Shown piece after piece: positions 1-60,017 of a DNA stretch of 60,017 nucleotides; position 1 is the first letter of the stretch, and every line of letters starts with the position of its first letter. This DNA is from an uncultured cyanobacterium (GTDB lineage Bacteria > Cyanobacteriota > Cyanobacteriia > Cyanobacteriales > Nostocaceae): positions 1-60,017 of the forward strand of contig CAINGU010000024.1 of assembly GCA_903848645.1 (NCBI GenBank), in the 5' to 3' direction. The notes beneath the pieces were generated by a model. It did no database searches. It had not been told where the DNA came from and saw only the letters and a program-made list of their open reading frames with translations. Position numbers and translations under genes: made by a program.

Positions 1-58
1 CCCTGCTCCCTGCTCCCCTGCCTTATCCCAACGACAATTTTTAACGCTCACCTACTTA
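1..58. repeat. 58-bp dispersed repeat, copy 1
   Basis: This segment is identical over 58 bases to 45179-45236 in the same orientation. It opens with CCCTGCT heptamer units and runs to the sequence CTCACCTACTTA. Both copies lie at the 3' end of a minus-strand gene. Here the repeat includes the cobU stop codon, so it supplies the last codons of that gene. Confidence 0.85.
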
Positions 59-600
59 GGTGCTGGTAACGGTACACCTAATAAACTCAGATTCAAAGCA
101 TGACCACCTGTGACTAAATAAACAGGTTCACAAATAGTCCCTAATTGTCGAACTAATGCACCCAGGCGATCGCGGAATTTGCGCCCCATAGGATAAGCTG
201 GAACTACACCCCAACCTGTTTCTTCCGCCACAAATACCACATCAGCAGCCACTAACGGCAAGATTTCCAGGAATTCCCTCACAGTATTTTCCCAATCTAA
301 ATCTTCATCTTCGAGAAAATTAGCCACCCAAGTTCCCAAAGAATCAACCAACAGGCAAGTATTGGGCTGGGACTGAGCTAAAGCCGCAGTCAGTTCCACA
401 GGTACAGATAGAGTTATCCAATCTTGAGGACGACGTTGTTGATGTTTTTGAATGCGTTCTTGCCATTCTGGATCATGGGGATTTTGTGTAGCTGTAGCAA
501 TGTAAACTACAGTTTTTCCTGAATTTATCGCCAAATCTTCCGCCCATTCACTTTTACCAGAACGGGCTGCACCTGTCACCAAAATCACTTTACTCATCAT
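52..600 (-). CDS. cobU: Adenosylcobinamide kinase / adenosylcobinamide-phosphate guanylyltransferase (CobU/CobP)
   Basis: This bifunctional cytoplasmic enzyme phosphorylates adenosylcobinamide and transfers GMP to it in the nucleotide-loop stage of cobalamin synthesis. The 182-residue protein has the N-terminal P-loop GAARSGKS at residues 10-17, then the YIATA segment near residue 33 and the conserved VAEETGWGVVP stretch, all typical of the CobU family at its usual length. The start is a double Met, so translation may begin at either. The last codon and the stop lie in a dispersed repeat also found at 45 kb, so the extreme C-terminus may have been altered by repeat insertion. The gene stands alone, and the upstream gene is on the other strand. 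Confidence 0.93.
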   Translation of the reverse strand: MMSKVILVTGAARSGKSEWAEDLAINSGKTVVYIATATQNPHDPEWQERIQKHQQRRPQDWITLSVPVELTAALAQSQPNTCLLVDSLGTWVANFLEDEDLDWENTVREFLEILPLVAADVVFVAEETGWGVVPAYPMGRKFRDRLGALVRQLGTICEPVYLVTGGHALNLSLLGVPLPAPK

Positions 601-690
601 TTCATCATATAATATTTAAGCAGGAAGAATACACGAGTTACAGCAGATTTCGCTCTAATAAGGTACAAACTTGAATTATGAAACTCCTGT

Positions 691-711
691 AGTGCGGGCA
701 TCTTGCCCGCT
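691..711. repeat. Palindromic repeat (GCGGGCA-TCT-TGCCCGC)
   Basis: A perfect 7-bp inverted repeat with a 3-base loop. The same GTGCGGGCATCTTGCCCGCT motif recurs at 56141-56160, and a related form lies at 14014-14038. It is an interspersed palindrome of the kind common in Nostocales. A 61-codon reading frame that crosses it has no other support. Confidence 0.75.
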
Positions 712-852
712 ATATATGTACCTCATAACACCGGAAAGTGCTGTAAATAAACTATCCCCACAGGGAAGCAAGCTACATTTGCCAGTAGAAAAAATTCATT
801 CTGCACTCCTGAATTCTTTCTTGATAAAGACCATAAATTTTAGGATATTTTT

Positions 853-1647
853 ATGAAACCAGGGTTAAAACGGATAGAGGCAACGCTACATGATTTAAAA
901 ACTCGTCATGATGATGTCACCACAGAAATAGGTGAGCAAACAAAACGTTCTTTCTCCTTTCGGATTAGTATCCGTCCCCAGGAATCTACAGAAAATTCCC
1001 AACCTCTAGGAACAACCCATAATACCAACTTGGATACAGATCCAGTAATTCCTAGAACTCCAGAGGAAAATTTATTTCCTCACCATGATTCAGTACAAGC
1101 CTTTCCTGCCCAAGAAAGTGGAGAAAAAACACCAACTCTCCCTAAATTCAAAACTCCATCCTTCAGCAATCATCGTCACGGAGCTAACCCAGCCCTGTCC
1201 ATGAATATGCTCCAAGAAATTCAAGAAAAAGTTGCTAGTTGGCAAATAGAACTCCAAGAAATTGTACAACATATTCAAGATATTTATTTAGAAGGGCCAA
1301 TTATTAATGGCTGGTTAGAATCTAATCCCCAAGCACCAGAAACAGGAGGAACAGCCACACTGCGACACGCTGAAGTAGATCGGCTGATGGATTATGTAGA
1401 AGAAATTTGTGCTAATGATGAAAAAGACACGGACAAACCACTACGTACTGACTATCGCTTGTGTGGAGTAGATACAGCCGGTCAGGTTTGGTCACGCCCC
1501 TGTCCAGTAGAACAAGTTCCTAGTGTTAGTATAGCGATCGCTCGTCACCAAAGATTACGGCAACTCCTAGTCCGCAAACAAGACCTAGAAAATCGGTTAA
1601 GTCAATTAGCAGAAACTTTAGTCATGTTACATAGTCATATTCAATAA
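853..1647 (+). CDS. Conserved cyanobacterial protein of unknown function, 264 aa
   Basis: I do not recognise a named family. No signal peptide or membrane segment is visible. Residues about 35-90 are polar and proline-rich and look disordered. Residues about 115-150 form a likely amphipathic helix with many Gln and Glu. Residues about 195-220 hold the ordered-looking sequence DYRLCGVDTAGQVWSRPCP, and the C-terminal 40 residues (RHQRLRQLLVRKQDLENRL and following) look like a coiled coil. An AGGA element precedes the ATG. It lies 70 bp ahead of the polysaccharide glycosyltransferase operon on the same strand and could be co-transcribed with it. Codon use resembles its neighbours, which supports a real gene. 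Confidence 0.7.
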   Translation: MKPGLKRIEATLHDLKTRHDDVTTEIGEQTKRSFSFRISIRPQESTENSQPLGTTHNTNLDTDPVIPRTPEENLFPHHDSVQAFPAQESGEKTPTLPKFKTPSFSNHRHGANPALSMNMLQEIQEKVASWQIELQEIVQHIQDIYLEGPIINGWLESNPQAPETGGTATLRHAEVDRLMDYVEEICANDEKDTDKPLRTDYRLCGVDTAGQVWSRPCPVEQVPSVSIAIARHQRLRQLLVRKQDLENRLSQLAETLVMLHSHIQ

Positions 1648-1717
1648 ACTTAAAAAAAATACCCCAGATTCAGATATTTTCTAGTAGAATTACCAGTAAC
1701 CAAATTCAATCAATTCC

Positions 1718-2650
1718 ATGTCAGATATCCAAATCTCTGCCATCATCTGTACTCACAACCGAGATACCTATTTAGGGGCGGCGATTGATAGCCTATTAGC
1801 ACAGGACTTTACTGGTAACTTTGAAGTTTTGGTCGTGGATAATAAATCTAGCGATCGCACGCGTGAAGTAGTAGAACAAAGAGCAACTGATCCCCGTCTC
1901 AAATATATCCTTGAACCCACCCTTGGCTTATCTGTAGCCCGGAACACCGGAGCTAAAGCAGCTAATGCGGAGATTCTGGCTTACTTAGATGATGATGCCG
2001 TAGCCAGTCCTAGCTGGTTAAAATTTTTGTACTCTGCATACTTAGATAATCCCAAATTAGCGATCGCAGGTGGCAAAATTACCTTACTGTGGCCAGCCGG
2101 AATCACACCACCAAAATGGATATCTCAGGAACTAGCAGGTAACTTAGGAGCTTATGATTTAGGAGATCAATTAGTCTACATTGATCAACCCGGACTAACT
2201 CCCAGAGGATTAAATTACTCCATCCGTAGCAGTTTTCTGGCAGAAATCGGTGGTTTTGATACCCAACTAGGAAGAGTAGGCAAAAACCTCCTCTCCAACG
2301 AAGAACTACAAATGACTGAATTTGCCCTTCAGCGTCATTGGCAAGTAGCTTATCTTCCCCAAGCCCTAGTTGCCCACAACGTCGCCCCAGAAAGGATCAA
2401 ACCCTCCTGGTTTTTAAACCGAGGCTGGTGGCAAGGCATTAGTGAATGCTATCGAGAACAACAGGCAGGTAAAGCAGGTATTTCCCAACTACCACAAGGT
2501 GGTGAAAGACTTTTACGTGGATTGTATAAGGCAATAAAGTATATATTAGACCCAGCAGAGTGCTTTAGCAACATAGTTTATGCCTATTGTCAAATTGGTT
2601 ATTTAAGTGCTGCTATTCCAGGACTACTATCTAAATCTGATCAGAAATAA
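1718..2650 (+). CDS. Family 2 glycosyltransferase (GT-A fold), 310 aa
   Basis: A cytoplasmic or membrane-associated sugar transferase using a nucleotide sugar, probably for an exported polysaccharide. The N-terminus ISAIICTHNRD is the classic GT2 nucleotide-binding strand. VVDNKSSDRT follows, and YLDDDA around residues 90-94 is the metal-binding DxD region. There is no strong transmembrane segment. It is followed after 16 bp by another GT2 and then, 14 bp further, by a WcaF-like acetyltransferase, so the three form an operon. Similar trios in filamentous cyanobacteria belong to hormogonium or exopolysaccharide (hps) loci. That link is an inference from context and I leave the symbol blank. 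Confidence 0.88.
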   Translation: MSDIQISAIICTHNRDTYLGAAIDSLLAQDFTGNFEVLVVDNKSSDRTREVVEQRATDPRLKYILEPTLGLSVARNTGAKAANAEILAYLDDDAVASPSWLKFLYSAYLDNPKLAIAGGKITLLWPAGITPPKWISQELAGNLGAYDLGDQLVYIDQPGLTPRGLNYSIRSSFLAEIGGFDTQLGRVGKNLLSNEELQMTEFALQRHWQVAYLPQALVAHNVAPERIKPSWFLNRGWWQGISECYREQQAGKAGISQLPQGGERLLRGLYKAIKYILDPAECFSNIVYAYCQIGYLSAAIPGLLSKSDQK

Positions 2651-2666
2651 ACATTAACAATTTATT

Positions 2667-3602
2667 ATGTCATCTAAATTACCAGTTTCCGTACTCATTC
2701 CCGCTAAAAACGAAGAACTCAACCTACCGGCTTGCCTCACAAGTCTAGCAAGAGCCGATGAGATATTCGTAGTAGATTCCAAAAGTATTGATAAAAGTGG
2801 CGAAATTTCCGAAAAATACGGAGCAAAAGTAGTCCAATTTGACTTTAATGGCCGTTGGCCGAAAAAGAAAAACTGGTCACTAGAAAACCTCCCTTTCCGT
2901 AACGAATGGGTATTAATTGTTGATTGTGACGAACGGATTACACCAGAACTGTGGGAAGACATTGCCCAAGCCATTCAAAGTGATGAATATGATGGTTATT
3001 ACCTCAACCGTCGGGTATTTTTCTTAGGTAAATGGATTCGTTACGGAGGTAAATATCCTGATTGGAATTTGCGATTATTTAAACACCAAAAAGGCCGCTA
3101 CGAAAACCTCAACACAGAAGATATTGCCAATACTGGAGACAATGAAGTTCATGAACACGTCATCTTACCAGGGAAAGTTGGCTATCTCAAAAATGATATG
3201 CTTCATGAAGACTTCCGCGACCTCTATCATTGGTTAGAAAGACATAATCGTTACTCTAATTGGGAAGCCCGTGTGTATTATAACTTACTCACTAATAAAG
3301 ACGAGAAAGGAACTATTGGTGGTAACTTTTTTGGTGACGCAGTACAACGCAAACGCTTCCTAAAAACAATTTGGGTACATCTGCCATTTAAACCACTATT
3401 AAGGTTCATCTTATTCTACATCATTCAGCGTGGTTTCTTAGATGGTAAAGCTGGATATATTTATGGAAGACTGCTGAGTCAATATGAATATCAAATTGGT
3501 GTTAAACTTTATGAATTACGCAGTTGTGGTGGTAAATTAAATACTGCTAAACCTACAGATTCTGCATCTCCCCAACAGGAAATTCAACAGTCAATTAGTT
3601 AA
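2667..3602 (+). CDS. Family 2 glycosyltransferase, WaaE/KdtX-like, 311 aa
   Basis: The N-terminus VSVLIPAKNEELNLPACL and the VVDSKSIDKS segment mark a GT2 enzyme of the lipopolysaccharide-core type (WaaE-like beta-glucosyltransferases). The putative catalytic DxD is VDCDERI near residue 90. The segment RWPKKKNW near residue 70 is typical of this subgroup. A hydrophobic stretch near residue 250 (LRFILFYIIQRGF) may sit at the membrane. It is the middle gene of a three-gene operon for polysaccharide assembly. The acceptor sugar cannot be read from the sequence. Confidence 0.87.
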   Translation: MSSKLPVSVLIPAKNEELNLPACLTSLARADEIFVVDSKSIDKSGEISEKYGAKVVQFDFNGRWPKKKNWSLENLPFRNEWVLIVDCDERITPELWEDIAQAIQSDEYDGYYLNRRVFFLGKWIRYGGKYPDWNLRLFKHQKGRYENLNTEDIANTGDNEVHEHVILPGKVGYLKNDMLHEDFRDLYHWLERHNRYSNWEARVYYNLLTNKDEKGTIGGNFFGDAVQRKRFLKTIWVHLPFKPLLRFILFYIIQRGFLDGKAGYIYGRLLSQYEYQIGVKLYELRSCGGKLNTAKPTDSASPQQEIQQSIS

Positions 3603-3616
3603 ATTTTCAAAATTCC

Positions 3617-4207
3617 ATGTCCCCAACCCAACCACCAATCACCGATAACGCTCCTTTTCTCGATTTACGCAAGTATGATCAATCTTGGTTTGATCGAGGT
3701 CGCCCCAGTTGGTATATTTTATTTTGGTGGTTAGTTCAGGCCATTGTCTTTCCTCTCACTCCCCAACCCTTATATATTCTTCGTTCTAGCTTGCTACGTC
3801 TATTCGGCGCTCGGATAGGTAAAGGTGTATTAATTCGTCCCACAGCCCGCTTTACCTATCCTTGGAGAGTCTGCATTGGTGATTACAGTTGGGTGGGTGA
3901 TGATGTAGTTTTCTACAGTCTTGAGCAAATCAACATTGGCGAACATTGCGTCATTTCTCAGAAAACTTACCTATGTACAGGTAGCCATGATATCCAAGAT
4001 CCAGCATTTGGCTTAAAAACTGCAAGTATCACCATTGGTAATGGAGCATGGGTAGCCGCAGATTGTTTTATTACCCCCGGTGTAAATATTGGCTCAAATG
4101 CGGTAATTGGTACTCGTAGTAGTGTTTTTGGTAATATGCCAGCAGGACAAGTTTGTTGGGGAAATCCCTGCCGTCCCCAGTATGCTCGGCTAAAATTAGA
4201 TAGGTAA
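3617..4207 (+). CDS. WcaF-like left-handed beta-helix acetyltransferase, 196 aa
   Basis: Probably an O-acetyltransferase that decorates a polysaccharide from acetyl-CoA. An N-terminal hydrophobic segment (LFWWLVQAIVFPL, about residues 35-50) precedes hexapeptide repeats from about residue 65 to 185: ARIGKGVLIRP, VCIGDYSWVGDDVV, INIGEHCVIS, ITIGNGAWVA and VNIGSNAVIG. The likely catalytic His is in TGSHDI. This arrangement matches the colanic-acid WcaF family in length and order. It closes the glycosyltransferase operon and is followed by a strong terminator near 4455. Confidence 0.88.
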   Translation: MSPTQPPITDNAPFLDLRKYDQSWFDRGRPSWYILFWWLVQAIVFPLTPQPLYILRSSLLRLFGARIGKGVLIRPTARFTYPWRVCIGDYSWVGDDVVFYSLEQINIGEHCVISQKTYLCTGSHDIQDPAFGLKTASITIGNGAWVAADCFITPGVNIGSNAVIGTRSSVFGNMPAGQVCWGNPCRPQYARLKLDR

Positions 4208-4288
4208 TAGGTAATAGAAAGATAGTAGCCATTTAGAAAAAACTATGTTACTATCAAACTACATTGTGAAACTTAGCAAATAAAAACT

Positions 4289-4561
4289 ATGCGACTTAAA
4301 CGCTGGGAGTCTCCACGTCGGGAAGGTAGAAACGATAAAGGCCGAGGTGGTGCTGCGAGAAAACGACAACTGAAAAAACAAAGACAGATGCTCAGACAGA
4401 AACTCAAAGAAAATCAAAAGCCAAATGATCATCACAATAATAACCAGAATAACCAGGGGGAAAGTTCAACTTTCCCCTATTTTTTTGGACTTTTTTCCCC
4501 AAAAACCCCCTTTAACCCTTTCCTAAAAATTTCTTTTTCAAAACACTTGACATTAATCTAG
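4289..4561 (+). CDS. Small basic ORF of uncertain reality, 90 aa
   Basis: The first 45 residues are very basic (Arg/Lys-rich, including GRGGAARKRQLKKQRQ), then comes an Asn/His-rich linker and a hydrophobic tail. The tail coincides with a strong terminator hairpin at 4455-4486, so the reading frame runs through a transcription stop. That argues that at least the C-terminal half is not an evolved protein. I know no family for it. It may be a short basic protein whose stop was lost, or a chance frame. Confidence 0.3.
   Translation: MRLKRWESPRREGRNDKGRGGAARKRQLKKQRQMLRQKLKENQKPNDHHNNNQNNQGESSTFPYFFGLFSPKTPFNPFLKISFSKHLTLI
4455..4486 (+). terminator. Rho-independent terminator
   Basis: The arms GGGGAAAGTT and AACTTTCCCC form a long GC-capped hairpin, followed by TAT and six T residues. 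It closes the polysaccharide operon before the tRNA-Gln gene. Confidence 0.75.
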
Positions 4562-4593
4562 TAGGACTGCTATATTATTTAAAGTTAATTCAT

Positions 4594-4665
4594 TGGGGCG
4601 TAGCCAAGTGGTAAGGCAGTGGGTTTTGGTCCCGCCATCCCTAGGTTCGAATCCTAGCGCCCCAG
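4594..4665 (+). tRNA. trnQ: tRNA-Gln (UUG)
   Basis: The 72-nt cloverleaf has acceptor arms TGGGGCG and CGCCCCA with discriminator G. The D arm starts GCCAAGTGGTAAGGC, the anticodon stem is GTGGG/CCCGC and the anticodon loop TTTTGGT gives anticodon TTG. The T arm CTAGG-TTCGAAT-CCTAG is perfect. No CCA is encoded. A short T-tailed hairpin follows. Confidence 0.97.
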
Positions 4666-4674
4666 TTATACAGA

Positions 4675-4701
4675 AGCAAGTTTTAATAGCTTGCTTTTTT
4701 G
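4675..4701 (+). terminator. Terminator of tRNA-Gln
   Basis: The stem AGCAAG/CTTGCT with a 9-base loop is followed directly by a run of T residues, ten bases after the tRNA end. Confidence 0.75.
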
Positions 4702-4773
4702 TGTTTTATATGGCACTAAGTCAGAAAAAGCTGCTCTTCTGGTAAAAAGGAATAAATTACCAAAAGAAGAAAA

Positions 4774-5439
4774 ATGGAAATTAATAAAAACTATCATTGG
4801 CCTTCTACCCTAGAAGAAGCCAAAACCATTCAAGAGAATCTTCGCTATCAAGTAATTACTACAGACAAAATTCCAGAAACTATCAAGTATGTTGCCGGAG
4901 TAGATATGGGATTTCTGGAAGATGGTACAATTAGCCGTGCAGCAGTAGCAGTGCTAAGTTTTCCTGATTTACAAGTTGTAGAAACCAGTCTAGCATATCA
5001 TCCTACTACCTTTCCTTACATTCCTGGTTTTCTCTCTTTTCGGGAAATTCCTCCGGTTCTTGATGCTTTAGAAAAACTGCAAACTATACCAGATATTATT
5101 TTATGTGATGGACAAGGAATAGCACATCCTCGCAGATTTGGGATTGCTTCCCATTTGGGTTTACTCATAGATATACCGACAATTGGTGTAGCTAAATCTT
5201 GGTTAATTGGTGAATATGAAGAATTACCAAAAACGAGAGGTAGCTGGAAACCACTAATAGATAAAGAAGAAACAATCGGTGCAGTTTTACGAACACGCAC
5301 AGGAGTTAAACCTGTTTATGTTTCTAGTGGTCATCGAATTAGTTTACCAACAGCAATTGAATATGTATTACACTGTACACCAAAATATCGTTTACCAGAA
5401 ACTACTCGTATTGCTGATAAATTAGCTTCTGCAAGATAA
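4774..5439 (+). CDS. nfi: Endonuclease V (deoxyinosine 3' endonuclease)
   Basis: The enzyme nicks DNA (or inosine RNA) one base 3' of inosine and starts repair of deaminated adenine. The 221-residue protein carries the family motifs in order: VAGVDMGF with Asp44, the wedge PYIPG with FREIP and Glu91, and ILCDGQGIAHPRRFG with Asp112 plus the basic residues that read the lesion. Asp44, Glu91 and Asp112 fit the metal-binding triad. Length is normal. It is monocistronic between a tRNA terminator and a 230-bp gap. Confidence 0.95.
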   Translation: MEINKNYHWPSTLEEAKTIQENLRYQVITTDKIPETIKYVAGVDMGFLEDGTISRAAVAVLSFPDLQVVETSLAYHPTTFPYIPGFLSFREIPPVLDALEKLQTIPDIILCDGQGIAHPRRFGIASHLGLLIDIPTIGVAKSWLIGEYEELPKTRGSWKPLIDKEETIGAVLRTRTGVKPVYVSSGHRISLPTAIEYVLHCTPKYRLPETTRIADKLASAR

Positions 5440-5669
5440 ATATTTTCACACACAATATTTGCAGAAAATTTATGTTCCTCACACTGATTAGACATATATC
5501 TGTTTGAAGGTATTAGCCAAGAACTACTTCAGGATATTTTCTGTTAAGTATATCTGTGATCATGGGAAGAATATGTATTCATTATTAACAGAAAACATTG
5601 AGTATAAAATATCTCTAAAAGTTTTCTAATCATCTTCTTCCAGATATATTTTTGTAATTTGAGAGGAAT

Positions 5670-7874
5670 ATGATTATGGCTACAAATGGGATAAGGTTTA
5701 AAAAATCGCTTACTACCTCTATATATAACCTAGTTGATATTAGAAGAATTACGCCAATTGTCCTTCATCATCGTTGGTTTATACTAGGGGTTTCCTGTGC
5801 ATTCATGTCAGTGACTAGCCTCATAGCTATCACTACTAAGCCAACTTACCAAAGCTATATGCAGATATTGGTAAGTTATAATTTAGATAAATATTCAAGT
5901 GCTAATCAGATAGAGGAACAGCCTAAAAAAGATGTAAATAAACCGCAGTTATCAACTATTGACTATAATAGTCAGATGAAATTAATGCTAAGTGCTAAGT
6001 TAGTCCAGAACGCTGTAAATTTACTTCATGCTGATTATCCGCAAATGACTGTAGAAGATATTTATAGTGATAGCAAAACTGGTGAAATTTCATCTTTAGA
6101 GCTAACTCAGTTACCAGTAGAGTCAGAAGCTAACCAGAATTTAAGTCAAGTATTTTTAATCTCTTTTACAGACAAAAATCCTCTGAGAACTAAAAGAGTA
6201 TTACAGGCTTTACAAAAAGTATATCAAGATTATAATACTGAGCAAAAAAATCAGCGTCTTAATCAAGGTTTAGTATTTGTTAATGACCGTCTACCGAAAT
6301 TACAACAAGATGTAGTAAAAGCAGAGAAAAAGCTAGAGCAGTTTCGCAAGAAAAATAATTTAATTGATCCAATTGTACAAAGTAAAATCTTACTAAAATC
6401 TTTAGCAGATATTCAACAACAACGGCAAATAACTCACGCTCGACTACAAGATATACAGGCTCAATCCAATAACTTAGAAAAAAGAATAAACCAAAATAAA
6501 ATAGCTGTTAATGAGTCCGCTGATTCCCGACAATATCAAGCCCTAATTATTGAACTTAATCAAACACAAAAGGCATTAATTCAATTTCGTATTCTTTATA
6601 CAGATAACTATCCAATTATTCAACAACTGAAGCAAAAAGAGCAAATTCTCATCAATTTATTACAACAACAGAGAAAGAATGAAGCCATTAGTATTAATAA
6701 TAAATCAGGATTAGCAGTTAAAATAAATCCGAAATTTGAAACTGATTTAATTGAATTAAAAATGACTGCATTGGGACTAATTGCCAATGATAATGATTTA
6801 GCAAAATCCGAAGGAGAAATTCGTGATCAACTCAGGAAATACCCACCTTTAATTACAGAGTACAAAAGTTTAATTTCTGATGTAGAAATTTACCAAAAAA
6901 CACTGGATGAACTACTGCAAATACAACATTCATTAGGAATAAAAATTGCTCAAGAAGGTTTTAATTGGCAAATTTTAAAAGAACCTGCTTTAGGAATACA
7001 TATAGGTAATCGTCGATGGTTGCTAATTATTGGAGGAATATTAATTGGTCCAATATTAGGACTAGTGTTAGCTTTAATTTGGGAGAGATTTAATCATGCA
7101 ATTTTTTACACCCAAGATTTACAGAATTTAACAAATGTTCAGTTACTCGGATCAGTACCAAAATTAGGAAAAAGGCAAAATAATTGGATAATAAAACTCA
7201 AATCTATTGTGAGAAATAATTCAAAAAATGTAGGTATTTCCAAACACGAAATTATCAAAAACTTACCAAATCATGAAACATTAGATATCATTTACCAGAA
7301 TATTCAGATATTAAATAGTTCCCTGCCTTTAAAATCATTAATGTTGACTTCTGCACTAGCAGGAGAAGGAAAAACAACTTTAGCTTTAGGCTTGGGAGCT
7401 AGTGCGGCTCGAATGCACCAACGAGTATTAATAATTGATGCTAATCTGCGTTCTCCCAGTTTGCATAAAACTCTAGGACTGACCAATGATTGGGGTTTAT
7501 CTTTATTACTTGTTGATGATATCAATACATCATTTCATAATTACATTCAGCCTATTCACCCTGCAATTGATATTTTGACTGCTGGACCAATACCAGAGGA
7601 TGCTGTAAATCTGCTTAGTTCTGAGCGAATGCAAGAATTAATAGATTTATTTGAACAAAGTTATGATTTAGTGCTAATAGATGCACCATCTGTTTTAGAT
7701 ACTGTTGATGGTAGAATTGTAGCTTCCTTGTGTAATGGGATTGTTATGGTAGGACGCATTGGTAAAGTTACACCGAATAAGTTAATGCAAGCTACAGAAA
7801 TTTTGAGTAAGTTAAATTTAATTGGCATTGTTGGTAACGAAGTTTATGATACTCCTCAGATATTGACACCATGA
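5670..7874 (+). CDS. Polysaccharide co-polymerase fused to BY-kinase-like ATPase (Wzz/Wzc type), 734 aa
   Basis: An inner-membrane regulator of capsule or exopolysaccharide chain length and export. The N-terminal Wzz part has a membrane helix around residues 35-55 (WFILGVSCAFMSVTSLIAI), long periplasmic coiled coils about 190-330, and a second helix about 447-470 (IIGGILIGPILGLVLALIW). The cytoplasmic ATPase follows: Walker A SALAGEGKTT near residue 562, Walker A' LIIDANLRSPS near 590, Walker B LVLIDAPS near 670. The C-terminal tyrosine cluster of true Wzc kinases is missing; only one Tyr lies in the last 10 residues, so autophosphorylation on a Tyr tail is doubtful. A GAGAGG site precedes the ATG; Met3 is an alternative start. 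Confidence 0.88.
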   Translation: MIMATNGIRFKKSLTTSIYNLVDIRRITPIVLHHRWFILGVSCAFMSVTSLIAITTKPTYQSYMQILVSYNLDKYSSANQIEEQPKKDVNKPQLSTIDYNSQMKLMLSAKLVQNAVNLLHADYPQMTVEDIYSDSKTGEISSLELTQLPVESEANQNLSQVFLISFTDKNPLRTKRVLQALQKVYQDYNTEQKNQRLNQGLVFVNDRLPKLQQDVVKAEKKLEQFRKKNNLIDPIVQSKILLKSLADIQQQRQITHARLQDIQAQSNNLEKRINQNKIAVNESADSRQYQALIIELNQTQKALIQFRILYTDNYPIIQQLKQKEQILINLLQQQRKNEAISINNKSGLAVKINPKFETDLIELKMTALGLIANDNDLAKSEGEIRDQLRKYPPLITEYKSLISDVEIYQKTLDELLQIQHSLGIKIAQEGFNWQILKEPALGIHIGNRRWLLIIGGILIGPILGLVLALIWERFNHAIFYTQDLQNLTNVQLLGSVPKLGKRQNNWIIKLKSIVRNNSKNVGISKHEIIKNLPNHETLDIIYQNIQILNSSLPLKSLMLTSALAGEGKTTLALGLGASAARMHQRVLIIDANLRSPSLHKTLGLTNDWGLSLLLVDDINTSFHNYIQPIHPAIDILTAGPIPEDAVNLLSSERMQELIDLFEQSYDLVLIDAPSVLDTVDGRIVASLCNGIVMVGRIGKVTPNKLMQATEILSKLNLIGIVGNEVYDTPQILTP

Positions 7875-7895
7875 ATAGGAGGAGTCAGCAGTCAG

Positions 7896-7951
7896 GAAGA
7901 AAGAAGAAAGAAGAAAGAAGAAAGAAGTTACCCAGTCCCCAGTCCCCAATC
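7896..7951. repeat. STRR array: GAAGAAA heptamers, then CCCAGTC heptamers
   Basis: Four and a half perfect GAAGAAA units (7896-7927) are followed by TTA and three CCCAGTC/CCCAATC units. The array is preceded by GGAGTCAG. The same flanks enclose an 11-bp-period array at 23000-23105, so both belong to one element family. Confidence 0.85.
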
Positions 7952-8009
7952 TCCCGTTTTAGAGAAATACCGGACTAGAATAGTAGACGCTTGTGATCAA
8001 ACAATTAGC

Positions 8010-9155
8010 ATGAAATTCCAACTGTTATTAGGCAATTTGTTTTCTGATATTAAAGGTAGACATTGGTGGATAGGTATCCTGATCTGGTTTGCGTTACTTG
8101 CTCCTGCACAAGCATCTGTAATTCTGCGTGTGGCAATTGAAAGAGAAGTCAAACAGGTAAAAGTCGGTGCTTCCACAACTGCTATTGTCAAAGATAGTAG
8201 TGGTAAAACTCTCGGAGAATTACCAGGAATGAGTGCCTTTGCGGCTCAAGCAGTTCCTGGAGGTGTGGCTTTAGATAGATGGCAATCGGGGTTATTTTGG
8301 ATTGAACCCACCAATAAGGGCTTTGTTTATATAGGCGATCGCTGGTTTCGTGGTAGAACCTTAGTAGTACCCACAGGCAACGGTTTGACTGCCGTTAACT
8401 GGGTAGATTTAGAAGAATATCTCTATAGCGTCATTGGTGGAGAAATGGATTCTAGCTGGCCGCAAGAAGCCCTCAAAGCCCAAGCAATTGCAGCCCGTAC
8501 CTATGCTCTCTATGAACGCGAAAGACAACGGACAAATCCCGTTTATGATTTAGGGGATAGTCCAGATCACTGGCAAATTTATAAAGGTGTAAGCAGTGAA
8601 TCTCCGAAAACCTATGCCCCAGTAGACACCACCGCAGGTAAAGTCTTAACCTACAATAATCAAATCATTCTTTCCGTCTTTCACGATTGTTCTGGTGGAC
8701 ACACCGAAAACGTTGAAGATGTCTGGGGTAGCAAAGAACCATACCTCCGTGCTGTTCCCGACTTTGACCAAAATGTCAAAGAATGTAACTGGACAAAAAC
8801 CTTCACTCCTGGAGAAATTAGTGCCAGAATTTCCGGTGTCGGTAATGTCAAAGATATGATTATCGAAACTCTTTCACCTTTTAAAAGTGTCAAATCCTTA
8901 AAAATTATTGGTGATAAAGGAACTAAAATTCTCCAAGGTGAAGAAGTTAGAACAGCACTCAGAATTAAAAGTACCCGTTTTATTGTTAATAAAGACGCAA
9001 ATGGCGGTTTTGTCCTCCAAGGATTAGGTTTTGGTCATGGTTTAGGAATGAGCCAATGGGGAGCTTATGAACTAGCAAAACGTGGCGCAAACCACCTGCA
9101 AATTTTAGGATATTACTACAAAGGTGTAGCCCTGACACCAATTCAAGCAAAATAG
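8010..9155 (+). CDS. SpoIID/LytB-domain protein, secreted, 381 aa
   Basis: SpoIID-type proteins are lytic transglycosylases or amidase enhancers that act on peptidoglycan in the periplasm. A signal peptide is visible: basic start, hydrophobic WWIGILIWFALLAPAQA at residues about 19-36, cleavage after AQA. The domain shows EEYLYSVIGGEM, SWPQEALKAQAIAARTYAL and, near the end, GHGLGMSQWGA, which are the family hallmarks. In filamentous cyanobacteria such proteins may work in septal wall remodelling; that is inference. It is monocistronic and ends at a palindromic repeat. Confidence 0.9.
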   Translation: MKFQLLLGNLFSDIKGRHWWIGILIWFALLAPAQASVILRVAIEREVKQVKVGASTTAIVKDSSGKTLGELPGMSAFAAQAVPGGVALDRWQSGLFWIEPTNKGFVYIGDRWFRGRTLVVPTGNGLTAVNWVDLEEYLYSVIGGEMDSSWPQEALKAQAIAARTYALYERERQRTNPVYDLGDSPDHWQIYKGVSSESPKTYAPVDTTAGKVLTYNNQIILSVFHDCSGGHTENVEDVWGSKEPYLRAVPDFDQNVKECNWTKTFTPGEISARISGVGNVKDMIIETLSPFKSVKSLKIIGDKGTKILQGEEVRTALRIKSTRFIVNKDANGGFVLQGLGFGHGLGMSQWGAYELAKRGANHLQILGYYYKGVALTPIQAK

Positions 9156-9161
9156 AAGTAG

Positions 9162-9180
9162 GGGCGCAGGGCCTGCGCCC
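9162..9180. repeat. Palindromic repeat (GGGCGCAGG/CCTGCGCCC)
   Basis: A perfect 9-bp inverted repeat with a one-base centre lies between two convergent genes. A sister copy lies at 57433-57451, also between convergent features. It could serve as a bidirectional transcription barrier. Confidence 0.7.
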
Positions 9181-9192
9181 AGTCATGATTTC

Positions 9193-10452
9193 TCATCCTT
9201 CACCTATTTGCTTATTCTTAAATTCCTGTTCCAGTAAATCTGTTTCTGTGGAATAAACAGAATCTTCCTTCCCAATCACTTTTTCTGTGGCAAATTCACG
9301 AGCAAAGGCGATCTTTTTCTGTAAAGAAGTATCTGCACCTGCTAATAATCTAGCTCGTTCTTGACGTTGAAGATTGCGAGTAGAAACTTGATCATTACGT
9401 CGTTTAATCCAAAAATACCGGATTAAAGGAATAGCTAAAAAACCAATACCATAAGCCAATAACAATCCATAAATCCCTTGCACAAAAGCGACTAATCCCC
9501 CAATTTGAGCCGCAATTGTGCCATTTCTTAATAAATTACCTAGAATTAATGCCCCAACAAAATTCACACCTCCTAAACCAGCACTGAGGAGAATTTGTCC
9601 AGAACTAGCTGCACTAAACTTCCAGGAAAATTCATGCAAATATTCAGATATTGAACGCCGCTGTTTTTTACTAGCTCTTATCTGTAATTCTGGGAAATAA
9701 TAAACTATTTGCCCGTCCGAACTTACCTGGGGCATTCCATTAAATCTTACTAGCACAGGTAACATATAATCCTCATATTCCTGTTGATATTTTGCGCCAA
9801 TATCATCTAAATAAGGAGAAATTTGTTCTGCAACTACTGCACCTTGATTATTACTAATCACAGCCCCAATTTCTTCCCAGCGCCGTTGTTCCAAATTGGC
9901 GTTAGGATCACCATCACCAAAGAGAAATGAAAACACCGCTTCAAAAAAATTCATTTCATTATTTTCGCCCCGTTCCCTCCGCCGTTCTTGGTAGGTATCA
10001 CGATGATTTGGGCTAAAATACCAGAATAAATCTGGAAAGAAAAAGAAATTAAAACCTCTAGAATTGCTACTGCGATTGTCATTATCCCGATCTGAACTAG
10101 CAGTCATAATAATGATAATAGTCACAGTAATCAGCAAGATAGAAGCAACTAAAAGAATGCCAAAGGAAATGCGAATTAGGTAAAATAGCACAGACCAAAC
10201 TTTTTTCCACCATTCTTGCAACCGTATTTGCAAGTATTTATTGCGGATAATATCCCGAAAATTTTTGGGGAATTGGTAAACAACGTCACCTGATTCTGCA
10301 ACCTGTAAATGTCCCCCAGCGTCAGCAGCAAGGGCTAATAAACTTTGATTGACTTCAGCTATATTTAATCCTATCTGGGTAGCCACATCACCAACCGTGA
10401 CTCGGTAGCCCAGTTGTTCCACAGAACGCATAATGGCGGGATTGGGAGTCAT
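9193..10452 (-). CDS. Conserved cyanobacterial membrane protein, 419 aa
   Basis: Residues 1-70 look like a small winged-helix domain (YRVTVGDVATQIGLNIAEVN, then a strand pair). One strong membrane helix lies at about 90-115 (ISFGILLVASILLITVTIIIIM). A Ser/Arg/Phe-rich linker leads to a region about 170-270, and two more hydrophobic segments follow at about 290-350 (GLGGVNFVGALILG and FVQGIYGLLLAYGIGFLAIPLI). The tail is soluble and charged. I recognise it as widely conserved in cyanobacteria but know no function. It is convergent with the SpoIID gene and divergent from the next gene. Confidence 0.75.
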   Translation of the reverse strand: MTPNPAIMRSVEQLGYRVTVGDVATQIGLNIAEVNQSLLALAADAGGHLQVAESGDVVYQFPKNFRDIIRNKYLQIRLQEWWKKVWSVLFYLIRISFGILLVASILLITVTIIIIMTASSDRDNDNRSSNSRGFNFFFFPDLFWYFSPNHRDTYQERRRERGENNEMNFFEAVFSFLFGDGDPNANLEQRRWEEIGAVISNNQGAVVAEQISPYLDDIGAKYQQEYEDYMLPVLVRFNGMPQVSSDGQIVYYFPELQIRASKKQRRSISEYLHEFSWKFSAASSGQILLSAGLGGVNFVGALILGNLLRNGTIAAQIGGLVAFVQGIYGLLLAYGIGFLAIPLIRYFWIKRRNDQVSTRNLQRQERARLLAGADTSLQKKIAFAREFATEKVIGKEDSVYSTETDLLEQEFKNKQIGEG

Positions 10453-10579
10453 AAATTTGCCATTTTGTTATATTTTGGTTTACCTTTCTTCAGTATAATT
10501 GAAGCAAAATTTCTTTTCTTTGTGATTCTTAATTGCAATCATACTTTTCACAAATTAGCTAGGATTTATATATACACCT

Positions 10580-11056
10580 ATGGTTCAGTACAGTCTCGCT
10601 CAAAGCCCGGAACTTATCCTTACTGTTCCTGGTAAAGATTCCGCTAAAGCCCGTGATAAAGCCATGGATCAGCTAATGGAACTCATGGAAGCTGGTGAAT
10701 TACCAACGGAACTAGAAGAGGGATTTGGTCCGCAACAATTAATTGAGGTGAAAGAACCAACTACAGATACTTCTAGCCGTGAAGATGAGATTACCCAAGC
10801 AGTGCAAATTCTCAGTAATTTAGCTTCACTGAAATTAAAAGTCCAAGAATCACGCACTGAAGCCCTAGAAATTCGTCAAGCCATTGATGTGCTATTTTCC
10901 GATAAATCGGTAACAGAGGAAGAAATAACCCATCTTAAAGAAGGTTTTAAGGTTCTCAAGAATTTTGCTCAAGCGAATCTGCGTTACCAAGAAGCGAGAG
11001 GAAAAGCAGAACAAGCTAGACAAGTTTTAGATCAGGCTCTCAAATCACCGGAGTAA
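10580..11056 (+). CDS. Conserved cyanobacterial helical protein, 158 aa
   Basis: No named domain is known to me. Residues 1-30 look like a beta-alpha unit (YSLAQSPELILTVPGKDSAKARDKAMDQLMEL). Residues 75-158 are almost wholly helical and charged, probably a coiled coil. No signal peptide or membrane helix is seen. The start ATG follows a 127-bp intergenic region shared with the divergent membrane-protein gene. Composition is like that of its neighbours, so I take it as a real soluble protein. Confidence 0.7.
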   Translation: MVQYSLAQSPELILTVPGKDSAKARDKAMDQLMELMEAGELPTELEEGFGPQQLIEVKEPTTDTSSREDEITQAVQILSNLASLKLKVQESRTEALEIRQAIDVLFSDKSVTEEEITHLKEGFKVLKNFAQANLRYQEARGKAEQARQVLDQALKSPE

Positions 11057-11109
11057 TATTAGATTAGATTCAAGATTTAGACAACTGCTATTTTTGCTCT
11101 ATTTGCGGG

Positions 11110-11168
11110 GGGATAGCGATTCCTAGGTCGCGCTATCTCTTTCGAGACGCTACCGCGAACGCTATCGC
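11110..11168. repeat. Interspersed repeat with GATAGCG inverted arms
   Basis: GATAGCG...CGCTATC arms surround a CCTAGG centre, followed by GACGCTACCGCGAACGCTATCGCC. The GCGAACGCTATC part is shared, in either orientation, with the longer elements at 28478 and 48973. Confidence 0.6.
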
Positions 11169-11398
11169 CACTTCCTCATGATTTCATGAGATACAGTCAG
11201 CAAATCGTAAAGCCTGTAGGGGCGGGGAAACCCCGCCCTAAATTGTATTGCATCAAGCCCAATAACCGCTATAATAGGATTAGCAATAGCAGCAAAAATA
11301 CCATCTCTCTCCTCAATATCTTCGCCCAAAAAAGAGTGCTGATGATTAAATTTGTTCTCTTTCGGTTGGACTATCTCTTCTTGAGGATTGAGATTCAA
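11162..11398 (-). CDS. Possible small protein with a repeat-derived C-terminus
   Basis: The first about 52 residues (starting MNLNPQEEIVQPKENKFN and running through a GIFAAIANPIIAVIG segment) look protein-like. The remaining residues are encoded by the palindromic repeat at 11217-11240 and its flank. One reading is a small gene whose 3' end was replaced by repeat DNA; another is a chance frame. I know no family for it. Confidence 0.25.
   Translation of the reverse strand: MNLNPQEEIVQPKENKFNHQHSFLGEDIEERDGIFAAIANPIIAVIGLDAIQFRAGFPRPYRLYDLLTVSHEIMRKWR
11217..11240. repeat. Palindromic repeat (GGGCGGGG-AAA-CCCCGCCC)
   Basis: An 8-bp perfect GC-rich inverted repeat with an AAA loop. Together with the element at 11110 it fills much of the 409-bp gap between the helical protein and the small membrane protein. 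Confidence 0.7.
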
Positions 11399-11465
11399 TC
11401 ATGTTCAGATAAGATATTTGCATAACCAAACACCTCTGTAATAACACACTATAGAAAAGGCAAAT

Positions 11466-11621
11466 ATGATTAATCTAATTTGGACGGCTGCTGTTGTACT
11501 CTTTGTCCTCTGGCTGTTAGGATTCTCAGTTCATGTCGGGGGTAGCTTAATTCATCTGCTTTTAGTTTTAGCTCTAATTGGAATAGTTTACAATTTACTA
11601 ATTGGTCGCCGCATAGTCTAA
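11466..11621 (+). CDS. Small lmo0937-family membrane protein, 51 aa
   Basis: The 51-residue frame begins MINLIWTAAVVLFVLWLLG, continues with FSVHVGGSLIHLLLVLALIGIV and ends GRRIV. Two hydrophobic helices separated by a Gly/His turn and a basic tail fit the lmo0937 family of tiny membrane proteins, often stress-related, with no known biochemical role. An AAAAGG site lies six bases before the ATG. It precedes the YggT gene on the same strand by 80 bp. Confidence 0.78.
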   Translation: MINLIWTAAVVLFVLWLLGFSVHVGGSLIHLLLVLALIGIVYNLLIGRRIV

Positions 11622-11701
11622 TTTTTGAGGATGCAAGGCTATATCTGAGGTTTGAAGACAAGCACTGAAGTTATAGCCATATTAATAAAAATCCCAAACT
11701 T

Positions 11702-12112
11702 ATGAATAGAAATCCTCGTGAACGCAGTAATTCTGAGCGGAGACAAGAACTTCACAGTGAAGAAGAAACTTTCCGACTACAACAGGAAGAGGGACGACTT
11801 GAATCTGGTAAACGTAGATCTACATTTGCCTGGATTATCAATAGCATTTACCTGCTAGTGGGAATGCTGGAAATCCTGCTGATGTTGCGCTTCTTTCTGC
11901 GTTTTTCTGGGGCAAATACGCAAAATACTTTTGCCCAGTTTATTTACAATCTTTCTGCTCCCTTCATTGCGCCATTTTCCACCTTATTGATCAGTCCTGT
12001 TGCTGGTGGTGGAGCAAATGTTTTTGATGTCAATGTCCTAATTGCAATCATCGTGTATGCTCTCTTAGGCTGGCTCAGTGTACGGATGGTCACATTTCTC
12101 TCTGGTCGGTAG
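11702..12112 (+). CDS. YggT family membrane protein, 136 aa
   Basis: The first 40 residues are charged and rich in Arg, Glu and Gln and probably cytoplasmic. Two membrane segments follow, at about 44-68 (FAWIINSIYLLVGMLEILLMLRFF) and 108-130. The segment FIYNLSAPFIAPF between them is the YggT signature. In cyanobacteria and plastids, YggT/CCB3-type proteins have been tied to membrane organisation, division or cytochrome b6 assembly; which applies here is unknown. The extended charged N-terminus is longer than in the E. coli protein. Confidence 0.85.
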   Translation: MNRNPRERSNSERRQELHSEEETFRLQQEEGRLESGKRRSTFAWIINSIYLLVGMLEILLMLRFFLRFSGANTQNTFAQFIYNLSAPFIAPFSTLLISPVAGGGANVFDVNVLIAIIVYALLGWLSVRMVTFLSGR

Positions 12113-12266
12113 AGAAAAGTTGAAAAATGAGAGGCTTTAATTTAACTACTATTGTTAATCCCTGAGAGTGTCAAGAGTTCTAGAGAAATTTGCCACAGCA
12201 ATGGATGGGTGTGATATTATAGGAAACTGCTACACAAATTTAAAAACAATCACAATTTAAGCGATC

Positions 12267-12536
12267 ATGGCTCTGACGCAACAGCGCAAACAAGAAATAA
12301 TTTCTGGCTTCCAAGTTCATGAAACCGACACCGGTTCGGCTGATGTTCAAATTGCCATGCTAACTGACCGCATTAACAAGCTCAGTCAACATTTGCAAGC
12401 TAACAAAAAAGACCATTCCTCCCGCAGAGGGCTATTGAAGATGATTGGTCAAAGAAAGAGTCTTCTGGCTTATATCCAAGCAGGTAGTCAGGAAAAATAT
12501 AAAGCTTTAATTACTCGTCTCGGTATTCGCGGTTAG
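12267..12536 (+). CDS. rpsO: 30S ribosomal protein S15
   Basis: This primary 16S rRNA-binding protein of the small subunit platform has 89 residues, the normal length. The family sequence is intact: [15 protein letters not shown], then [19 protein letters not shown] and the C-terminal LGIRG. It is followed after 12 bp by the PAM68-type gene, so the two probably share a transcript, linking translation with photosystem II assembly. Confidence 0.97.
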
Positions 12537-12548
12537 GAACTAATTCTT

Positions 12549-13019
12549 ATGGCTGCTGAAGAATCGGAACGTAGTCCCCTGCCTTTTGAGCCAAACAAAA
12601 AGCGTCCAAAACCCGCTAAGACTGTAACTAAGTCCGTCATTAAAACCCAAGAAACCCAAGAAAAACCACAACAGCAACGTCGTTATTCTAAACAAGAAAT
12701 GGCGATTCCTGAAGTAGTCAGCCAGCGGATGATTCGTCGAGTGGCTGGTTTTTGCGGTATCCCCACAGCTTTAGGGATTTCTAGTTTGATAGTTAGCTAT
12801 TTGCTAGTTACCTTGGCTGATATCCAACTTCCGCCTATCGCCGTTTTATTGGTGAATATGGGATTGTTTGGTTTGGGAGTGGTGGGAATTACCTATGGTG
12901 TTCTTTCTGCCTCTTGGGATGAAGAAACACCGGGAACTTTTTTCGGTTTTGATGAATTTAGCACCAACTGGGGAAGGATGACCGAAGTTTGGCGTGATAC
13001 CCAGAAAAAGAACGTCTAA
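12549..13019 (+). CDS. PAM68-family photosystem II assembly protein, 156 aa
   Basis: PAM68 (Sll0933 in Synechocystis) helps early photosystem II assembly in the thylakoid. The N-terminal 50 residues are polar, Lys/Pro/Gln-rich and cytoplasmic. Conserved VSQRMIRRVAGFCGIPTALG leads into two membrane helices, about 68-95 and 99-122. The tail ASWDEETPGTFFGFDEF is the best conserved part of the family. It lies 12 bp after rpsO in an apparent operon. Confidence 0.88.
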   Translation: MAAEESERSPLPFEPNKKRPKPAKTVTKSVIKTQETQEKPQQQRRYSKQEMAIPEVVSQRMIRRVAGFCGIPTALGISSLIVSYLLVTLADIQLPPIAVLLVNMGLFGLGVVGITYGVLSASWDEETPGTFFGFDEFSTNWGRMTEVWRDTQKKNV

Positions 13020-13087
13020 CAAGCAGCGTCCAGGTAATAACTGTAATCTGGGGTAAATTGGAAAATGAGTCTTGAAGTTGAATTTTT

Positions 13088-13358
13088 ATGACTTTAACTT
13101 CAAGTTTAAAAGACTATATTTTTCTGGTTTATACCCAATATTCAGCAAAAAATACCTGGCGCTACATTTGTATTTATATGTTTAAAAGAATATGTTTTAA
13201 TTTCTCAAAATGAAGTTAAGGTAGAAGTTTATCGTCAAGATGAACAAGGAAATTGAACTATACAAACTTTGATGAATCGTGATGATAAATTACATTTAGA
13301 TTCCGTTGGGTTGATTCTAGAAATAGCAGAAATATATGAAGATATTATTAATATTTGA
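13088..13358 (+). pseudogene. Remnant of a Uma2-family (PD-(D/E)XK-like) protein
   Basis: The frame beginning at 13188 reads EYVLISQNEVKVEVYRQDE, then GN, a TGA at 13254-13256 where the family has Trp, and continues TIQTLMNRDDKLHLDSVGL and LEIAEIYEDI to a stop. This is the C-terminal half of a cyanobacterial Uma2-type protein. Upstream, SLKDYIFL in another frame matches the preceding family segment, so there is also a frameshift. A 17-bp sequence at 13153-13169 sits at the break and recurs at 17268-17284. The rest of the 13020-13517 gap holds nothing else I recognise. Confidence 0.7.
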
Positions 13359-13517
13359 TTTTCCAATTTAGTTATAGAAAAAAATAGCAGATAGATTAAA
13401 TAAACCACAATTCAGACAGGACTGCGTTGAGGAATATATAAGGTGTAGTGAAGCCTTGGCAAAAAAGATGTATCATAAATCATGAGGAGAAAAATGATAC
13501 CTTAACCAATATTACAA

Positions 13518-13916
13518 ATGGAACCATTAACAACTGGCGCTATTGCTGTTGCGACCGTACTTGCTACCAAAGCTTTGGAAAAAATTGGCGAAAACATTGG
13601 AGACACCTTATCTCACAAAACTCAGCAGTTTTTGGAATTGTTGAAACAGCGACTACCTGGAACTTTCGCAGCTATTGAACAAGCACCAGAACAACCCCTT
13701 AATTATGGTCAAGCTGTACTGGAAATAGAAACCGCAGCGAAAACAGACCCTAATATTAGTCAAGCTATCCAGGAATTGGTCGCAGCAGCAAAAGCAGCAC
13801 AAAATCCTAAAATAGCGGACATTCTAGCGACACCGAACTTAGAGAAATTAGCGGACAAAATTGGTATGGTTGTCATGTCTGGAGGGACAGGAACAATTAA
13901 TACCATGAACTTTTAA
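13518..13916 (+). CDS. Small helical protein with C-terminal motif shared with the downstream NLR-like protein, 132 aa
   Basis: Residues 1-45 are an apolar/amphipathic helical region (EPLTTGAIAVATVLATKAL then EKIGENIGD). Residues 45-105 are helical and Ala/Gln-rich. The last 22 residues run KLADKIGMVVMSGGTGTINT and end MNF. The N-terminus of the NB-ARC/TPR protein encoded 148 bp downstream has the matching KLADKIGAVALPGGTVQVNT. About 14 of 22 positions agree, while synonymous sites differ, so the match looks maintained at protein level. The layout (helical effector, short C-terminal motif, adjacent NLR with the same motif) resembles Bell-domain/NLR pairs joined by bacterial amyloid signalling motifs. 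That assignment is inference. Confidence 0.72.
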   Translation: MEPLTTGAIAVATVLATKALEKIGENIGDTLSHKTQQFLELLKQRLPGTFAAIEQAPEQPLNYGQAVLEIETAAKTDPNISQAIQELVAAAKAAQNPKIADILATPNLEKLADKIGMVVMSGGTGTINTMNF

Positions 13917-13947
13917 CCAGATTTAAAAACTAAAACTTCTGCTTGTG

Positions 13948-14038
13948 GGATAGGCTTCTAGCCTGTCCAAATTTAAGCACAAACATATTTACTTTACAGC
14001 ATTATATCAACAATGGGGTGGGCATCTTGCCTGCCCCA
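13948..14038. repeat. Two palindromic repeats between the paired genes
   Basis: GGATAGGCT-TCT-AGCCTGTCC (13948-13968) and TGGGGTGGGCA-TCT-TGCCTGCCCCA (14014-14038) are imperfect palindromes. The second supplies an upstream ATG in frame with the NLR-like gene, which makes that upstream start doubtful. Confidence 0.65.
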
Positions 14039-14063
14039 CAATATTTTATCAACAATAAACTTT

Positions 14064-16598
14064 ATGACTGACAACTTTAGCAAGTTAGCAGATAAAATAG
14101 GTGCTGTTGCTTTACCAGGTGGTACAGTTCAGGTAAACACAATAAATATTGACGGACAAAAAAAGTTAACCCCCACTAAAGATATACCCTATCGTGGTTC
14201 TGTTCATTTTGTCGGACGAGAAACAGAACTGACAACTATCCATGAAGATTTGCGACGGGGAAATTATGTAGCAATAACCGGAATAGGTGGTTTGGGTAAA
14301 ACTGAATTAGTTACTCAATACGCAACACAATATCAAGATCATTATGATGGCATAATTTGGTTTAATGCTAGACAACGTATTCTCGCAGCAGAAGTATTTG
14401 AGCTTTTTACATTTAAATTCGGTTTGGAAATTCCCCAAACTCAGGGAGAAAAGCTGCTAACTCTCGAACAACAGGTAGCTTGGTGTTGGTTACAATATCC
14501 AGAAACACAAAAACCTGTTTTAATTGTCGTTGATGATTTAACTGATTTAACACAGTTACAAGATGTTGTTCCCCCAGAAACACGCTTTCGGGTTTTGATA
14601 ACCACTCGACAACAACATTTAGACCCTAATTATATTCAAGAACTACCTTTAGAGGTTCTATCACCACCAATAGCATTAGAACTTTTACAAAAGCAATTGG
14701 GAAAAAATCATCAGCGAGTTGTCAATGAACCAGAAACCGCTACAGAAATATGTGAGTTTTTGGGAAATTTACCTTTGGGGATAATTTTAGTCGGAAGTTA
14801 TTTAACAACAGATTTGGGACTTTCTCTAACTCAAATGTTAGAACGGTTGCAAAAACGTAAGTTAGCGGAAGCAGCTTTACAAAAAAAAGAAACTATCAAT
14901 CAAACTCAATTGGGAATTAAAGCCGCTTTTAATTTAACTTGGGAAACACTGGATACTCAAACTCAATATCTGGGAGCATTTTTAAGTTTATTTTCTCCTC
15001 AGTTTATTCTTTGGGATTTGGTAGTTTGGGTAATTGAGTTGGAAGTGGAGAATGAGGAAAAACAACTAATTTGGATAGAGGAAGAATTAACTACCTCTAA
15101 AAACAGACTTTATCAAGTTAACTTTTTACAACCAGAACAAGAATCACCAGAGGCTTATACAATTCATAATTTAGTGCGGTTGTTTTTGCAGGAACAGTTA
15201 GCAGAAGTTGGAGAAAAGCAGCCAATTCTCGAAAGAACTTTTATTACTCCTATGATAGCCGTTGCTAAAGGACTTCCTCAATCACCCACTTCTGAAGATA
15301 TTGAATTTTTCCAGTTATTTGTTGTTCATTGGAAAGATTTAGGAAAACGGTTAATAGATGAAATTAACCAAGAAACAGCAGCAGCAAATAATTTACCAGT
15401 ATCTATGGTTGCTGATGAAATCTTTTGGGTATTTGAAGGGTTAGGAAAATTTTATGAAGGACAAGGATTATATCAAGTAGCAGAATTTTGGTATCAGCAA
15501 TCGGTAAAAGTTTGTCAAACTTTATTTACAGGCGACGATTCTCGTGTTGCTTCTAGCTTGAACAATTTAGCAAATTTTTACCATAAACAAGGAAGATACA
15601 GTGAAGCAGAACTTCTCTGCCTTGAAGCTTTAGAAATGACAAAGCGGCTATTTACAGGCGACCATCCTAATGTTGCTCAAATCTTAAACAATTTAGCAGT
15701 TCTTTACGATAACCAAGGAAAATACAGTGAAGCTGAATTTCTCCACCTTGAAGCTTTAGAAATGACAAAGCGGCTATTTACAGGCGACCATCCTAATGTT
15801 GCTCAAAGCTTGAACAATTTAGCAGTTCTTTACGATAACCAAGGAAAATACAGTGAAGCTGAACCTCTCCACCTTGATGCTTTAGAAATGAAAAAGCGGC
15901 TATTTACAGGCGACCATCCTGATGTTGCTATTAGCTTAAACAATTTAGCAGGTTTTTACTATAAGCAAGGAAAATACAATGAAGCAGAACTTCTCTACCT
16001 TGATGCTTTAGAAATGACAAAGCGGCTATTTACAGGCGACCATCCTGATGTTGCTACTAGCTTGAACAATTTAGCAAGTCTTTACGATAGCCAAGGAAAA
16101 TATAGTAAAGCAGAACCTCTCTACCTTGATGCTTTAGAAATGAAAAAGCGGCTATTTACAAGCGACCATCCTGTTGTTGCTACTATATTAAACAATTTAG
16201 CAAATTTTTACAAAAGCCAAGGAAGATACAGTGAAGCAGAACCTCTCCACCTTGATGCTTTAGAAATGACAAAGCGGCTATTTACAGGCGACCATCCTGA
16301 TGTTGCTACTAGCTTGAACAATTTAGCAAATCTTTACCATAACCAAGGAAGATACAGTGAAGCCGAACCTCTCTACCTTGAAGCTTTAGCTGTATTTGAA
16401 CGAGTGCAAGGAACTAATCACCCCAATACAATAACCGTTAGGAACAACTTGCAACTTTTACAACAGCAACTCATACCTCTTCTTTTTTATATAGGTTTGT
16501 TGAATAATCTATTAGCTGTGTTAACCTTATTATTGCATCGTGTACGACTACTAATCAAACGTATTATTATCTTTTCCTGGGGTTTGTTCCGACGTTAA
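14064..16598 (+). CDS. NB-ARC/TPR STAND protein (NLR-like), 844 aa
   Basis: A signal-transducing P-loop ATPase of the NLR class, probably a conflict or defence sensor. From the ATG at 14064, residues about 5-30 carry the motif shared with the upstream small protein. The NB-ARC domain follows: GIGGLGKTELV with Lys79, LIVVDDLTD with Asp157, RFRVLITTRQ and the GLPL-like LGNLPLGI. A helical/winged-helix region leads to seven 42-residue kinesin-light-chain-type TPRs at 15531-16412, the likely ligand sensor. The C-terminus is hydrophobic (LLFYIGLLNNLLAVLTLLL) and may touch the membrane. An in-frame ATG at 14013 lies inside a palindromic repeat, so I prefer 14064. Confidence 0.88.
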   Translation: MTDNFSKLADKIGAVALPGGTVQVNTINIDGQKKLTPTKDIPYRGSVHFVGRETELTTIHEDLRRGNYVAITGIGGLGKTELVTQYATQYQDHYDGIIWFNARQRILAAEVFELFTFKFGLEIPQTQGEKLLTLEQQVAWCWLQYPETQKPVLIVVDDLTDLTQLQDVVPPETRFRVLITTRQQHLDPNYIQELPLEVLSPPIALELLQKQLGKNHQRVVNEPETATEICEFLGNLPLGIILVGSYLTTDLGLSLTQMLERLQKRKLAEAALQKKETINQTQLGIKAAFNLTWETLDTQTQYLGAFLSLFSPQFILWDLVVWVIELEVENEEKQLIWIEEELTTSKNRLYQVNFLQPEQESPEAYTIHNLVRLFLQEQLAEVGEKQPILERTFITPMIAVAKGLPQSPTSEDIEFFQLFVVHWKDLGKRLIDEINQETAAANNLPVSMVADEIFWVFEGLGKFYEGQGLYQVAEFWYQQSVKVCQTLFTGDDSRVASSLNNLANFYHKQGRYSEAELLCLEALEMTKRLFTGDHPNVAQILNNLAVLYDNQGKYSEAEFLHLEALEMTKRLFTGDHPNVAQSLNNLAVLYDNQGKYSEAEPLHLDALEMKKRLFTGDHPDVAISLNNLAGFYYKQGKYNEAELLYLDALEMTKRLFTGDHPDVATSLNNLASLYDSQGKYSKAEPLYLDALEMKKRLFTSDHPVVATILNNLANFYKSQGRYSEAEPLHLDALEMTKRLFTGDHPDVATSLNNLANLYHNQGRYSEAEPLYLEALAVFERVQGTNHPNTITVRNNLQLLQQQLIPLLFYIGLLNNLLAVLTLLLHRVRLLIKRIIIFSWGLFRR
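15531..16412 (+). repeat. Seven 126-bp tandem repeats (TPR coding)
   Basis: Each unit encodes GDHPxVAxSLNNLAxLY followed by xxQGxYSEAEPLxLxALEMxKRLFT. Units 2-7 are nearly identical in DNA over long stretches, for example ATGACAAAGCGGCTATTTAC. Such identity suggests recent unit gain or homogenisation. Confidence 0.9.
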
Positions 16599-16631
16599 CA
16601 ACAGCTTACTCAACTTTAATAAAGTATCACT

Positions 16632-16762
16632 GTGCAGTTTTATTGTATTGCATTACAAAGATAAATTTTTATTTAACAGTTAAATTAGATTAATTTGCAA
16701 TCTTACTGCATTATATTACAGAATTAAAATTTTACTTTGCAGTTTTATTGTATTGTATTAAA
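16632..16762. repeat. Gap with a 17-bp direct repeat
   Basis: GCAGTTTTATTGTATTG occurs at 16634-16650 and 16739-16755, with TTACTGCATTATATTACAG between them. The rest of the 16599-16942 gap is AT-rich. It includes a common ATCAGGATGTCCAGGATT-type repeat near 16800 and presumably the promoter of the antitoxin gene; I see no gene. Confidence 0.55.
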
Positions 16763-16942
16763 CTAATAACGTAAGTTGCTAGTTAGACACATTGTCAGAA
16801 TCAGGATGTCCAGGATTAAAGGATGAACAGGATTAAGATCAATTTGATTTTAAAGGTAGGGGTTTAGCACTGCTAAAAACTTACACATCTATCTAAAATA
16901 TTTATGCTAGAATATAGTCAAAATGTCTAAAATAGTCATTCT

Positions 16943-17212
16943 ATGCAAACCTATACTCTTACAGATGCTCGAAATAAACATGGTGAAGTTTTTGACAAAG
17001 CTGCTATTGAACCAGTATTACTAACTAAACAATCACGTCCTAGTCATGTCATTATTTCCGCAGATAGCTACCAAAAATTAATTACTCGATTGCAAGAATT
17101 AGAAGATATGCAGTTAGTTCAAAATGCTGAAACTGCTTTGAGTCAATCAAAAATGGTGGGTACAGAGGCTTTTACATCTGCATTGGAGCATTTAGCTAAT
17201 GGCGCGGCTTGA
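16943..17212 (+). CDS. Phd/YefM-family antitoxin, 89 aa
   Basis: Antitoxins of this family bind operator DNA with their N-terminal domain and block a RelE/Doc-type toxin with their C-terminus. The protein opens MQTYTLTDARNKHGEVFDKA and has the family strand RPSHVIISADSYQKLI near residues 33-48; the rest is helical. The gene is intact and full length. Its 3' end overlaps the ATG of a short frame that looks like a toxin start but stops after 31 codons. Confidence 0.85.
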   Translation: MQTYTLTDARNKHGEVFDKAAIEPVLLTKQSRPSHVIISADSYQKLITRLQELEDMQLVQNAETALSQSKMVGTEAFTSALEHLANGAA

Positions 17213-17294
17213 TGGTTTAGCAACTGTTCTTGATTTCCTCAATGGGTTACAACCTAAAATAGCAGCGTACCTGACGCTACATTTTTTTTCATAA
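17199..17294 (+). pseudogene. Truncated toxin gene (RelE/ParE-like start) beside Phd antitoxin
   Basis: The ATG overlaps the antitoxin gene by 14 bases, the usual coupling in such operons. The frame reads DGLATVLDFLNGLQPKIAA, resembling the first helices of RelE/ParE toxins. It then enters the repeat-like sequence TACCTGACGCTACATTT and stops at 17294 after 31 codons. No further toxin sequence is visible before the aroF gene. The family assignment rests on a short fragment and on position. Confidence 0.5.
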
Positions 17295-17355
17295 GTTTTT
17301 GTTGTTAATCTAATAGTTAGTTAATACAAAATTTACTGAAATAAGGAACTCATAA

Positions 17356-18396
17356 ATGATTATTGTCATGAAAGTTGGTTCCCCCCAAGACGAAATAAAT
17401 CGGATTACCACAGAATTATCTAGCTGGGGACTAACACCAGAAAAAATTATTGGTCAACATAAAGTAGTCATTGCTTTAGTTGGGGAAACTGCGGATTTAG
17501 ATCCGCCCCGCATTCAAGAATTAAGCCCATGGATTGAACAAGTATTACGAGTGGAAGTACCCTATAAACGAGCCAGTCGCCAATTCCGTCACGGACAAGC
17601 CTCTGAGGTGGTGGTGAATACTCCTCAAGGTGATGTGGTGTTTGGTGAACATCATCCTTTGGTAGTTGTCGCTGGACCCTGTTCCGTGGAAAATGAAGAG
17701 ATGATTGTGGAAACGGCGCTGCGGGTAAAAGCTGCGGGAGCGAAGTTTCTGCGAGGTGGAGCATATAAACCCCGAACTTCACCTTATGCTTTTCAAGGTC
17801 ATGGTGAAAGTGCTTTGGAATTGTTAGCTACAGCCCGGAAAGTCAGCGGACTGGGGATTATTACGGAAGTAATGGATACCGAAGACTTGGAGAAAATTGG
17901 CGAAGTTGCCGATGTGATTCAGGTGGGGGCGAGAAATATGCAGAACTTTGCCATGCTGAAGAAGGTGGGAGCGCAACCCAAACCAGTGCTGTTAAAACGC
18001 GGTATGGCTGCCACTATTGAAGACTGGTTAATGGCGGCTGAGTATATTTTAGCGGCGGGTAATCCCAATGTGATTTTGTGTGAACGGGGAATTAGAACTT
18101 TTGACCGTCAGTATACTCGCAATACTCTAGATTTATCGGTTGTGCCGGTGTTGCGGAAACTGACACACCTACCGATCATGATTGATCCTAGTCATGGTGT
18201 GGGGTGGTCCGAGTTTGTCCCTTCTATGTCCATGGCGGCGATCGCTGCGGGTACAGATTCGCTGATGATAGAAGTGCATCCTCACCCAGCCAAAGCCTTA
18301 TCTGATGGACCCCAATCTTTAACCCCAGACCTTTTTGATAAATTAATGTCAGAATTGGCGGTAATTGGTAAAGTTATGGGACGCTGGCCACAATAA
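17356..18396 (+). CDS. aroF: 3-deoxy-7-phosphoheptulonate synthase, AroF type I-beta, 346 aa
   Basis: It condenses phosphoenolpyruvate with erythrose 4-phosphate, the first step of the shikimate pathway. Residues 1-70 form the small ferredoxin-like domain of this subgroup (MIIVMKVGSP onward). The barrel follows with VVAGPCSVEN, GAKFLRGGAYKPRTSPY, IQVGARNMQNF, KRGMAATIEDW, CERGIRTFD and IDPSHGVG, all diagnostic. AAGGA sits correctly before the first ATG. A second, unrelated-class DAHP synthase lies at 57459-58502. Confidence 0.95.
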   Translation: MIIVMKVGSPQDEINRITTELSSWGLTPEKIIGQHKVVIALVGETADLDPPRIQELSPWIEQVLRVEVPYKRASRQFRHGQASEVVVNTPQGDVVFGEHHPLVVVAGPCSVENEEMIVETALRVKAAGAKFLRGGAYKPRTSPYAFQGHGESALELLATARKVSGLGIITEVMDTEDLEKIGEVADVIQVGARNMQNFAMLKKVGAQPKPVLLKRGMAATIEDWLMAAEYILAAGNPNVILCERGIRTFDRQYTRNTLDLSVVPVLRKLTHLPIMIDPSHGVGWSEFVPSMSMAAIAAGTDSLMIEVHPHPAKALSDGPQSLTPDLFDKLMSELAVIGKVMGRWPQ

Positions 18397-18402
18397 GATT
18401 AA

Positions 18403-18488
18403 GATTCGTCGGTTGGGTTGACGCAAGGAAACCCAATATTTTCGCAACTTTGTTGGCTTACGCTGTCGCTTAATCCAACCTACGAATC
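18403..18488. repeat. 86-bp foldback element (MITE-like)
   Basis: The ends GATTCGTCGGTTGGGTTGA and TTAATCCAACCTACGAATC are inverted copies with three mismatches. They enclose about 48 bases of GC-rich sequence. No coding capacity. It lies between convergent genes and could act as a transcription barrier. Confidence 0.8.
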
Positions 18489-18511
18489 ATCCAGATGAAA
18501 TCCGCTGTAAA

Positions 18512-19762
18512 TTATCGAGAAGCAACTTGTGGATCTACCCAAATTCTAGCTCTTTCACCAAAAGTTACCGCCTGATCTCCCTCTGCTGACATATCTATAG
18601 TTTTGCCATCATTAGCCACTTGCATCAAAGGCCAATTTTCTTCACCTAGTTCACCAGAACGGAATAATACATTATTGGGTTGCTTTTTACTCCAACCTAA
18701 TAAAATGGCGATTTTTTCGTGATCATCTTGTGATTGTACTGGATGAACTACATTGATATTATTTTGTTGACGATTCCAAATTACAGCCTGATCTGTAGCA
18801 TCTGCTGTGTTGAAAAGAGCCACAAATTTACGTGCTAGAAAGCGATCGCCTTTTTCAGACCAACTCACAGGCACTAATACCCCTATTTTACCATTATCAT
18901 CCGCTTCTTCAGATAAACCTGCCTGTTTATTTAATAACGGATCACTGACTTTACCCGTTGATGTCATCACCCGCAACCGTTTAGTTTGTCTATCTTCCAT
19001 AAACAACACACTATTAACTCGGCTATTGTGCATTTCGGGTTTTACTTCCATTTGCACCCGGCTATAAATCGCATATTTGCCATCAGGGGAAACTACAGGG
19101 ATACTGCGGTAGTAGCGGACACCAGAACCACCTTGCTTACCAATTGCTTCCTGAGTGGACATAATCCATTGCCAAGGGATGGGATGGGGACTACCTATAG
19201 GATCAGTTTGTGTCATTTCTGACTCATTTGACTGTTCACTTACAGATATTTCTCCATTTTTAGGTGTAACTGTTGATGTTGCTAATTCTTGAGATTCAGA
19301 ATCCACAGTTTCCAAAGAATTTAAATTCGCTTCTTCTTTTGCGTCTTTTAATTTTTGGATGACATTAACTTGATTCACAGATGTTTGTTCTTGATGTTGT
19401 CCAACATTAACTGATGGTAAAGTTTCGCTAACAACATTATTCCCCAATTGAGAATTCTCTTTTTCTGCCCCTGCAAGCAATCTATCGGTTGGTAATGACT
19501 GTATTCCTTCCCCAATAGATATTTTTCCTGTCTGAGAGTTGACTTGAGCAAATTGTAAATTTAGTTTCCCATTAATAGCACTTTCTGCCAATTTTGCATT
19601 AGATTTGCCATTCACTGAACTATTTTTTGCTACTTCTAATTGTTTCGCTAAAGTAGCATGAAGAGACATTCCTACAAAGGGTGAAATGACAATAACAATG
19701 GCAATGTACTTGATAAATGGTTTAACACGGAACCATCCTGACACCAAAAGGGGTTTAAGCAT
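18512..19762 (-). CDS. Membrane-anchored protein with C-terminal propeller-like domain, 416 aa
   Basis: A single N-terminal membrane helix (IKYIAIVIVISPFVGMSL, about residues 18-35) anchors it. Residues 45-190 are Ser/Thr/Asn/Gln-rich and probably disordered. Residues 195-416 contain repeated strands such as IPVVSPDGKYAIYSRVQ, VPVSWSEKGDRFLARKF and ILLGWSKKQPNNVLF, like blades of a TolB/WD-type beta propeller. I know it as a conserved cyanobacterial protein without a function. It is monocistronic with a long upstream region. Confidence 0.72.
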   Translation of the reverse strand: MLKPLLVSGWFRVKPFIKYIAIVIVISPFVGMSLHATLAKQLEVAKNSSVNGKSNAKLAESAINGKLNLQFAQVNSQTGKISIGEGIQSLPTDRLLAGAEKENSQLGNNVVSETLPSVNVGQHQEQTSVNQVNVIQKLKDAKEEANLNSLETVDSESQELATSTVTPKNGEISVSEQSNESEMTQTDPIGSPHPIPWQWIMSTQEAIGKQGGSGVRYYRSIPVVSPDGKYAIYSRVQMEVKPEMHNSRVNSVLFMEDRQTKRLRVMTSTGKVSDPLLNKQAGLSEEADDNGKIGVLVPVSWSEKGDRFLARKFVALFNTADATDQAVIWNRQQNNINVVHPVQSQDDHEKIAILLGWSKKQPNNVLFRSGELGEENWPLMQVANDGKTIDMSAEGDQAVTFGERARIWVDPQVASR

Positions 19763-20692
19763 GATGAGACTCTCTAGGGGCAGTTGCTAAGTGCGGGCAG
19801 TATCTATACAAAAATGAGAAAAGCTATGACTATATGTATATCAACAAACCAAAAGCTTTCACGAGATAATTTATTCAAATGTTGCATCGCTTTACAAAAG
19901 TTTTAATGTCACCATTCACCTCCTCATAATCTTTACATAATTTAGATAAAGACGTAGTTAAAGTTAACAGTAAATTACATCTGTCAATAACTGTCGTCAT
20001 TAATGCTGGTTTAGGTTATATCTATATTCAATTCACAGCATATTTCAGGTAAATGAGGTACAAATTTTCATCACAAAGCCTTGTACCTAAAGGATTTTAC
20101 TGCTGACCGCTGACCGCTCAAAGCTGCTGTAAGTTTAAAACAAGCTGTCATGTTTATATCTGACTATAACAGTGCAGTTTTTATCCAATTAAAATCCTCT
20201 GTTTCTAGCAAGTTTAGACCAACTGATGCACAATCAACAATAAACAAAAACATTAAATTAACATACCCAAAATCACAACCTGCAACTTACATCCGTAAAT
20301 GCTGCGATTAAGCAAAAGTAGTTTATCTTCAAATTGGGCAATTATTGAATAATTTTGATTTAGTAGAGAAATGGCTAACTGAAAAACACAGCTAGACACA
20401 CAAAACCCATTAATAGTAGATGCGATTGGCGATCACTTTTCTAGCCGAAGGCATCCCTAAACTAATTATTGTTTAGATATTATAGTTTATCAAGGCCGTT
20501 TTCGCTGAACCAATACAAAACACTATACCACCAAACCTTTAAAATTCATATCTTGTCCTCAAAAATGCTATGGCTTGTTTCCCGCAGGTTACATGATTCC
20601 ATTAATATTCACATTGAGTCAGTTGTCAGTGATAGGGAACACACTTACCATTGATTTATGACTCATAACGCATGATTAATAATTAATAACTA
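19763..20692. other. 930-bp gap, promoters and decayed DNA
   Basis: No convincing gene is seen. It holds the upstream region of the minus-strand membrane protein, a short CTGACCGCTGACCGCTC repeat near 20104, an ATGCCTTCGGC-type repeat in inverse orientation (20443-20453), and scattered stop-filled stretches, for example near 20330, that may be relics of genes I cannot name. Confidence 0.5.
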
Positions 20693-21694
20693 ATGAAAGT
20701 AGTATTTTTTGGCACTCCTGATTTTGCAGTTCCCACCTTGGAAAAACTCTTGGAAAATAAGGATTTTGAGGTATTAGGAGTTGTTACACAACCGGATAAA
20801 CGTCGAGAACGTGGGAATAAACTAACACCTTCACCAGTGAAAGCTTTGGCTACAGATCATCATATCCCAGTCTGGCAACCGGAAAGACTCAAAAAAGATG
20901 TTGAAACCTTAACACAACTCAAGCAGATAGAAGCAGATGTATTTGTAGTTATTGCTTATGGGCAAATTTTGTCTAAGAAGATATTAGATATGCCCAAGCT
21001 AGGTTGTGTAAATGTACATGGTTCAATTTTACCCCAGTATCGGGGGGCTGCGCCAATTCAATGGAGTGTATATAACGGAGAAACAGAAACGGGGATCACA
21101 ACTATTTTAATGGATAAGGGTATGGATACTGGGGATATGCTGCTGAAAACGAATACACCGATTGAATTACTAGATAATGCTCAAGTTTTAGCCGAAAAGC
21201 TGGCTATCTCTGGTGCAGAGTTACTAATAGAAACCCTGTACAAACTAGAACGTCAGGAAATCAAACCCATTCCTCAAGATCATACTGCCGCCACTTACGC
21301 ATCTTTGATTCAAAAGCCAGACTATAGCTTAGACTGGGGACAAACTGCCATCCAATTACATAATCAAATTCGCGGATTTTATCCTCATTGTACCGCCAGC
21401 TTTCGCAACCAACCATTAAAAATCACGGCGACTGTTCCCCTAGAGGCTGCGTATATTCAAGAATTACCAGAGCAGTTACCAGAAAAAATCCACAAAATCC
21501 CCAACTTGTCAACTATATCAGGTGAACCGGGAGAAGTAGTTAATATTACTAAAGGACTAGGAGCAATTGTCCAAACAGGTGCAGGTTTATTACTGCTGCG
21601 AGAAGTGCAGCTAACAGGTAAACGTCCCCAGTCAGGATGGGATTTTGTCAATGGAACTCGTTTAACCGTTGGAGAGATGATTGGTAATGGGTAA
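20693..21694 (+). CDS. fmt: Methionyl-tRNA formyltransferase
   Basis: It formylates initiator Met-tRNA with 10-formyl-tetrahydrofolate. The 333-residue protein starts [20 protein letters not shown], holds [19 protein letters not shown] with the catalytic His/Asn region, and [14 protein letters not shown]; the C-terminal OB-like domain follows. Length is normal. The last codons (ATT GGT AAT GGG TAA) lie in a heptamer array, so the extreme C-terminus and stop are supplied by repeat DNA. Confidence 0.95.
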
Positions 21695-21786
21695 TGGGTA
21701 ATGGGTAATGGGTAATGGGTAATTGGTAATTGGTAATGGGTAATGGGTAATGGACAACGGACAACGGACAACTGACAACTGACAAC
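21683..21786. repeat. STRR array: ten GGTAATG/T units then five GACAACG/T units
   Basis: Heptamers GGTAATG or GGTAATT run ten times (21683-21752), then GACAACG/GACAACT nearly five times. It starts inside fmt and ends seven bases before the convergent DUF6464 gene. Confidence 0.92.
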
Positions 21787-21792
21787 AGACTA

Positions 21793-22143
21793 CTAATTTT
21801 CATAGAACCGGCAGGATTTACAGGGTCCTTCTGGGTTAACTGCACAACGAATAAGTTCGGAAAGAGCATTATAGTTACAGGTAGCATCACCAATAACCCA
21901 ACGTCCCTCTACTAAACTTTTTTCTTCTGGTCTTTGAGCTTTTTGTACATAAATAGCGATATTGTGTAAACTATAGCGTCCTCCTTTAAGCTGATACCCG
22001 TGACGACGCTCTAATACTGCATAGGTTTTTCCGTCAAAATCAAGATAGTTTCCCGGTTCGGGTGTCCAATCAAGCTGTAATTTACCAAGAGACTGACGCG
22101 GATGTGTCAAAATTACCTCAGTGGGTAACAAATTTTGCTCCAT
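21793..22143 (-). CDS. DUF6464-family protein, 116 aa
   Basis: A small cyanobacterial protein without known function. The N-terminal part contains VILTHPRQSLGKLQLDW and YAVLERRHGYQLKGGRY. The C-terminus has a cysteine cluster: ATCNYNA, IRCAVNPEG, CKSCRFYEN. Four Cys in about 35 residues suggest a metal site or disulfides. It is convergent with fmt across a heptamer array. Confidence 0.75.
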   Translation of the reverse strand: MEQNLLPTEVILTHPRQSLGKLQLDWTPEPGNYLDFDGKTYAVLERRHGYQLKGGRYSLHNIAIYVQKAQRPEEKSLVEGRWVIGDATCNYNALSELIRCAVNPEGPCKSCRFYEN

Positions 22144-22893
<750 letters not shown>

Positions 22894-22923
22894 GAATTTC
22901 ATTTCTAAATTCTTGGTAGTTTA

Positions 22924-22983
22924 GTGCTGAGGACTGAGAATGGGAGAAACATCGAGATTCTTCCCTCATTCCTCAGCATTTTT
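22924..22983 (+). terminator. Terminator of psaC
   Basis: TGCTGAGGA...TGAGAATGGGAG pairs with CTTCCCTCATTCCTCAGCA to form a long hairpin followed by five T residues. Confidence 0.8.
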
Positions 22984-22999
22984 ATGAGAGGAGTCAGGA

Positions 23000-23105
23000 G
23001 GAAGAAAGAAGGAAGAAAGAAGGAAGAAAGAAGGAAGAAAGAAGGAAGAAAGAAGGAAGAAAGAAGGAAGAAAGAAGGAAGAAAGAAGGAAGAAAGAAGG
23101 AAGAA
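23000..23105. repeat. Tandem array, nine perfect 11-bp units (GGAAGAAAGAA)
   Basis: Nine exact copies plus seven bases. Flanks GAGTCAG (before) and TTACCCAGTCCCCAAT (after) match those of the heptamer array at 7896, so the two arrays are versions of the same element with different unit length. Frames through it are not genes. Confidence 0.93.
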
Positions 23106-23210
23106 TAAAATTACCCAGTCCCCAATTTGCTTTTATTTGCTAAAGTGGCTGATCTATCCCAGCAACTATACTTAAAATTTAATCATCCTGAAACCGGAGT
23201 GGTTTAAGCA

Positions 23211-25106
23211 ATGTGTGGAATAGTTGGATATATAGGCACTCAGGCAGCGACAGATATTTTACTGGCTGGACTAGAAAAATTAGAATATAGAGGTTACGAC
23301 TCCGCAGGAATTGCCACTATTTGGGAAGGTGATGTGCATTGTGTGCGGGCTAAGGGCAAATTACTCAACCTGCGTTCTAAACTGGAACAAATCGAAAATC
23401 CTGCCCAAATTGGGATTGGTCACACGCGCTGGGCAACTCATGGTAAACCAGAAGAATATAATGCCCATCCTCATTTAGATACGGCATTGCGGATAGCGGT
23501 GGTGCAAAATGGCATTATTGAAAATTATCGAGAGTTACGCGAACACCTAAAGGCGCTAGGACACGAATTCCGTTCGGAAACAGATACAGAAGTTATTCCC
23601 CATTTGATTGCTGAATGTTTAAAGCATACTTCTGAAAATCCTACTTCCCCTTCGGTGTTTTTAGATGCGGTGCGGGAAGCTGTGAGTAAATTGGAGGGGG
23701 CTTATGCTATTGCTGCTATTTCTGCTGACTACCCTGATGAATTGATTGTAGTCCGCCAACAAGCTCCCTTAGTGATTGGGTTTGGACAGGGTGAGTTTTT
23801 CTGTGCTTCCGATACCCCGGCGATTGTTCCCTATACCCGCGCTGTATTGTCCCTAGAAAACGGTGAAATTGCTCGTTTGACTCCTTTAGGGGTGGAAGTG
23901 TATAACTTTGCTGGACATCGTTTAAAGAAGCATCCCCGTACCCTGAACTGGAATCCCATTATGGTGGAAAAGCAGGGATTCAAACATTTTATGCTCAAAG
24001 AAATCTATGAGCAACCGGGAGTGGTACGGGATTGTTTGGAGGCTTATTTCCCCACAGTAGAGAACGCCCAAATCACGGCTGAATCACCGGTGAAATTGGA
24101 TTTACCAGCGGATTTTTATGCAAATTTAGAACAAATTCAAATTGTCGCTTGTGGTACAAGTTGGCACGCTGCGTTAGTGGGTAAATACTTATTAGAACAA
24201 TTAGCAGGAATTCCTACTCAAGTACAATATGCTTCAGAATTTCGCTATGCACCATCACCGCTAACGGCTCATACTCTGACTATTGGTGTAACTCAATCTG
24301 GGGAAACTGCTGATACTTTGGCGGCTTTGTCTATGGAAAAAGAACGCCGTCAAGGAAAGGAAGCTAAGTATCAAGCGCGACTTTTGGGGATTACTAATCG
24401 TCCAGAAAGTAGTTTAAGTAATATGGTTGCAAATATTATCAATACTCATGGGGGAATTGAAATTGGTGTAGCTGCGACGAAAACTTTTGTGGCCCAATTG
24501 ATGGCGTTTTATGCTTTGGCGTTAGATTTAGCTTATCGTCGTCAAGAAATTAGTTTGTCAAGATTTGAGGAAATTCTCACGGGTTTACGGCAGTTACCAG
24601 GGGAAATTGAAGCGATTTTAGAAACTCAAGAACGTTATATTGAGCATTTAGTACATGACTTTTCAGAAACGAAAGATTTTATCTTTATTGGTAGAGGAAT
24701 TAATTTTCCGATTGCTTTAGAAGGGGCTTTAAAATTAAAGGAAATTAGCTATATTCATGCGGAAGGATATCCAGCGGGAGAAATGAAACATGGACCAATT
24801 GCGTTGTTAGATGCAAAAGTTCCGGTGGTAGCGATCGCTGTTCCTGGTAATGTATATGAAAAGGTGATTTCTAATGCCCAAGAAGCAAAAGCCAGAGATT
24901 CCCGGTTAATTGGGGTAACATCTGTGAAAGATGGTGAAGCGGCGGAAATCTTTAATGATTTAATTCCGGTTTCCGAAGTTGAGGAAATTCTTTCCCCAAT
25001 TCTCACGGTTATTCCATTGCAATTGTTAGCCTATCATATTGCGGCGCGGCGAGGTTTGGATGTAGATCAACCAAGGAATTTGGCTAAGTCTGTGACTGTT
25101 GAATAA
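23211..25106 (+). CDS. glmS: Glucosamine-fructose-6-phosphate aminotransferase (isomerizing)
   Basis: It makes glucosamine 6-phosphate from fructose 6-phosphate and glutamine, the first step toward UDP-GlcNAc for the cell wall. Cys2 of MCGIVGYIG becomes the N-terminal nucleophile of the glutaminase domain (GHTRWATHGKP, NGIIENY). Two SIS domains follow, with ACGTSWHA, TQSGETADT, and a second pair near GRGINFPIALEGALKLKE. The C-terminal DQPRNLAKSVTVE is canonical. At 631 residues it has the slightly long cyanobacterial size. A convergent hairpin at 25133 ends it. Confidence 0.97.
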   Translation: MCGIVGYIGTQAATDILLAGLEKLEYRGYDSAGIATIWEGDVHCVRAKGKLLNLRSKLEQIENPAQIGIGHTRWATHGKPEEYNAHPHLDTALRIAVVQNGIIENYRELREHLKALGHEFRSETDTEVIPHLIAECLKHTSENPTSPSVFLDAVREAVSKLEGAYAIAAISADYPDELIVVRQQAPLVIGFGQGEFFCASDTPAIVPYTRAVLSLENGEIARLTPLGVEVYNFAGHRLKKHPRTLNWNPIMVEKQGFKHFMLKEIYEQPGVVRDCLEAYFPTVENAQITAESPVKLDLPADFYANLEQIQIVACGTSWHAALVGKYLLEQLAGIPTQVQYASEFRYAPSPLTAHTLTIGVTQSGETADTLAALSMEKERRQGKEAKYQARLLGITNRPESSLSNMVANIINTHGGIEIGVAATKTFVAQLMAFYALALDLAYRRQEISLSRFEEILTGLRQLPGEIEAILETQERYIEHLVHDFSETKDFIFIGRGINFPIALEGALKLKEISYIHAEGYPAGEMKHGPIALLDAKVPVVAIAVPGNVYEKVISNAQEAKARDSRLIGVTSVKDGEAAEIFNDLIPVSEVEEILSPILTVIPLQLLAYHIAARRGLDVDQPRNLAKSVTVE

Positions 25107-25132
25107 TTGATGTTTTGCTGATTTAGTGAATA

Positions 25133-25157
25133 ATTAGGTGGGTATTGCCCACCTAAT
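25133..25157. terminator. Bidirectional terminator-like hairpin
   Basis: ATTAGGTGGG-TATTG-CCCACCTAAT is a perfect 10-bp stem between the convergent glmS and membrane-protein genes. It lacks a T run. Confidence 0.6.
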
Positions 25158-25177
25158 GAAATTGTCTCTTTATGCAG

Positions 25178-26368
25178 TTATTTTTGATTTGTAGACAACC
25201 AGTTATGTAAATCATCCAAACTGGTAAAATCTAATGATACCTCGCTTAATTTTTTTAAAGCAGGTAATGGTAAGCGAGAGATATTAGCGCGTGTGCTTAT
25301 AGGTATTTGTACAAACCATAACCTCTCAGTCAAATGTTGAATAACTAAAATAACAGTTCGTGTAGATTGAATAAGTTCAGACAAATCGCAGTATTTCAAC
25401 TTCTGTTTTCGACATCTTTCATTAATGAACTTATCAATCTTTTCAAGGTAATCTGGGGGTATCAGTTCTCTTTTAGGAGATTCAAATTCGCTTGTATTAC
25501 GACTAATTAATTTATAAAAAGTGCTTACAAGGGACTCCTTATTCTTTTTATTCTCCTTATTTTCCCACCAGACAATGTTGAAGATTTTATTTTCTAATAA
25601 GACTATTTTGCATATTTCAGCTTGACACATTAATACAGTTAATTCTGTAATACGATCATCTAGAAGATCATATATTGAATCTTTTTTTCTCCAATGGAAA
25701 TCTTTTTCCTTACTAGAATCTGGAAAATTAGAGAAAAATAGGGTTTCTAAATTGATTAATAGTGATCGTAATGTATTGAAATAGCTGTCAACCACAATAC
25801 TTGGATCTGCTTTTAGTAATTTTCTATCTATTAATAGCTTGTCGTATAAATTATCTTTCTCAACTTTCACAATTCTCGTTTTCACTTGTGCTATACTCGA
25901 CCAAAAATTTCTAACCATATTCTTTTCTCTTTCTGTTTCTGCTTGTTTCTGTCCTGAAAGGATTTCATAAATTTCACGAAGGTAAATACTTCTAATTTTA
26001 ATTAGCGATTCCCGTATTAACCAAATTGATGATACTTGGTTCTCAATCAAAGAATATAATATCTTTTTGAGTTCCTTAACTTGGTTATTATATTTGACAG
26101 AATTGATAATCGTGTTACCCAAAAGCAAGCTCATTACTGAAACACCGGTTGTGATCAGAGAGGAAAGGATAGATTTATCAGGAATACATTTATAAAAGAA
26201 TTGATCATTAACACATTCTTTAGGAATAGCTAAGAAAAGTTCACACAATTTTGAAAATAGAAAATGTGGAAAATCTAATAAAACTATAAACTGCTTCATA
26301 TCTACTACCATCAGAACTAAAAATGTCATAAAAAATCCAAAATTCAGCAAGTAATACCCCTGAGTCAT
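25178..26368 (-). CDS. Unknown membrane protein with large cytoplasmic part, 396 aa
   Basis: I do not recognise the family. Two hydrophobic stretches are visible: residues about 8-22 (LNFGFFMTFLVLMVV) and 69-86 (ILSSLITTGVSVMSLLLGN). The remaining 300 residues are charged, rich in Lys, Glu, Ile and Leu, and mostly helical. The two motifs LLDDRITELTVL and CDLSELIQSTRTVILVIQHL may be conserved helices. It sits downstream of the ATPase/DUF4276 pair on the same strand, but a hairpin (26445-26467) separates them. Accessory status is inferred from the setting. Confidence 0.62.
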   Translation of the reverse strand: MTQGYYLLNFGFFMTFLVLMVVDMKQFIVLLDFPHFLFSKLCELFLAIPKECVNDQFFYKCIPDKSILSSLITTGVSVMSLLLGNTIINSVKYNNQVKELKKILYSLIENQVSSIWLIRESLIKIRSIYLREIYEILSGQKQAETEREKNMVRNFWSSIAQVKTRIVKVEKDNLYDKLLIDRKLLKADPSIVVDSYFNTLRSLLINLETLFFSNFPDSSKEKDFHWRKKDSIYDLLDDRITELTVLMCQAEICKIVLLENKIFNIVWWENKENKKNKESLVSTFYKLISRNTSEFESPKRELIPPDYLEKIDKFINERCRKQKLKYCDLSELIQSTRTVILVIQHLTERLWFVQIPISTRANISRLPLPALKKLSEVSLDFTSLDDLHNWLSTNQK

Positions 26369-26444
26369 TGCTTTTATCCTTTATAAGTTTCAATGAATTT
26401 TATTAGAATTTATCCTGCTATCGCATTTCATGAAAACAAAAATG

Positions 26445-26467
26445 TACCCCCAATATTAATGGGGGTA
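26445..26467 (-). terminator. Terminator after the ATPase/DUF4276 operon
   Basis: TACCCCC-ATTAATATT-GGGGGTA, read on the minus strand, forms a 7-bp GC stem followed by ACATTTTTG. Confidence 0.6.
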
Positions 26468-26475
26468 TCAATTCC

Positions 26476-27165
26476 TTATTTACTCAATGATTCCAGTCGT
26501 AATAGCCATGAATTAAAATGAGGGCATTTATTCCGAATTACTTCTAGTCCAATTGATTCAGCCAATAATGGACCATAAGTAGATTTTGCTCTTTCATAAT
26601 CAGGAAATTGGGCAATAATACGTTTACTGGGGGCTGTTTCCCTGCTATCATTAATCAACTCAGGAGTTTCATGTTTATCAGCAATAGTCTTGAGAATTGC
26701 AACCCTATCTGAGCAATTATCATAACAGGACTCAAAACAAGTAGGATCAGAAAAAAGATATGCCTCGTATTCATGCAATTGAATGTACGGTATGAATCGA
26801 GGATCATCAATATCATCAGCAAAGCTTTTCTCCAAAAACTCGACTCGTTTGATGGGATTTTGGCGCATAATCTCAGCTTCATCTAATCCTGGAAAATTAT
26901 GATGAATTGCATACAGATCAATCATCGTTGTAAAGAAAGCATCTGTATTTTTATCCTCCGCAAGCGATCGCAAAATGTCATCCTTCATTGGCTGATAATC
27001 ACCATAACCGCTACCACCACGATTAGTTTTACCCTTTTTTCTTCCATGAGCAATGAGTCTAGGGTGGTGCATAAATACTTGATATTGAGTCAAATGTGGT
27101 TGCAGGATAATAGAGGCAAATGTCTGCTCAGTTTGTCCTTCTGCAAATAAATAGAGTCTTACCAT
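26476..27165 (-). CDS. DUF4276 (TOPRIM-like) protein, partner of the upstream ATPase
   Basis: DUF4276 proteins carry a TOPRIM-like fold and commonly pair with OLD-type or AAA ATPases. The N-terminus VRLYLFAEGQTEQTFA contains the metal-binding Glu motif EGxTE. TTMIDLYAIHHNFPG is the typical acidic segment with Asp, and IPYIQLHEYEAYLFSD is the conserved E-rich region. I start it at the ATG 27165: the ATPase stop and this ATG overlap as TAATG, the hallmark of translational coupling; a longer frame to 27201 would lie in the ATPase gene. The pair may be an anti-phage module related in design to OLD/PARIS/RloAB systems; this is inference. Confidence 0.82.
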   Translation of the reverse strand: MVRLYLFAEGQTEQTFASIILQPHLTQYQVFMHHPRLIAHGRKKGKTNRGGSGYGDYQPMKDDILRSLAEDKNTDAFFTTMIDLYAIHHNFPGLDEAEIMRQNPIKRVEFLEKSFADDIDDPRFIPYIQLHEYEAYLFSDPTCFESCYDNCSDRVAILKTIADKHETPELINDSRETAPSKRIIAQFPDYERAKSTYGPLLAESIGLEVIRNKCPHFNSWLLRLESLSK

Positions 27166-28268
27166 TAGTGTGGACCTCCACCAATGATATTTTTTTCCCA
27201 AATTTCTCCCAAACTATATTCTTCTAACCAAGTTTCTAATTCTTCAGGATTTAACCGCTTAAATTGCGATTCTTTACCTACTCTATCTACCGTAATTACA
27301 TCTTCAGGATTAAAGTTATCTAAAAAAGAACTAGATTGAGTGCTGATAAGAATTTGTGTATGATAGGAAGCCTTCCCAAACATTCCAGCGACAACATTGA
27401 GCGCATAGGGATGAAGACCCAGTTCTGGTTCATCAACAATTATTAGTTCTGGGAGGTCTTCTTCTGGCTGCAAAAGCAACGTAGTCAGGCAGATAGCACG
27501 TAAAGTACCGTCTGAAAATTGGTGTGGACCAAATACTTGATCTGACCCTTTTTGCAGCCAATTGAGAATAACATTATTCCCTCTAGGTACAAGAATAAAA
27601 TCATCAAAAAATGGGGCAATTAAACGAATTGTTTTAATAATACGCTGATAGGCTGTGTTATTATCATCGCGGAATCGGAGGAGTAATGCAGCTAAATTTC
27701 CAGCATCAGACATCAACGAATAGTTATCACCAATGTAACAGGATTGACGAACTCGCGCGGTAGATGACGTATCGTGAAAGTGGTAAACACAACAGCCATT
27801 GAGCAATTTTTTGATAGTGTTGGCAATTGTTGGCGTACCTGCTTGTGCTGCTTTGTTGATTTTTGTTTCCTGATGTCCTGCACCTAACGAGTAAGTGTTT
27901 GAAGGTTGAGGTAGGTGTAAGCCGTTTCTCGTCGCTGTTTCTTCAGCAAATATCAAAGTATCACCTGCCGCATAAACTAGACAGATGGTATAGATAATAT
28001 TCAGACTCCCATTGTCAATCTTGAACTCTAGTTGTGCCTCGATTTGCGGTGTTACCTTCGGTGCAAAGTGTAACAGAGATTGAGCGTAACCGGAGATACC
28101 GATATATTGTTGAAGTCGTCCGGCCATCATCTCATTCAGCATTTTGAAAAAGGAGATCAGATTGCTCTTACCTGCTCCATTAGCTCCAATCAATATGTTT
28201 AAGGGACGCAACTTAATATCCATTGTCTTAATGGACTTGAATCCCTTAATAATTACTCGTTGTAGCAT
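27165..28268 (-). CDS. AAA (ABC-type, OLD-like) ATPase
   Basis: A 367-residue SMC/Rad50-like ATPase. The start MLQRVIIKGFKSIKTMDIKL leads to Walker A GANGAGKSN near residue 30. FSDGTLRAICL is the ABC-type signature, and LIIVDEPELGLHPYAL is Walker B with the catalytic Glu, followed by the D-loop/His region QILISTQSS. The frame extends three codons upstream through a TTG, but ATG at 28268 is better. The TOPRIM-like partner overlaps its stop by one base. Together they form a compact two-gene operon, probably defensive. Confidence 0.88.
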   Translation of the reverse strand: MLQRVIIKGFKSIKTMDIKLRPLNILIGANGAGKSNLISFFKMLNEMMAGRLQQYIGISGYAQSLLHFAPKVTPQIEAQLEFKIDNGSLNIIYTICLVYAAGDTLIFAEETATRNGLHLPQPSNTYSLGAGHQETKINKAAQAGTPTIANTIKKLLNGCCVYHFHDTSSTARVRQSCYIGDNYSLMSDAGNLAALLLRFRDDNNTAYQRIIKTIRLIAPFFDDFILVPRGNNVILNWLQKGSDQVFGPHQFSDGTLRAICLTTLLLQPEEDLPELIIVDEPELGLHPYALNVVAGMFGKASYHTQILISTQSSSFLDNFNPEDVITVDRVGKESQFKRLNPEELETWLEEYSLGEIWEKNIIGGGPH

Positions 28269-28477
28269 GATCAACAATTAGTATTTATACACACTACGTT
28301 CATCATTTCATATTTTGACCCAGTGCAAATTGTTATAACTATTTCTGATGTATTTAGTATTATATAGCACATAAATGTCCCTCTTCTTTTGTTGGTGATA
28401 CCTGCTGCGTCTGTAACAATAGCGTCAGCACTCCGTAAAAATCACTCTTTTGGAAAAACTTTTTGGTTTACTGATCT

Positions 28478-28590
28478 TGCCCGCTAATAATACCAGGACG
28501 GGCAAGATGCCATTGGATAGCGTTCGCGAAGCGTCCCGGAGGGAACTAGCGCTGCTGCAAGCAGTTCATCTTTTTTGTGGAGTTTTCTTA
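28478..28590. repeat. Composite dispersed repeat, about 110 bp, copy 1
   Basis: It runs from CGCTAATAATACCAGGACGG through GGATAGCGTTCGCGAAGCGT to GCAAGCAGTTCATCTTTTTT and GTGGAGTT. A near copy lies inverted at 48973-49090, with a small gap between its modules. The rest of the 28269-28719 gap is promoter DNA for the two divergent genes and shows no ORF. Confidence 0.85.
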
Positions 28591-28719
28591 GAGGTCACTC
28601 AACACAGCAGCTAGGGAATGACCCTTCCCTTTAATCCCTCCAATCTCCCCCTTCTCCAGTAGCCAAGACCAACCAAATTTCGCTACATTAGGAAAACGTA
28701 CACCTAATAGGAATTTTCA

Positions 28720-29415
28720 ATGTCAGCACAACTGTTACTGGTAGATGACGAACCGGGATTGCGGGAAGCCGTGAAAGAATACTTACAAGAAAGCGGTTTT
28801 AGGGTTCAAACTGCCAGTAACGCCCGTGAAGGTTGGGACTGGATGCAACACAGTACACCTGATTTAGTCATTTCTGATATTATGATGCCCCAGGTGGATG
28901 GCTATCAGTTCCTCAAACAAATGCGAGATGACCCCCGCTTTCAGGCTCTACCAGTGGTATTCTTAACAGCTAAAGGCATGACAGGCGATCGCATCCAAGG
29001 CTATCATGCAGGTGTGGACGCGTATCTCCCCAAACCTTTCGATCCCGATGAACTAGTCGCCATAGTTGAAAACTTACTAGCGCGTCGCAGCGCTCAAACC
29101 CCCACTACGGGGGAAGATAACGAAACTCCAAATCTTGCCGATTTGGCAAATCAAATCGCTCAAATTAGAATACTATTAACTCATCGAAGTGCCATATCCC
29201 AATCCCCAGCCCCGTTTAAAATAGATTTGACCCCTAGAGAGCAAAGTGTTTTAAACCTAGTAGCAGAAGGATTAATGAACAAAGAAATTGCCCGTCGCTT
29301 AGAAACAAGCGTCCGCAACGTCGAAAAATATGTCAGTCGTTTATTTAGTAAAACTGGTACTAATAGTCGCACAGAGTTAGTTCGATTTGCGCTAGAACAT
29401 GGACTAGCTAAGTGA
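28720..29415 (+). CDS. NarL/LuxR-type response regulator, 231 aa
   Basis: A two-component transcription factor. The receiver domain shows the acidic pocket Asp9-Asp10, phospho-acceptor Asp53 in LVISDIMMP, Thr/Ala in FLTAKG and the final Lys in PKPF. After a linker, the LuxR helix-turn-helix occupies the last 65 residues (LTPREQSVLNLVAEGLMNKE and VRNVEKYVSRLFSKTG). The architecture matches cyanobacterial/plastid Ycf29-type regulators (Rre1-like), but I cannot tell which orthologue it is. No kinase gene is adjacent. Confidence 0.9.
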   Translation: MSAQLLLVDDEPGLREAVKEYLQESGFRVQTASNAREGWDWMQHSTPDLVISDIMMPQVDGYQFLKQMRDDPRFQALPVVFLTAKGMTGDRIQGYHAGVDAYLPKPFDPDELVAIVENLLARRSAQTPTTGEDNETPNLADLANQIAQIRILLTHRSAISQSPAPFKIDLTPREQSVLNLVAEGLMNKEIARRLETSVRNVEKYVSRLFSKTGTNSRTELVRFALEHGLAK

Positions 29416-29681
29416 ACTACCCACCATGGTAATTAGGATTAATTGGTAGAAAAATGGTAAAATGCACCCGGCTAATTTTGCTGCTAAAATAGTAACTTAC
29501 GTTACATATTTTCCCTTGTAATTTTCCTAATTTTTCAGGATTGAGACACCAATACTGTAGACGCAATTTTACGTTTACAAGCAAACTGAATTATTAGGAA
29601 AAATAAGTAGAAGCAGACCTGAAAAACTGAATCTGGAAAACTCTAAATTAGAGTAATTACTATGTAAAATTACACCAATTA

Positions 29682-29963
29682 CTATTGAATAGTATCAGCA
29701 AAATTGCGTAAACGCATTAGTTGGCGACGCATTTGTGGAGAGGCTTTAAACTCCGAAATCTCCTGAGCCTTAACAGATGCTTGCAAGGTTTCTAAAAAAT
29801 CATCAGATCCTTCAGTTAAAGCCTCTAGTAATACTTGTAACAATTGGTCACGATCACTCAACAGACTCTTTTCTTCAATCAGGCGGAATTTGAGATGAAT
29901 TTCACACTCATAAACACCTACTTCGGGATTATTTATTTGACGTGGTAATGCTTTGGAGTTCAT
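29682..29963 (-). CDS. Npun_R1517/Asr1734-family heterocyst differentiation regulator, 93 aa
   Basis: A small protein restricted to heterocyst-forming cyanobacteria; family members are reported to influence heterocyst differentiation, the Anabaena homologue as a negative factor when overexpressed. The sequence has the typical opening (PRQINNPEVGVYECEIHLKF), the acidic middle (LLEALTEGSDDFLETLQ) and the basic end SPQMRRQLMRLRNF. No DNA-binding motif is obvious. It has a 670-bp upstream region, suggesting elaborate control. Its presence is good evidence that the host is heterocystous. Confidence 0.8.
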   Translation of the reverse strand: MNSKALPRQINNPEVGVYECEIHLKFRLIEEKSLLSDRDQLLQVLLEALTEGSDDFLETLQASVKAQEISEFKASPQMRRQLMRLRNFADTIQ

Positions 29964-30636
29964 GGTTTTCAGGATTCCTTTACTTAATGGTTATACGGGT
30001 AAGTGACTAAAATCTCCAGAAAAATTGCTTATACTTTCCTTATACTTTTGTGAATCCAAAGTTTTTGAAGATAAGAATTTTTCCTCATCCATAAAACTGG
30101 CATCCTATTTTACTCCCCCTGTATTTTTTCAATTAGATTTTACTGTTTTTTCATGTTTCTTTACCAGTTATGGCATATTCAAGCCATAAACTATTATTCA
30201 GTTTTTAAGATGTCATACCATGAAGTTTTTGTAAAAAATTGATTAGACCTTGTTAAAGGTTTTTACATCAACTTGTTAAAAACGTCAAGAAATATTATTT
30301 TTTTTACTTTTGCCACGTGATAATACTTAAGCATTTGCACTGAAGACGCTCCTTTGATAAATGCAATCTATAATGATAGAAAAATTCACTAATTGTAGAA
30401 AACTTCAGTAAAGTCACTACCATATATGTATAGTTACATCAAAAAAAATCCAAATCAGTAAAAAAATCAGAAAATTTTTCGTGAATAATCACATACATGA
30501 GAAAAAATAATTCAAAAAATTCTGATAGCGTAGTCTAGACTGATCAGAAGAATTATGAACTGCTGAACTCCTCAACTTCTGTATTCTTGTTAAAATAATT
30601 GCAGTGTAATTCAGCCAAACTCTTACACCCAAATTT
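29964..30636. other. 673-bp AT-rich divergent regulatory region
   Basis: No ORF and no RNA gene recognised. It lies between the heterocyst regulator (minus) and ndhM (plus). It is rich in A/T tracts, such as near 30300 and 30445, and must contain both promoters. Confidence 0.55.
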
Positions 30637-30993
30637 ATGGATAACCCGATGCTGCTTAAGTCCACAACCCGTCATATTCGCATTTTTGCGGCGGAAATGG
30701 ACAAAGATGAACTGATTCCGAGTCATCAAGTCTTGACATTAGATATTGATCCAGACAACGAATTCAACTGGAATGAAGATGCACTACAAAAAGTTTATCG
30801 CCAATTTGATCAACTGGTAGAAGCATCTAGTGGCGAGGATCTTACCGATTATAACTTACGCCGCATTGGTTCAGACTTAGAGCATTATCTACGATCGCTC
30901 CTCCAAAAAAGCGAAATTAGCTACAATCTCTCCAGTCGCGTCACCAACTACAGCATGGGACTACCTCAAGTTGCAGTTATAGAGAATCAATAA
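30637..30993 (+). CDS. ndhM: NAD(P)H-quinone oxidoreductase subunit M
   Basis: NdhM is an oxygenic-photosynthesis-specific peripheral subunit of the thylakoid NDH-1 complex, which serves cyclic electron flow and respiration. The 118-residue sequence shows the conserved MLLKSTTRHIRIFAAE, VLTLDIDPDNEFNW, LTDYNLRRIGSDLEHYLRSL and the near-terminal YNLSSRVTNYSMGLPQ. Length is normal. An alternative start is Met5. A foldback element follows the stop. Confidence 0.93.
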   Translation: MDNPMLLKSTTRHIRIFAAEMDKDELIPSHQVLTLDIDPDNEFNWNEDALQKVYRQFDQLVEASSGEDLTDYNLRRIGSDLEHYLRSLLQKSEISYNLSSRVTNYSMGLPQVAVIENQ

Positions 30994-31000
30994 ACTTAGG

Positions 31001-31096
31001 TTACTAAGTTGCTAGTGAGAAAAACAGGTAAAAAGTAATAATTTTTACTAATTACCTTTTTATCTACCTAAATTTAGATCACTAGCAACTTGGGTT
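31001..31096. repeat. Foldback element after ndhM
   Basis: AAGTTGCTAGTGA (31006-31018) and TCACTAGCAACTT (31079-31091) are perfect 13-bp inverted repeats, with further pairing inside (AGGTAAAAAGTA with TAATTACCTTTTT). The remaining gap to 31305 is the leader of the phosphatase gene; nothing else is seen. Confidence 0.75.
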
Positions 31097-31305
31097 AGTA
31101 CATATCTACCTAACCCTGGGAAATGTAATTCCTCAGATATATCAAATTTTAGTGACCGATTGAGAATTAGTTCTGCTATCGCTACATATTCCCGCAACAA
31201 TAGAAGTTATGATGAGGCTGTGGGTTGCTAAAAATATGCGCGGTATCAAATGCCGCTCCTAAATACTGTTGAAAAAATGCCAATTGCAGAATCGGTGGGA
31301 AAACT

Positions 31306-33444
31306 ATGGAAAATGATGCGGTAACGCTCTACTGCCCAAATGAATATTGTCAATCTGCTAATCCCCTCACCCACAAATTTTGCCAGCAGTGTTCCACACC
31401 CTTACCGAAGCGTTATCTCTGGGTTGTGGGAGATGATCTCAGCCATTGTCATCCTGGAGCGATTGTAGCCGAGCGCTATTTAGTGATTAGCAAATCCATC
31501 CTTTTAGATATCAAACCTGGCTTATTACCCGAAATACCTGATTTAGATGATTTAGAGAGAATTAAACCTTATCTCAAACTAATTCCCTATCGTCTCAATA
31601 TACCGCAACTTTATGGAGTCCTCAAGTTAGGTCATGAGCAAAGCCAAACAGAAATATTACTATTAGAAAGACCACCATTAATAACTGATGCAACTATCAC
31701 CCAGGCAAATCTGTGCAGCAGTTTAGATACTGTTTGGAGTGAAGCCTCATCAATTCGCCAAATCCATTGGCTGTGGCAATTAGCTCATTTATGGCAACCT
31801 TTAGCCATTGAAGGAGTAGCATCTAGTCTCCTAGACCCATATTTAATTAGAGTAGAAGGGGCATTGATTCGCTTACTAGAATTGCGTTTTGATCGGGAAA
31901 ATACACCTAGATTATCCCAATTGGGAGAATTTTGGGTACAACTGCTCAAAAATGCTAAACCAAATATTGCTCCATTTATACAACAAGTATGTGATCTGCT
32001 AATACAGGGTGAAATTAACTCATCGAGCAAATTAATTAAAGTTTTAGATCAAGGATTGAGCCAATTAGAAAGATTTCAAACAACCAATATTAAAATCTAT
32101 ACTAAAACCGACTCAGGACCTAGCCGCCCACGTAACGAAGATGCTTGTTACCCCCCTAGCGATACTTTGATCGCTAAACCGCCCCAGCATAGCACCCTAG
32201 CAATCGTCTGTGATGGTATTGGTGGACATGATGGTGGCAATGTCGCCTCTAACCTAGCAATTGAAACTATTCAACAACAAGTCCAAGGACTAACTTCAGT
32301 TCCCTACGACAATATAGATCCCTCACTGCTACTTTCTGATTTAGAACGAGCAGTTGCAGTCGTTAATGACAAAATCAGCCAGCGTAACGATAGCGAACAT
32401 CGTCAAGGGCGACAACGCATGGGAACAACCATTGTCATGGCTTTACCTATCGCCCATGAAATGTATATTACTCATGTCGGTGATAGTCGTGCCTATTGGA
32501 TTACTCGCTATAACTGTTATCAAGTTACCTTAGATGATGATGTCGCTTCCCGTGAAGTCCGTTTAGGTTATGCTCTCTACAGGGAAGCATTGCAACACAG
32601 TGGTTCTGGATCCTTAGTTCAAGCTTTGGGAATGAGTAAAAGTACCTCACTGCATCCCACGTCTCAACGCTTTATTATTGACGAAGATGCAGTTTTTTTA
32701 CTCACATCTGATGGTTTGAGTGATTTTGACCGAGTAGAAGAATATTGGGAAACAGAAATATTACCCATGCTCTCTGGGAAAACAAGTATAGAAAATCTTG
32801 CCCAAAGACTAATAGAAATTGCTAATACTAAAAACGGACATGATAATGTCACCATTGCCTTAGTACATTATCATGTCAAATATTCTGAACCAGATATAAC
32901 TATTACGGCAGACGTTTCTAGCCTTTTATCTAGCACAGAATTAGATCCATTAGATGATACGGTTAATGGCGAAAGTTTCAGTAATCATCAGAAAACTCAA
33001 GTCATTGCTGAAAATAAAACTATCAAACCTGCCCCAGTACCACTACAGTTGTTTGTTATTTTGGGATTAACGTTATTAGCTGGTTTATTGGGATATTGGT
33101 TTAAACTGCAACTCAAATCACCAACAATAATTTCATCTCCGTCCCCATTTTCCAGTCAACCGCCAACTACCGATACACAGAGAACTTTAGAGAATCTTTC
33201 TGCTAACTGGGTACTTACAGCCAATAGTTCCATAACTGTAAATAATCAAACTTTTCCTGCTCAAAGTTTTTTCCAAGTCATCGAGAAAAAAGTTAATCCT
33301 AATGCTGCGGATAATCCAGATTTACGGTTGCGGTTGTGTGCAACTAGCAATTCCCCAACTAAAATCATTGAACTTAACTTTTCCCAACTCCAAGATTTAG
33401 ATATCTCTATTTTACCATCGGATCAGCCTAGTCCCTGTGAATAG
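31306..33444 (+). CDS. PP2C-type Ser/Thr phosphatase with zinc ribbon and membrane anchor, 712 aa
   Basis: Residues 10-29 form a zinc ribbon (Cys10, Cys15, Cys26, Cys29). Residues 50-245 hold a divergent segment resembling a kinase-like or adaptor module. The PP2C domain spans about 265-525: SGPSRPRNEDACY, VCDGIGGHDGG, THVGDSRAYWI, LTSDGLSDF and GHDNVTIALV supply the metal-binding Asp residues. One membrane helix at about 583-603 (LFVILGLTLLAGLLGYWF) is followed by a 110-residue outer domain. It probably reverses Ser/Thr kinase signalling; two FHA proteins, readers of phospho-Thr, are encoded 10 kb away. It is convergent with the RiPP-like cluster. Confidence 0.9.
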   Translation: MENDAVTLYCPNEYCQSANPLTHKFCQQCSTPLPKRYLWVVGDDLSHCHPGAIVAERYLVISKSILLDIKPGLLPEIPDLDDLERIKPYLKLIPYRLNIPQLYGVLKLGHEQSQTEILLLERPPLITDATITQANLCSSLDTVWSEASSIRQIHWLWQLAHLWQPLAIEGVASSLLDPYLIRVEGALIRLLELRFDRENTPRLSQLGEFWVQLLKNAKPNIAPFIQQVCDLLIQGEINSSSKLIKVLDQGLSQLERFQTTNIKIYTKTDSGPSRPRNEDACYPPSDTLIAKPPQHSTLAIVCDGIGGHDGGNVASNLAIETIQQQVQGLTSVPYDNIDPSLLLSDLERAVAVVNDKISQRNDSEHRQGRQRMGTTIVMALPIAHEMYITHVGDSRAYWITRYNCYQVTLDDDVASREVRLGYALYREALQHSGSGSLVQALGMSKSTSLHPTSQRFIIDEDAVFLLTSDGLSDFDRVEEYWETEILPMLSGKTSIENLAQRLIEIANTKNGHDNVTIALVHYHVKYSEPDITITADVSSLLSSTELDPLDDTVNGESFSNHQKTQVIAENKTIKPAPVPLQLFVILGLTLLAGLLGYWFKLQLKSPTIISSPSPFSSQPPTTDTQRTLENLSANWVLTANSSITVNNQTFPAQSFFQVIEKKVNPNAADNPDLRLRLCATSNSPTKIIELNFSQLQDLDISILPSDQPSPCE

Positions 33445-33462
33445 GTTTAAGTGAACTTTTTA

Positions 33463-34629
33463 TTAGTCGAGCAGTTTGCCACCTGGTAGTCCGTACTTTC
33501 TCGCAAATCCAAGTCTAAACTTTGTAACAATGAGCAAAATTAAGCGATCGCGCAAATAACGTCCCTTATCTTGTAGGCGTTCCAAACTCACTAGATCAAA
33601 GAGAGCTTGGTCAAGAACTTTGGGAGACTCATCAGGTTGACGAAAAAGCCTTTGGCAAACCCACTCACCCAGCCACTTGATTGCGGAATCAGCTTGAATC
33701 TTTTGCCAAACTTCTGCGGGAAGATTTGTTTGCAAGAGTTCTTTAGACAGGAAAAGTCCCAGAAATAAACGTCTCCGACAGCCCAGCCGACTAGCTTGTT
33801 CGAGCATTTGTTGCCAATTAAGGGTTTGATGAGTGCGAATCGCTTCGGCAATGTCACAAATTTGCAAGAATTTTTGCCAGCGATCGCCACAGCCGTGGGC
33901 GCACAGATAGAGGATTTCATCTTCAGGCGAGAGGTTGAAAATAGGGGTATCAGCTAAGGATACCGGAATCATCCGCTCCCACAAACCTTCATAATTGATT
34001 GGAAAAGATGAGTAAGTCGCTCTGAGTTGCCAGTGAAGCTCCACCATAACAGGTGTCTTATTGCTTTTGTAGGTATAAGCTTTCACGTAAGGAGATTGCA
34101 ATTGGGCAATTTCCTGTTCATAGGTTAACTTTTCTGCGTTCTCATACCTTTGGGCGATGAGCAGGTTTTTGGCTGTTAAGATATCAGATTTGTGAAACAA
34201 AATATCCAGATCGCAAAACTGCCGCAGTACCAAGTTGCCGTAAACTGAATTAGCCAAAGCAGGTCCTTTGAAGGGAATGGCAGAGATATCACTGTCCTTG
34301 AACATATTCAGAAGATCAAGGAGTTGGCTAGTCAAGAATCGGTTATAGGCTGCATGGGCGTGAAAAAGGGTTTGCAGCTTAACCCAGATATCTTTGGGAA
34401 CGGCTTCTGGACAAGTGGCCTTGAGACTCCAGTACAGCAGAGGCATCACTCCATGCTGATTTGCTATCTCGATCAGAAATGCCCAGTCAATGCTGTTCTG
34501 AAGCAGAATAATAATTCGCTCGGCTGTTTCAGAATCTACATGGGTTCTAGCACAGCAGAGTAATAATTCGACTTCTGGGCGACTAGCCACCAATGATTTT
34601 TTCACAGCAGCTTGAAGTAAGATTTCCAT
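33463..34629 (-). CDS. NTP_transf_5-type nucleotidyltransferase, 388 aa
   Basis: An uncharacterised nucleotidyltransferase family often found in lasso-peptide and polysaccharide loci. The diagnostic segment is FKGPALANSVYGNLVLRQF, then CDLDILF with the metal-binding Asp pair, near residues 118-145. VELHWQL near residue 195 and LSPEDEILYLCAHGC near 240 are also conserved. It is the last gene of the minus-strand RiPP-like cluster, 137 bp after the ABC transporter. A role in modifying the peptide or a sugar donor is inference. Confidence 0.85.
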   Translation of the reverse strand: MEILLQAAVKKSLVASRPEVELLLCCARTHVDSETAERIIILLQNSIDWAFLIEIANQHGVMPLLYWSLKATCPEAVPKDIWVKLQTLFHAHAAYNRFLTSQLLDLLNMFKDSDISAIPFKGPALANSVYGNLVLRQFCDLDILFHKSDILTAKNLLIAQRYENAEKLTYEQEIAQLQSPYVKAYTYKSNKTPVMVELHWQLRATYSSFPINYEGLWERMIPVSLADTPIFNLSPEDEILYLCAHGCGDRWQKFLQICDIAEAIRTHQTLNWQQMLEQASRLGCRRRLFLGLFLSKELLQTNLPAEVWQKIQADSAIKWLGEWVCQRLFRQPDESPKVLDQALFDLVSLERLQDKGRYLRDRLILLIVTKFRLGFARKYGLPGGKLLD

Positions 34630-34766
34630 AAAACGTTTACCTGTAATTATTCAGACAAGTACCTGAGCAAAATTAATTGCACATTTTTTGAAAAAACAGA
34701 AATCCCTGTTCCCTGTTCCCTCTCCTTAATACGAAATTTATTCCGCACTACTACTTACTTCAGCCT

Positions 34767-36590
34767 TTAACGATAATATTGGGCTTGCATTTCAAATAGA
34801 TGAGCGTAAGTCTCCCCAGACTGCATTAATTCTTCATGAGTACCACTTTCCACAATTCTCCCCTTATCTACCACATAAATACGGTCAGCCATCCTGACTG
34901 TAGATAACCGATGGCTGATCAAAATAGCAGATTGACCTTGAAGAAGTTCACGAAACTGCTTGAACACTTCATATTCAGCCTTGGGATCTAAGGCGCTGGT
35001 GGGTTCGTCAAGAATGATGATTTGGGAGTCTCGCAGAAATGCCCTGGCCATGGCCACTTTTTGCCACTGACCAATGCTGAGTTCCTCACCCTGTTCAAAT
35101 TGCTTACCCAGAATCGAATCATAGCCTTTGGGTAACTGTTCAATCACCTTGTCAGCACCAGAATGGCGGGCAGCATTAACAATTTTGTCGTCATCAGGGG
35201 GACAGTCAATATTCCCAAACCAAATATTCTCCCGGGCGCTCAGATGGTACTTCATATAATCCTGAAAAATCACACTGATTTGGCGGCGCAGGTCTGGAAT
35301 GGCAAACTCGCGTAGGTCAATGCCATCCACAGTAATCTTGCCGACTGTTGGGTCATATAAGCGGCATAGAAGTTTAATGAGCGTAGTTTTGCCAGAGCCA
35401 TTTTCTCCTACTATGGCCACTACTTCCCCAGGACGAATGGTGAGATCGATTGAATGAAGGGCTGTGCGGGAACTATCAGGGTATTGAAAACCAACCTGGT
35501 GAAACCTAATCCCTTGGCGCATCGGTTGGGGTACAGGTAGGGGATGGGATGGTTCGACTACCTTGGCTTTGAGGTTTAAGAATTCATAGAAATGGGAAAT
35601 GAAGAGGTTGTCTTCGTACAGACCACTGAAACCGCTAAAAAAATCCCAGAGAGCGCCGTATCCACGCTGAAAAGCCTGGTTATACATTACCAAGTCTCCC
35701 AGGGTAATTCTCCCATGTATCGCCTGATAAGCAATGAAAACATAGGACGCTAACATGACACAAGTAGAGATGAGTTGGGTAACTAGACTTATTAGGGACT
35801 GGCGAAAGTTTATAGCAAGCTGTTCATGGCGGAGTTGCCGACGCAGAGCAAAAAACCGACTCTTAAACAGATGACCTAAATTGAACAGCCGAATTTCTTT
35901 AGCATGGCTATCACTGGTAATAATGTTGCTATAGTAGTTAGCCCGCCGTTGGGTGGATGTTCGCCTTTGATGCCAGCGATAGATAATCCCTGTATATTGC
36001 AACCGCACGAAAATTCTGGGAATCTCCGAAGTGATCATCAGGGCTATAAGTCTCCAATCAAACAAGGCTAACAACCCTGACATCGCCACCAAGGAGATGA
36101 TACTCTGACCAATTGCCACTAAACGATTGAGAATCTGAACGCAGCGATCAGAAGATTCCTTGCGGGCGCGACTGAGCATATCGTAGAAATCTGAGTTTTC
36201 ATAGTATTCCAAATCAATCTCAATCGCTTTGGAATGGAGGATATCATCAACATGATCGGAGATAGCGTGCGCCTGCATAGTTGTCACAACCTCTCCAATC
36301 GAGTCAAACACTCCTCTGGTGAGAGTAAGGATGCCAGTGAGACCAATTAACAGCAATATCTGTCTGAAAGCTGCCTCCTTATCCGTTGTTGTTAGCCCTT
36401 TAGCCACTGCATCTAGTAAGAGCTTGCTCAGATATAGTGACAATAAGGGGAATATCCCCTGTACAAGCAACAGGAAACCCCTGGCGATCGCCCAGCCTGG
36501 ACCACTTTCCCAGACAAGGCCCAAGGCATTTCCCAGGTGTAGTGCCTCCTCGATTCTCCGTTTTATAGTTAGGGGCTTAACAAAAGTCAT
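34767..36590 (-). CDS. ABC transporter, fused permease and ATPase (exporter), 607 aa
   Basis: A half-transporter that works as a homodimer in the inner membrane. Residues about 30-340 are the six-helix exporter domain. The ATPase follows: Walker A VGENGSGKTT near residue 400, Q-loop VIFQDYMK, signature LSIGQWQKVAMARA, Walker B IIILDEPTSALD and the H-loop ISHRLSTV. It is the exporter type used by lasso and other RiPP clusters. There is no N-terminal C39 peptidase, so leader cleavage must be done elsewhere, fitting the B2 protease gene just upstream. Confidence 0.93.
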   Translation of the reverse strand: MTFVKPLTIKRRIEEALHLGNALGLVWESGPGWAIARGFLLLVQGIFPLLSLYLSKLLLDAVAKGLTTTDKEAAFRQILLLIGLTGILTLTRGVFDSIGEVVTTMQAHAISDHVDDILHSKAIEIDLEYYENSDFYDMLSRARKESSDRCVQILNRLVAIGQSIISLVAMSGLLALFDWRLIALMITSEIPRIFVRLQYTGIIYRWHQRRTSTQRRANYYSNIITSDSHAKEIRLFNLGHLFKSRFFALRRQLRHEQLAINFRQSLISLVTQLISTCVMLASYVFIAYQAIHGRITLGDLVMYNQAFQRGYGALWDFFSGFSGLYEDNLFISHFYEFLNLKAKVVEPSHPLPVPQPMRQGIRFHQVGFQYPDSSRTALHSIDLTIRPGEVVAIVGENGSGKTTLIKLLCRLYDPTVGKITVDGIDLREFAIPDLRRQISVIFQDYMKYHLSARENIWFGNIDCPPDDDKIVNAARHSGADKVIEQLPKGYDSILGKQFEQGEELSIGQWQKVAMARAFLRDSQIIILDEPTSALDPKAEYEVFKQFRELLQGQSAILISHRLSTVRMADRIYVVDKGRIVESGTHEELMQSGETYAHLFEMQAQYYR

Positions 36591-36666
36591 GGAATTAGGA
36601 AAAAATAATATTTTTGTGACATAGTGCGATTGCGTTTTTTAAAGTACCAAATATCTGGTAAAGATA

Positions 36667-37104
36667 TTATTTAGCAAAAGATGCCAGTTGGGTAAAATCA
36701 GAGAGATCGGGGATATGGCCAATGATAATCTTTCCCTCACTTTCCACCCAAGCATGAGCCTTTAATTCTCCTGCTTCACCTTTGGTAACACCAAGGCATA
36801 GTTGAGATCCGTAACCATAACGAGACATGAAAACTTGGCAAGTCAAGGCACGGGCTAGACACTTTACACCTCCAGGCATATAACGACTGCTCACTTCAAC
36901 AGCCCAGATAATTTTTTCCAGGGAGGTTTGGTGTTTTTCTTGGCTTGGGAATTTGGTTTTACTAATGGGTGATAGAAGTTGCTGCAAAGTTTTAAATGAT
37001 ATCAACCACAATCCTAATCTGACTAATGTTAATAAAATAAAAGTGCTAATTAAAAGGTTGCTTTCTCTACGGTTTAGAGCGAAAAATTTAGCGATTTTAT
37101 TCAT
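36667..37104 (-). CDS. Lasso-peptide-type B2 protease (transglutaminase-like), 145 aa
   Basis: B2 proteins are papain/transglutaminase-fold cysteine proteases that remove the leader peptide of lasso-type precursors. A hydrophobic N-terminal segment (LLISTFILLTLVRLGLWLI, about 18-36) may anchor it. The catalytic core is intact: Cys82 in GGVKCLARAL, His117 in KAHAWVE and an Asp in HIPDLSDF. Length is normal for the B2 family. It lies 21 bp after the epimerase gene and 76 bp before the exporter. Confidence 0.87.
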   Translation of the reverse strand: MNKIAKFFALNRRESNLLISTFILLTLVRLGLWLISFKTLQQLLSPISKTKFPSQEKHQTSLEKIIWAVEVSSRYMPGGVKCLARALTCQVFMSRYGYGSQLCLGVTKGEAGELKAHAWVESEGKIIIGHIPDLSDFTQLASFAK

Positions 37105-37125
37105 TTTCTTACTTTAAGCTTTTTA

Positions 37126-38058
37126 TCATTGTATAATTGATGATGCAATTAAACCATTAATAGCCGATTCTGCTGACCACTCAGCCTGGAAATCTAAACA
37201 TAAAGATATTTTGGAAATATCAGCTTGTGAATGTTGAATATCTCCCAAACGAGGAGCAGCGAAATTAATTTCTGCTCGCCACTGGGGAAAATATTTTTTG
37301 AGGATATCAACCAACTGCAATAAAGAAGTAGGTTTTCCAGTTCCTAAATTACAAATTAAGGATGAACCAGGAGTAATATTCGCCTTTAATGCTTGAGAAA
37401 AAGCCCTAACTACATCTTTAACATAAATAAAGTCTCTGGTTTGAGTTCCATCGCCGTAAATCGTGATTGGTAAGCCACGTTGCATCATATCAACAAATCG
37501 AGAAATTACACCGGAGTAGGTTGAATCAGGAACTTGTCGGGGACCAAATACGTTAAAAATTCGTAAGCCTACAAAGGAAAAACCTACTTGTTTAGCAAAC
37601 AGACTACCATATTGTTCACTGACTAATTTTTGTAAACCATAGGGTGAGAGAGGAGAGGTTTTTTGATCTTCAGAAATCGGTAATTGAGTCAGATTCCCAT
37701 ATACAGATGCAGAACTCGCAAACACTAACTTAGGAATACCTAAAGCTTGACAAAGTTGAATTACAGCCAGAGTTGCGGAAAGATTATTGTGATGAGCTTC
37801 TAGAGGACGATGCAAAGATTCTGTCACCGATGAAATAGCTGCTAAATGGGCAATACCATCAACTTTTTCTGTAAAATCTTCTGGTTGACATATCAAAATG
37901 TCTTTTTTTAGAAACCTCAGACGAGGATGTTGAGGTAGGTTTTGTAAGCGTCCCGTGGTTAAATTATCAACGACAGTGACATGATGACCTTCTGATAACA
38001 ATTGTTCTGTAAGATGAGAGCCAATAAATCCGGCTCCACCAGTGACAATAAAATGCAT
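37126..38058 (-). CDS. NAD-dependent sugar epimerase/dehydratase (SDR), 310 aa
   Basis: The start MHFIVTGGAGFIGSHL at 38058 is a textbook Rossmann motif; a longer frame to 38118 would overlap the upstream glycosyltransferase by 56 bp and adds nonconserved residues. The catalytic SSASVYG (Ser/Thr) and YGLQKLVSE (Tyr-x3-Lys) are present. It resembles UDP-glucose 4-epimerases, so it probably supplies a nucleotide sugar to the glycosyltransferases of the cluster. The spacing of 4 bp to the preceding gene indicates one operon. Confidence 0.88.
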   Translation of the reverse strand: MHFIVTGGAGFIGSHLTEQLLSEGHHVTVVDNLTTGRLQNLPQHPRLRFLKKDILICQPEDFTEKVDGIAHLAAISSVTESLHRPLEAHHNNLSATLAVIQLCQALGIPKLVFASSASVYGNLTQLPISEDQKTSPLSPYGLQKLVSEQYGSLFAKQVGFSFVGLRIFNVFGPRQVPDSTYSGVISRFVDMMQRGLPITIYGDGTQTRDFIYVKDVVRAFSQALKANITPGSSLICNLGTGKPTSLLQLVDILKKYFPQWRAEINFAAPRLGDIQHSQADISKISLCLDFQAEWSAESAINGLIASSIIQ

Positions 38059-38062
38059 AGTC

Positions 38063-38956
38063 TTAAATTTGCTTAGTAGATATACATAATCGTAACTCCT
38101 CATATTTTGAGGTTTCACCCCGCACTTCTCGATAGCGATGCAAAACTTCCTTCGCTTGCTCTATTTGATTATTTTTAATATAGAATCGTGCAAGTTTTAG
38201 ATAGTAATCGTAAAAACAGGGATCAAGAAAATGAATAGGTATTTTTAGCAATTCTGGATTGCGATTAAGAACTTTTTCCTTAACACGCAGGTGGTTAATA
38301 AACATTAACTCTTGATTTTTAGAAAGGTTGTTTGATGAGTTACGATAACGGGCTAAGACTTCATTTAAAAAATAAATCGGAAATTTTTCAATCAGGCGCA
38401 GCCATAAATCGTGATCTTCACAAGAGCGCAGAGTTTCATCAAATAAACCCACTTCATCTAAACAGTTTCGACGCACAACAACGGTTAAAACTGGAATATA
38501 GTTATATCTAAAAAGAGTCCATAATACTTGCAGATTAGGAGTAGGAAACGCTTGATTGTAAGAACTCCCTAACAAACCATTTTCATCAGAAAAAAAGAGT
38601 GCATCTGAATAGATTAAGCCAAAATTTGGATTTGCTTCTAAGATAGAAATCTGTTTTTCTAACTTTTGAGGTTCCCACAGATCATCGTCATCTAAAAAAG
38701 CGATATACTTGCCTCTTGCAGATCGAATTCCAGTATTACGAGCCGCAGATAATCCTTGATTGGTTTGATGAATAGCGGTAATGCGAGTATCGCTAAATTG
38801 AGCCAACACTTGCGGAGTATTGTCCTGAGAACCATCGTTGACGACTATAATTTCGTAGTCCTTATAGGTTTGTGCTAGGACGCTATTAATTGCCTGACTG
38901 ACAATATGGCTACGCTGGTAAGTAGGAATAATAACAGAGACTGTTGGCATAAACAA
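38063..38956 (-). CDS. Family 2 glycosyltransferase, 297 aa
   Basis: The N-terminus VSVIIPTYQRSHIVSQAINS, EIIVVNDGSQDNT and the metal site FLDDDDLWEP near residue 93 define a GT2 enzyme. No membrane helix is clear. The C-terminal 90 residues are helical and may give acceptor specificity. It lies between the HPr-kinase-like gene and the epimerase in the RiPP-like cluster, so its acceptor could be the peptide or a lipid-linked sugar; neither is proven. Confidence 0.9.
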   Translation of the reverse strand: MFMPTVSVIIPTYQRSHIVSQAINSVLAQTYKDYEIIVVNDGSQDNTPQVLAQFSDTRITAIHQTNQGLSAARNTGIRSARGKYIAFLDDDDLWEPQKLEKQISILEANPNFGLIYSDALFFSDENGLLGSSYNQAFPTPNLQVLWTLFRYNYIPVLTVVVRRNCLDEVGLFDETLRSCEDHDLWLRLIEKFPIYFLNEVLARYRNSSNNLSKNQELMFINHLRVKEKVLNRNPELLKIPIHFLDPCFYDYYLKLARFYIKNNQIEQAKEVLHRYREVRGETSKYEELRLCISTKQI

Positions 38957-39016
38957 TTGAAGATTTACAAAATTTTCTCAGTAGATATTAGGTAGCTATT
39001 CAAATTATTGATGTTG

Positions 39017-40030
39017 CTAAACTAAAGTATGAATCAGGCGTAAATCCTCTAAAATAGCATCGTAAATTTTTCCCAAACTCCCTAAATCATCAGGACGTAA
39101 TAACTCCCGCACAGGAACAGTTTTCGCCAATTGACCTAACTCCTGAAACTCCTGTTTACACTGTTGGGGATTCAGGAAAGCCCGCCCATAGGCATTAAAC
39201 ATCAGATGCTTCATGGCTTCCGGTAAAGAGAGGGAATTAATTATCGGTGCTGTGAGATTGGGGTCACGTTCTCCTAATATGTACACAGCAATTAATGGCA
39301 AAGCTTGGGAATGAAATTGCCATTTTTCTTGATTCTTACCTTGCAAATCTATAAAGCGTTTATCTAAATTTGTTGATACCAGTGATAACTCTTCTATTGA
39401 GCCGTGAACAGCATTTACAGAATTAGGCCACAGACGCAGACGAGGATAAGCAGACTGTACCCAAAACCTTTTTTCATCAGGAATAATTGCGGCAATATCA
39501 TCTGCTAAAATCGGTAATCCACGGGCAGCTAAGGCTGCTGCTGTGGTTGATTTCCCCGCGCCTGATTGTCCTAAAATGGCAATAGCATTACCATCAATGG
39601 CAACTACACTAGAATGAAGACAAGTTACTCCCCGCAACCGTAACAGATGACCGAGAACACAACCCAGCAACAAAGATACCGCATCCGTAAATAGTTCATC
39701 TCTAGACCAAAAACCCCAAACTTGACTCCCATCAGGATTCAAAATGAATTCCACGCAATCAACCCCATCAAAAGACCGTATCCGCCAATAAGTGCCATCA
39801 TCCTGGTGTGTCGTCCACAGGTGGAAGCCTGTTTGTTGGTAGGACTCTAATGGCACATTCCAAAAAGCTAGATTCAGTAATGGCTGTTGACTCTGCTGTT
39901 CACCAACTAAGTGAACAACAACATCTATGGATGCAGAACTATTAACAGCAACTAACCCTGGTAGGGAGCGATTAATAGACAGGTTAATTCCATAAAATTG
40001 ATAGTAAAAATGATCGTTTTTAATTGACAT
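39017..40030 (-). CDS. HPr-kinase-like protein, 337 aa
   Basis: HPr-kinase-related proteins in lasso clusters phosphorylate Ser on the peptide. Residues 1-120 form an N-terminal beta-rich domain (FYGINLSINRSLPGL onward). The P-loop AILGQSGAGKSTTAAAL lies near residues 149-165, followed by GLPILADDIAAI, the HprK-type acidic motif. The conserved His in GVTCLHSSVV precedes the P-loop. It is the first gene downstream of the two precursor genes, which makes it a good candidate for modifying their many Ser and Thr residues. Confidence 0.85.
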   Translation of the reverse strand: MSIKNDHFYYQFYGINLSINRSLPGLVAVNSSASIDVVVHLVGEQQSQQPLLNLAFWNVPLESYQQTGFHLWTTHQDDGTYWRIRSFDGVDCVEFILNPDGSQVWGFWSRDELFTDAVSLLLGCVLGHLLRLRGVTCLHSSVVAIDGNAIAILGQSGAGKSTTAAALAARGLPILADDIAAIIPDEKRFWVQSAYPRLRLWPNSVNAVHGSIEELSLVSTNLDKRFIDLQGKNQEKWQFHSQALPLIAVYILGERDPNLTAPIINSLSLPEAMKHLMFNAYGRAFLNPQQCKQEFQELGQLAKTVPVRELLRPDDLGSLGKIYDAILEDLRLIHTLV

Positions 40031-40276
40031 TTATGTCTATATTTGCATTAGATGGATCAACAATTTTATCTAAAACTATGTAAGCAGGTTTATTTTTAAA
40101 TAAGAATTTAATCGTCTTTCCTGCCTCTATTAAAGAAAGGGAAGGTAGAAAAGTATATTTAAGCTAAATTTATGGGTAATTTTTCTACCTCATCAATTTT
40201 CCTTACTTACTAAGTCTACTTTCCCCCCATTAATGTGACAGCTAGTCAGTATGATATATGGGTATTTTTTTATACT

Positions 40277-40414
40277 CTAAGTATTTAACCGGGGACGGGT
40301 GGTGGTACTGAAACCACGACTACCACCAACAGCTTCTGTCAAACCGGAGATTTTACCGTGAGCTTTCAATTCAGGTTCAGAATATTTATTTTTTGCGTTT
40401 TCAGATTGTGACAT
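40277..40414 (-). CDS. RiPP precursor peptide A with lasso-type leader, 45 aa
   Basis: The 45-codon frame begins MSQSENAKNKYSEPELKAHG, continues KISGLTEA and ends VGGSRGFSTTTRPRLNT. The leader has the Y-x2-P-x-L-x3-G and penultimate-Thr pattern (Tyr11, Pro14, Leu16, Gly20, Thr26) that PqqD-type recognition domains read in lasso precursors. Cleavage two residues after Thr26 would free AVGGSRGFSTTTRPRLNT. This core has no Asp or Glu at positions 7-9, so a lasso lactam cannot form. AAGGA lies about 9 bases before the ATG. A close paralogue is encoded 252 bp upstream. The 246 bp down to the kinase gene shows no further gene. Confidence 0.83.
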   Translation of the reverse strand: MSQSENAKNKYSEPELKAHGKISGLTEAVGGSRGFSTTTRPRLNT

Positions 40415-40470
40415 TTGAGTAATCCTTATTTTTTGCGTGTTTCTGATTATTCCTGCTTAGGAACTATCAG

Positions 40471-40527
40471 ATTATATACAAGTAAGATACTATCAGTCAA
40501 CTATTTGCTACATAAAGTTTCTGTAAA
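40471..40527 (-). promoter_or_regulatory. Promoter of precursor A with conserved upstream box
   Basis: On the minus strand a TATAAT -10 (40471-40476) is preceded by a 27-bp box at 40501-40527 containing ACAGAAACTTTATGTAGCAA. The box begins 24 bases upstream of the -10. The same box occurs at the same spacing before precursor B and pqqD. Confidence 0.72.
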
Positions 40528-40534
40528 TATAATT

Positions 40535-40558
40535 CCCTCTCCTTAATTCAGAAGAGGG
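40535..40558 (-). terminator. Possible weak terminator between the precursor genes
   Basis: CCCTCT and AGAGGG form a 6-bp stem with a 12-base loop, followed on the minus strand by AATTATATTT. It could limit read-through from precursor B into the precursor A promoter. Confidence 0.3.
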
Positions 40559-40666
40559 ATGTCAGCTAGGACAAGGAGTTCGATAATTCCATCACTTGTC
40601 TGTACAACTTAGCCCCAGGGGAAAGCCAACAAGGTAGGCAGATTTATTGTGTCAATCCGTACCTCA

Positions 40667-40822
40667 TTAAACAGGAAGACGTTCGGTAGTCCCGGTAGTC
40701 GAGAAACCAGTGGTACTGAAACCACCACTACCACCAACAGCTTCTGTCAAACCAGAGATTTTACCGTGAGCCTTCAATTCAGGTTCAGAATAGTTATTTT
40801 TAGCGTTTTCAGATTGTGACAT
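40667..40822 (-). CDS. RiPP precursor peptide B with lasso-type leader, 51 aa
   Basis: The first 32 residues match precursor A except Asn for Lys at position 10, giving the same Tyr11/Pro14/Leu16/Gly20/Thr26 leader. The predicted core after Glu27 starts AVGGSG, then has two GFSTT units and GTT, and ends ERLPV. Half of the core is Gly, Ser or Thr. No acidic residue lies at core positions 7-9; the only one is Glu47 at core position 20. The unit GFSTT looks internally duplicated relative to precursor A. The Shine-Dalgarno and 5' leader are shared with A. Confidence 0.83.
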   Translation of the reverse strand: MSQSENAKNNYSEPELKAHGKISGLTEAVGGSGGFSTTGFSTTGTTERLPV

Positions 40823-40878
40823 TTGAGTAATCCTTATTTTTGGTTTGTTTCTGATTGTTCCTGATTGGAAAGTATCAG

Positions 40879-40935
40879 ATTATATACAAGTAAGATACCA
40901 TCAGTAAACTATTTGCTACATAAAGTTTCTGTAAA
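40879..40935 (-). promoter_or_regulatory. Promoter of precursor B with conserved upstream box
   Basis: TATAAT at 40879-40884 (minus strand) and the 27-bp box at 40909-40935, spaced exactly as in the precursor A promoter. The sequence between them is also nearly identical, so precursor and promoter were duplicated together. Confidence 0.72.
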
Positions 40936-40947
40936 GTTATTTTTGAT

Positions 40948-42141
40948 TTATTGATGATTATTCTTTTTATTATCAGTAGTAGATGCCAACTCTTCATATA
41001 TCTGGAACATCCGCTTTTGTAAAATTGCTTCATCATACTGCTCGACAATAACTTGCCGTGCTTGGGCTAGATGTGCTTCTCGCTCTTGGGGAGGTTGATT
41101 GACAACTTTAATCATTGCCTCTGCTAGAACCTCTGGGTTTTCAGGTTCTACCAAAGTACAAAATTCTTCAATGAAAGTACCCCGATAAGCTAATAAATCA
41201 CAGGTAATCACTGGGCGTTCACAGGCAACGGCTTCAATGAGTGTGGAAGGAAAGGCATCAGTGGCAGGATAATTGATAATTACATCTGCTAAGTTGTAAC
41301 CTGTAGGCATGAAATTATAAGGTAGAGAAGGCATCCAACGCAGGTTATCAAATAAACCAAGTTCTTCTGCTTGCTTGCGGATACTTTCGTAAATAGCTAC
41401 TGATTCTTCCCCACCACCACGTCCTAGCTTTGAAAATACTAGTACCGTCGGTTTTGTGAATTTAGGATAAGCCTGGGCATAAGCTGTAAATATCTGCTCA
41501 TGGTTGTACAGTTTAGACCAGCCACGGGGGGAAAACAGAATTCTGGCTTCATCGTCCGTAATTTTTAATACTTCCCGTCGCCACTTTAGCAAATCCTTCG
41601 TAACTCCAGGGCGAAAATGTTGGGTGTTTGTCCCTAAAGGAATTAATTCGACTCGTTGATTAGAGTTGAGCAAGGCTTTGGATTTGTCTATTAAACTCGG
41701 TGTTTCTACAATCAGTACACCAGTGTTTTTAAAGACTTGGCTCACTCTATCATTATGCTTGCTGTGTTCCCTTTCTGATTGTAATAAATGATTTAAAAAG
41801 CCCCAAGCCGAGACAACCAGAGGTTTCACATTCGCCAATGCACAACATTCAGCGTGCCAGCCAATGGCGTGGACATGAATAATATTAGGCTGAAATTCCT
41901 CTACAAGTTGACGTAATGGCGCTGCCATTTCCTCTGCCATCTTATCTTCATAGGGGTAAGTATCGGTAAACTCTTCTTGATACTTTCGCCAAACAGTGGG
42001 GAAATAGCGGTAATTTTTGGGAGGGTCGTTTTCGTAAGGGTCTACATCTCCTAGTAAGTAAACCTCATAACCTGCTTTGACTACCCAATCTAAGGGTCGT
42101 GTTAAGGCAACACCCCCAGAACCAATCATCAGTACACGCAT
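40948..42141 (-). CDS. Family 4-type (GT-B) glycosyltransferase, 397 aa
   Basis: The N-terminal domain starts MRVLMIGSGGVALTRPLDWV and carries IIHVHAIGWHAE. The C-terminal GT-B donor domain shows ILFSPRGWSKLYNHE, VIINYPATDAFPSTLIEAVACERP with the donor-binding Glu, and a C-terminal helix. It uses a nucleotide sugar at the cytoplasmic face. It lies 21 bp after pqqD and just before precursor B, inside the cluster, so peptide or scaffold glycosylation is likely but unproven. Confidence 0.9.
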   Translation of the reverse strand: MRVLMIGSGGVALTRPLDWVVKAGYEVYLLGDVDPYENDPPKNYRYFPTVWRKYQEEFTDTYPYEDKMAEEMAAPLRQLVEEFQPNIIHVHAIGWHAECCALANVKPLVVSAWGFLNHLLQSEREHSKHNDRVSQVFKNTGVLIVETPSLIDKSKALLNSNQRVELIPLGTNTQHFRPGVTKDLLKWRREVLKITDDEARILFSPRGWSKLYNHEQIFTAYAQAYPKFTKPTVLVFSKLGRGGGEESVAIYESIRKQAEELGLFDNLRWMPSLPYNFMPTGYNLADVIINYPATDAFPSTLIEAVACERPVITCDLLAYRGTFIEEFCTLVEPENPEVLAEAMIKVVNQPPQEREAHLAQARQVIVEQYDEAILQKRMFQIYEELASTTDNKKNNHQ

Positions 42142-42162
42142 GATTTAATTATTTTATTCTAG

Positions 42163-42453
42163 TTAAGCATCAGTAATTTCTACTATTCCAGCCTTAACTA
42201 ATTTCTCAATGAATTTGAGCAAGTCTTGTTTTAACTTCTCTGGCTCTACTTCATACTCTTTTAATAAGGTTTCATAAGCTGTCTGGATAGAGTCTGATTC
42301 GGTCAGCGCAAGTAACATTTTTGTACCAACCTCGTTTTGACTAAAATACTCTTCGGTTTGGAGATTGAGCAAAACAGACTCGCCAGCTAGGTCTTGAGTC
42401 AGAACATTTGTAGATAGGGATACTTTTTGATTTAAGACTATTTGGAGTGTCAT
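42163..42453 (-). CDS. PqqD-family RiPP recognition protein (lasso B1-like), 96 aa
   Basis: PqqD domains (RREs) bind the leader of RiPP precursors and present them to modifying enzymes. The sequence has the family strands ALT-free opening MTLQIVLNQKVSLSTNVL, then GESVLLNLQTEEYFSQNEVG, and the helix TAYETLLKEYEVEPEKLKQD. A longer frame to 42501 would start upstream of the -10 at 42480, so the ATG at 42453 is the likely start. It opens the cluster and is co-transcribed with the glycosyltransferase. Confidence 0.86.
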   Translation of the reverse strand: MTLQIVLNQKVSLSTNVLTQDLAGESVLLNLQTEEYFSQNEVGTKMLLALTESDSIQTAYETLLKEYEVEPEKLKQDLLKFIEKLVKAGIVEITDA

Positions 42454-42479
42454 TATTGTTTCTGATTGGGAATGATCAG

Positions 42480-42536
42480 AGTATATATGAATACGGTACA
42501 ATAACCAAACTATTCGCTACATAAAGTTTGTGTAAA
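42480..42536 (-). promoter_or_regulatory. Promoter of pqqD with the same conserved box
   Basis: TATACT at 42480-42485 (minus strand) and a box at 42510-42536 that differs at two positions from those before the precursor genes. The -10 to box spacing is again exactly 30 bases start to start. This ties regulation of the recognition protein to that of the peptides. Confidence 0.7.
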
Positions 42537-42711
42537 GTTATTTTGGATTGACGGATTTAAAGTTGACCAAATCCCCCAATCCCCAATCTCGCTAAATTGT
42601 TAAAAACCTGAAATAATACAGATAATCAACAGCAGCAACAATACTTGCTTGTCGAAACTTCTGACTAGAATATCTGTATCTGTGTTTTGAACGTTTAGTT
42701 TTCACCAATCT

Positions 42712-44346
42712 ATGTCGAGCCTGAATTTGGCGATGCCTTCGGCGAGCATAGCTATCGCCCGTCTAGTAAATACTGGCACAGATAACTTCGCCATTTGGGT
42801 AGTCAAAGCCCCCTATCCCAGCGGCTATGTTCTCCGTGATTGTGTTTTCTCCGCTGAACTTAATCAAGTTTGGCAAGAATGGCAGCAAATGTTTGCTGGT
42901 CATAGTCCTTTAGATATTACTTCTCTTTCAACTTCTCCATCAGTTAATTTACCCTTAGCTGTAATTTCACCTTCAGAAGGTCAAAGTACAAGTCCTTACA
43001 GTAGTCGCCTGATGCAATCCTTGGGTATCAATTTATGGCGATGGGTATTTGATGGGGCGATTCTTGGTAGTTGGGAACGTAGTCGTGGTATGGCTATGGG
43101 TCAGCATACTCAATTACGCTTTCGTTTGGAAATTCGTGATCCTGATTTGATTGCCTTACCTTGGGAAATTATGCAGCCAGAAGCTGGACAATCAGCTATA
43201 TCTCTTTCTCAAGATATTTTATTTAGTCGTACCACCAGTGAAGTTGAACCTTTGCCGGAATTGCGAAGCGACCAAAGTGTAAATATTCTGCTGGTGTTAG
43301 GACATGATCATAAATTACAACTAGATCGGGAAGCATCCTTACTGAAAAAAATATTGTTAGAAGGTCGTCCTGTGGGAAAAACAGCCGCAGGATATGCACC
43401 TTGTACAGTAAAAACTCTGGTACAACCTACTAGCACCGAGTTAATTCAGGAGTTAGAAACTAAAGCTTATAATGTTTTCTTTTATGCCGGACACGGACTA
43501 CCAGACCCGGATGGAGGCTTATTATTTTTAGGAAATGGACTCAAGATTAATGGCATAGAATTAGCTCAAGTTTTAACTCGCACAGGTGTAAAACTCGCAG
43601 TTTTTAACGCCTGTTGGGGAGCGCAACCAGCAGCAATTAATCATCAAGCTATACCTGCTAGTAGTTTGGCAGAAGTCCTGATTCGCCATGGTGTACCGGC
43701 TGTGTTAGGAATGCGTGATGAAATTGCTGATGCAGAAAGTCATAGTTTTATCCAAACTTTTGCTTCCAGCTTGCGATCGCGCAAATCCATTGATGAAGCG
43801 GTAGCAATAGCCAGACAAGAACTATTAACACTGTATAAATTCAATCAACCAGCTTGGACATTACCAGTTCTTTACTTCCATCCCGATTTTGATGGAGAAC
43901 TGATTAAAACCGTAGATGAAGGAGTTACAGAACTACCAGATACGGCAATTTTTGGCATAGCTACTCCTGTAAATACAGCCTATTTGCGATCGCTCTCCCC
44001 AGGAGGTAAAACTTGGTTATTACGTTCTGGAGTCACCCGCATCGGTCGCACGAAAGATAATGATATTGTGATCTCGGAAATTTACATTTCTAAACGCCAC
44101 GCAGAAATTTTATGCCGGAATACTCTCAATGAAACTACATCCAGTACAACTTATTACCTGCAAGATTTTTCCACCTATGGGACTACCTGGTATTTAAGTC
44201 CTAACGGTTGGCAACAGATCCTCCGGGAAGAAGTCCCTTTACAATCGGGAATGCAGTTAATGTTTGGGAGTTCTAAAGGCGAAATTTGGGAATTTATTAG
44301 GGAGGAGTCACCGAGTCAGAAGTCAGGAATAAAAACCGTTTCATAA
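42712..44346 (+). CDS. CHAT protease-FHA protein, 544 aa
   Basis: CHAT is a caspase-like cysteine protease domain; here the dyad is intact, His261 in FYAGHGLPDPDGG and Cys301 in FNACWGAQ. The N-terminal 120 residues are a beta-rich module seen in other cyanobacterial CHAT proteins. The C-terminal FHA domain (about 440-530) shows RIGRTKDNDIVI and ISKRHAEI, a phospho-Thr binding site. The combination suggests proteolysis controlled by phosphorylation. The extreme N-terminus contains a segment (MPSASIAIA) encoded by a palindromic repeat, 42729-42759. Confidence 0.9.
   Translation: MSSLNLAMPSASIAIARLVNTGTDNFAIWVVKAPYPSGYVLRDCVFSAELNQVWQEWQQMFAGHSPLDITSLSTSPSVNLPLAVISPSEGQSTSPYSSRLMQSLGINLWRWVFDGAILGSWERSRGMAMGQHTQLRFRLEIRDPDLIALPWEIMQPEAGQSAISLSQDILFSRTTSEVEPLPELRSDQSVNILLVLGHDHKLQLDREASLLKKILLEGRPVGKTAAGYAPCTVKTLVQPTSTELIQELETKAYNVFFYAGHGLPDPDGGLLFLGNGLKINGIELAQVLTRTGVKLAVFNACWGAQPAAINHQAIPASSLAEVLIRHGVPAVLGMRDEIADAESHSFIQTFASSLRSRKSIDEAVAIARQELLTLYKFNQPAWTLPVLYFHPDFDGELIKTVDEGVTELPDTAIFGIATPVNTAYLRSLSPGGKTWLLRSGVTRIGRTKDNDIVISEIYISKRHAEILCRNTLNETTSSTTYYLQDFSTYGTTWYLSPNGWQQILREEVPLQSGMQLMFGSSKGEIWEFIREESPSQKSGIKTVS
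42729..42759. repeat. Palindromic repeat inside the CHAT-FHA start
   Basis: GGCGATGCCTTCGGCGAGCA and TAGCTATCGCC form an imperfect palindrome. Its ATGCCTTCGGC core recurs inverted at 20443-20453. It lies in frame a few codons after the ATG. Confidence 0.5.
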
Positions 44347-44435
44347 GTACCAAAAGCAAGTCAATTATTTTACGGAAATCTAATTCTTCAGGTTGTAGCT
44401 GTCAACAAGAGCAATGAATTAATAGTGAGAAGAAA

Positions 44436-45074
44436 ATGAAAAACCCAACTAACGACTTAAATACTTTAAATATTATCCCATCACCAGTTGATTTAGAATT
44501 TCTAGAAACACTACTAGAACCTGAAGATGCTACCTATCCTTGGAATCTGGCTGATGAAGCTTCAGAAAGTTATTTTCAGCATCTAGAACAACAGTTTGGT
44601 TGGCAGGATTTCCCAGAAGCAGAAATACTGACAAGTGCAGATAATTTTTATCAAAACCTAGATATGATTTGGGATCAAGTTGCTATTGTTGAGAATGACG
44701 ATATTAGTAAAAAGACAGTTTATTATCTTCAGAAAGCTTTGCAAAATACTTTTTCGGTGATCCCTGAAGTTTTACTCACTGCTATTGCTCAAAAAGCTGC
44801 TGAAATCTTTATTCTTGAACAATCGGCCAGTGAGAAACTAGTGGAATGTGTACAAGCTTTACTACCTAATTGGGAAACAGGTGATTTGTTAGTTTTAGCT
44901 CGTCCTTTTGCTTACTCGATGCGGAGTAGTGAACCACACACATTGACATCTGTAATTAAAGATTTTGAACATCGAGATTGGGAAAATTTATCAGAAATAG
45001 AACAGGCAAAAATTAGTTTAGCGATCGCTAATTATGCCCTCCAACATCTCTCAAAATCCGAATCTCAACCCTGA
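44436..45074 (+). CDS. Conserved protein of unknown function next to CHAT-FHA, 212 aa
   Basis: An acidic, mainly helical soluble protein without signal peptide. Segments that look ordered are YPWNLADEASESYFQHLEQ (about 37-55), KKTVYYLQKALQNTFSVIPE (about 90-110) and ISLAIANYALQHLSKSE at the end. I know no function. It follows the CHAT-FHA gene by 89 bp on the same strand and may be a partner or regulator of the protease. Confidence 0.68.
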   Translation: MKNPTNDLNTLNIIPSPVDLEFLETLLEPEDATYPWNLADEASESYFQHLEQQFGWQDFPEAEILTSADNFYQNLDMIWDQVAIVENDDISKKTVYYLQKALQNTFSVIPEVLLTAIAQKAAEIFILEQSASEKLVECVQALLPNWETGDLLVLARPFAYSMRSSEPHTLTSVIKDFEHRDWENLSEIEQAKISLAIANYALQHLSKSESQP

Positions 45075-45178
45075 TTTAACTCTGTTTCCTGTTCCCTGAA
45101 TCCGACTAAGTAGGTTAACAGAAACAATTAAAGGTATGTGAAGAAAAGCAAAGCAAGCTCAAACTCTTTCCCCCTGCT

Positions 45179-45236
45179 CCCTGCTCCCTGCTCCCCTGCC
45201 TTATCCCAACGACAATTTTTAACGCTCACCTACTTA
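45179..45236. repeat. 58-bp dispersed repeat, copy 2
   Basis: Identical to bases 1-58. One or more extra CCTGCTC heptamers extend it upstream. It ends four bases before the stop codon of the FHA-PrsW gene. Confidence 0.85.
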
Positions 45237-45240
45237 CATT

Positions 45241-46590
45241 CTATTTTGGGTCGAGAAACCGGGTAGCAAAATTCTGGGATCGGGTTGGTGATAATACCCG
45301 TGCTTTGAGAATGGCAGCCATGAGAAAGGCATAAGATAAAACACCAACTACCACCAAGAAAAAAGCATTAATAGAACCTGTGGCATTCCATAAAGCGTGA
45401 AGTGCAGAAGCGCTCAAGTAACCGACAGAGAGAATTTGCTTGCCTTTGAGGGGTTTTAACACAGCTAAACCAACAAAATAGCCTAAATAGCCGCTGTAAG
45501 CCATGTGTCCAGCCACAGAACCTAAAATTCGGGGGATAAGTAGCTGTAAACCCACTAATTGACCAGAATTTTGGGAAATTAAGGGTACATATTGACCCAG
45601 GGTTTCTAGTAAAGTAAAGCCCACAGCCGAAGCTGTACCCAGAAGAATACCATCCAGAGGTTCCCAAACCCCAATCCGTTCTCGCCAAGGTGACGGCAAG
45701 GAATTTCCAATCAGATATGCTCCTAATACTGGTAATATTTTCAGCAACTCCTCCATTAATCCCGCACCAAAAAACATCCGCACTAGCAATTCGGTAAAGG
45801 TAATCCCTTCTTGAGATGTACCATCCAATGTTCCGGGTAAGATATCTCGGAATACTTTGATGAACAAATCTAATAGAGGACTGAGCAAAATTAACATTGT
45901 ACTCAGTGCCACAGCTATGATTACCCACCAAGGCTTAGGTTTACCACATAGTTGATAAACAAAGTAGTAAGCCGCAAACGCGATATAAGACCCCACAATT
46001 ACTTGATTGGCTTGGGGATGACCTACAGTTGCAAACATTAATACCACAAAAACTACCGTCAGGATTCCCGGTATTAAGTAGGCTTTGCGGGTTAGATCTT
46101 TGCCAGTAGAAATAATCGGGAATAATTGTGTGAAGCTTACAGAATCTTGTTTTAAGGACGGATGATGTTTATTAACAGATGATAATACCGTAGCTTTATT
46201 AACAGCTATCATCTTTGGTTGAGTAATAACTTCATACTCGAAGACAAATTGTGGTCCATCAGCACCAAGAGAAATGCGATCGCCCAAATGTAATTCTTGA
46301 CATCCTTGTAGGTATTCTCCATTTAAAAAAGTGCCATTAGCACTATTTAAATCACAAATTACCCAGCGGTAACGGCTATCGGTGGCTGAGTATTGGGGAC
46401 GAACCACCGCATGACGACGAGATACCATCTTGTAGATCATGGCATCCAAGACAATTTGGCAGCTAGGGTCACGTCCAATTACCATTTCTTTACCAGGAAG
46501 TAACGAGTAGCGAGATGCTGGCTCTGAAAGTTCGATTGATGTCGCCACCAGCCGCAGAAATGCATTCTGTCTTGCGTTTTTGCCTGTCAT
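45241..46590 (-). CDS. FHA domain fused to PrsW-type intramembrane protease, 449 aa
   Basis: From the ATG at 46590 (a GTG 45 bases upstream would add a hydrophobic stretch of doubtful value), the FHA domain covers about 15-115: VIGRDPSCQIVL and VSRRHAVV. Eight or so membrane helices follow from residue 170. The PrsW motifs are present: GLMEELLKILP (EExxK), EPLDGILLGTASAVGF (E-x3-G) and ALHALWN (H-x3-W region). PrsW proteases cut membrane anti-sigma factors in Bacillus; the target here is unknown. The FHA domain suggests control by Thr phosphorylation. Confidence 0.88.
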   Translation of the reverse strand: MTGKNARQNAFLRLVATSIELSEPASRYSLLPGKEMVIGRDPSCQIVLDAMIYKMVSRRHAVVRPQYSATDSRYRWVICDLNSANGTFLNGEYLQGCQELHLGDRISLGADGPQFVFEYEVITQPKMIAVNKATVLSSVNKHHPSLKQDSVSFTQLFPIISTGKDLTRKAYLIPGILTVVFVVLMFATVGHPQANQVIVGSYIAFAAYYFVYQLCGKPKPWWVIIAVALSTMLILLSPLLDLFIKVFRDILPGTLDGTSQEGITFTELLVRMFFGAGLMEELLKILPVLGAYLIGNSLPSPWRERIGVWEPLDGILLGTASAVGFTLLETLGQYVPLISQNSGQLVGLQLLIPRILGSVAGHMAYSGYLGYFVGLAVLKPLKGKQILSVGYLSASALHALWNATGSINAFFLVVVGVLSYAFLMAAILKARVLSPTRSQNFATRFLDPK

Positions 46591-46864
46591 CGAGTTAGTG
46601 AGTGTGTCTAAACAAAATAAAATGGCTAATGCCACGCTACGCTATCAGATGATTTTATGGTAGTAGACTTAACTTTAGCCATATTCACAGCCGCACCATT
46701 GATAAATATACTATAGCTTTACTAAGCTTCCCTTTGCTCTCATTCAAAATACAAAATTAAATAAAGAGTGAGAATTTTAAAACAGGTGATAGGTGAAAAG
46801 TTACAGAACTTACAAAAAAGGGAACAGATAAGAAACAAAAGTTGCTGAGTTTAAAGCTATTTCA

Positions 46865-46924
46865 ATCTCATGTTTCTAAACATGAGTTTTTTCTGTTCCC
46901 TGTTGCTTCGGAGTTTCCTCTGAA
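46865..46924 (+). repeat. 60-bp direct repeat, copy 1
   Basis: 56 of 60 bases match 48251-48310. It carries TTTCTGTTCCCTGTTGC and an internal hairpin from CATGTTT/AAACATG. The rest of the 46591-47007 gap has no ORF; upstream stretches with GGGAACAGATAAGAAAC also recur near 48150. Confidence 0.75.
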
Positions 46925-47007
46925 AGAAGTCACTGAGTCAGGTAGAACCCGGATTAATCAAACCTGTTTCCTCATTCTCATAGTGTGGTGTTAGTAATAT
47001 TTCCGAT

Positions 47008-47466
47008 TTAATCGTCTTTTTTAGAATTACTACTGCGAATGATTAAATAACTAATTGATAGGGAAAGAATAGCAATCCCTAAACCGATAATTTCTATACC
47101 TTCAGTGACTTTCAAATCAAGAATAATAATTTTTCTGGCAATAGCAATCAAAGAAGTAACAATAACTAACTCAACTTGTAAAACGTGCTTTTTGAGGTAG
47201 CCAGTAATATTTTCTAATATTTCTAAAGCAATTAAAACATTAAGAAATAACCCAAAAGTTTTAAACAATGTCTGACTAAAACGACCTTCCTCTGGAGAAA
47301 GTATTTCCTTGAAAATAAATATTGCTAAGTCACCAAGTGTGGCAAAAATTACTACTACCATCAGTAGAGATAGTAATTTTGAAACTATTACCTCGACAAT
47401 TTCAATCAGGTGCATGAAACTTTTGTCACTGGTAACTTCTAGCAATCCTTTAATTAATTTTCTCAT
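47008..47466 (-). CDS. PsiE-family membrane protein, 152 aa
   Basis: Phosphate-starvation-inducible PsiE proteins are small inner-membrane proteins of unclear function. Four hydrophobic segments are seen at about 23-45, 68-86, 96-112 and 118-142. The conserved stretch ALEILENITGYLKKHVLQVE lies between helices 2 and 3, with LIAIARKIIILD after it. The gene is monocistronic. Confidence 0.83.
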   Translation of the reverse strand: MRKLIKGLLEVTSDKSFMHLIEIVEVIVSKLLSLLMVVVIFATLGDLAIFIFKEILSPEEGRFSQTLFKTFGLFLNVLIALEILENITGYLKKHVLQVELVIVTSLIAIARKIIILDLKVTEGIEIIGLGIAILSLSISYLIIRSSNSKKDD

Positions 47467-47651
47467 CTGGTACTCCTTGGTTAAAATTAACTGGAAAATT
47501 AAGAAGATAAAACAAAAATCCTATAGATAAATCTAGAGGATAAACAATTAAAAATTAAAAACAGTTTCAAACTTTTCTATTTCCTGCTATATCTAGAAAT
47601 ATAATCATAACTATAGGAATCATAAATGATATTTGAAAGATTTTAAGTAGT

Positions 47652-47706
47652 GTAGGGTGGGCAATGCCCACCCAAATCCCCCACCGGTGGGCATTGCCCA
47701 CCCTAC
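47652..47706. repeat. Foldback repeat (GTAGGGTGGGCAATGCCCACC type)
   Basis: GTAGGGTGGGCAATG at the left pairs with CATTGCCCACCCTAC at the right; each half is itself palindromic. Non-coding. Confidence 0.8.
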
Positions 47707-47814
47707 GTATATTTCAAAAATCAAATATTAGTCCTAATATAGGTTAAATTGTTAATTCCCAATTTAGGAATACAGTTAAAAGCTTACCATTGGGAGGACT
47801 GAAATTGATAATTT

Positions 47815-48110
47815 TTAATAGTAGATTCTCCAGAAATTGGTACTAATTGCACAGCACAAGCCTTTAATTCTAGTTGAAGGGAATCAAGACAAGCTTATAA
47901 ATAAACAAGCGTATTATCTTCCGCATCATCCACACATAACTTACCCCAGTGCATGGGGACAAAGACAGTACCGGTAGAAATAGCTTTATGATTCTCGACA
48001 ATCAGTTCTCTTAACTCTAATTCAGTATTTGTGAGATAACTAAACTGCGGCTTCCCTCGCTGCTTAGGTTGTAAATTCCCATCGGTTTCTTGTTGCAAAA
48101 CCCAGCTTTT
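47815..48110 (-). pseudogene. narB: Decayed C-terminal fragment of nitrate reductase NarB
   Basis: The minus strand reads STGTVFVPMHWGKLCVDDAE, then DNTLVYL, a stop, and ACLDSLQLELKACAVQLVPI and SGE. This is the C-terminal molybdopterin-binding domain of assimilatory nitrate reductase, where TGTVFVPMHWG and the ACPDSLQPELKACAV segment are conserved. A stop interrupts it and everything upstream of about 48110 is gone. A functional narB elsewhere cannot be excluded. The rest of the 47467-48529 gap holds repeats and no gene. Confidence 0.75.
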
Positions 48111-48250
48111 GGACTAGACTTTTACAAAAGAAGGGAACAGGGAATAGGGAACAGATAAGAAACACTCATTTGCACCAGTTTAGAGCTTCAGTCAAAAAAA
48201 GGATGTTTTTAAAAGATGCGTAGCCCGAAAAAAACAGTGTCATTATTTCC

Positions 48251-48310
48251 ATCTCATGTTTTTAAACATAAGTTTTTTCTGTTCCCTGTTGCTTTGGAGT
48301 TCCCTCTGAA
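48251..48310 (+). repeat. 60-bp direct repeat, copy 2
   Basis: Matches 46865-46924 at 56 of 60 positions. It is preceded by a GGGAACAGGGAATAGGGAACAG-like heptamer run near 48132, and a further CCCTGTTCCCTGTTCCC run lies near 48437. Confidence 0.75.
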
Positions 48311-48529
48311 TAACAGAAAATATAAGGCTCTTGAGTACATAATATGCAAAATCTGAATAAAGAAATTTCATAAAGCTTGCTGTGTATAAGAAATGAGCCA
48401 TATTTTTGAATATTATGGCAAAATATTCTCTCTTTCCCCTGTTCCCTGTTCCCTTCCCTCACGGATAAGTTCTCAACTCAAATAGGATTGCTATATTAGT
48501 AAAAAATTAGGCATTAATTAAAAGCAACT

Positions 48530-48970
48530 ATGAAACGTCGTGAATTTATCAATTGGGTAGGATTGGGTTGTTTAGCTAGTTCTCTACCTATAGCACTTGC
48601 AGCTTGTTCTCCAGAAAGTAGCACATCAGCTAATTCTGGATCTAATGCTGCTACCAAAGGCTGGCAAAAAGTAGGGACTGTGGCACAATTAGATAAGACT
48701 GGTCAACTATTGGCAGAAAATTCACCAATTGGTGCAGTATTGGTAGTGGGAACATCTAAAGCAGCCAAAAACCTGATTGCTGTTAATCCTACCTGTACTC
48801 ATGAAGGTTGTACAGTTGCATGGAAAGCAAAACAAAGTAAATTTGTTTGTCCCTGTCATAGTGCAGAATTTGCTCGTGATGGTAAGGCACAACAAAGGCC
48901 AGCTAAAAAACCTCTAAAAACTTACCAAGCTAAGATTGAAGCTGGTTCTGTCTTCGTGAAAACGGTTTAA
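48530..48970 (+). CDS. Exported Rieske 2Fe-2S protein, 146 aa
   Basis: The N-terminus MKRREFINWVGLGCLASSLP is a twin-arginine signal ending near LAAC, where Cys26 could also be lipidated. The mature part is a small Rieske domain with both ligand motifs, CTHEGC (residues 89-94) and CPCHSAEF (107-114). It lacks the membrane helix and length of the cytochrome b6f subunit PetC (about 180 residues), so it is an additional Rieske protein, probably periplasmic or lumenal. Its electron partner is unknown. Confidence 0.88.
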   Translation: MKRREFINWVGLGCLASSLPIALAACSPESSTSANSGSNAATKGWQKVGTVAQLDKTGQLLAENSPIGAVLVVGTSKAAKNLIAVNPTCTHEGCTVAWKAKQSKFVCPCHSAEFARDGKAQQRPAKKPLKTYQAKIEAGSVFVKTV

Positions 48971-48972
48971 GA

Positions 48973-49090
48973 TAACTCCACAAAAAAAAGATGAACTGCT
49001 TGCAGCAGCGCAATTTCCCTCCGGGACGCTCCGCGAACGCTATCTAATCTTGTGGGATGGGCATCCTGCCCGTCCTTGTATTATTAGCAG
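48973..49090. repeat. Composite dispersed repeat, copy 2 (inverted)
   Basis: In reverse complement it carries the same modules as 28478-28590: GCTAATAATACAAGGACGGG, GATAGCGTTCGCGGAGCGTC, GCAAGCAGTTCATC, a T run and GTGGAGTT. It has an extra CCCATCCCACAAGATTA between modules. From its end to the riboswitch at 49313 no gene is seen. Confidence 0.85.
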
Positions 49091-49312
49091 GAAAATGTCC
49101 GCACCACAAGAAATTTTGGCATATTTTTTGATTTGGAAGTCTCTCACCCTCTCCTGTCACTTTCCGAGTAAGTAGTTGGACGAAAAAAACCGAAATAGAT
49201 ATATAACGAAAAATATAACGAAAAGTAAAATCTCCCAAAACCTCTTTCCCCCAGATCCTCACAATTTATCATCCCCCTCCCCCCAACCATCACCAAAATG
49301 CTACAATCTACA

Positions 49313-49396
49313 CCATGCTAGGGGTGCTTGGGAAAACAAGCTGAGATCAAACCCTTAACACCTGAGTCTGGGTAATACCAGCGGAGGGAAGCTGTT
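49313..49396 (+). promoter_or_regulatory. TPP (THI-box) riboswitch upstream of thiC
   Basis: The conserved aptamer elements are present in order: GGGGTGC, GCTGAGA, AAACCCTTAACACCTGA and CTGGGTAATACCAGCGGAGG then GAAGC. It ends 17 bases before the thiC ATG, so thiamine pyrophosphate probably controls translation start. Confidence 0.93.
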
Positions 49397-49413
49397 TATT
49401 TGAGGATTGTAAT

Positions 49414-50787
49414 ATGCGGACAGAATGGGTAGCCAAGCGACGTGGACAAAAGAACGTATCGCAAATGCACTATGCCCGTCAGGGTGTGATCACTGAAGAA
49501 ATGGATTATGTAGCGAAGCGGGAAAAGCTGCCGGCTGAACTTATTCGCGCCGAAGTCGCACGGGGACGGATGATTATCCCTGCAAATATTAATCACACAA
49601 ATTTAGAACCGATGGCCATTGGTATCGCTTCTAGTTGTAAAGTTAACGCTAATATTGGTGCTTCTCCCAACTCTTCCAACTTGCAGGAAGAAGTTGATAA
49701 ACTCAACCTGGCGGTAAAATACGGTGCAGATACTGTCATGGATTTGTCCACAGGTGGCGGTAATTTAGATGAAATTCGCACCGCAATTATCAATGCTTCA
49801 CCTGTTCCCATTGGCACAGTTCCAGTTTACCAAGCTTTAGAAAGCGTTCACGGTACTATCGAAAATCTCACCGCTGACGATTTTCTCCACATCATCGAAA
49901 AGCACGCCCAGCAAGGGGTAGATTATCAAACTATCCACGCGGGAATTTTGATTGAACATTTACCTTTAGTTAGAAACCGTCTCACAGGGATTGTTTCTCG
50001 CGGTGGCGGAATTTTGGCGCGGTGGATGTTGCATCACCACAAACAAAACCCGCTGTATACTCACTACAACGACATCATTGAGATTTTTAAAAGATATGAT
50101 GTTTCTTTCAGTTTAGGCGACTCCCTGCGCCCAGGATGTACCCATGATGCGTCCGATGAAGCCCAGTTGGCGGAACTGAAAACTCTAGGAAATCTCACCC
50201 GCAAAGCCTGGGAACATGATGTCCAAGTCATGGTGGAAGGTCCCGGCCACGTTCCTATGGATCAAATTGAGTTCAATGTCCGCAAGCAAATGGAAGAGTG
50301 TTCGGAAGCTCCTTTCTATGTTCTCGGTCCTTTGGTGACTGATATTGCTCCTGGTTACGACCATATTACCTCAGCGATTGGGGCAGCTATGGCGGGTTGG
50401 TATGGAACAGCGATGTTGTGTTATGTGACTCCTAAAGAACATTTAGGTTTACCTGATGCTGAAGATGTGCGGAATGGCTTAATTGCGTATAAAATTGCGG
50501 CTCATGCTGCGGATATTGCTAGACATCGCCCTGGTGCTAGAGATAGAGATGATGAACTTTCTAAAGCGCGCTATAATTTCGATTGGAATCGTCAATTTGA
50601 ATTATCTTTAGACCCAGAAAGAGCGAAGGAATATCACGACGAAACTTTACCAGCAGATATCTATAAAACCGCTGAGTTTTGTTCTATGTGTGGTCCTAAG
50701 TTCTGTCCAATGCAGACTAAGGTTGATGCTGATGCTTTGACTGAGTTGGAGAAGTTTTTAGCGAAAGAACCTGTAGCACAAGGTTAA
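49414..50787 (+). CDS. thiC: Phosphomethylpyrimidine synthase ThiC
   Basis: A radical-SAM enzyme that rearranges aminoimidazole ribotide to hydroxymethylpyrimidine phosphate for thiamine. The 457 residues include the start [57 protein letters not shown] and the C-terminal cluster motif [11 protein letters not shown] (C-x2-C-x4-C). Length matches cyanobacterial ThiC. It is controlled by the TPP riboswitch immediately upstream and ends at a hairpin at 50806. Confidence 0.97.
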
Positions 50788-50805
50788 TTACTGAACAACC
50801 ATATC

Positions 50806-50828
50806 CCCGACTTCTTGGAGAAGTCGGG
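50806..50828. terminator. Hairpin after thiC (CCCGACTTCT-TGG-AGAAGTCGGG)
   Basis: A perfect 10-bp stem with a 3-base loop 19 bp after the thiC stop. A related hairpin lies at 58715-58745, so this is an interspersed palindrome used as a terminator. Confidence 0.65.
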
Positions 50829-50876
50829 AATCTGAGAACATCAATATTAAAATGTAAAAATCTATAAGTGAACAAA

Positions 50877-51290
50877 TTAAATTTCATCCAAAAATTTCTG
50901 AACCGATAAAATATCAATCTGTTTAAATGGGTGAAGAATCAGCAAATCTTCATCACCTGTAATAATACATTGAGCTTTGCCACTAATAGCTAATTCTAGG
51001 TATTTATTATCTTTGGGATCTCGACATTCATTGATTTGTTCAGTAACATTAATAAACTCGATAGTTTCCACTAAATTATCTATTAATTCCCTCCGTCTTT
51101 ATAAGGTAATATAACGGTCGAATTTTGGTCTTGATAAAACTTCTTGTAACTCGGCAAAAACAGCAGCACTTAACAAGATAATACCTATATCTTGAGCTTT
51201 ATCTAATGCCTGACGTGGTTTACTTTGACCAAATAAAAATGCACTTACAACAACATTTGTATCAAATACAAAACGGCGTTTATTTATCAT
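50877..51290 (-). pseudogene. PIN-domain toxin (COG1569 type) with in-frame stop
   Basis: The first 63 codons read FVFDTNVVVSAFLFGQSKPR and LQEVLSRPKFDRYITL, then TAA at 51099-51101. The same frame continues RRRELIDNLVETIEFINVTE and ECRDPKDNKYLELAISGKA to DEDLLILHPF. The two halves together make a complete PIN nuclease with Asp8-like, Asp/Glu and ITGDED acidic residues. One base change (GAA to TAA) explains the stop. The antitoxin gene overlaps its start by 11 bases and is intact. Confidence 0.82.
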
Positions 51291-51528
51291 CTTGCAAAAT
51301 AGATTCTAAAATTTCAGGAGTTAAACCATTAGCTTGTGCTTCTTGACTAGCTTTATCCATTGTGTTTCTGAGTTTTTGAACTGCTTCTTTGCTATTATTT
51401 AATAAATTTGACTCCATAATTAATGCTAACTTTAGCTGAATTTGTTCCTGTTCTTCTTTAGTGCTACGGCGATAAGCTTCGGCAATATTTGATGGTATTT
51501 TGATGATTATTTCTTCTATCGTATTCAT
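51280..51528 (-). CDS. Antitoxin partner of the PIN toxin, 82 aa
   Basis: A small acidic helical protein: MNTIEEIIIKIPSNIAEAYR, then STKEEQEQIQLKLALIMES, and an end NGLTPEILESILQDDK typical of antitoxins next to COG1569 PIN genes. The ATG at 51528 gives the normal start; a frame reaching 51561 adds a basic stretch not expected in the family. It overlaps the toxin start by 11 bases. Confidence 0.75.
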   Translation of the reverse strand: MNTIEEIIIKIPSNIAEAYRRSTKEEQEQIQLKLALIMESNLLNNSKEAVQKLRNTMDKASQEAQANGLTPEILESILQDDK

Positions 51529-51688
51529 ATTTTTACCATGTTTAGTCTTCCTATTTAACAATTATAATCTGATTTTTGTAAATTAGTTTAACTTTTGGGT
51601 GTAAACTACTTTTCAATCTATGCTTTCGGTAGTAACATAATTATTATATAATATTTTTCATGTTTAATGTGATTTTTGATATAATCAA

Positions 51689-52594
51689 ATGACTCGACAA
51701 TCTCACGACCAATTTGCTAAAGAATATCTAGAGGAATTATTAACACCTCTAGGAACAATTAAAAAAAGCGAAAAGGTAAAAAGTGAAGTTCAAGAAATTG
51801 ATGTTTGGTTTGAACCATTTTCTGATCAAGTTCAGGAAAATCTACCTTTAGGTTTATTAGGGAAGATAGCAAAAACTCAATGTTTATTTGAACCTTTTCG
51901 CAATCCACCATCGGAAATAGAAATTCGCAGTTGTTTACTCAAATTATATGCCGTTCATGGTGATGTAGTTAGGAAAGCAAAACGCGAAAACAGAAATATT
52001 GCTGAATCAGATTTACCGATTTTATGGATTTTAACGCCAACTTTTTCATCTCGGATGATTGCGGGTTTAGGTGCAACTGAAATTGCAGAAGATTGGGTTC
52101 AAGGTGTTTATTTTCTACCGAATATTCTGAAAACAGCAATAGTTGTAATTCATCAATTACCAGAAAATGAGGATACCTTATGGTTGAGAGTTTTGGGGAA
52201 AGGAGGAACACAAAAAAGAGCAGTGGAGGAGTTAACTGAGTTACCAGAAAATAACCCTTTTCGAGAGAACTTGTTAGAAATTTTAGCGGACTGGCGCAAG
52301 AATTTAGAATTGAGAGATAATTTAAGTAGGGAAGAAGAGGAAGTAATTATGAACTTATCACCGGCTTATTTACAACAAATAGAAGACTGGAAGCAAGAAG
52401 GAAAGCAAGAAGGACAACTTTTGTTGATAACTTCTCTTCTGGAAGGGCGTTTTGGTAGTTTGGATGCTGAGTTATCTGGTTTGGTGGAAAAGATTGCTAA
52501 TATTCCTATTTCTGAACGCACTCAGTTACTTCTTTCTTTGGGTAATTTATCCCGTGAGGAATTGTTGCAAAGATTGAGTAATGAGGCAGTTTAG
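51689..52594 (+). CDS. PD-(D/E)XK-type Rpn/YhgA-like protein with DUF4351 end, 301 aa
   Basis: The N-terminus FAKEYLEELLTPLGTIKKSE and the acidic strand EVQEIDVWFEP near residue 35-45 recall the transposase-derived PD-(D/E)XK nucleases common in Nostocales. Residues 230-301 resemble DUF4351: a Glu/Lys hinge (EDWKQEGKQEGQ), LLEGRFGSLDAELSGLVEKI and LSLGNLSREELLQRL. Catalytic residues are not certain. It is monocistronic and followed by hairpins at 52621 and 52661. Confidence 0.72.
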   Translation: MTRQSHDQFAKEYLEELLTPLGTIKKSEKVKSEVQEIDVWFEPFSDQVQENLPLGLLGKIAKTQCLFEPFRNPPSEIEIRSCLLKLYAVHGDVVRKAKRENRNIAESDLPILWILTPTFSSRMIAGLGATEIAEDWVQGVYFLPNILKTAIVVIHQLPENEDTLWLRVLGKGGTQKRAVEELTELPENNPFRENLLEILADWRKNLELRDNLSREEEEVIMNLSPAYLQQIEDWKQEGKQEGQLLLITSLLEGRFGSLDAELSGLVEKIANIPISERTQLLLSLGNLSREELLQRLSNEAV

Positions 52595-52620
52595 GGTATA
52601 TTGTTGAATGTGTTTTTTTA

Positions 52621-52684
52621 TATAGTCCTCAGATTAGAAATCTGGGGCTATACAGACAAAGCCTACCTGCGTAGGCTATTTTTA
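52621..52684. terminator. Two hairpins between convergent genes
   Basis: TATAGTCCTCAGATT-AGA-AATCTGGGGCTATA (52621-52652) and GCCTAC...GTAGGC followed by TATTTTTAT (52661-52684). Together they can end transcription from both sides. Confidence 0.65.
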
Positions 52685-52702
52685 TGGATAATTTTTATCA
52701 GA

Positions 52703-54526
52703 TTAATCTTTAAAATATCTTGCTTTAATTTCTGGATGTTCTGCTAAAAAGCGTTCTATTTCTAAATATGACCATTTTTCTATGTCAAAACCGTTTCTAT
52801 TCTTCTCATACTCCAATTTTTCATGTAAAGTAGAGTCAATTACACCACTTGTCATCACACAAAATCCACGAGCATTATAACGACCTAACATATAAGGTAT
52901 ATCGGAAATACTCTTTCCTGATAGTGACTTTTCATTTTTGATTAATTTACATTGTACTATCCACTTCACCTGATTATTAATACTTGTAGATTTATAAAAT
53001 TCAATATCTCTACCACCATCACGGGAGCGAGATTTACCCATTTTATGTATCTCGCTTGGATGATGTTTTTCTTTAATAATATCGTAGCAAAGTAGTTCAA
53101 ATTGCTCATCATCCAATTGATTCCAAGAACATGATATATCATCAAACATTGTAAATTTCGCTCCTTCTGTGCTTTTAGCTCTTTTTAAGTCTACTCCATC
53201 TAAATTAGCATATCGTAAATCAGCATTGGTAAAATCTGCTCCTTCTAAATCAGCACCTATTAAAATTGCATATCGTAAATCAGCATTAGTAAAATTTGCT
53301 TTTCTTAAATCAGCACTGTGAAAATTAGCACAATATAAGTTAGTATTTGTGAAATTAGTATTTTCGCAATCTGCACGATATAAAATTGAAAAACTCAAAT
53401 TTAATCCTGTCAGGTATAAATTTCTCAGACAAGAATTACTTAAATCTCTACATAAACGATAATCATGATCAAATGAATTAAGTTTAAGTAATGAATTAAG
53501 TTTAAATAGTGAAAGTTGATCATATTTCTCTTCTCTAGGTTTTGATTTTTTATTAATCAATTCCCAGACTAGATACCATTTATGATCTAATTTTGTCTCG
53601 TTATCAATTAGCTTACCAGTTAAAATTGCTAAATCTAAATTAGCACCATTTAAATTAGCACTACTTAAATTAGCATCACTCAAATCAGCATTTCTTAAAT
53701 CTATACCAATCAAATTAGCACCACTTAAATCAGCACCCGTTAAATCAGCATTACTTAGGTCAGCATCACTTAAGTCAGCTTTTCTGAGGTCGGCATTTCT
53801 TAAATCAGTACCACTTAAGTTATGACTACTTAGATTAACACCTCTTAAATTTATATTGTTAGCTGTTAAATCTACGCCAGCAATAATTAATTTTATGTCA
53901 TTATCATCTTCATCATTGAAACTTTCATAGTTATAGGCTGAATCTATTTTACCAATAATAGAATTGTTATAAACAGTTTGCCACTTGTAATCTAATTTTG
54001 TCTCGCTATCAGTTATCGCAACATATAAGTTTACAAAATTTAAGTTAGTATTAGTTAAATCAGTGCCACTTAAATCAGCATCAGTGAAATCAACACCACT
54101 TAAATTAGAATTTCTTAAATCAGCATCACTTAAGTAAGCATCAGTTAAATCAACACCACTTAAATCAGCATTTCTTAAATCAGCACCAATTAGGTAAGCA
54201 TAGCTTAAGTTAGCACCACTTAAATCAGCATCAGTTAAATCAGCATCACTTAAATCAGCACCATTTAAGTCAGAGTCCATTAAGTTAGTACGTCTTAGAT
54301 TAGAACCGCTTAAATCAGCACCACTTAAATTTATCCAACTTAAGTTAGCACCACTTAAATTAGCACCACTTAAATCAGTACCACTTAAATCAGCATTTCG
54401 TAAATTAGCATCTCTTAAATTAATATCACTTAAATCAACATTGATTAATTTGAGATTTTCCAAGTTTAATCCGTGAAAATCTCTTTCTCCTGCTTCATAA
54501 AGTGCTAGAAGTTCCGCAGTATCCAT
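52703..54526 (-). CDS. Pentapeptide-repeat protein fused to Mrr-like restriction endonuclease domain, 607 aa
   Basis: Residues about 20-460 are mostly A(D/N)LxX pentapeptide repeats (LSGADLSGSNLRRTNLMDSD is typical) in three blocks separated by short non-repeat inserts that each contain a LDxKW motif. They should form a right-handed quadrilateral beta helix. Residues about 465-607 are a PD-(D/E)XK nuclease of the Mrr_cat type: DEQFELLCYDII helix, GKSRSRDGGRDIEF with Asp507, and VQCK with Gln525 and Lys527. All catalytic residues are present. A repeat solenoid joined to a DNase suggests a defence effector or DNA-mimic-guided nuclease; the function is inferred. Confidence 0.87.
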   Translation of the reverse strand: MDTAELLALYEAGERDFHGLNLENLKLINVDLSDINLRDANLRNADLSGTDLSGANLSGANLSWINLSGADLSGSNLRRTNLMDSDLNGADLSDADLTDADLSGANLSYAYLIGADLRNADLSGVDLTDAYLSDADLRNSNLSGVDFTDADLSGTDLTNTNLNFVNLYVAITDSETKLDYKWQTVYNNSIIGKIDSAYNYESFNDEDDNDIKLIIAGVDLTANNINLRGVNLSSHNLSGTDLRNADLRKADLSDADLSNADLTGADLSGANLIGIDLRNADLSDANLSSANLNGANLDLAILTGKLIDNETKLDHKWYLVWELINKKSKPREEKYDQLSLFKLNSLLKLNSFDHDYRLCRDLSNSCLRNLYLTGLNLSFSILYRADCENTNFTNTNLYCANFHSADLRKANFTNADLRYAILIGADLEGADFTNADLRYANLDGVDLKRAKSTEGAKFTMFDDISCSWNQLDDEQFELLCYDIIKEKHHPSEIHKMGKSRSRDGGRDIEFYKSTSINNQVKWIVQCKLIKNEKSLSGKSISDIPYMLGRYNARGFCVMTSGVIDSTLHEKLEYEKNRNGFDIEKWSYLEIERFLAEHPEIKARYFKD

Positions 54527-54683
54527 ACTATTTTATCCTTTTATGCGGTATAGTTTGTTTCCAATTACCTTGATATTCTAACAAATTTACAACGTTGCAA
54601 GAGGTTTATTCTCATTTTTATACATAGGTTTTATATTTTAAGTCAGCTTGAATAAGATGAGGGATCTGATAAATCGGTGTTTG

Positions 54684-54766
54684 TGTGATTTTGGGGAGTG
54701 CGATCGCTTGTGGGATGATTTTGGGAATGCGATCGCTGTGGTGCAATTTTGAGGAATGCGATCGTA
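54684..54766. repeat. Three direct repeats carrying HIP1-type GCGATCG
   Basis: ATTTTGGGGAGTGCGATCGC, ATTTTGGGAATGCGATCGC and ATTTTGAGGAATGCGATCG repeat with a period of about 29-32 bases. They fill the middle of the 312-bp gap between the nuclease fusion and the antitoxin gene; no gene is seen there. Confidence 0.65.
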
Positions 54767-54838
54767 AAGCTGACCAAAGATATCGCCATAAAATAAAATA
54801 GAATAAAGGTAAATATAGCATTTGTTAAAATAACCTCT

Positions 54839-55066
54839 ATGTCCCTACAAGAGCTTAAAGAAAAAGCCTTTCAACTACCTGAGAGCGATCGCTTAGAACT
54901 CATCCGCGCAATCATCGAATCATTGCAAAATCAACCCAGTCAAAAATCTGAACGGACTCGCATAATTAAACAAATGAAAGGTTTATCAAAAACCAATCAA
55001 CCAGCACCAACCGATGAACAAGTAAATGCAATGTTAGAAGAACATCGAGTAGAGAAGTATCTTTAG
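54839..55066 (+). CDS. Small antitoxin-like protein, 75 aa
   Basis: The helical start MSLQELKEKAFQLPESDRLE and LIRAIIESLQNQP is that of addiction-module antitoxins found before PIN toxins in cyanobacteria; the acidic tail (TDEQVNAMLEEHRVEKYL) would bind the toxin. The stop overlaps a GTG that opens a PIN-type frame, but that frame is broken after 15 codons. So this is an apparent orphan antitoxin. Confidence 0.72.
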   Translation: MSLQELKEKAFQLPESDRLELIRAIIESLQNQPSQKSERTRIIKQMKGLSKTNQPAPTDEQVNAMLEEHRVEKYL

Positions 55067-55149
55067 TGAAAATTCTCATTGATACCAACATTATTTTAGA
55101 TTACTTGTTATAGCGAGAACCGTTTTTGTCAGATACAGAAATGTCATGA
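55066..55149 (+). pseudogene. Truncated PIN-domain toxin start
   Basis: From the GTG overlapping the antitoxin stop, the frame reads VKILIDTNIILDYLL, then TAG, REPFLSDTEMS and TGA. DTNIILDYL is the first PIN strand with the catalytic Asp; EREPF would follow in intact proteins, so the TAG replaced Glu. Nothing of the remaining 100 residues is seen before 55346. Confidence 0.72.
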
Positions 55150-55345
55150 AAATGTTAGAGATAAGGAATAAAATCAAACTTAATCCGCAGACATACAAAA
55201 TAGCCCAAAATAAGTTATTTTACAAAATACCCACACTTACGAAAATTAATTTTAATAGGAATATTCCTCCTTTCTCTGGAAGTAAATTAGGATAGATTCA
55301 ATAATACTCAGCTAATTGGTGTAATTACTGCAAGGATAGTCACTA

Positions 55346-56080
55346 ATGAGAGAAGCAAATAAAAATTTCAACCCTCTATTTACTTCAACAGAAGTAGAAA
55401 AAATGGGGTTAACCTGGTTAGTAGCAGCGGCTATAGTCACAGCAATTATGTGGCAAATACCCATAGGTAATTATATTTTATACCCATTTTCTATTCTAGC
55501 GACTTGGTTTCATGAAATGGGTCACGGTTTAATGGCTTTGATGTTGGGGGGACAGTTTCAACAATTAGAAATTTTTAGTAACGGTTCTGGCGTAGCTCAT
55601 TATACTTTGAGTAACACATGGGGATACCTTGGTATTGGCTTAGTCGCGGCTGCGGGTCCAATGGGTCCACCTATTGCCGGTGCAAGTTTAATTCTTGCTT
55701 CTCGGAGCTTGAAAACAACTTCCTTGAGTTTGAAGATTTTAGGTGGGTTTTTACTGCTATCTACATTAATTTGGGTGCGTTCTTGGTTTGGTTTTGTGGC
55801 CATTCCCCTGTTAGGTTTAATCATATTAGGAATTGCCTTAAAAACACCTCTTTGGGTACAAGGGTTCGCAATTCAATTTTTAGGTGTGCAAGCTTGTGTA
55901 AGTACCTATCATCAACTTGATTATTTATTTAGTTATACCGCTGGCCCCCTAGGACTATCAGATACAGGACAAATGCAACGATATTTGTTTTTACCTTATT
56001 GGTTTTGGGGATTATTAATGGCGATCGCCTCACTCATCATCTTAGTCCAAAGTCTTCGCCTTGCACATATCGAAAAATAA
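55346..56080 (+). CDS. M50-family membrane zinc metallopeptidase, 244 aa
   Basis: A multi-spanning membrane protein with the HExxH motif in WFHEMGHGLMAL (His56, Glu57, His60) inside the second hydrophobic segment. Further helices lie at about 30-48, 85-110, 120-150, 152-170 and 215-236. The M50B-like subgroup without PDZ domain is widespread in cyanobacteria; substrates are unknown. A second metal ligand Asp/Asn is not obvious to me, so activity is likely but not certain. Confidence 0.82.
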   Translation: MREANKNFNPLFTSTEVEKMGLTWLVAAAIVTAIMWQIPIGNYILYPFSILATWFHEMGHGLMALMLGGQFQQLEIFSNGSGVAHYTLSNTWGYLGIGLVAAAGPMGPPIAGASLILASRSLKTTSLSLKILGGFLLLSTLIWVRSWFGFVAIPLLGLIILGIALKTPLWVQGFAIQFLGVQACVSTYHQLDYLFSYTAGPLGLSDTGQMQRYLFLPYWFWGLLMAIASLIILVQSLRLAHIEK

Positions 56081-56140
56081 ACAACAAAATAAGCTGTTAC
56101 GCAGCTAAATTTGATAACCACAATTTACTTGAACTTTGTG

Positions 56141-56160
56141 GTGCGGGCATCTTGCCCGCT
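56141..56160. repeat. Palindromic repeat (GTGCGGGCATCTTGCCCGCT)
   Basis: Identical to the repeat at 692-711, lying between the M50 protease and tocopherol cyclase genes. Confidence 0.75.
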
Positions 56161-56177
56161 AGAATTATACAAACTAA

Positions 56178-57296
<1,119 letters not shown>

Positions 57297-57329
57297 AAAT
57301 ACTGCTATGATAATATTTGTGTTGTCCTT

Positions 57330-57403
57330 GGGGTTGTAGCTCAGTTGGATAGAGCGAGCGCCTCCTAAGCGCTAGGCCGTGCGTTCGATCCGCACCAATC
57401 CCA
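57330..57403 (+). tRNA. trnR: tRNA-Arg (CCU)
   Basis: The 74-nt cloverleaf has acceptor arms GGGGTTG/CAATCCC (one G-T pair) with discriminator A, D arm GTAGCTCAGTTGGATAGAGC, anticodon stem AGCGC/GCGCT and loop CTCCTAA giving CCT. The T arm is GTGCG-TTCGATC-CGCAC. No encoded CCA. Confidence 0.96.
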
Positions 57404-57432
57404 TTTGTATTCGCAAAATATTAGTTGTGAAT

Positions 57433-57451
57433 GGGCGCAGGCCCTGCGCCC
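57433..57451. repeat. Palindromic repeat (GGGCGCAGG/CCTGCGCCC), copy 2
   Basis: Same palindrome as at 9162-9180, between tRNA-Arg and the convergent aroG gene. Confidence 0.7.
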
Positions 57452-57458
57452 CTACGTT

Positions 57459-58502
57459 TTACTGTAATTTAGCGTGAGCAGCTAAAATAATTCTTTCTGT
57501 TTCTTCCCAATTGATACATTTATCAGTTACGGAAACACCATATTGTAAATCTTCTCGTTTTCCGGTAATTGGTTGGCTACCTTCATACAAATTCGATTCT
57601 AGCATCATACCGACAATGGAAGTATTTCCATCTACTATTTGCTGAATAATATTTTCAAACACCATAGATTGTAATCTGTAATCTTTATTAGTATTACCAT
57701 GACTACAATCAACAACTATTCTTGGTGATAAGTTAGCTGCTTTTAATTGTTCTTCTACTAATTGAATATTCTCTGCATCAAAATTAGGCTGAGTTCCACC
57801 CCGCAATATTACATGACCATGAGCATTTCCCCTAGTTTGAAATACGCTTACCTGTCCTTTTTGATTAATACCCAGAAAATTATGGGGTGTGTTCGCTGAT
57901 TTGAGCGCATTTACAGCAACTTGAATATTCCCGTCTGTACCATTTTTAAAACCCACCGGCATAGATAAACCACTGGCCATTTCTCGGTGTGTTTGTGATT
58001 CAGTTGTTCTTGCGCCAATTGCTGACCAAGATACCAATTCGCTGATATATTGAGGAATGATGGGATCAAGTGCTTCTGTGGCGGTTGGTAATCCTAATTC
58101 TGTCAACTTTAATAATAAGTTTCTGGCAATTAATATCCCTTTTTCTACATTAAAGGAATCATCCATTTCTGGATCATTAATTAATCCTTTCCAACCTACA
58201 GTAGTTCTAGGTTTTTCAAAATAAACCCGCATAATTAACAGTAGTTTATCTTGAACTTTTTGGGCTAATGCTTGCAATTTTTCCCCATATTCTATGGCTG
58301 CTTTAGGATCATGAATTGAACAAGGACCGACGACAATAAATTTACGCCGATTTTGAAAATCTAGAATATGTTCTATTTCTTGTCTGAATTTTAAAATTGT
58401 ATTTTCAGCAGTTTTTGTTAAAGGTAATTTTTCCTTCACTTCATTAGGAGTTAGTAAAACATGAGAACTCTTAATGTTAGTATTAATTAATTTGTGGATC
58501 AT
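57459..58502 (-). CDS. aroG: 3-deoxy-7-phosphoheptulonate synthase, AroG type I-alpha, 347 aa
   Basis: The same reaction as the type I-beta enzyme at 17356, but of the E. coli AroFGH class, which is feedback-inhibited by aromatic amino acids. Diagnostic stretches are FIVVGPCSIHDPKAAIEYGE, MRVYFEKPRTTVGWKGLIND, SWSAIGARTTESQTHREMAS, FKNGTDGN, ILRGGTQPNFD and VDCSHGNTNKDY. The length is standard. Monocistronic. The two classes together suggest separate control of aromatic flux. Confidence 0.95.
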   Translation of the reverse strand: MIHKLINTNIKSSHVLLTPNEVKEKLPLTKTAENTILKFRQEIEHILDFQNRRKFIVVGPCSIHDPKAAIEYGEKLQALAQKVQDKLLLIMRVYFEKPRTTVGWKGLINDPEMDDSFNVEKGILIARNLLLKLTELGLPTATEALDPIIPQYISELVSWSAIGARTTESQTHREMASGLSMPVGFKNGTDGNIQVAVNALKSANTPHNFLGINQKGQVSVFQTRGNAHGHVILRGGTQPNFDAENIQLVEEQLKAANLSPRIVVDCSHGNTNKDYRLQSMVFENIIQQIVDGNTSIVGMMLESNLYEGSQPITGKREDLQYGVSVTDKCINWEETERIILAAHAKLQ

Positions 58503-58714
58503 GGCAGAAATATTTTGAATTGTGTTATCCGGTAGTAATCCTATCTAAAATATTTGTGAAAACGTTTTTTCTGCTCTTTAAGTCTAAATTAGTTAAAAAA
58601 AACAAGTTGCACAAATTAGATCAGATGGCTATATGCAAGGGTCGATATATTAATATACACAGTTTTTGATAAAAATACAAGATAATGAATACCATAAGTT
58701 AGCCAAAAGGATCG

Positions 58715-58745
58715 TATCCCCAACTTCTTGAAGCAGTCGGGGATA
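58715..58745. repeat. Imperfect palindrome related to the post-thiC hairpin
   Basis: TATCCCCAACTTCTTGAAGC and AGTCGGGGATA; compare 50806-50828. It lies between the DUF1823 and aroG genes, in a 306-bp gap from 58503 to 58774 that otherwise shows only promoter-like AT-rich DNA. Confidence 0.6.
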
Positions 58746-58774
58746 TTTTGGGAAAATTGCTATAGTTAGCAAAT

Positions 58775-59152
58775 CTACTCAATTTTACCAGTGGTTATTA
58801 ACATATAGCTTAATAACCAATTTGCTGATGTAGCTCTGCGAGTTTGTCGAGGCCCAAATTCACCAATTTTGTAACCTTTAAAACCAAGTTTTTCCTTGAG
58901 TAGCTGTTTATTTTCTGGAGGAATAGAACGAGTTAATTTCATAATTGCTGGACGAGAATCAATAAAATCCGGTGGTTGGGGATATTCATCTCTCCATGTT
59001 GGTGCTACTTCACTATTAGTCCATGTGTCTGTAATGGGATTATAGCGATAACCCAGGTGATACCATAATAATTTTTTTACAGTATCATCATCAATTGTAT
59101 CATTAATAATTGCCCAAATTGTTTCTGTATTCAGCGGTGGAAGATTAGACAT
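58775..59152 (-). CDS. DUF1823-family protein, 125 aa
   Basis: A conserved soluble protein of cyanobacteria and plants, function unknown. It starts MSNLPPLNTETIWAIINDTI, and carries LLWYHLGYRYNPITDTW, WRDEYPQPPDFIDSRPA, LTRSIPPENKQLLKEKLGF and the hallmark GEFGPRQTRRATSANWLLSY. The frame extends to 59212, but those 20 residues are encoded by a GAACAGG heptamer array, so the ATG at 59152 is right. Confidence 0.83.
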   Translation of the reverse strand: MSNLPPLNTETIWAIINDTIDDDTVKKLLWYHLGYRYNPITDTWTNSEVAPTWRDEYPQPPDFIDSRPAIMKLTRSIPPENKQLLKEKLGFKGYKIGEFGPRQTRRATSANWLLSYMLITTGKIE

Positions 59153-59169
59153 AATTTTGAAGTAATAGC

Positions 59170-59197
59170 GAACAGGGAACAGGGAACAGGGAACAGG
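59170..59197. repeat. STRR array, four GAACAGG heptamers
   Basis: Four perfect units just upstream of the DUF1823 start. Related GGGAACA/TGTTCCC runs occur near 34700, 46893, 48132, 48281 and 48437. Confidence 0.85.
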
Positions 59198-59264
59198 TAA
59201 GAATTTTACCAATTACCAATTACCAGCTATTACAAATATAATCAGTGTTCAAACCCACAAAATA

Positions 59265-59900
59265 TTACTTACCAAATATCTCGGCAAAAAACTGCCGCAT
59301 AGCTTGCCAAGAACGCTGATCTGCGATTGAATTATAAACAGCACCTTTGGGATTATTTTTAGCTTCTGGGTTAGTAAAAGCATGAAGCGCACCACCATAG
59401 GATATTAATTGCCAGTCAACATTACCTAGACGCATTTCTCTTTGAAAAGCTTGCACTTGCTCTTCTGGGACAAAGGGATCATCAGCACCATGCAATACTA
59501 ATACCTTCGCTTTAATATTTTTAGCATCGTTAGGATCAGGCGTGTCTAAGTTGCCATGAAAACTAACTACACCCGCAATATTCGCACCACTTCGAGCTAA
59601 CTCTAATACTGTACCACCACCGAAGCAGTAACCAATGGCAGCAATGCGTTTAGAGTCAGTCAAGGGATACTTTTGTAAAACTTGTAACCCAGCTTTTGCC
59701 CGTTCACGCAGTAATTTCCGATCTTGACGATAAATAGTGGCTTGTTTGCCTGATTCTTCGATATTTTTTGGTCTAATTCCTTTACCATAAATATCGGCTG
59801 CAAAAGCCACATACCCCAACTTAGCTAACTGTTGGGTTCGTTTTTTGGCATAAGACTGTAAACCATTCTATTCATGCAATACTGTAGCCAAAAAAAGAGG
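59265..59900 (-). pseudogene. Dienelactone hydrolase family gene, N-terminally broken
   Basis: The alpha/beta-hydrolase core is intact: nucleophile Cys in GYCFGGGTVLE, Asp in LHGADDPFVP, His in GGALHAFT. But the frame upstream reads VLHE, TAG (59868-59870), NGLQSYAKKRTQQLAKLGYV. In the family this is HEWNGLQSY, so a Trp codon became a stop. Upstream of about 59900 the homology ends. At least 50 N-terminal residues, including the Glu-bearing strand, are lost. A start at an internal TTG (59819) would lack part of the fold, so I regard it as inactive. Confidence 0.72.
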
Positions 59901-59969
59901 ATGAAGAGAGGGCTGATGTAGTAGAGTTATAGTCTTCCAAAACAAAAACTCGAAACCAACACACAGCCC

Positions 59970-60017
59970 ATGTTTGATATCTTAACACTCTTGCAATGCC
60001 TACTACCAGAAATAAAA
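59970..60017 (+). CDS. Start of a possible transposase, cut by the window end
   Basis: The last 16 codons read MFDILTLLQCLLPEIK. This resembles the amino end of transposases common in Nostocales, and it lies where the dienelactone hydrolase homology is lost. Only 48 bases are visible, so the call is tentative. Confidence 0.35.
   Translation, partial: MFDILTLLQCLLPEIK

Follow-up and report, generated by a model that had tools for sequence, protein, structure and literature searches.

Can the machinery that recognizes and cuts the leader of a lasso peptide serve a peptide that is never tied into a knot? A locus in a 60,017-nucleotide stretch of DNA from an uncultured member of the Nostocaceae (hereafter the window) raises this question. 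It encodes a lasso-type recognition protein and leader peptidase beside glycosyltransferases and a putative peptide kinase. An earlier note on this DNA had claimed that the cyclase is missing and that the predicted cores could not form the ring, and had inferred that the product would form a class distinct from lasso peptides.

Organization of the cassette

An ORF map and family searches of the window place all ten genes in a single minus-strand run whose order is as first described. The first gene (42163..42453; PF05402, 53.5 bits) encodes B1, a discrete PqqD-type RiPP recognition element (RRE) of 96 amino acids; its most likely start is a conserved ATG at 42453, where relatives also start, and an upstream TTG is disfavoured. 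It is followed by a GT-B fold family 4 glycosyltransferase (GT4; 40948..42141; PF00534), two precursors (A1 and A2), a putative HPr-kinase-like peptide kinase (39017..40030; PF07475, 34.4 bits against a cut-off of 33.3), a family 2 glycosyltransferase (GT2; 38063..38956; PF00535, 132 bits), and a GalE-like, NAD-dependent sugar epimerase of accessory standing (37126..38118; PF01370, 202 bits). The run ends with B2, a lasso-type cysteine leader peptidase (36667..37104; NF033537, 114 bits, cut-off 33), an MsbA-like ABC exporter (34767..36590; PF00005 and PF00664) and a PF14907 nucleotidyltransferase (33463..34629; 197 bits). The earlier family assignments hold for the RRE, both glycosyltransferases, the kinase, the epimerase, B2, the ABC protein and the PF14907 protein. 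GT2 and the epimerase belong to generic families. The genes flanking the cassette in the window are of PP2C and CHAT-FHA type.

Both lasso-type features, the B1 RRE and the B2 protease, are found in the cassette. A profile of 11 B1 proteins matches the solved chains 9x90, 5v1u (TbiB1), 9x8z and 6jx3 (TfuB1). B1 is 84-88% identical to five cassette relatives, 53% identical to the B1 of a more distant locus (L232, see below) and 27-35% identical to four B1 proteins of other lasso-type loci. In B2, Cys82 and His117 are invariant in 15 aligned sequences, and a search for sequence relatives among solved structures returned none at E 0.01. Phylogenetic analysis places 12 cassette B2 proteins in one clade (support 96) among B2 mostly from cyclase-bearing loci.

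Precursor peptides

A1 (40667..40822, minus strand; 51 aa, predicted core AVGGSGGFSTTGFSTTGTTERLPV) and A2 (40277..40414, minus strand; 45 aa, predicted core AVGGSRGFSTTTRPRLNT) have a leader that contains YSEPELKAHGKISGLT, which fits the lasso YxxPxL motif and comes with the lasso-type Thr at -2. They score 21.8 and 22.1 bits against the cyanobacterial lasso model NF033528, both below its cut-off of 33. A2 is a paralogue of A1 inside a 233-nt repeat (92% identical), and a 102-nt repeat stands before A1, A2 and B1. The latter includes promoter-like sites on the minus strand, TTTACT-18-TATAAT before A1 (40879..40908; 10 of 12 consensus matches) and TTGACT-18-TATAAT before A2 (40471..40500; 11 of 12). 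Since the promoter scan was near chance (13 found vs 7.9 +/- 3.0 expected), only the shared repeat makes these two sites credible. A terminator scan was also near chance (2 found vs 1.6 +/- 1.6 expected).

A leader-pattern search, which strongly diverged copies would escape, recovered 30 precursor copies in 13 genomes. Their pN/pS is 0.057 across a region in which the search pattern itself fixes part of the sequence; outside the pattern it is 0.15 for core positions 1-11 (29 copies) and 0.36 for the first ten codons (27 copies). Judged by these copies and ratios, the precursors are conserved coding genes under purifying selection and more than chance ORFs. Among the 27 cores that start normally, Val2, Gly3, Gly4, Ser5, Gly7, Phe8, Thr10 and Thr11 are invariant, and Ser or Thr makes up 30% of residues. 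The other three copies stop at codon 5 (L026 3034, whose core is two residues shorter; L229 9933; L230 9994, with Ser at core position 4) and are excluded from the core counts; by eye, none has an acid at positions 7-9. A further broken copy in G292 lies outside the 30 counted.

The earlier note had allowed that the short ORFs might prove unconserved beside an ordinary polysaccharide locus; instead, they are conserved with the rest of the cassette in 13 genomes. Two glycosyltransferases and an epimerase would suit an exopolysaccharide locus with incidental short ORFs, but these short ORFs have a lasso-type leader and adjoin genes for an RRE and a B2 of lasso type, none of the ten cassette proteins matched a polymerase or flippase family, and the flanking PP2C and CHAT-FHA genes likewise argue against it. 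We therefore reject this explanation as highly unlikely.

Absence of the cyclase and scarcity of the ring acid

Neither 77 lasso-type cyclase queries nor a profile search found a cyclase gene or remnant in the window DNA, in agreement with the earlier claim. Five positive controls scored strongly; since these controls came from the same loci as the queries, they prove only that the search worked. In L027, L030 and L031 one cyclase-query match each, roughly 100 bases long, lies within the B2 gene; we attribute these matches to B2 sequence that had become attached to some of the query frames.

The search was extended to the whole genome, as had been set beforehand as a test. The genome of the window (5.4 Mb, 99.99% complete) has two PF00733 matches. 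One is a 638-aa protein in a glycosyltransferase locus that groups with AsnB-type enzymes (support 100), and the other covers 55 residues within a 264-aa frame. This grouping makes the genome's only full-length Asn-synthetase-type protein AsnB-like, and the PF00733 search and tree revealed no lasso-type cyclase in it.

An acid at core positions 7-9 occurs in 1 of 27 cassette cores vs 74 of 94 precursors near cyclases (Fisher test, 6e-13, for copies that come from related genomes and paralogues and are not independent). Of the 78 loci whose cyclase exceeds 200 bits, 56 yielded a control precursor by pattern, and the pattern ORFs may include false ones. Neither of the two window cores has, at these positions, the Asp or Glu that a lasso ring requires; the sole acid-bearing core, in G465, has Asp at position 9.

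These data bear on the idea that the product is a lasso peptide whose ring is closed by a cyclase encoded at another locus. The leader, B1, B2, kinase and exporter are all of lasso type, G229 and G382 carry a separate cyclase-bearing lasso locus besides the cassette, and the G465 core has its Asp9. However, the window genome has no lasso-type cyclase, the remaining 26 cores have no acid at 7-9, and in G094, G292, G324 and G361, each with one B2 place, all 12 full-length Asn-synthetase-type proteins group with the AsnB type. This genome-wide check covers the carriers other than G419, G462, G464, G465, G466 and G470. On this evidence a trans-acting cyclase is very improbable, and we reject it.

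Kinase and glycosyltransferases

The kinase aligns to the solved HprK 1jb1 over positions 137-197. His139, Lys160, Asp177 and Asp178 are conserved in 91, 91, 87 and 89 of 92 aligned kinases, respectively; these positions were assigned from the His-Lys-Asp-Asp motif reported to be catalytic in lasso kinases (PMC9266682), in an alignment that contains neither PadeK nor ThcoK. The cassette kinase thus has the PadeK/ThcoK-type residues, and the C-terminal Ser that is the acceptor in precursors of that type is absent: 0 of 27 cores end in Ser and one ends in Thr, though a C-terminal Ser is uncommon among the control precursors near cyclases too (22 of 94). Invariant in all 27 cores, Ser5 is a candidate kinase target. 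Structure predictions for GT4 and the kinase were poor (mean pLDDT 52.4 and 32.7, from 6 and 7 close sequences).

GT4 copies at no less than 83% identity occur in 13 of 217 Nostocaceae genomes, the window's own included. GT4 and GT2 are present in 11/11 loci that are complete from B1 to PF14907 (again including the window); the epimerase is degraded or absent in G094, G229 and G419.

Distribution, mobility and the B1-GT4 pair

The gene set recurs in 12 other Nostocaceae genomes in the same order, short ORFs included, and the DNA stretches examined there contain no cyclase, so that the gene-order survey supports the earlier description. Ten of these loci are complete from B1 to PF14907 (epimerase aside in three), one is split over two contigs and one is cut at a contig end. 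Across genomes B1, GT4 and the kinase are 83-88% identical and GT2 is 76-81% identical.

The cassette is an insertion (33446..42575) whose two flanking genes adjoin in congeners. In a blastn comparison with the empty site of congener L238, positions 1-1331 correspond to window 32124-33445 and positions 1356-3836 to window 42576-45072; the flanking genes adjoin in further congeners too. The empty-site edges match the cassette borders, so all ten genes travelled together as one unit.

If this were instead a lasso locus in decay, drifting after loss of its cyclase, the missing cyclase, the epimerase decay in three loci, the three of 30 precursor copies that stop at codon 5 and the one further broken copy would all be accounted for. 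Against this, the precursors are under purifying selection, the catalytic residues of the kinase and B2 are intact, the proteins are closely similar with gene order kept, and the cassette was inserted as a complete unit. We see little prospect for this account and reject it.

Of 217 Nostocaceae genomes, 14 have a B1 relative at least 49% identical to the B1 of L232, in every case with an adjoining GT4 of cassette type: 12 are cassettes, one is L232 and one is L269, with a broken GT4. L232 has the order B1-GT4-short ORF-GT2, and the kinase and B2 were not found at this locus. The region around it is rich in glycosyltransferases, which makes a chance pairing likelier. No B1 was found adjoining the GT4 relative in L233 (44% identity). 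The B1-GT4 adjacency in two distant relatives, in one of which GT4 is broken, suggests that the RRE now feeds glycosyltransferases.

Comparison with known systems

The closest published system comprises the linear polyphosphorylated peptides (LPP; Popov et al. 2026), which are cyclase-free, phosphorylated at core Ser3 and described as restricted to Bacillota (PMC13381572). As described there, LPP loci resemble the cassette in their discrete RRE, YxxP leader, HprK-like kinase, NTP transferase and MsbA-like exporter, with no macrolactam cyclase in the core set; this LPP-defining gene set is found in the cassette. The LPP product is linear, and that of the cassette would be too, judging from its genes. 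The two differ in the leader peptidase, an archaeal-type signal peptidase (SpI) in LPP and B2 in the cassette, where family searches matched no signal peptidase (SpI/SipW-like) among the ten proteins. The leader motif YxxPxVLxHQxIxFETxxS given for LPP also does not match YSEPELKAHGKISGLT when compared by eye. Furthermore, the LPP core set as described includes no glycosyltransferase, unlike the cassette, which has GT4 and GT2 and occurs in Nostocaceae. Filing the cassette under LPP is thus rejected on two defining features, peptidase and leader motif. The earlier idea of a separate product class stands insofar as protease, leader motif and glycosyltransferases differ; "wholly separate" is too strong, as LPP loci already combine a cyclase-free gene set, a kinase and a related leader (PMC13381572).

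A cyanobacterial LPP-like branch, in which phosphorylation is the sole defining modification and the glycosyltransferases act elsewhere or little, is the alternative that we regard as unlikely but worth weighing. The kinase, RRE, exporter and PF14907 are common to LPP, as far as described, and to many cyanobacterial lasso loci (PMC13381572), and the cyclase-free L108 and L117 consist of B1-B2-two precursors-kinase-PF14907 without such a glycosyltransferase. In contrast, GT4 and GT2 persist in all complete loci although three of these have a missing or damaged epimerase, and L232 retains the B1-GT4 pairing at a locus in which neither kinase nor B2 was found.

Among phosphorylated and hexosylated lasso peptides, the paeninodin and pseudomycoidin loci share with the cassette a precursor, B proteins and a kinase with His-Lys-Asp-Asp, and an annotated nucleotidyltransferase is reported to be needed for the hexose on phospho-Ser in pseudomycoidin (PMC9266682). 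Both are lasso peptides with a cyclase and phosphate on a C-terminal Ser, which the cassette lacks. Cyanobacterial lasso loci (such as L032, L034 and L128; B1-B2-C-A-kinase-ABC, often with PF14907) have the leader style and kinase family of the cassette. In L032 and L034, respectively, B2 is 48% and 54% identical to that of the cassette, and the exporter is 56% and 39% identical. Unlike the cassette, such loci contain a cyclase and mostly have the core acid (74 of 94 precursors), and close GT4 relatives were not found in those examined. RRE surveys, in the sections available, report RREs tied to glycosyltransferases in putative RiPP clusters and many lasso-type RREs without peptidase and cyclase (PMC7470986, PMC12710340). 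They describe RRE-glycosyltransferase fusions, whereas the cassette B1 and GT4 are separate genes beside B2 and a kinase. Among the matches listed from the open-licence literature, none describes a cyanobacterial cyclase-free lasso-type cassette with glycosyltransferases.

Proposed pathway and implications

We consider it likely, with some reserve, that the locus is a self-contained, horizontally moving, lasso-related RiPP cassette in which glycosyltransferases replace the macrolactam cyclase, making a linear, phospho-glycosylated, exported peptide. Its anatomy, conservation, cyclase absence, ring-acid scarcity, movement as a unit and B1-GT4 linkage are seen in the sequences; the function and all of the chemistry, including where and in what order the steps occur, are inferred. 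B1 would bind the YxxPxL leader and the HPr-like kinase would phosphorylate the core, most likely at Ser5. The PF14907 protein, of the family to which PsmN presumably belongs, may then add sugar to the phosphate, or GT4 and GT2 may build sugars on phospho-serine or on Thr10/Thr11. B2 would cleave after the conserved Thr-Gln/Glu, and the ABC pump would export the product, a linear and acidic peptide that bears sugar and varies in its tail. In the window, cleavage after Thr-Glu would give unmodified cores of 2286.113 Da (A1) and 1876.987 Da (A2), or 2366.079 and 1956.953 Da with a single phosphate, and 2528.132 and 2119.006 Da with a hexose in addition. The product is probably an unknotted peptide bearing phosphate and sugars.

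That the locus represents a RiPP class whose lasso-type RRE hands the precursor to dedicated glycosyltransferases rather than to a cyclase, yielding linear phospho-glycopeptides, has in our view about an even chance. If true, the leader of lasso type together with B1, B2, kinase and exporter would form a general chassis on which cyanobacteria swap the main enzyme: the cyclase in most loci, GT4/GT2 in the cassette, perhaps an adenylating enzyme with an acyl carrier protein in L146, a fatty-acid-hydroxylase-like protein in L114, or none in L108 and L117. The chemistry is open to direct test through Ser5, Thr10, Thr11, the precise cassette borders and the B1-GT4 pair, and that pair could become a tool for leader-guided peptide glycosylation. 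Genome mining that requires a cyclase misses such loci. The cassette would place cyclase-free relatives outside Bacillota, the stated confine of the published family, and would reveal leader recognition and cutting of the lasso type as a portable chassis, independent of the knot.

Gene content of the cassette

The ten genes that the earlier note had placed on one strand were all found by family and profile searches, on the minus strand (33463..42453) and in the order it gave: B1 (PqqD/RRE), GT4, the precursors A1 and A2, an HPr-kinase-like protein, GT2, a GalE-like epimerase, the leader peptidase B2, an MsbA-like ABC exporter and a PF14907 nucleotidyltransferase. Comparison with relatives makes the ATG at 42453 the most likely start of B1, and its profile matches four solved chains, TbiB1 and TfuB1 among them. 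B2 scores 114 bits against NF033537, and its Cys82 and His117 are kept in 15 of 15 aligned proteins. The kinase retains His139, Lys160, Asp177 and Asp178 (conserved in 91, 91, 87 and 89 of 92 aligned kinases, respectively), and PMC9266682 reports a His-Lys-Asp-Asp motif to be catalytic in lasso kinases. Ahead of each of B1, A1 and A2 lies one copy of a 102-nt repeat (80-82% identity to the reference copy), and promoter-like sites precede A1 (10/12 matches) and A2 (11/12).

Absence of the cyclase

The lasso macrolactam cyclase, said by the earlier note to be missing, left no trace in the window (tblastn, 77 cyclase queries), and PF00733 and tree analyses identified none of lasso type in its genome (5.4 Mb, 99.99% complete). 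There PF00733 has two matches, a 638-aa protein and 55 residues in a 264-aa frame. The former begins MCGI, sits in a glycosyltransferase locus and is one of 21 AsnB-type proteins, split from 43 lasso-type cyclases by a branch scored 100 in a quick-method tree of 64 sequences with long branches flagged. PF00733 was also run against six of the 12 sibling genomes that carry the cassette. G229 and G382 each have a separate cyclase-bearing lasso locus; G094, G292, G324 and G361 have a single B2 place per genome, and their 12 full-length Asn-synthetase-type proteins group with AsnB in the tree.

Precursor peptides

A1 and A2 have a common leader, MSQSENAKN(N/K)YSEPELKAHGKISGLTE, which fits the lasso YxxPxL motif and penultimate Thr; both match the NCBI cyanobacterial lasso model, but only below its cut-off. 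We collected 30 precursors from 13 genomes (a further broken copy in G292 was left out), 27 with a normal start and three with a stop at codon 5. Between the leader Tyr and core Phe8, a stretch including many letters fixed by the search pattern, pS is 0.228 and pN 0.013 (331 between-genome pairs); outside the pattern, pN/pS comes to 0.151 over core 1-11 in 29 copies and to 0.358 over the first ten codons in 27. Given these copies and low ratios, the short ORFs are conserved, their not being so having been named earlier as evidence against the proposed peptide.

The 27 cores are 16-26 residues long, with variable tails and 30% Ser or Thr, and Val2, Gly3, Gly4, Ser5, Gly7, Phe8, Thr10 and Thr11 are invariant in all of them. 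An acid occurs at core 7-9 in one of the 27 (Asp9, in genome G465) versus 74 of 94 control precursors, which come from 56 of the 78 loci with a cyclase (p 6e-13 by Fisher's test, the cases being non-independent). This agrees with the earlier judgement that the window's predicted cores are unfit for the ring. A paeninodin-like C-terminal acceptor is unlikely, because none of the 27 cores ends in Ser, compared with 22 of the 94 controls.

Distribution, variation and insertion site

Precursor matches at E <= 0.01 occur in 10 of 388 genomes of the order, with close copies in seven, the window's own included. Among 217 Nostocaceae genomes, GT4 copies at identities of at least 83% occur in 13, again with its own, and G437 has two distant copies besides. 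Carriers include Nostoc sp. ATCC 43529, Nostoc sp. FACHB-973, Desmonostoc muscorum FACHB-395, Nostoc paludosum FACHB-159, D. vinosum and D. geniculatum. The survey of relatives suggested by the earlier note found identical gene order and no cyclase in the cassette stretches examined. G094, G229 and G419 have a degraded epimerase gene or lack it; by comparison of loci the epimerase seems dispensable, because its gene has shrunk to short remnants at L030 7614-7775 and L028 7906-8052 and is absent at L226 13009-13134. G464 has two GT2 copies.

Compared with nine genomes, the window's B1, GT4 and kinase are 83-88% identical, intact epimerases 85-87%, GT2 76-81%, B2 63-69%, the exporter 57-58% and PF14907 39-43%. 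The cassette appears mosaic, 33463-37104 diverging more from sibling cassettes than B1, GT4 and kinase; because of this lower identity, the B2-to-PF14907 end may have been exchanged with another locus.

PP2C-type and CHAT-FHA genes (31306-33444 and 42712-45074), adjacent in congeners, are parted here by the cassette. The CHAT-FHA gene is present in all 15 other genomes of the genus, and the cassette GT4 was found in none of them. The PP2C gene ends 63 to 475 bases upstream of the CHAT-FHA gene in nine of the 15; two more have an equally near PP2C match ending short of the protein's end, and four have none in the short stretch examined. Against the congener locus L238, blastn jumps from window position 33445 to 42576 across 24 bases; therefore the insert is exactly the ten genes, with no cyclase among them. 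None of the 12 cassette loci searched, from 9 genomes, showed the flanking proteins, and thus the insertion sites there differ.

Association of B1 with GT4

A minimal set of B1, GT4, a 47-codon ORF and GT2 lies in a glycosyltransferase-rich region of G437 (L232 7915-10869). Its GT4 is 47% identical to the window's, the ORF is precursor-like (leader-like YTTPEITLLG), and neither B2 nor kinase nor cyclase turned up there. Relatives of this B1 at identities of at least 49% occur in 14 of the 217 Nostocaceae genomes: 12 with the cassette, G437 itself and G426 (G324, its B1 off the contig, falls outside the count). In G426 (L269) a broken GT4 comes after a B1 frame for which the stretch read shows no ATG. 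Matches at 40% occur in G274, whose locus (L169) has a cyclase, and G452. We infer that the RRE serves GT4; independent cases are few, because the 12 cassettes are one lineage, and the second GT4 relative of G437 (L233, 44%), with no B1 found beside it, counts against the linkage.

Other B2 loci

B2 is present in 105 of the 388 genomes. The surroundings of above-cut-off B2 places gave 126 loci, window included, 83 with a cyclase-profile match and 43 with none; eight of the 43 are the cassette (seven genomes, one split across two contigs). No B2 was found in the stretches examined of L026 and L033. Strong relatives of the cassette GT4 and GT2 occur among the 126 loci only in the cassette, with weak glycosyltransferase matches in L034, L126, L141, L146, L151 and L153, and the distant G437 GT4 as query returned only the seven cassette genomes (388 genomes, E <= 1e-50). 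The epimerase profile also matches in cyclase-bearing loci L135, L136, L142 and L201. An unrooted quick-method tree of 102 B2 proteins places the 12 cassette members in one clade (96) among B2 mostly of cyclase-bearing loci. This fits a lasso-type ancestor that would have lost its cyclase, the tree alone being no proof of this presumed direction.

Other arrangements were seen. Loci L108 (9483-12785) and L117 (2726-6147) have B1, B2, two precursors, kinase and PF14907, with no cyclase or cassette-kind glycosyltransferase found; their cores are very short, with Ser at core 3 in three of four and an acid at core 7 or 9 in two. G055, home of L108, also has the cyclase-bearing L162. L114 (9484-16147) encodes B1, B2, three precursors, a kinase, a fatty-acid-hydroxylase-like protein, ABC and PF14907; its precursors end in long RGG repeats, and despite Asp at core 9 no cyclase was found within the 20 kb examined. 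Its near relative L115 has B2 near a contig end. L146 (6529-12191), with B1, a precursor-like ORF of ~118 aa, kinase, B2, acyl carrier protein, PF14907 and an AMP-binding enzyme and no cyclase found in the locus, possibly makes an acylated RiPP. In the distant genome G163, a gene row beside a lone B2 gene (L104 5133-10266) has products that start like the window's PP2C and CHAT-FHA proteins.

Relation to known systems and proposed pathway

The nearest known system is that of the linear polyphosphorylated peptides (LPP) of Bacillota, for which a phosphorylated linear peptide has been shown in B. subtilis (PMC13381572); no closer cyanobacterial system was found among the open-licence literature matches listed. 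Like the cassette, LPP loci have this kinase type, an RRE, an NTP transferase and an exporter, and no cyclase in the core set. They differ in leader motif, host phylum and protease (SpI instead of B2), and their conserved core has no glycosyltransferases, whereas the cassette has GT4 and GT2. Cassette core Ser5 is reminiscent of core Ser3 in LPP.

All chemical steps for the cassette product are predictions. The leader would be held by B1, and Ser5 would be phosphorylated by the kinase. The PF14907 protein is presumably akin to the hexose-related nucleotidyltransferase of pseudomycoidin. In that pathway, according to PMC9266682, the nucleotidyltransferase is required for hexose on phospho-Ser. 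Sugars would be added by PF14907 and/or GT4 and GT2, the leader would be cut off by B2 after Thr-Gln/Glu, and the product would be exported by the ABC pump.
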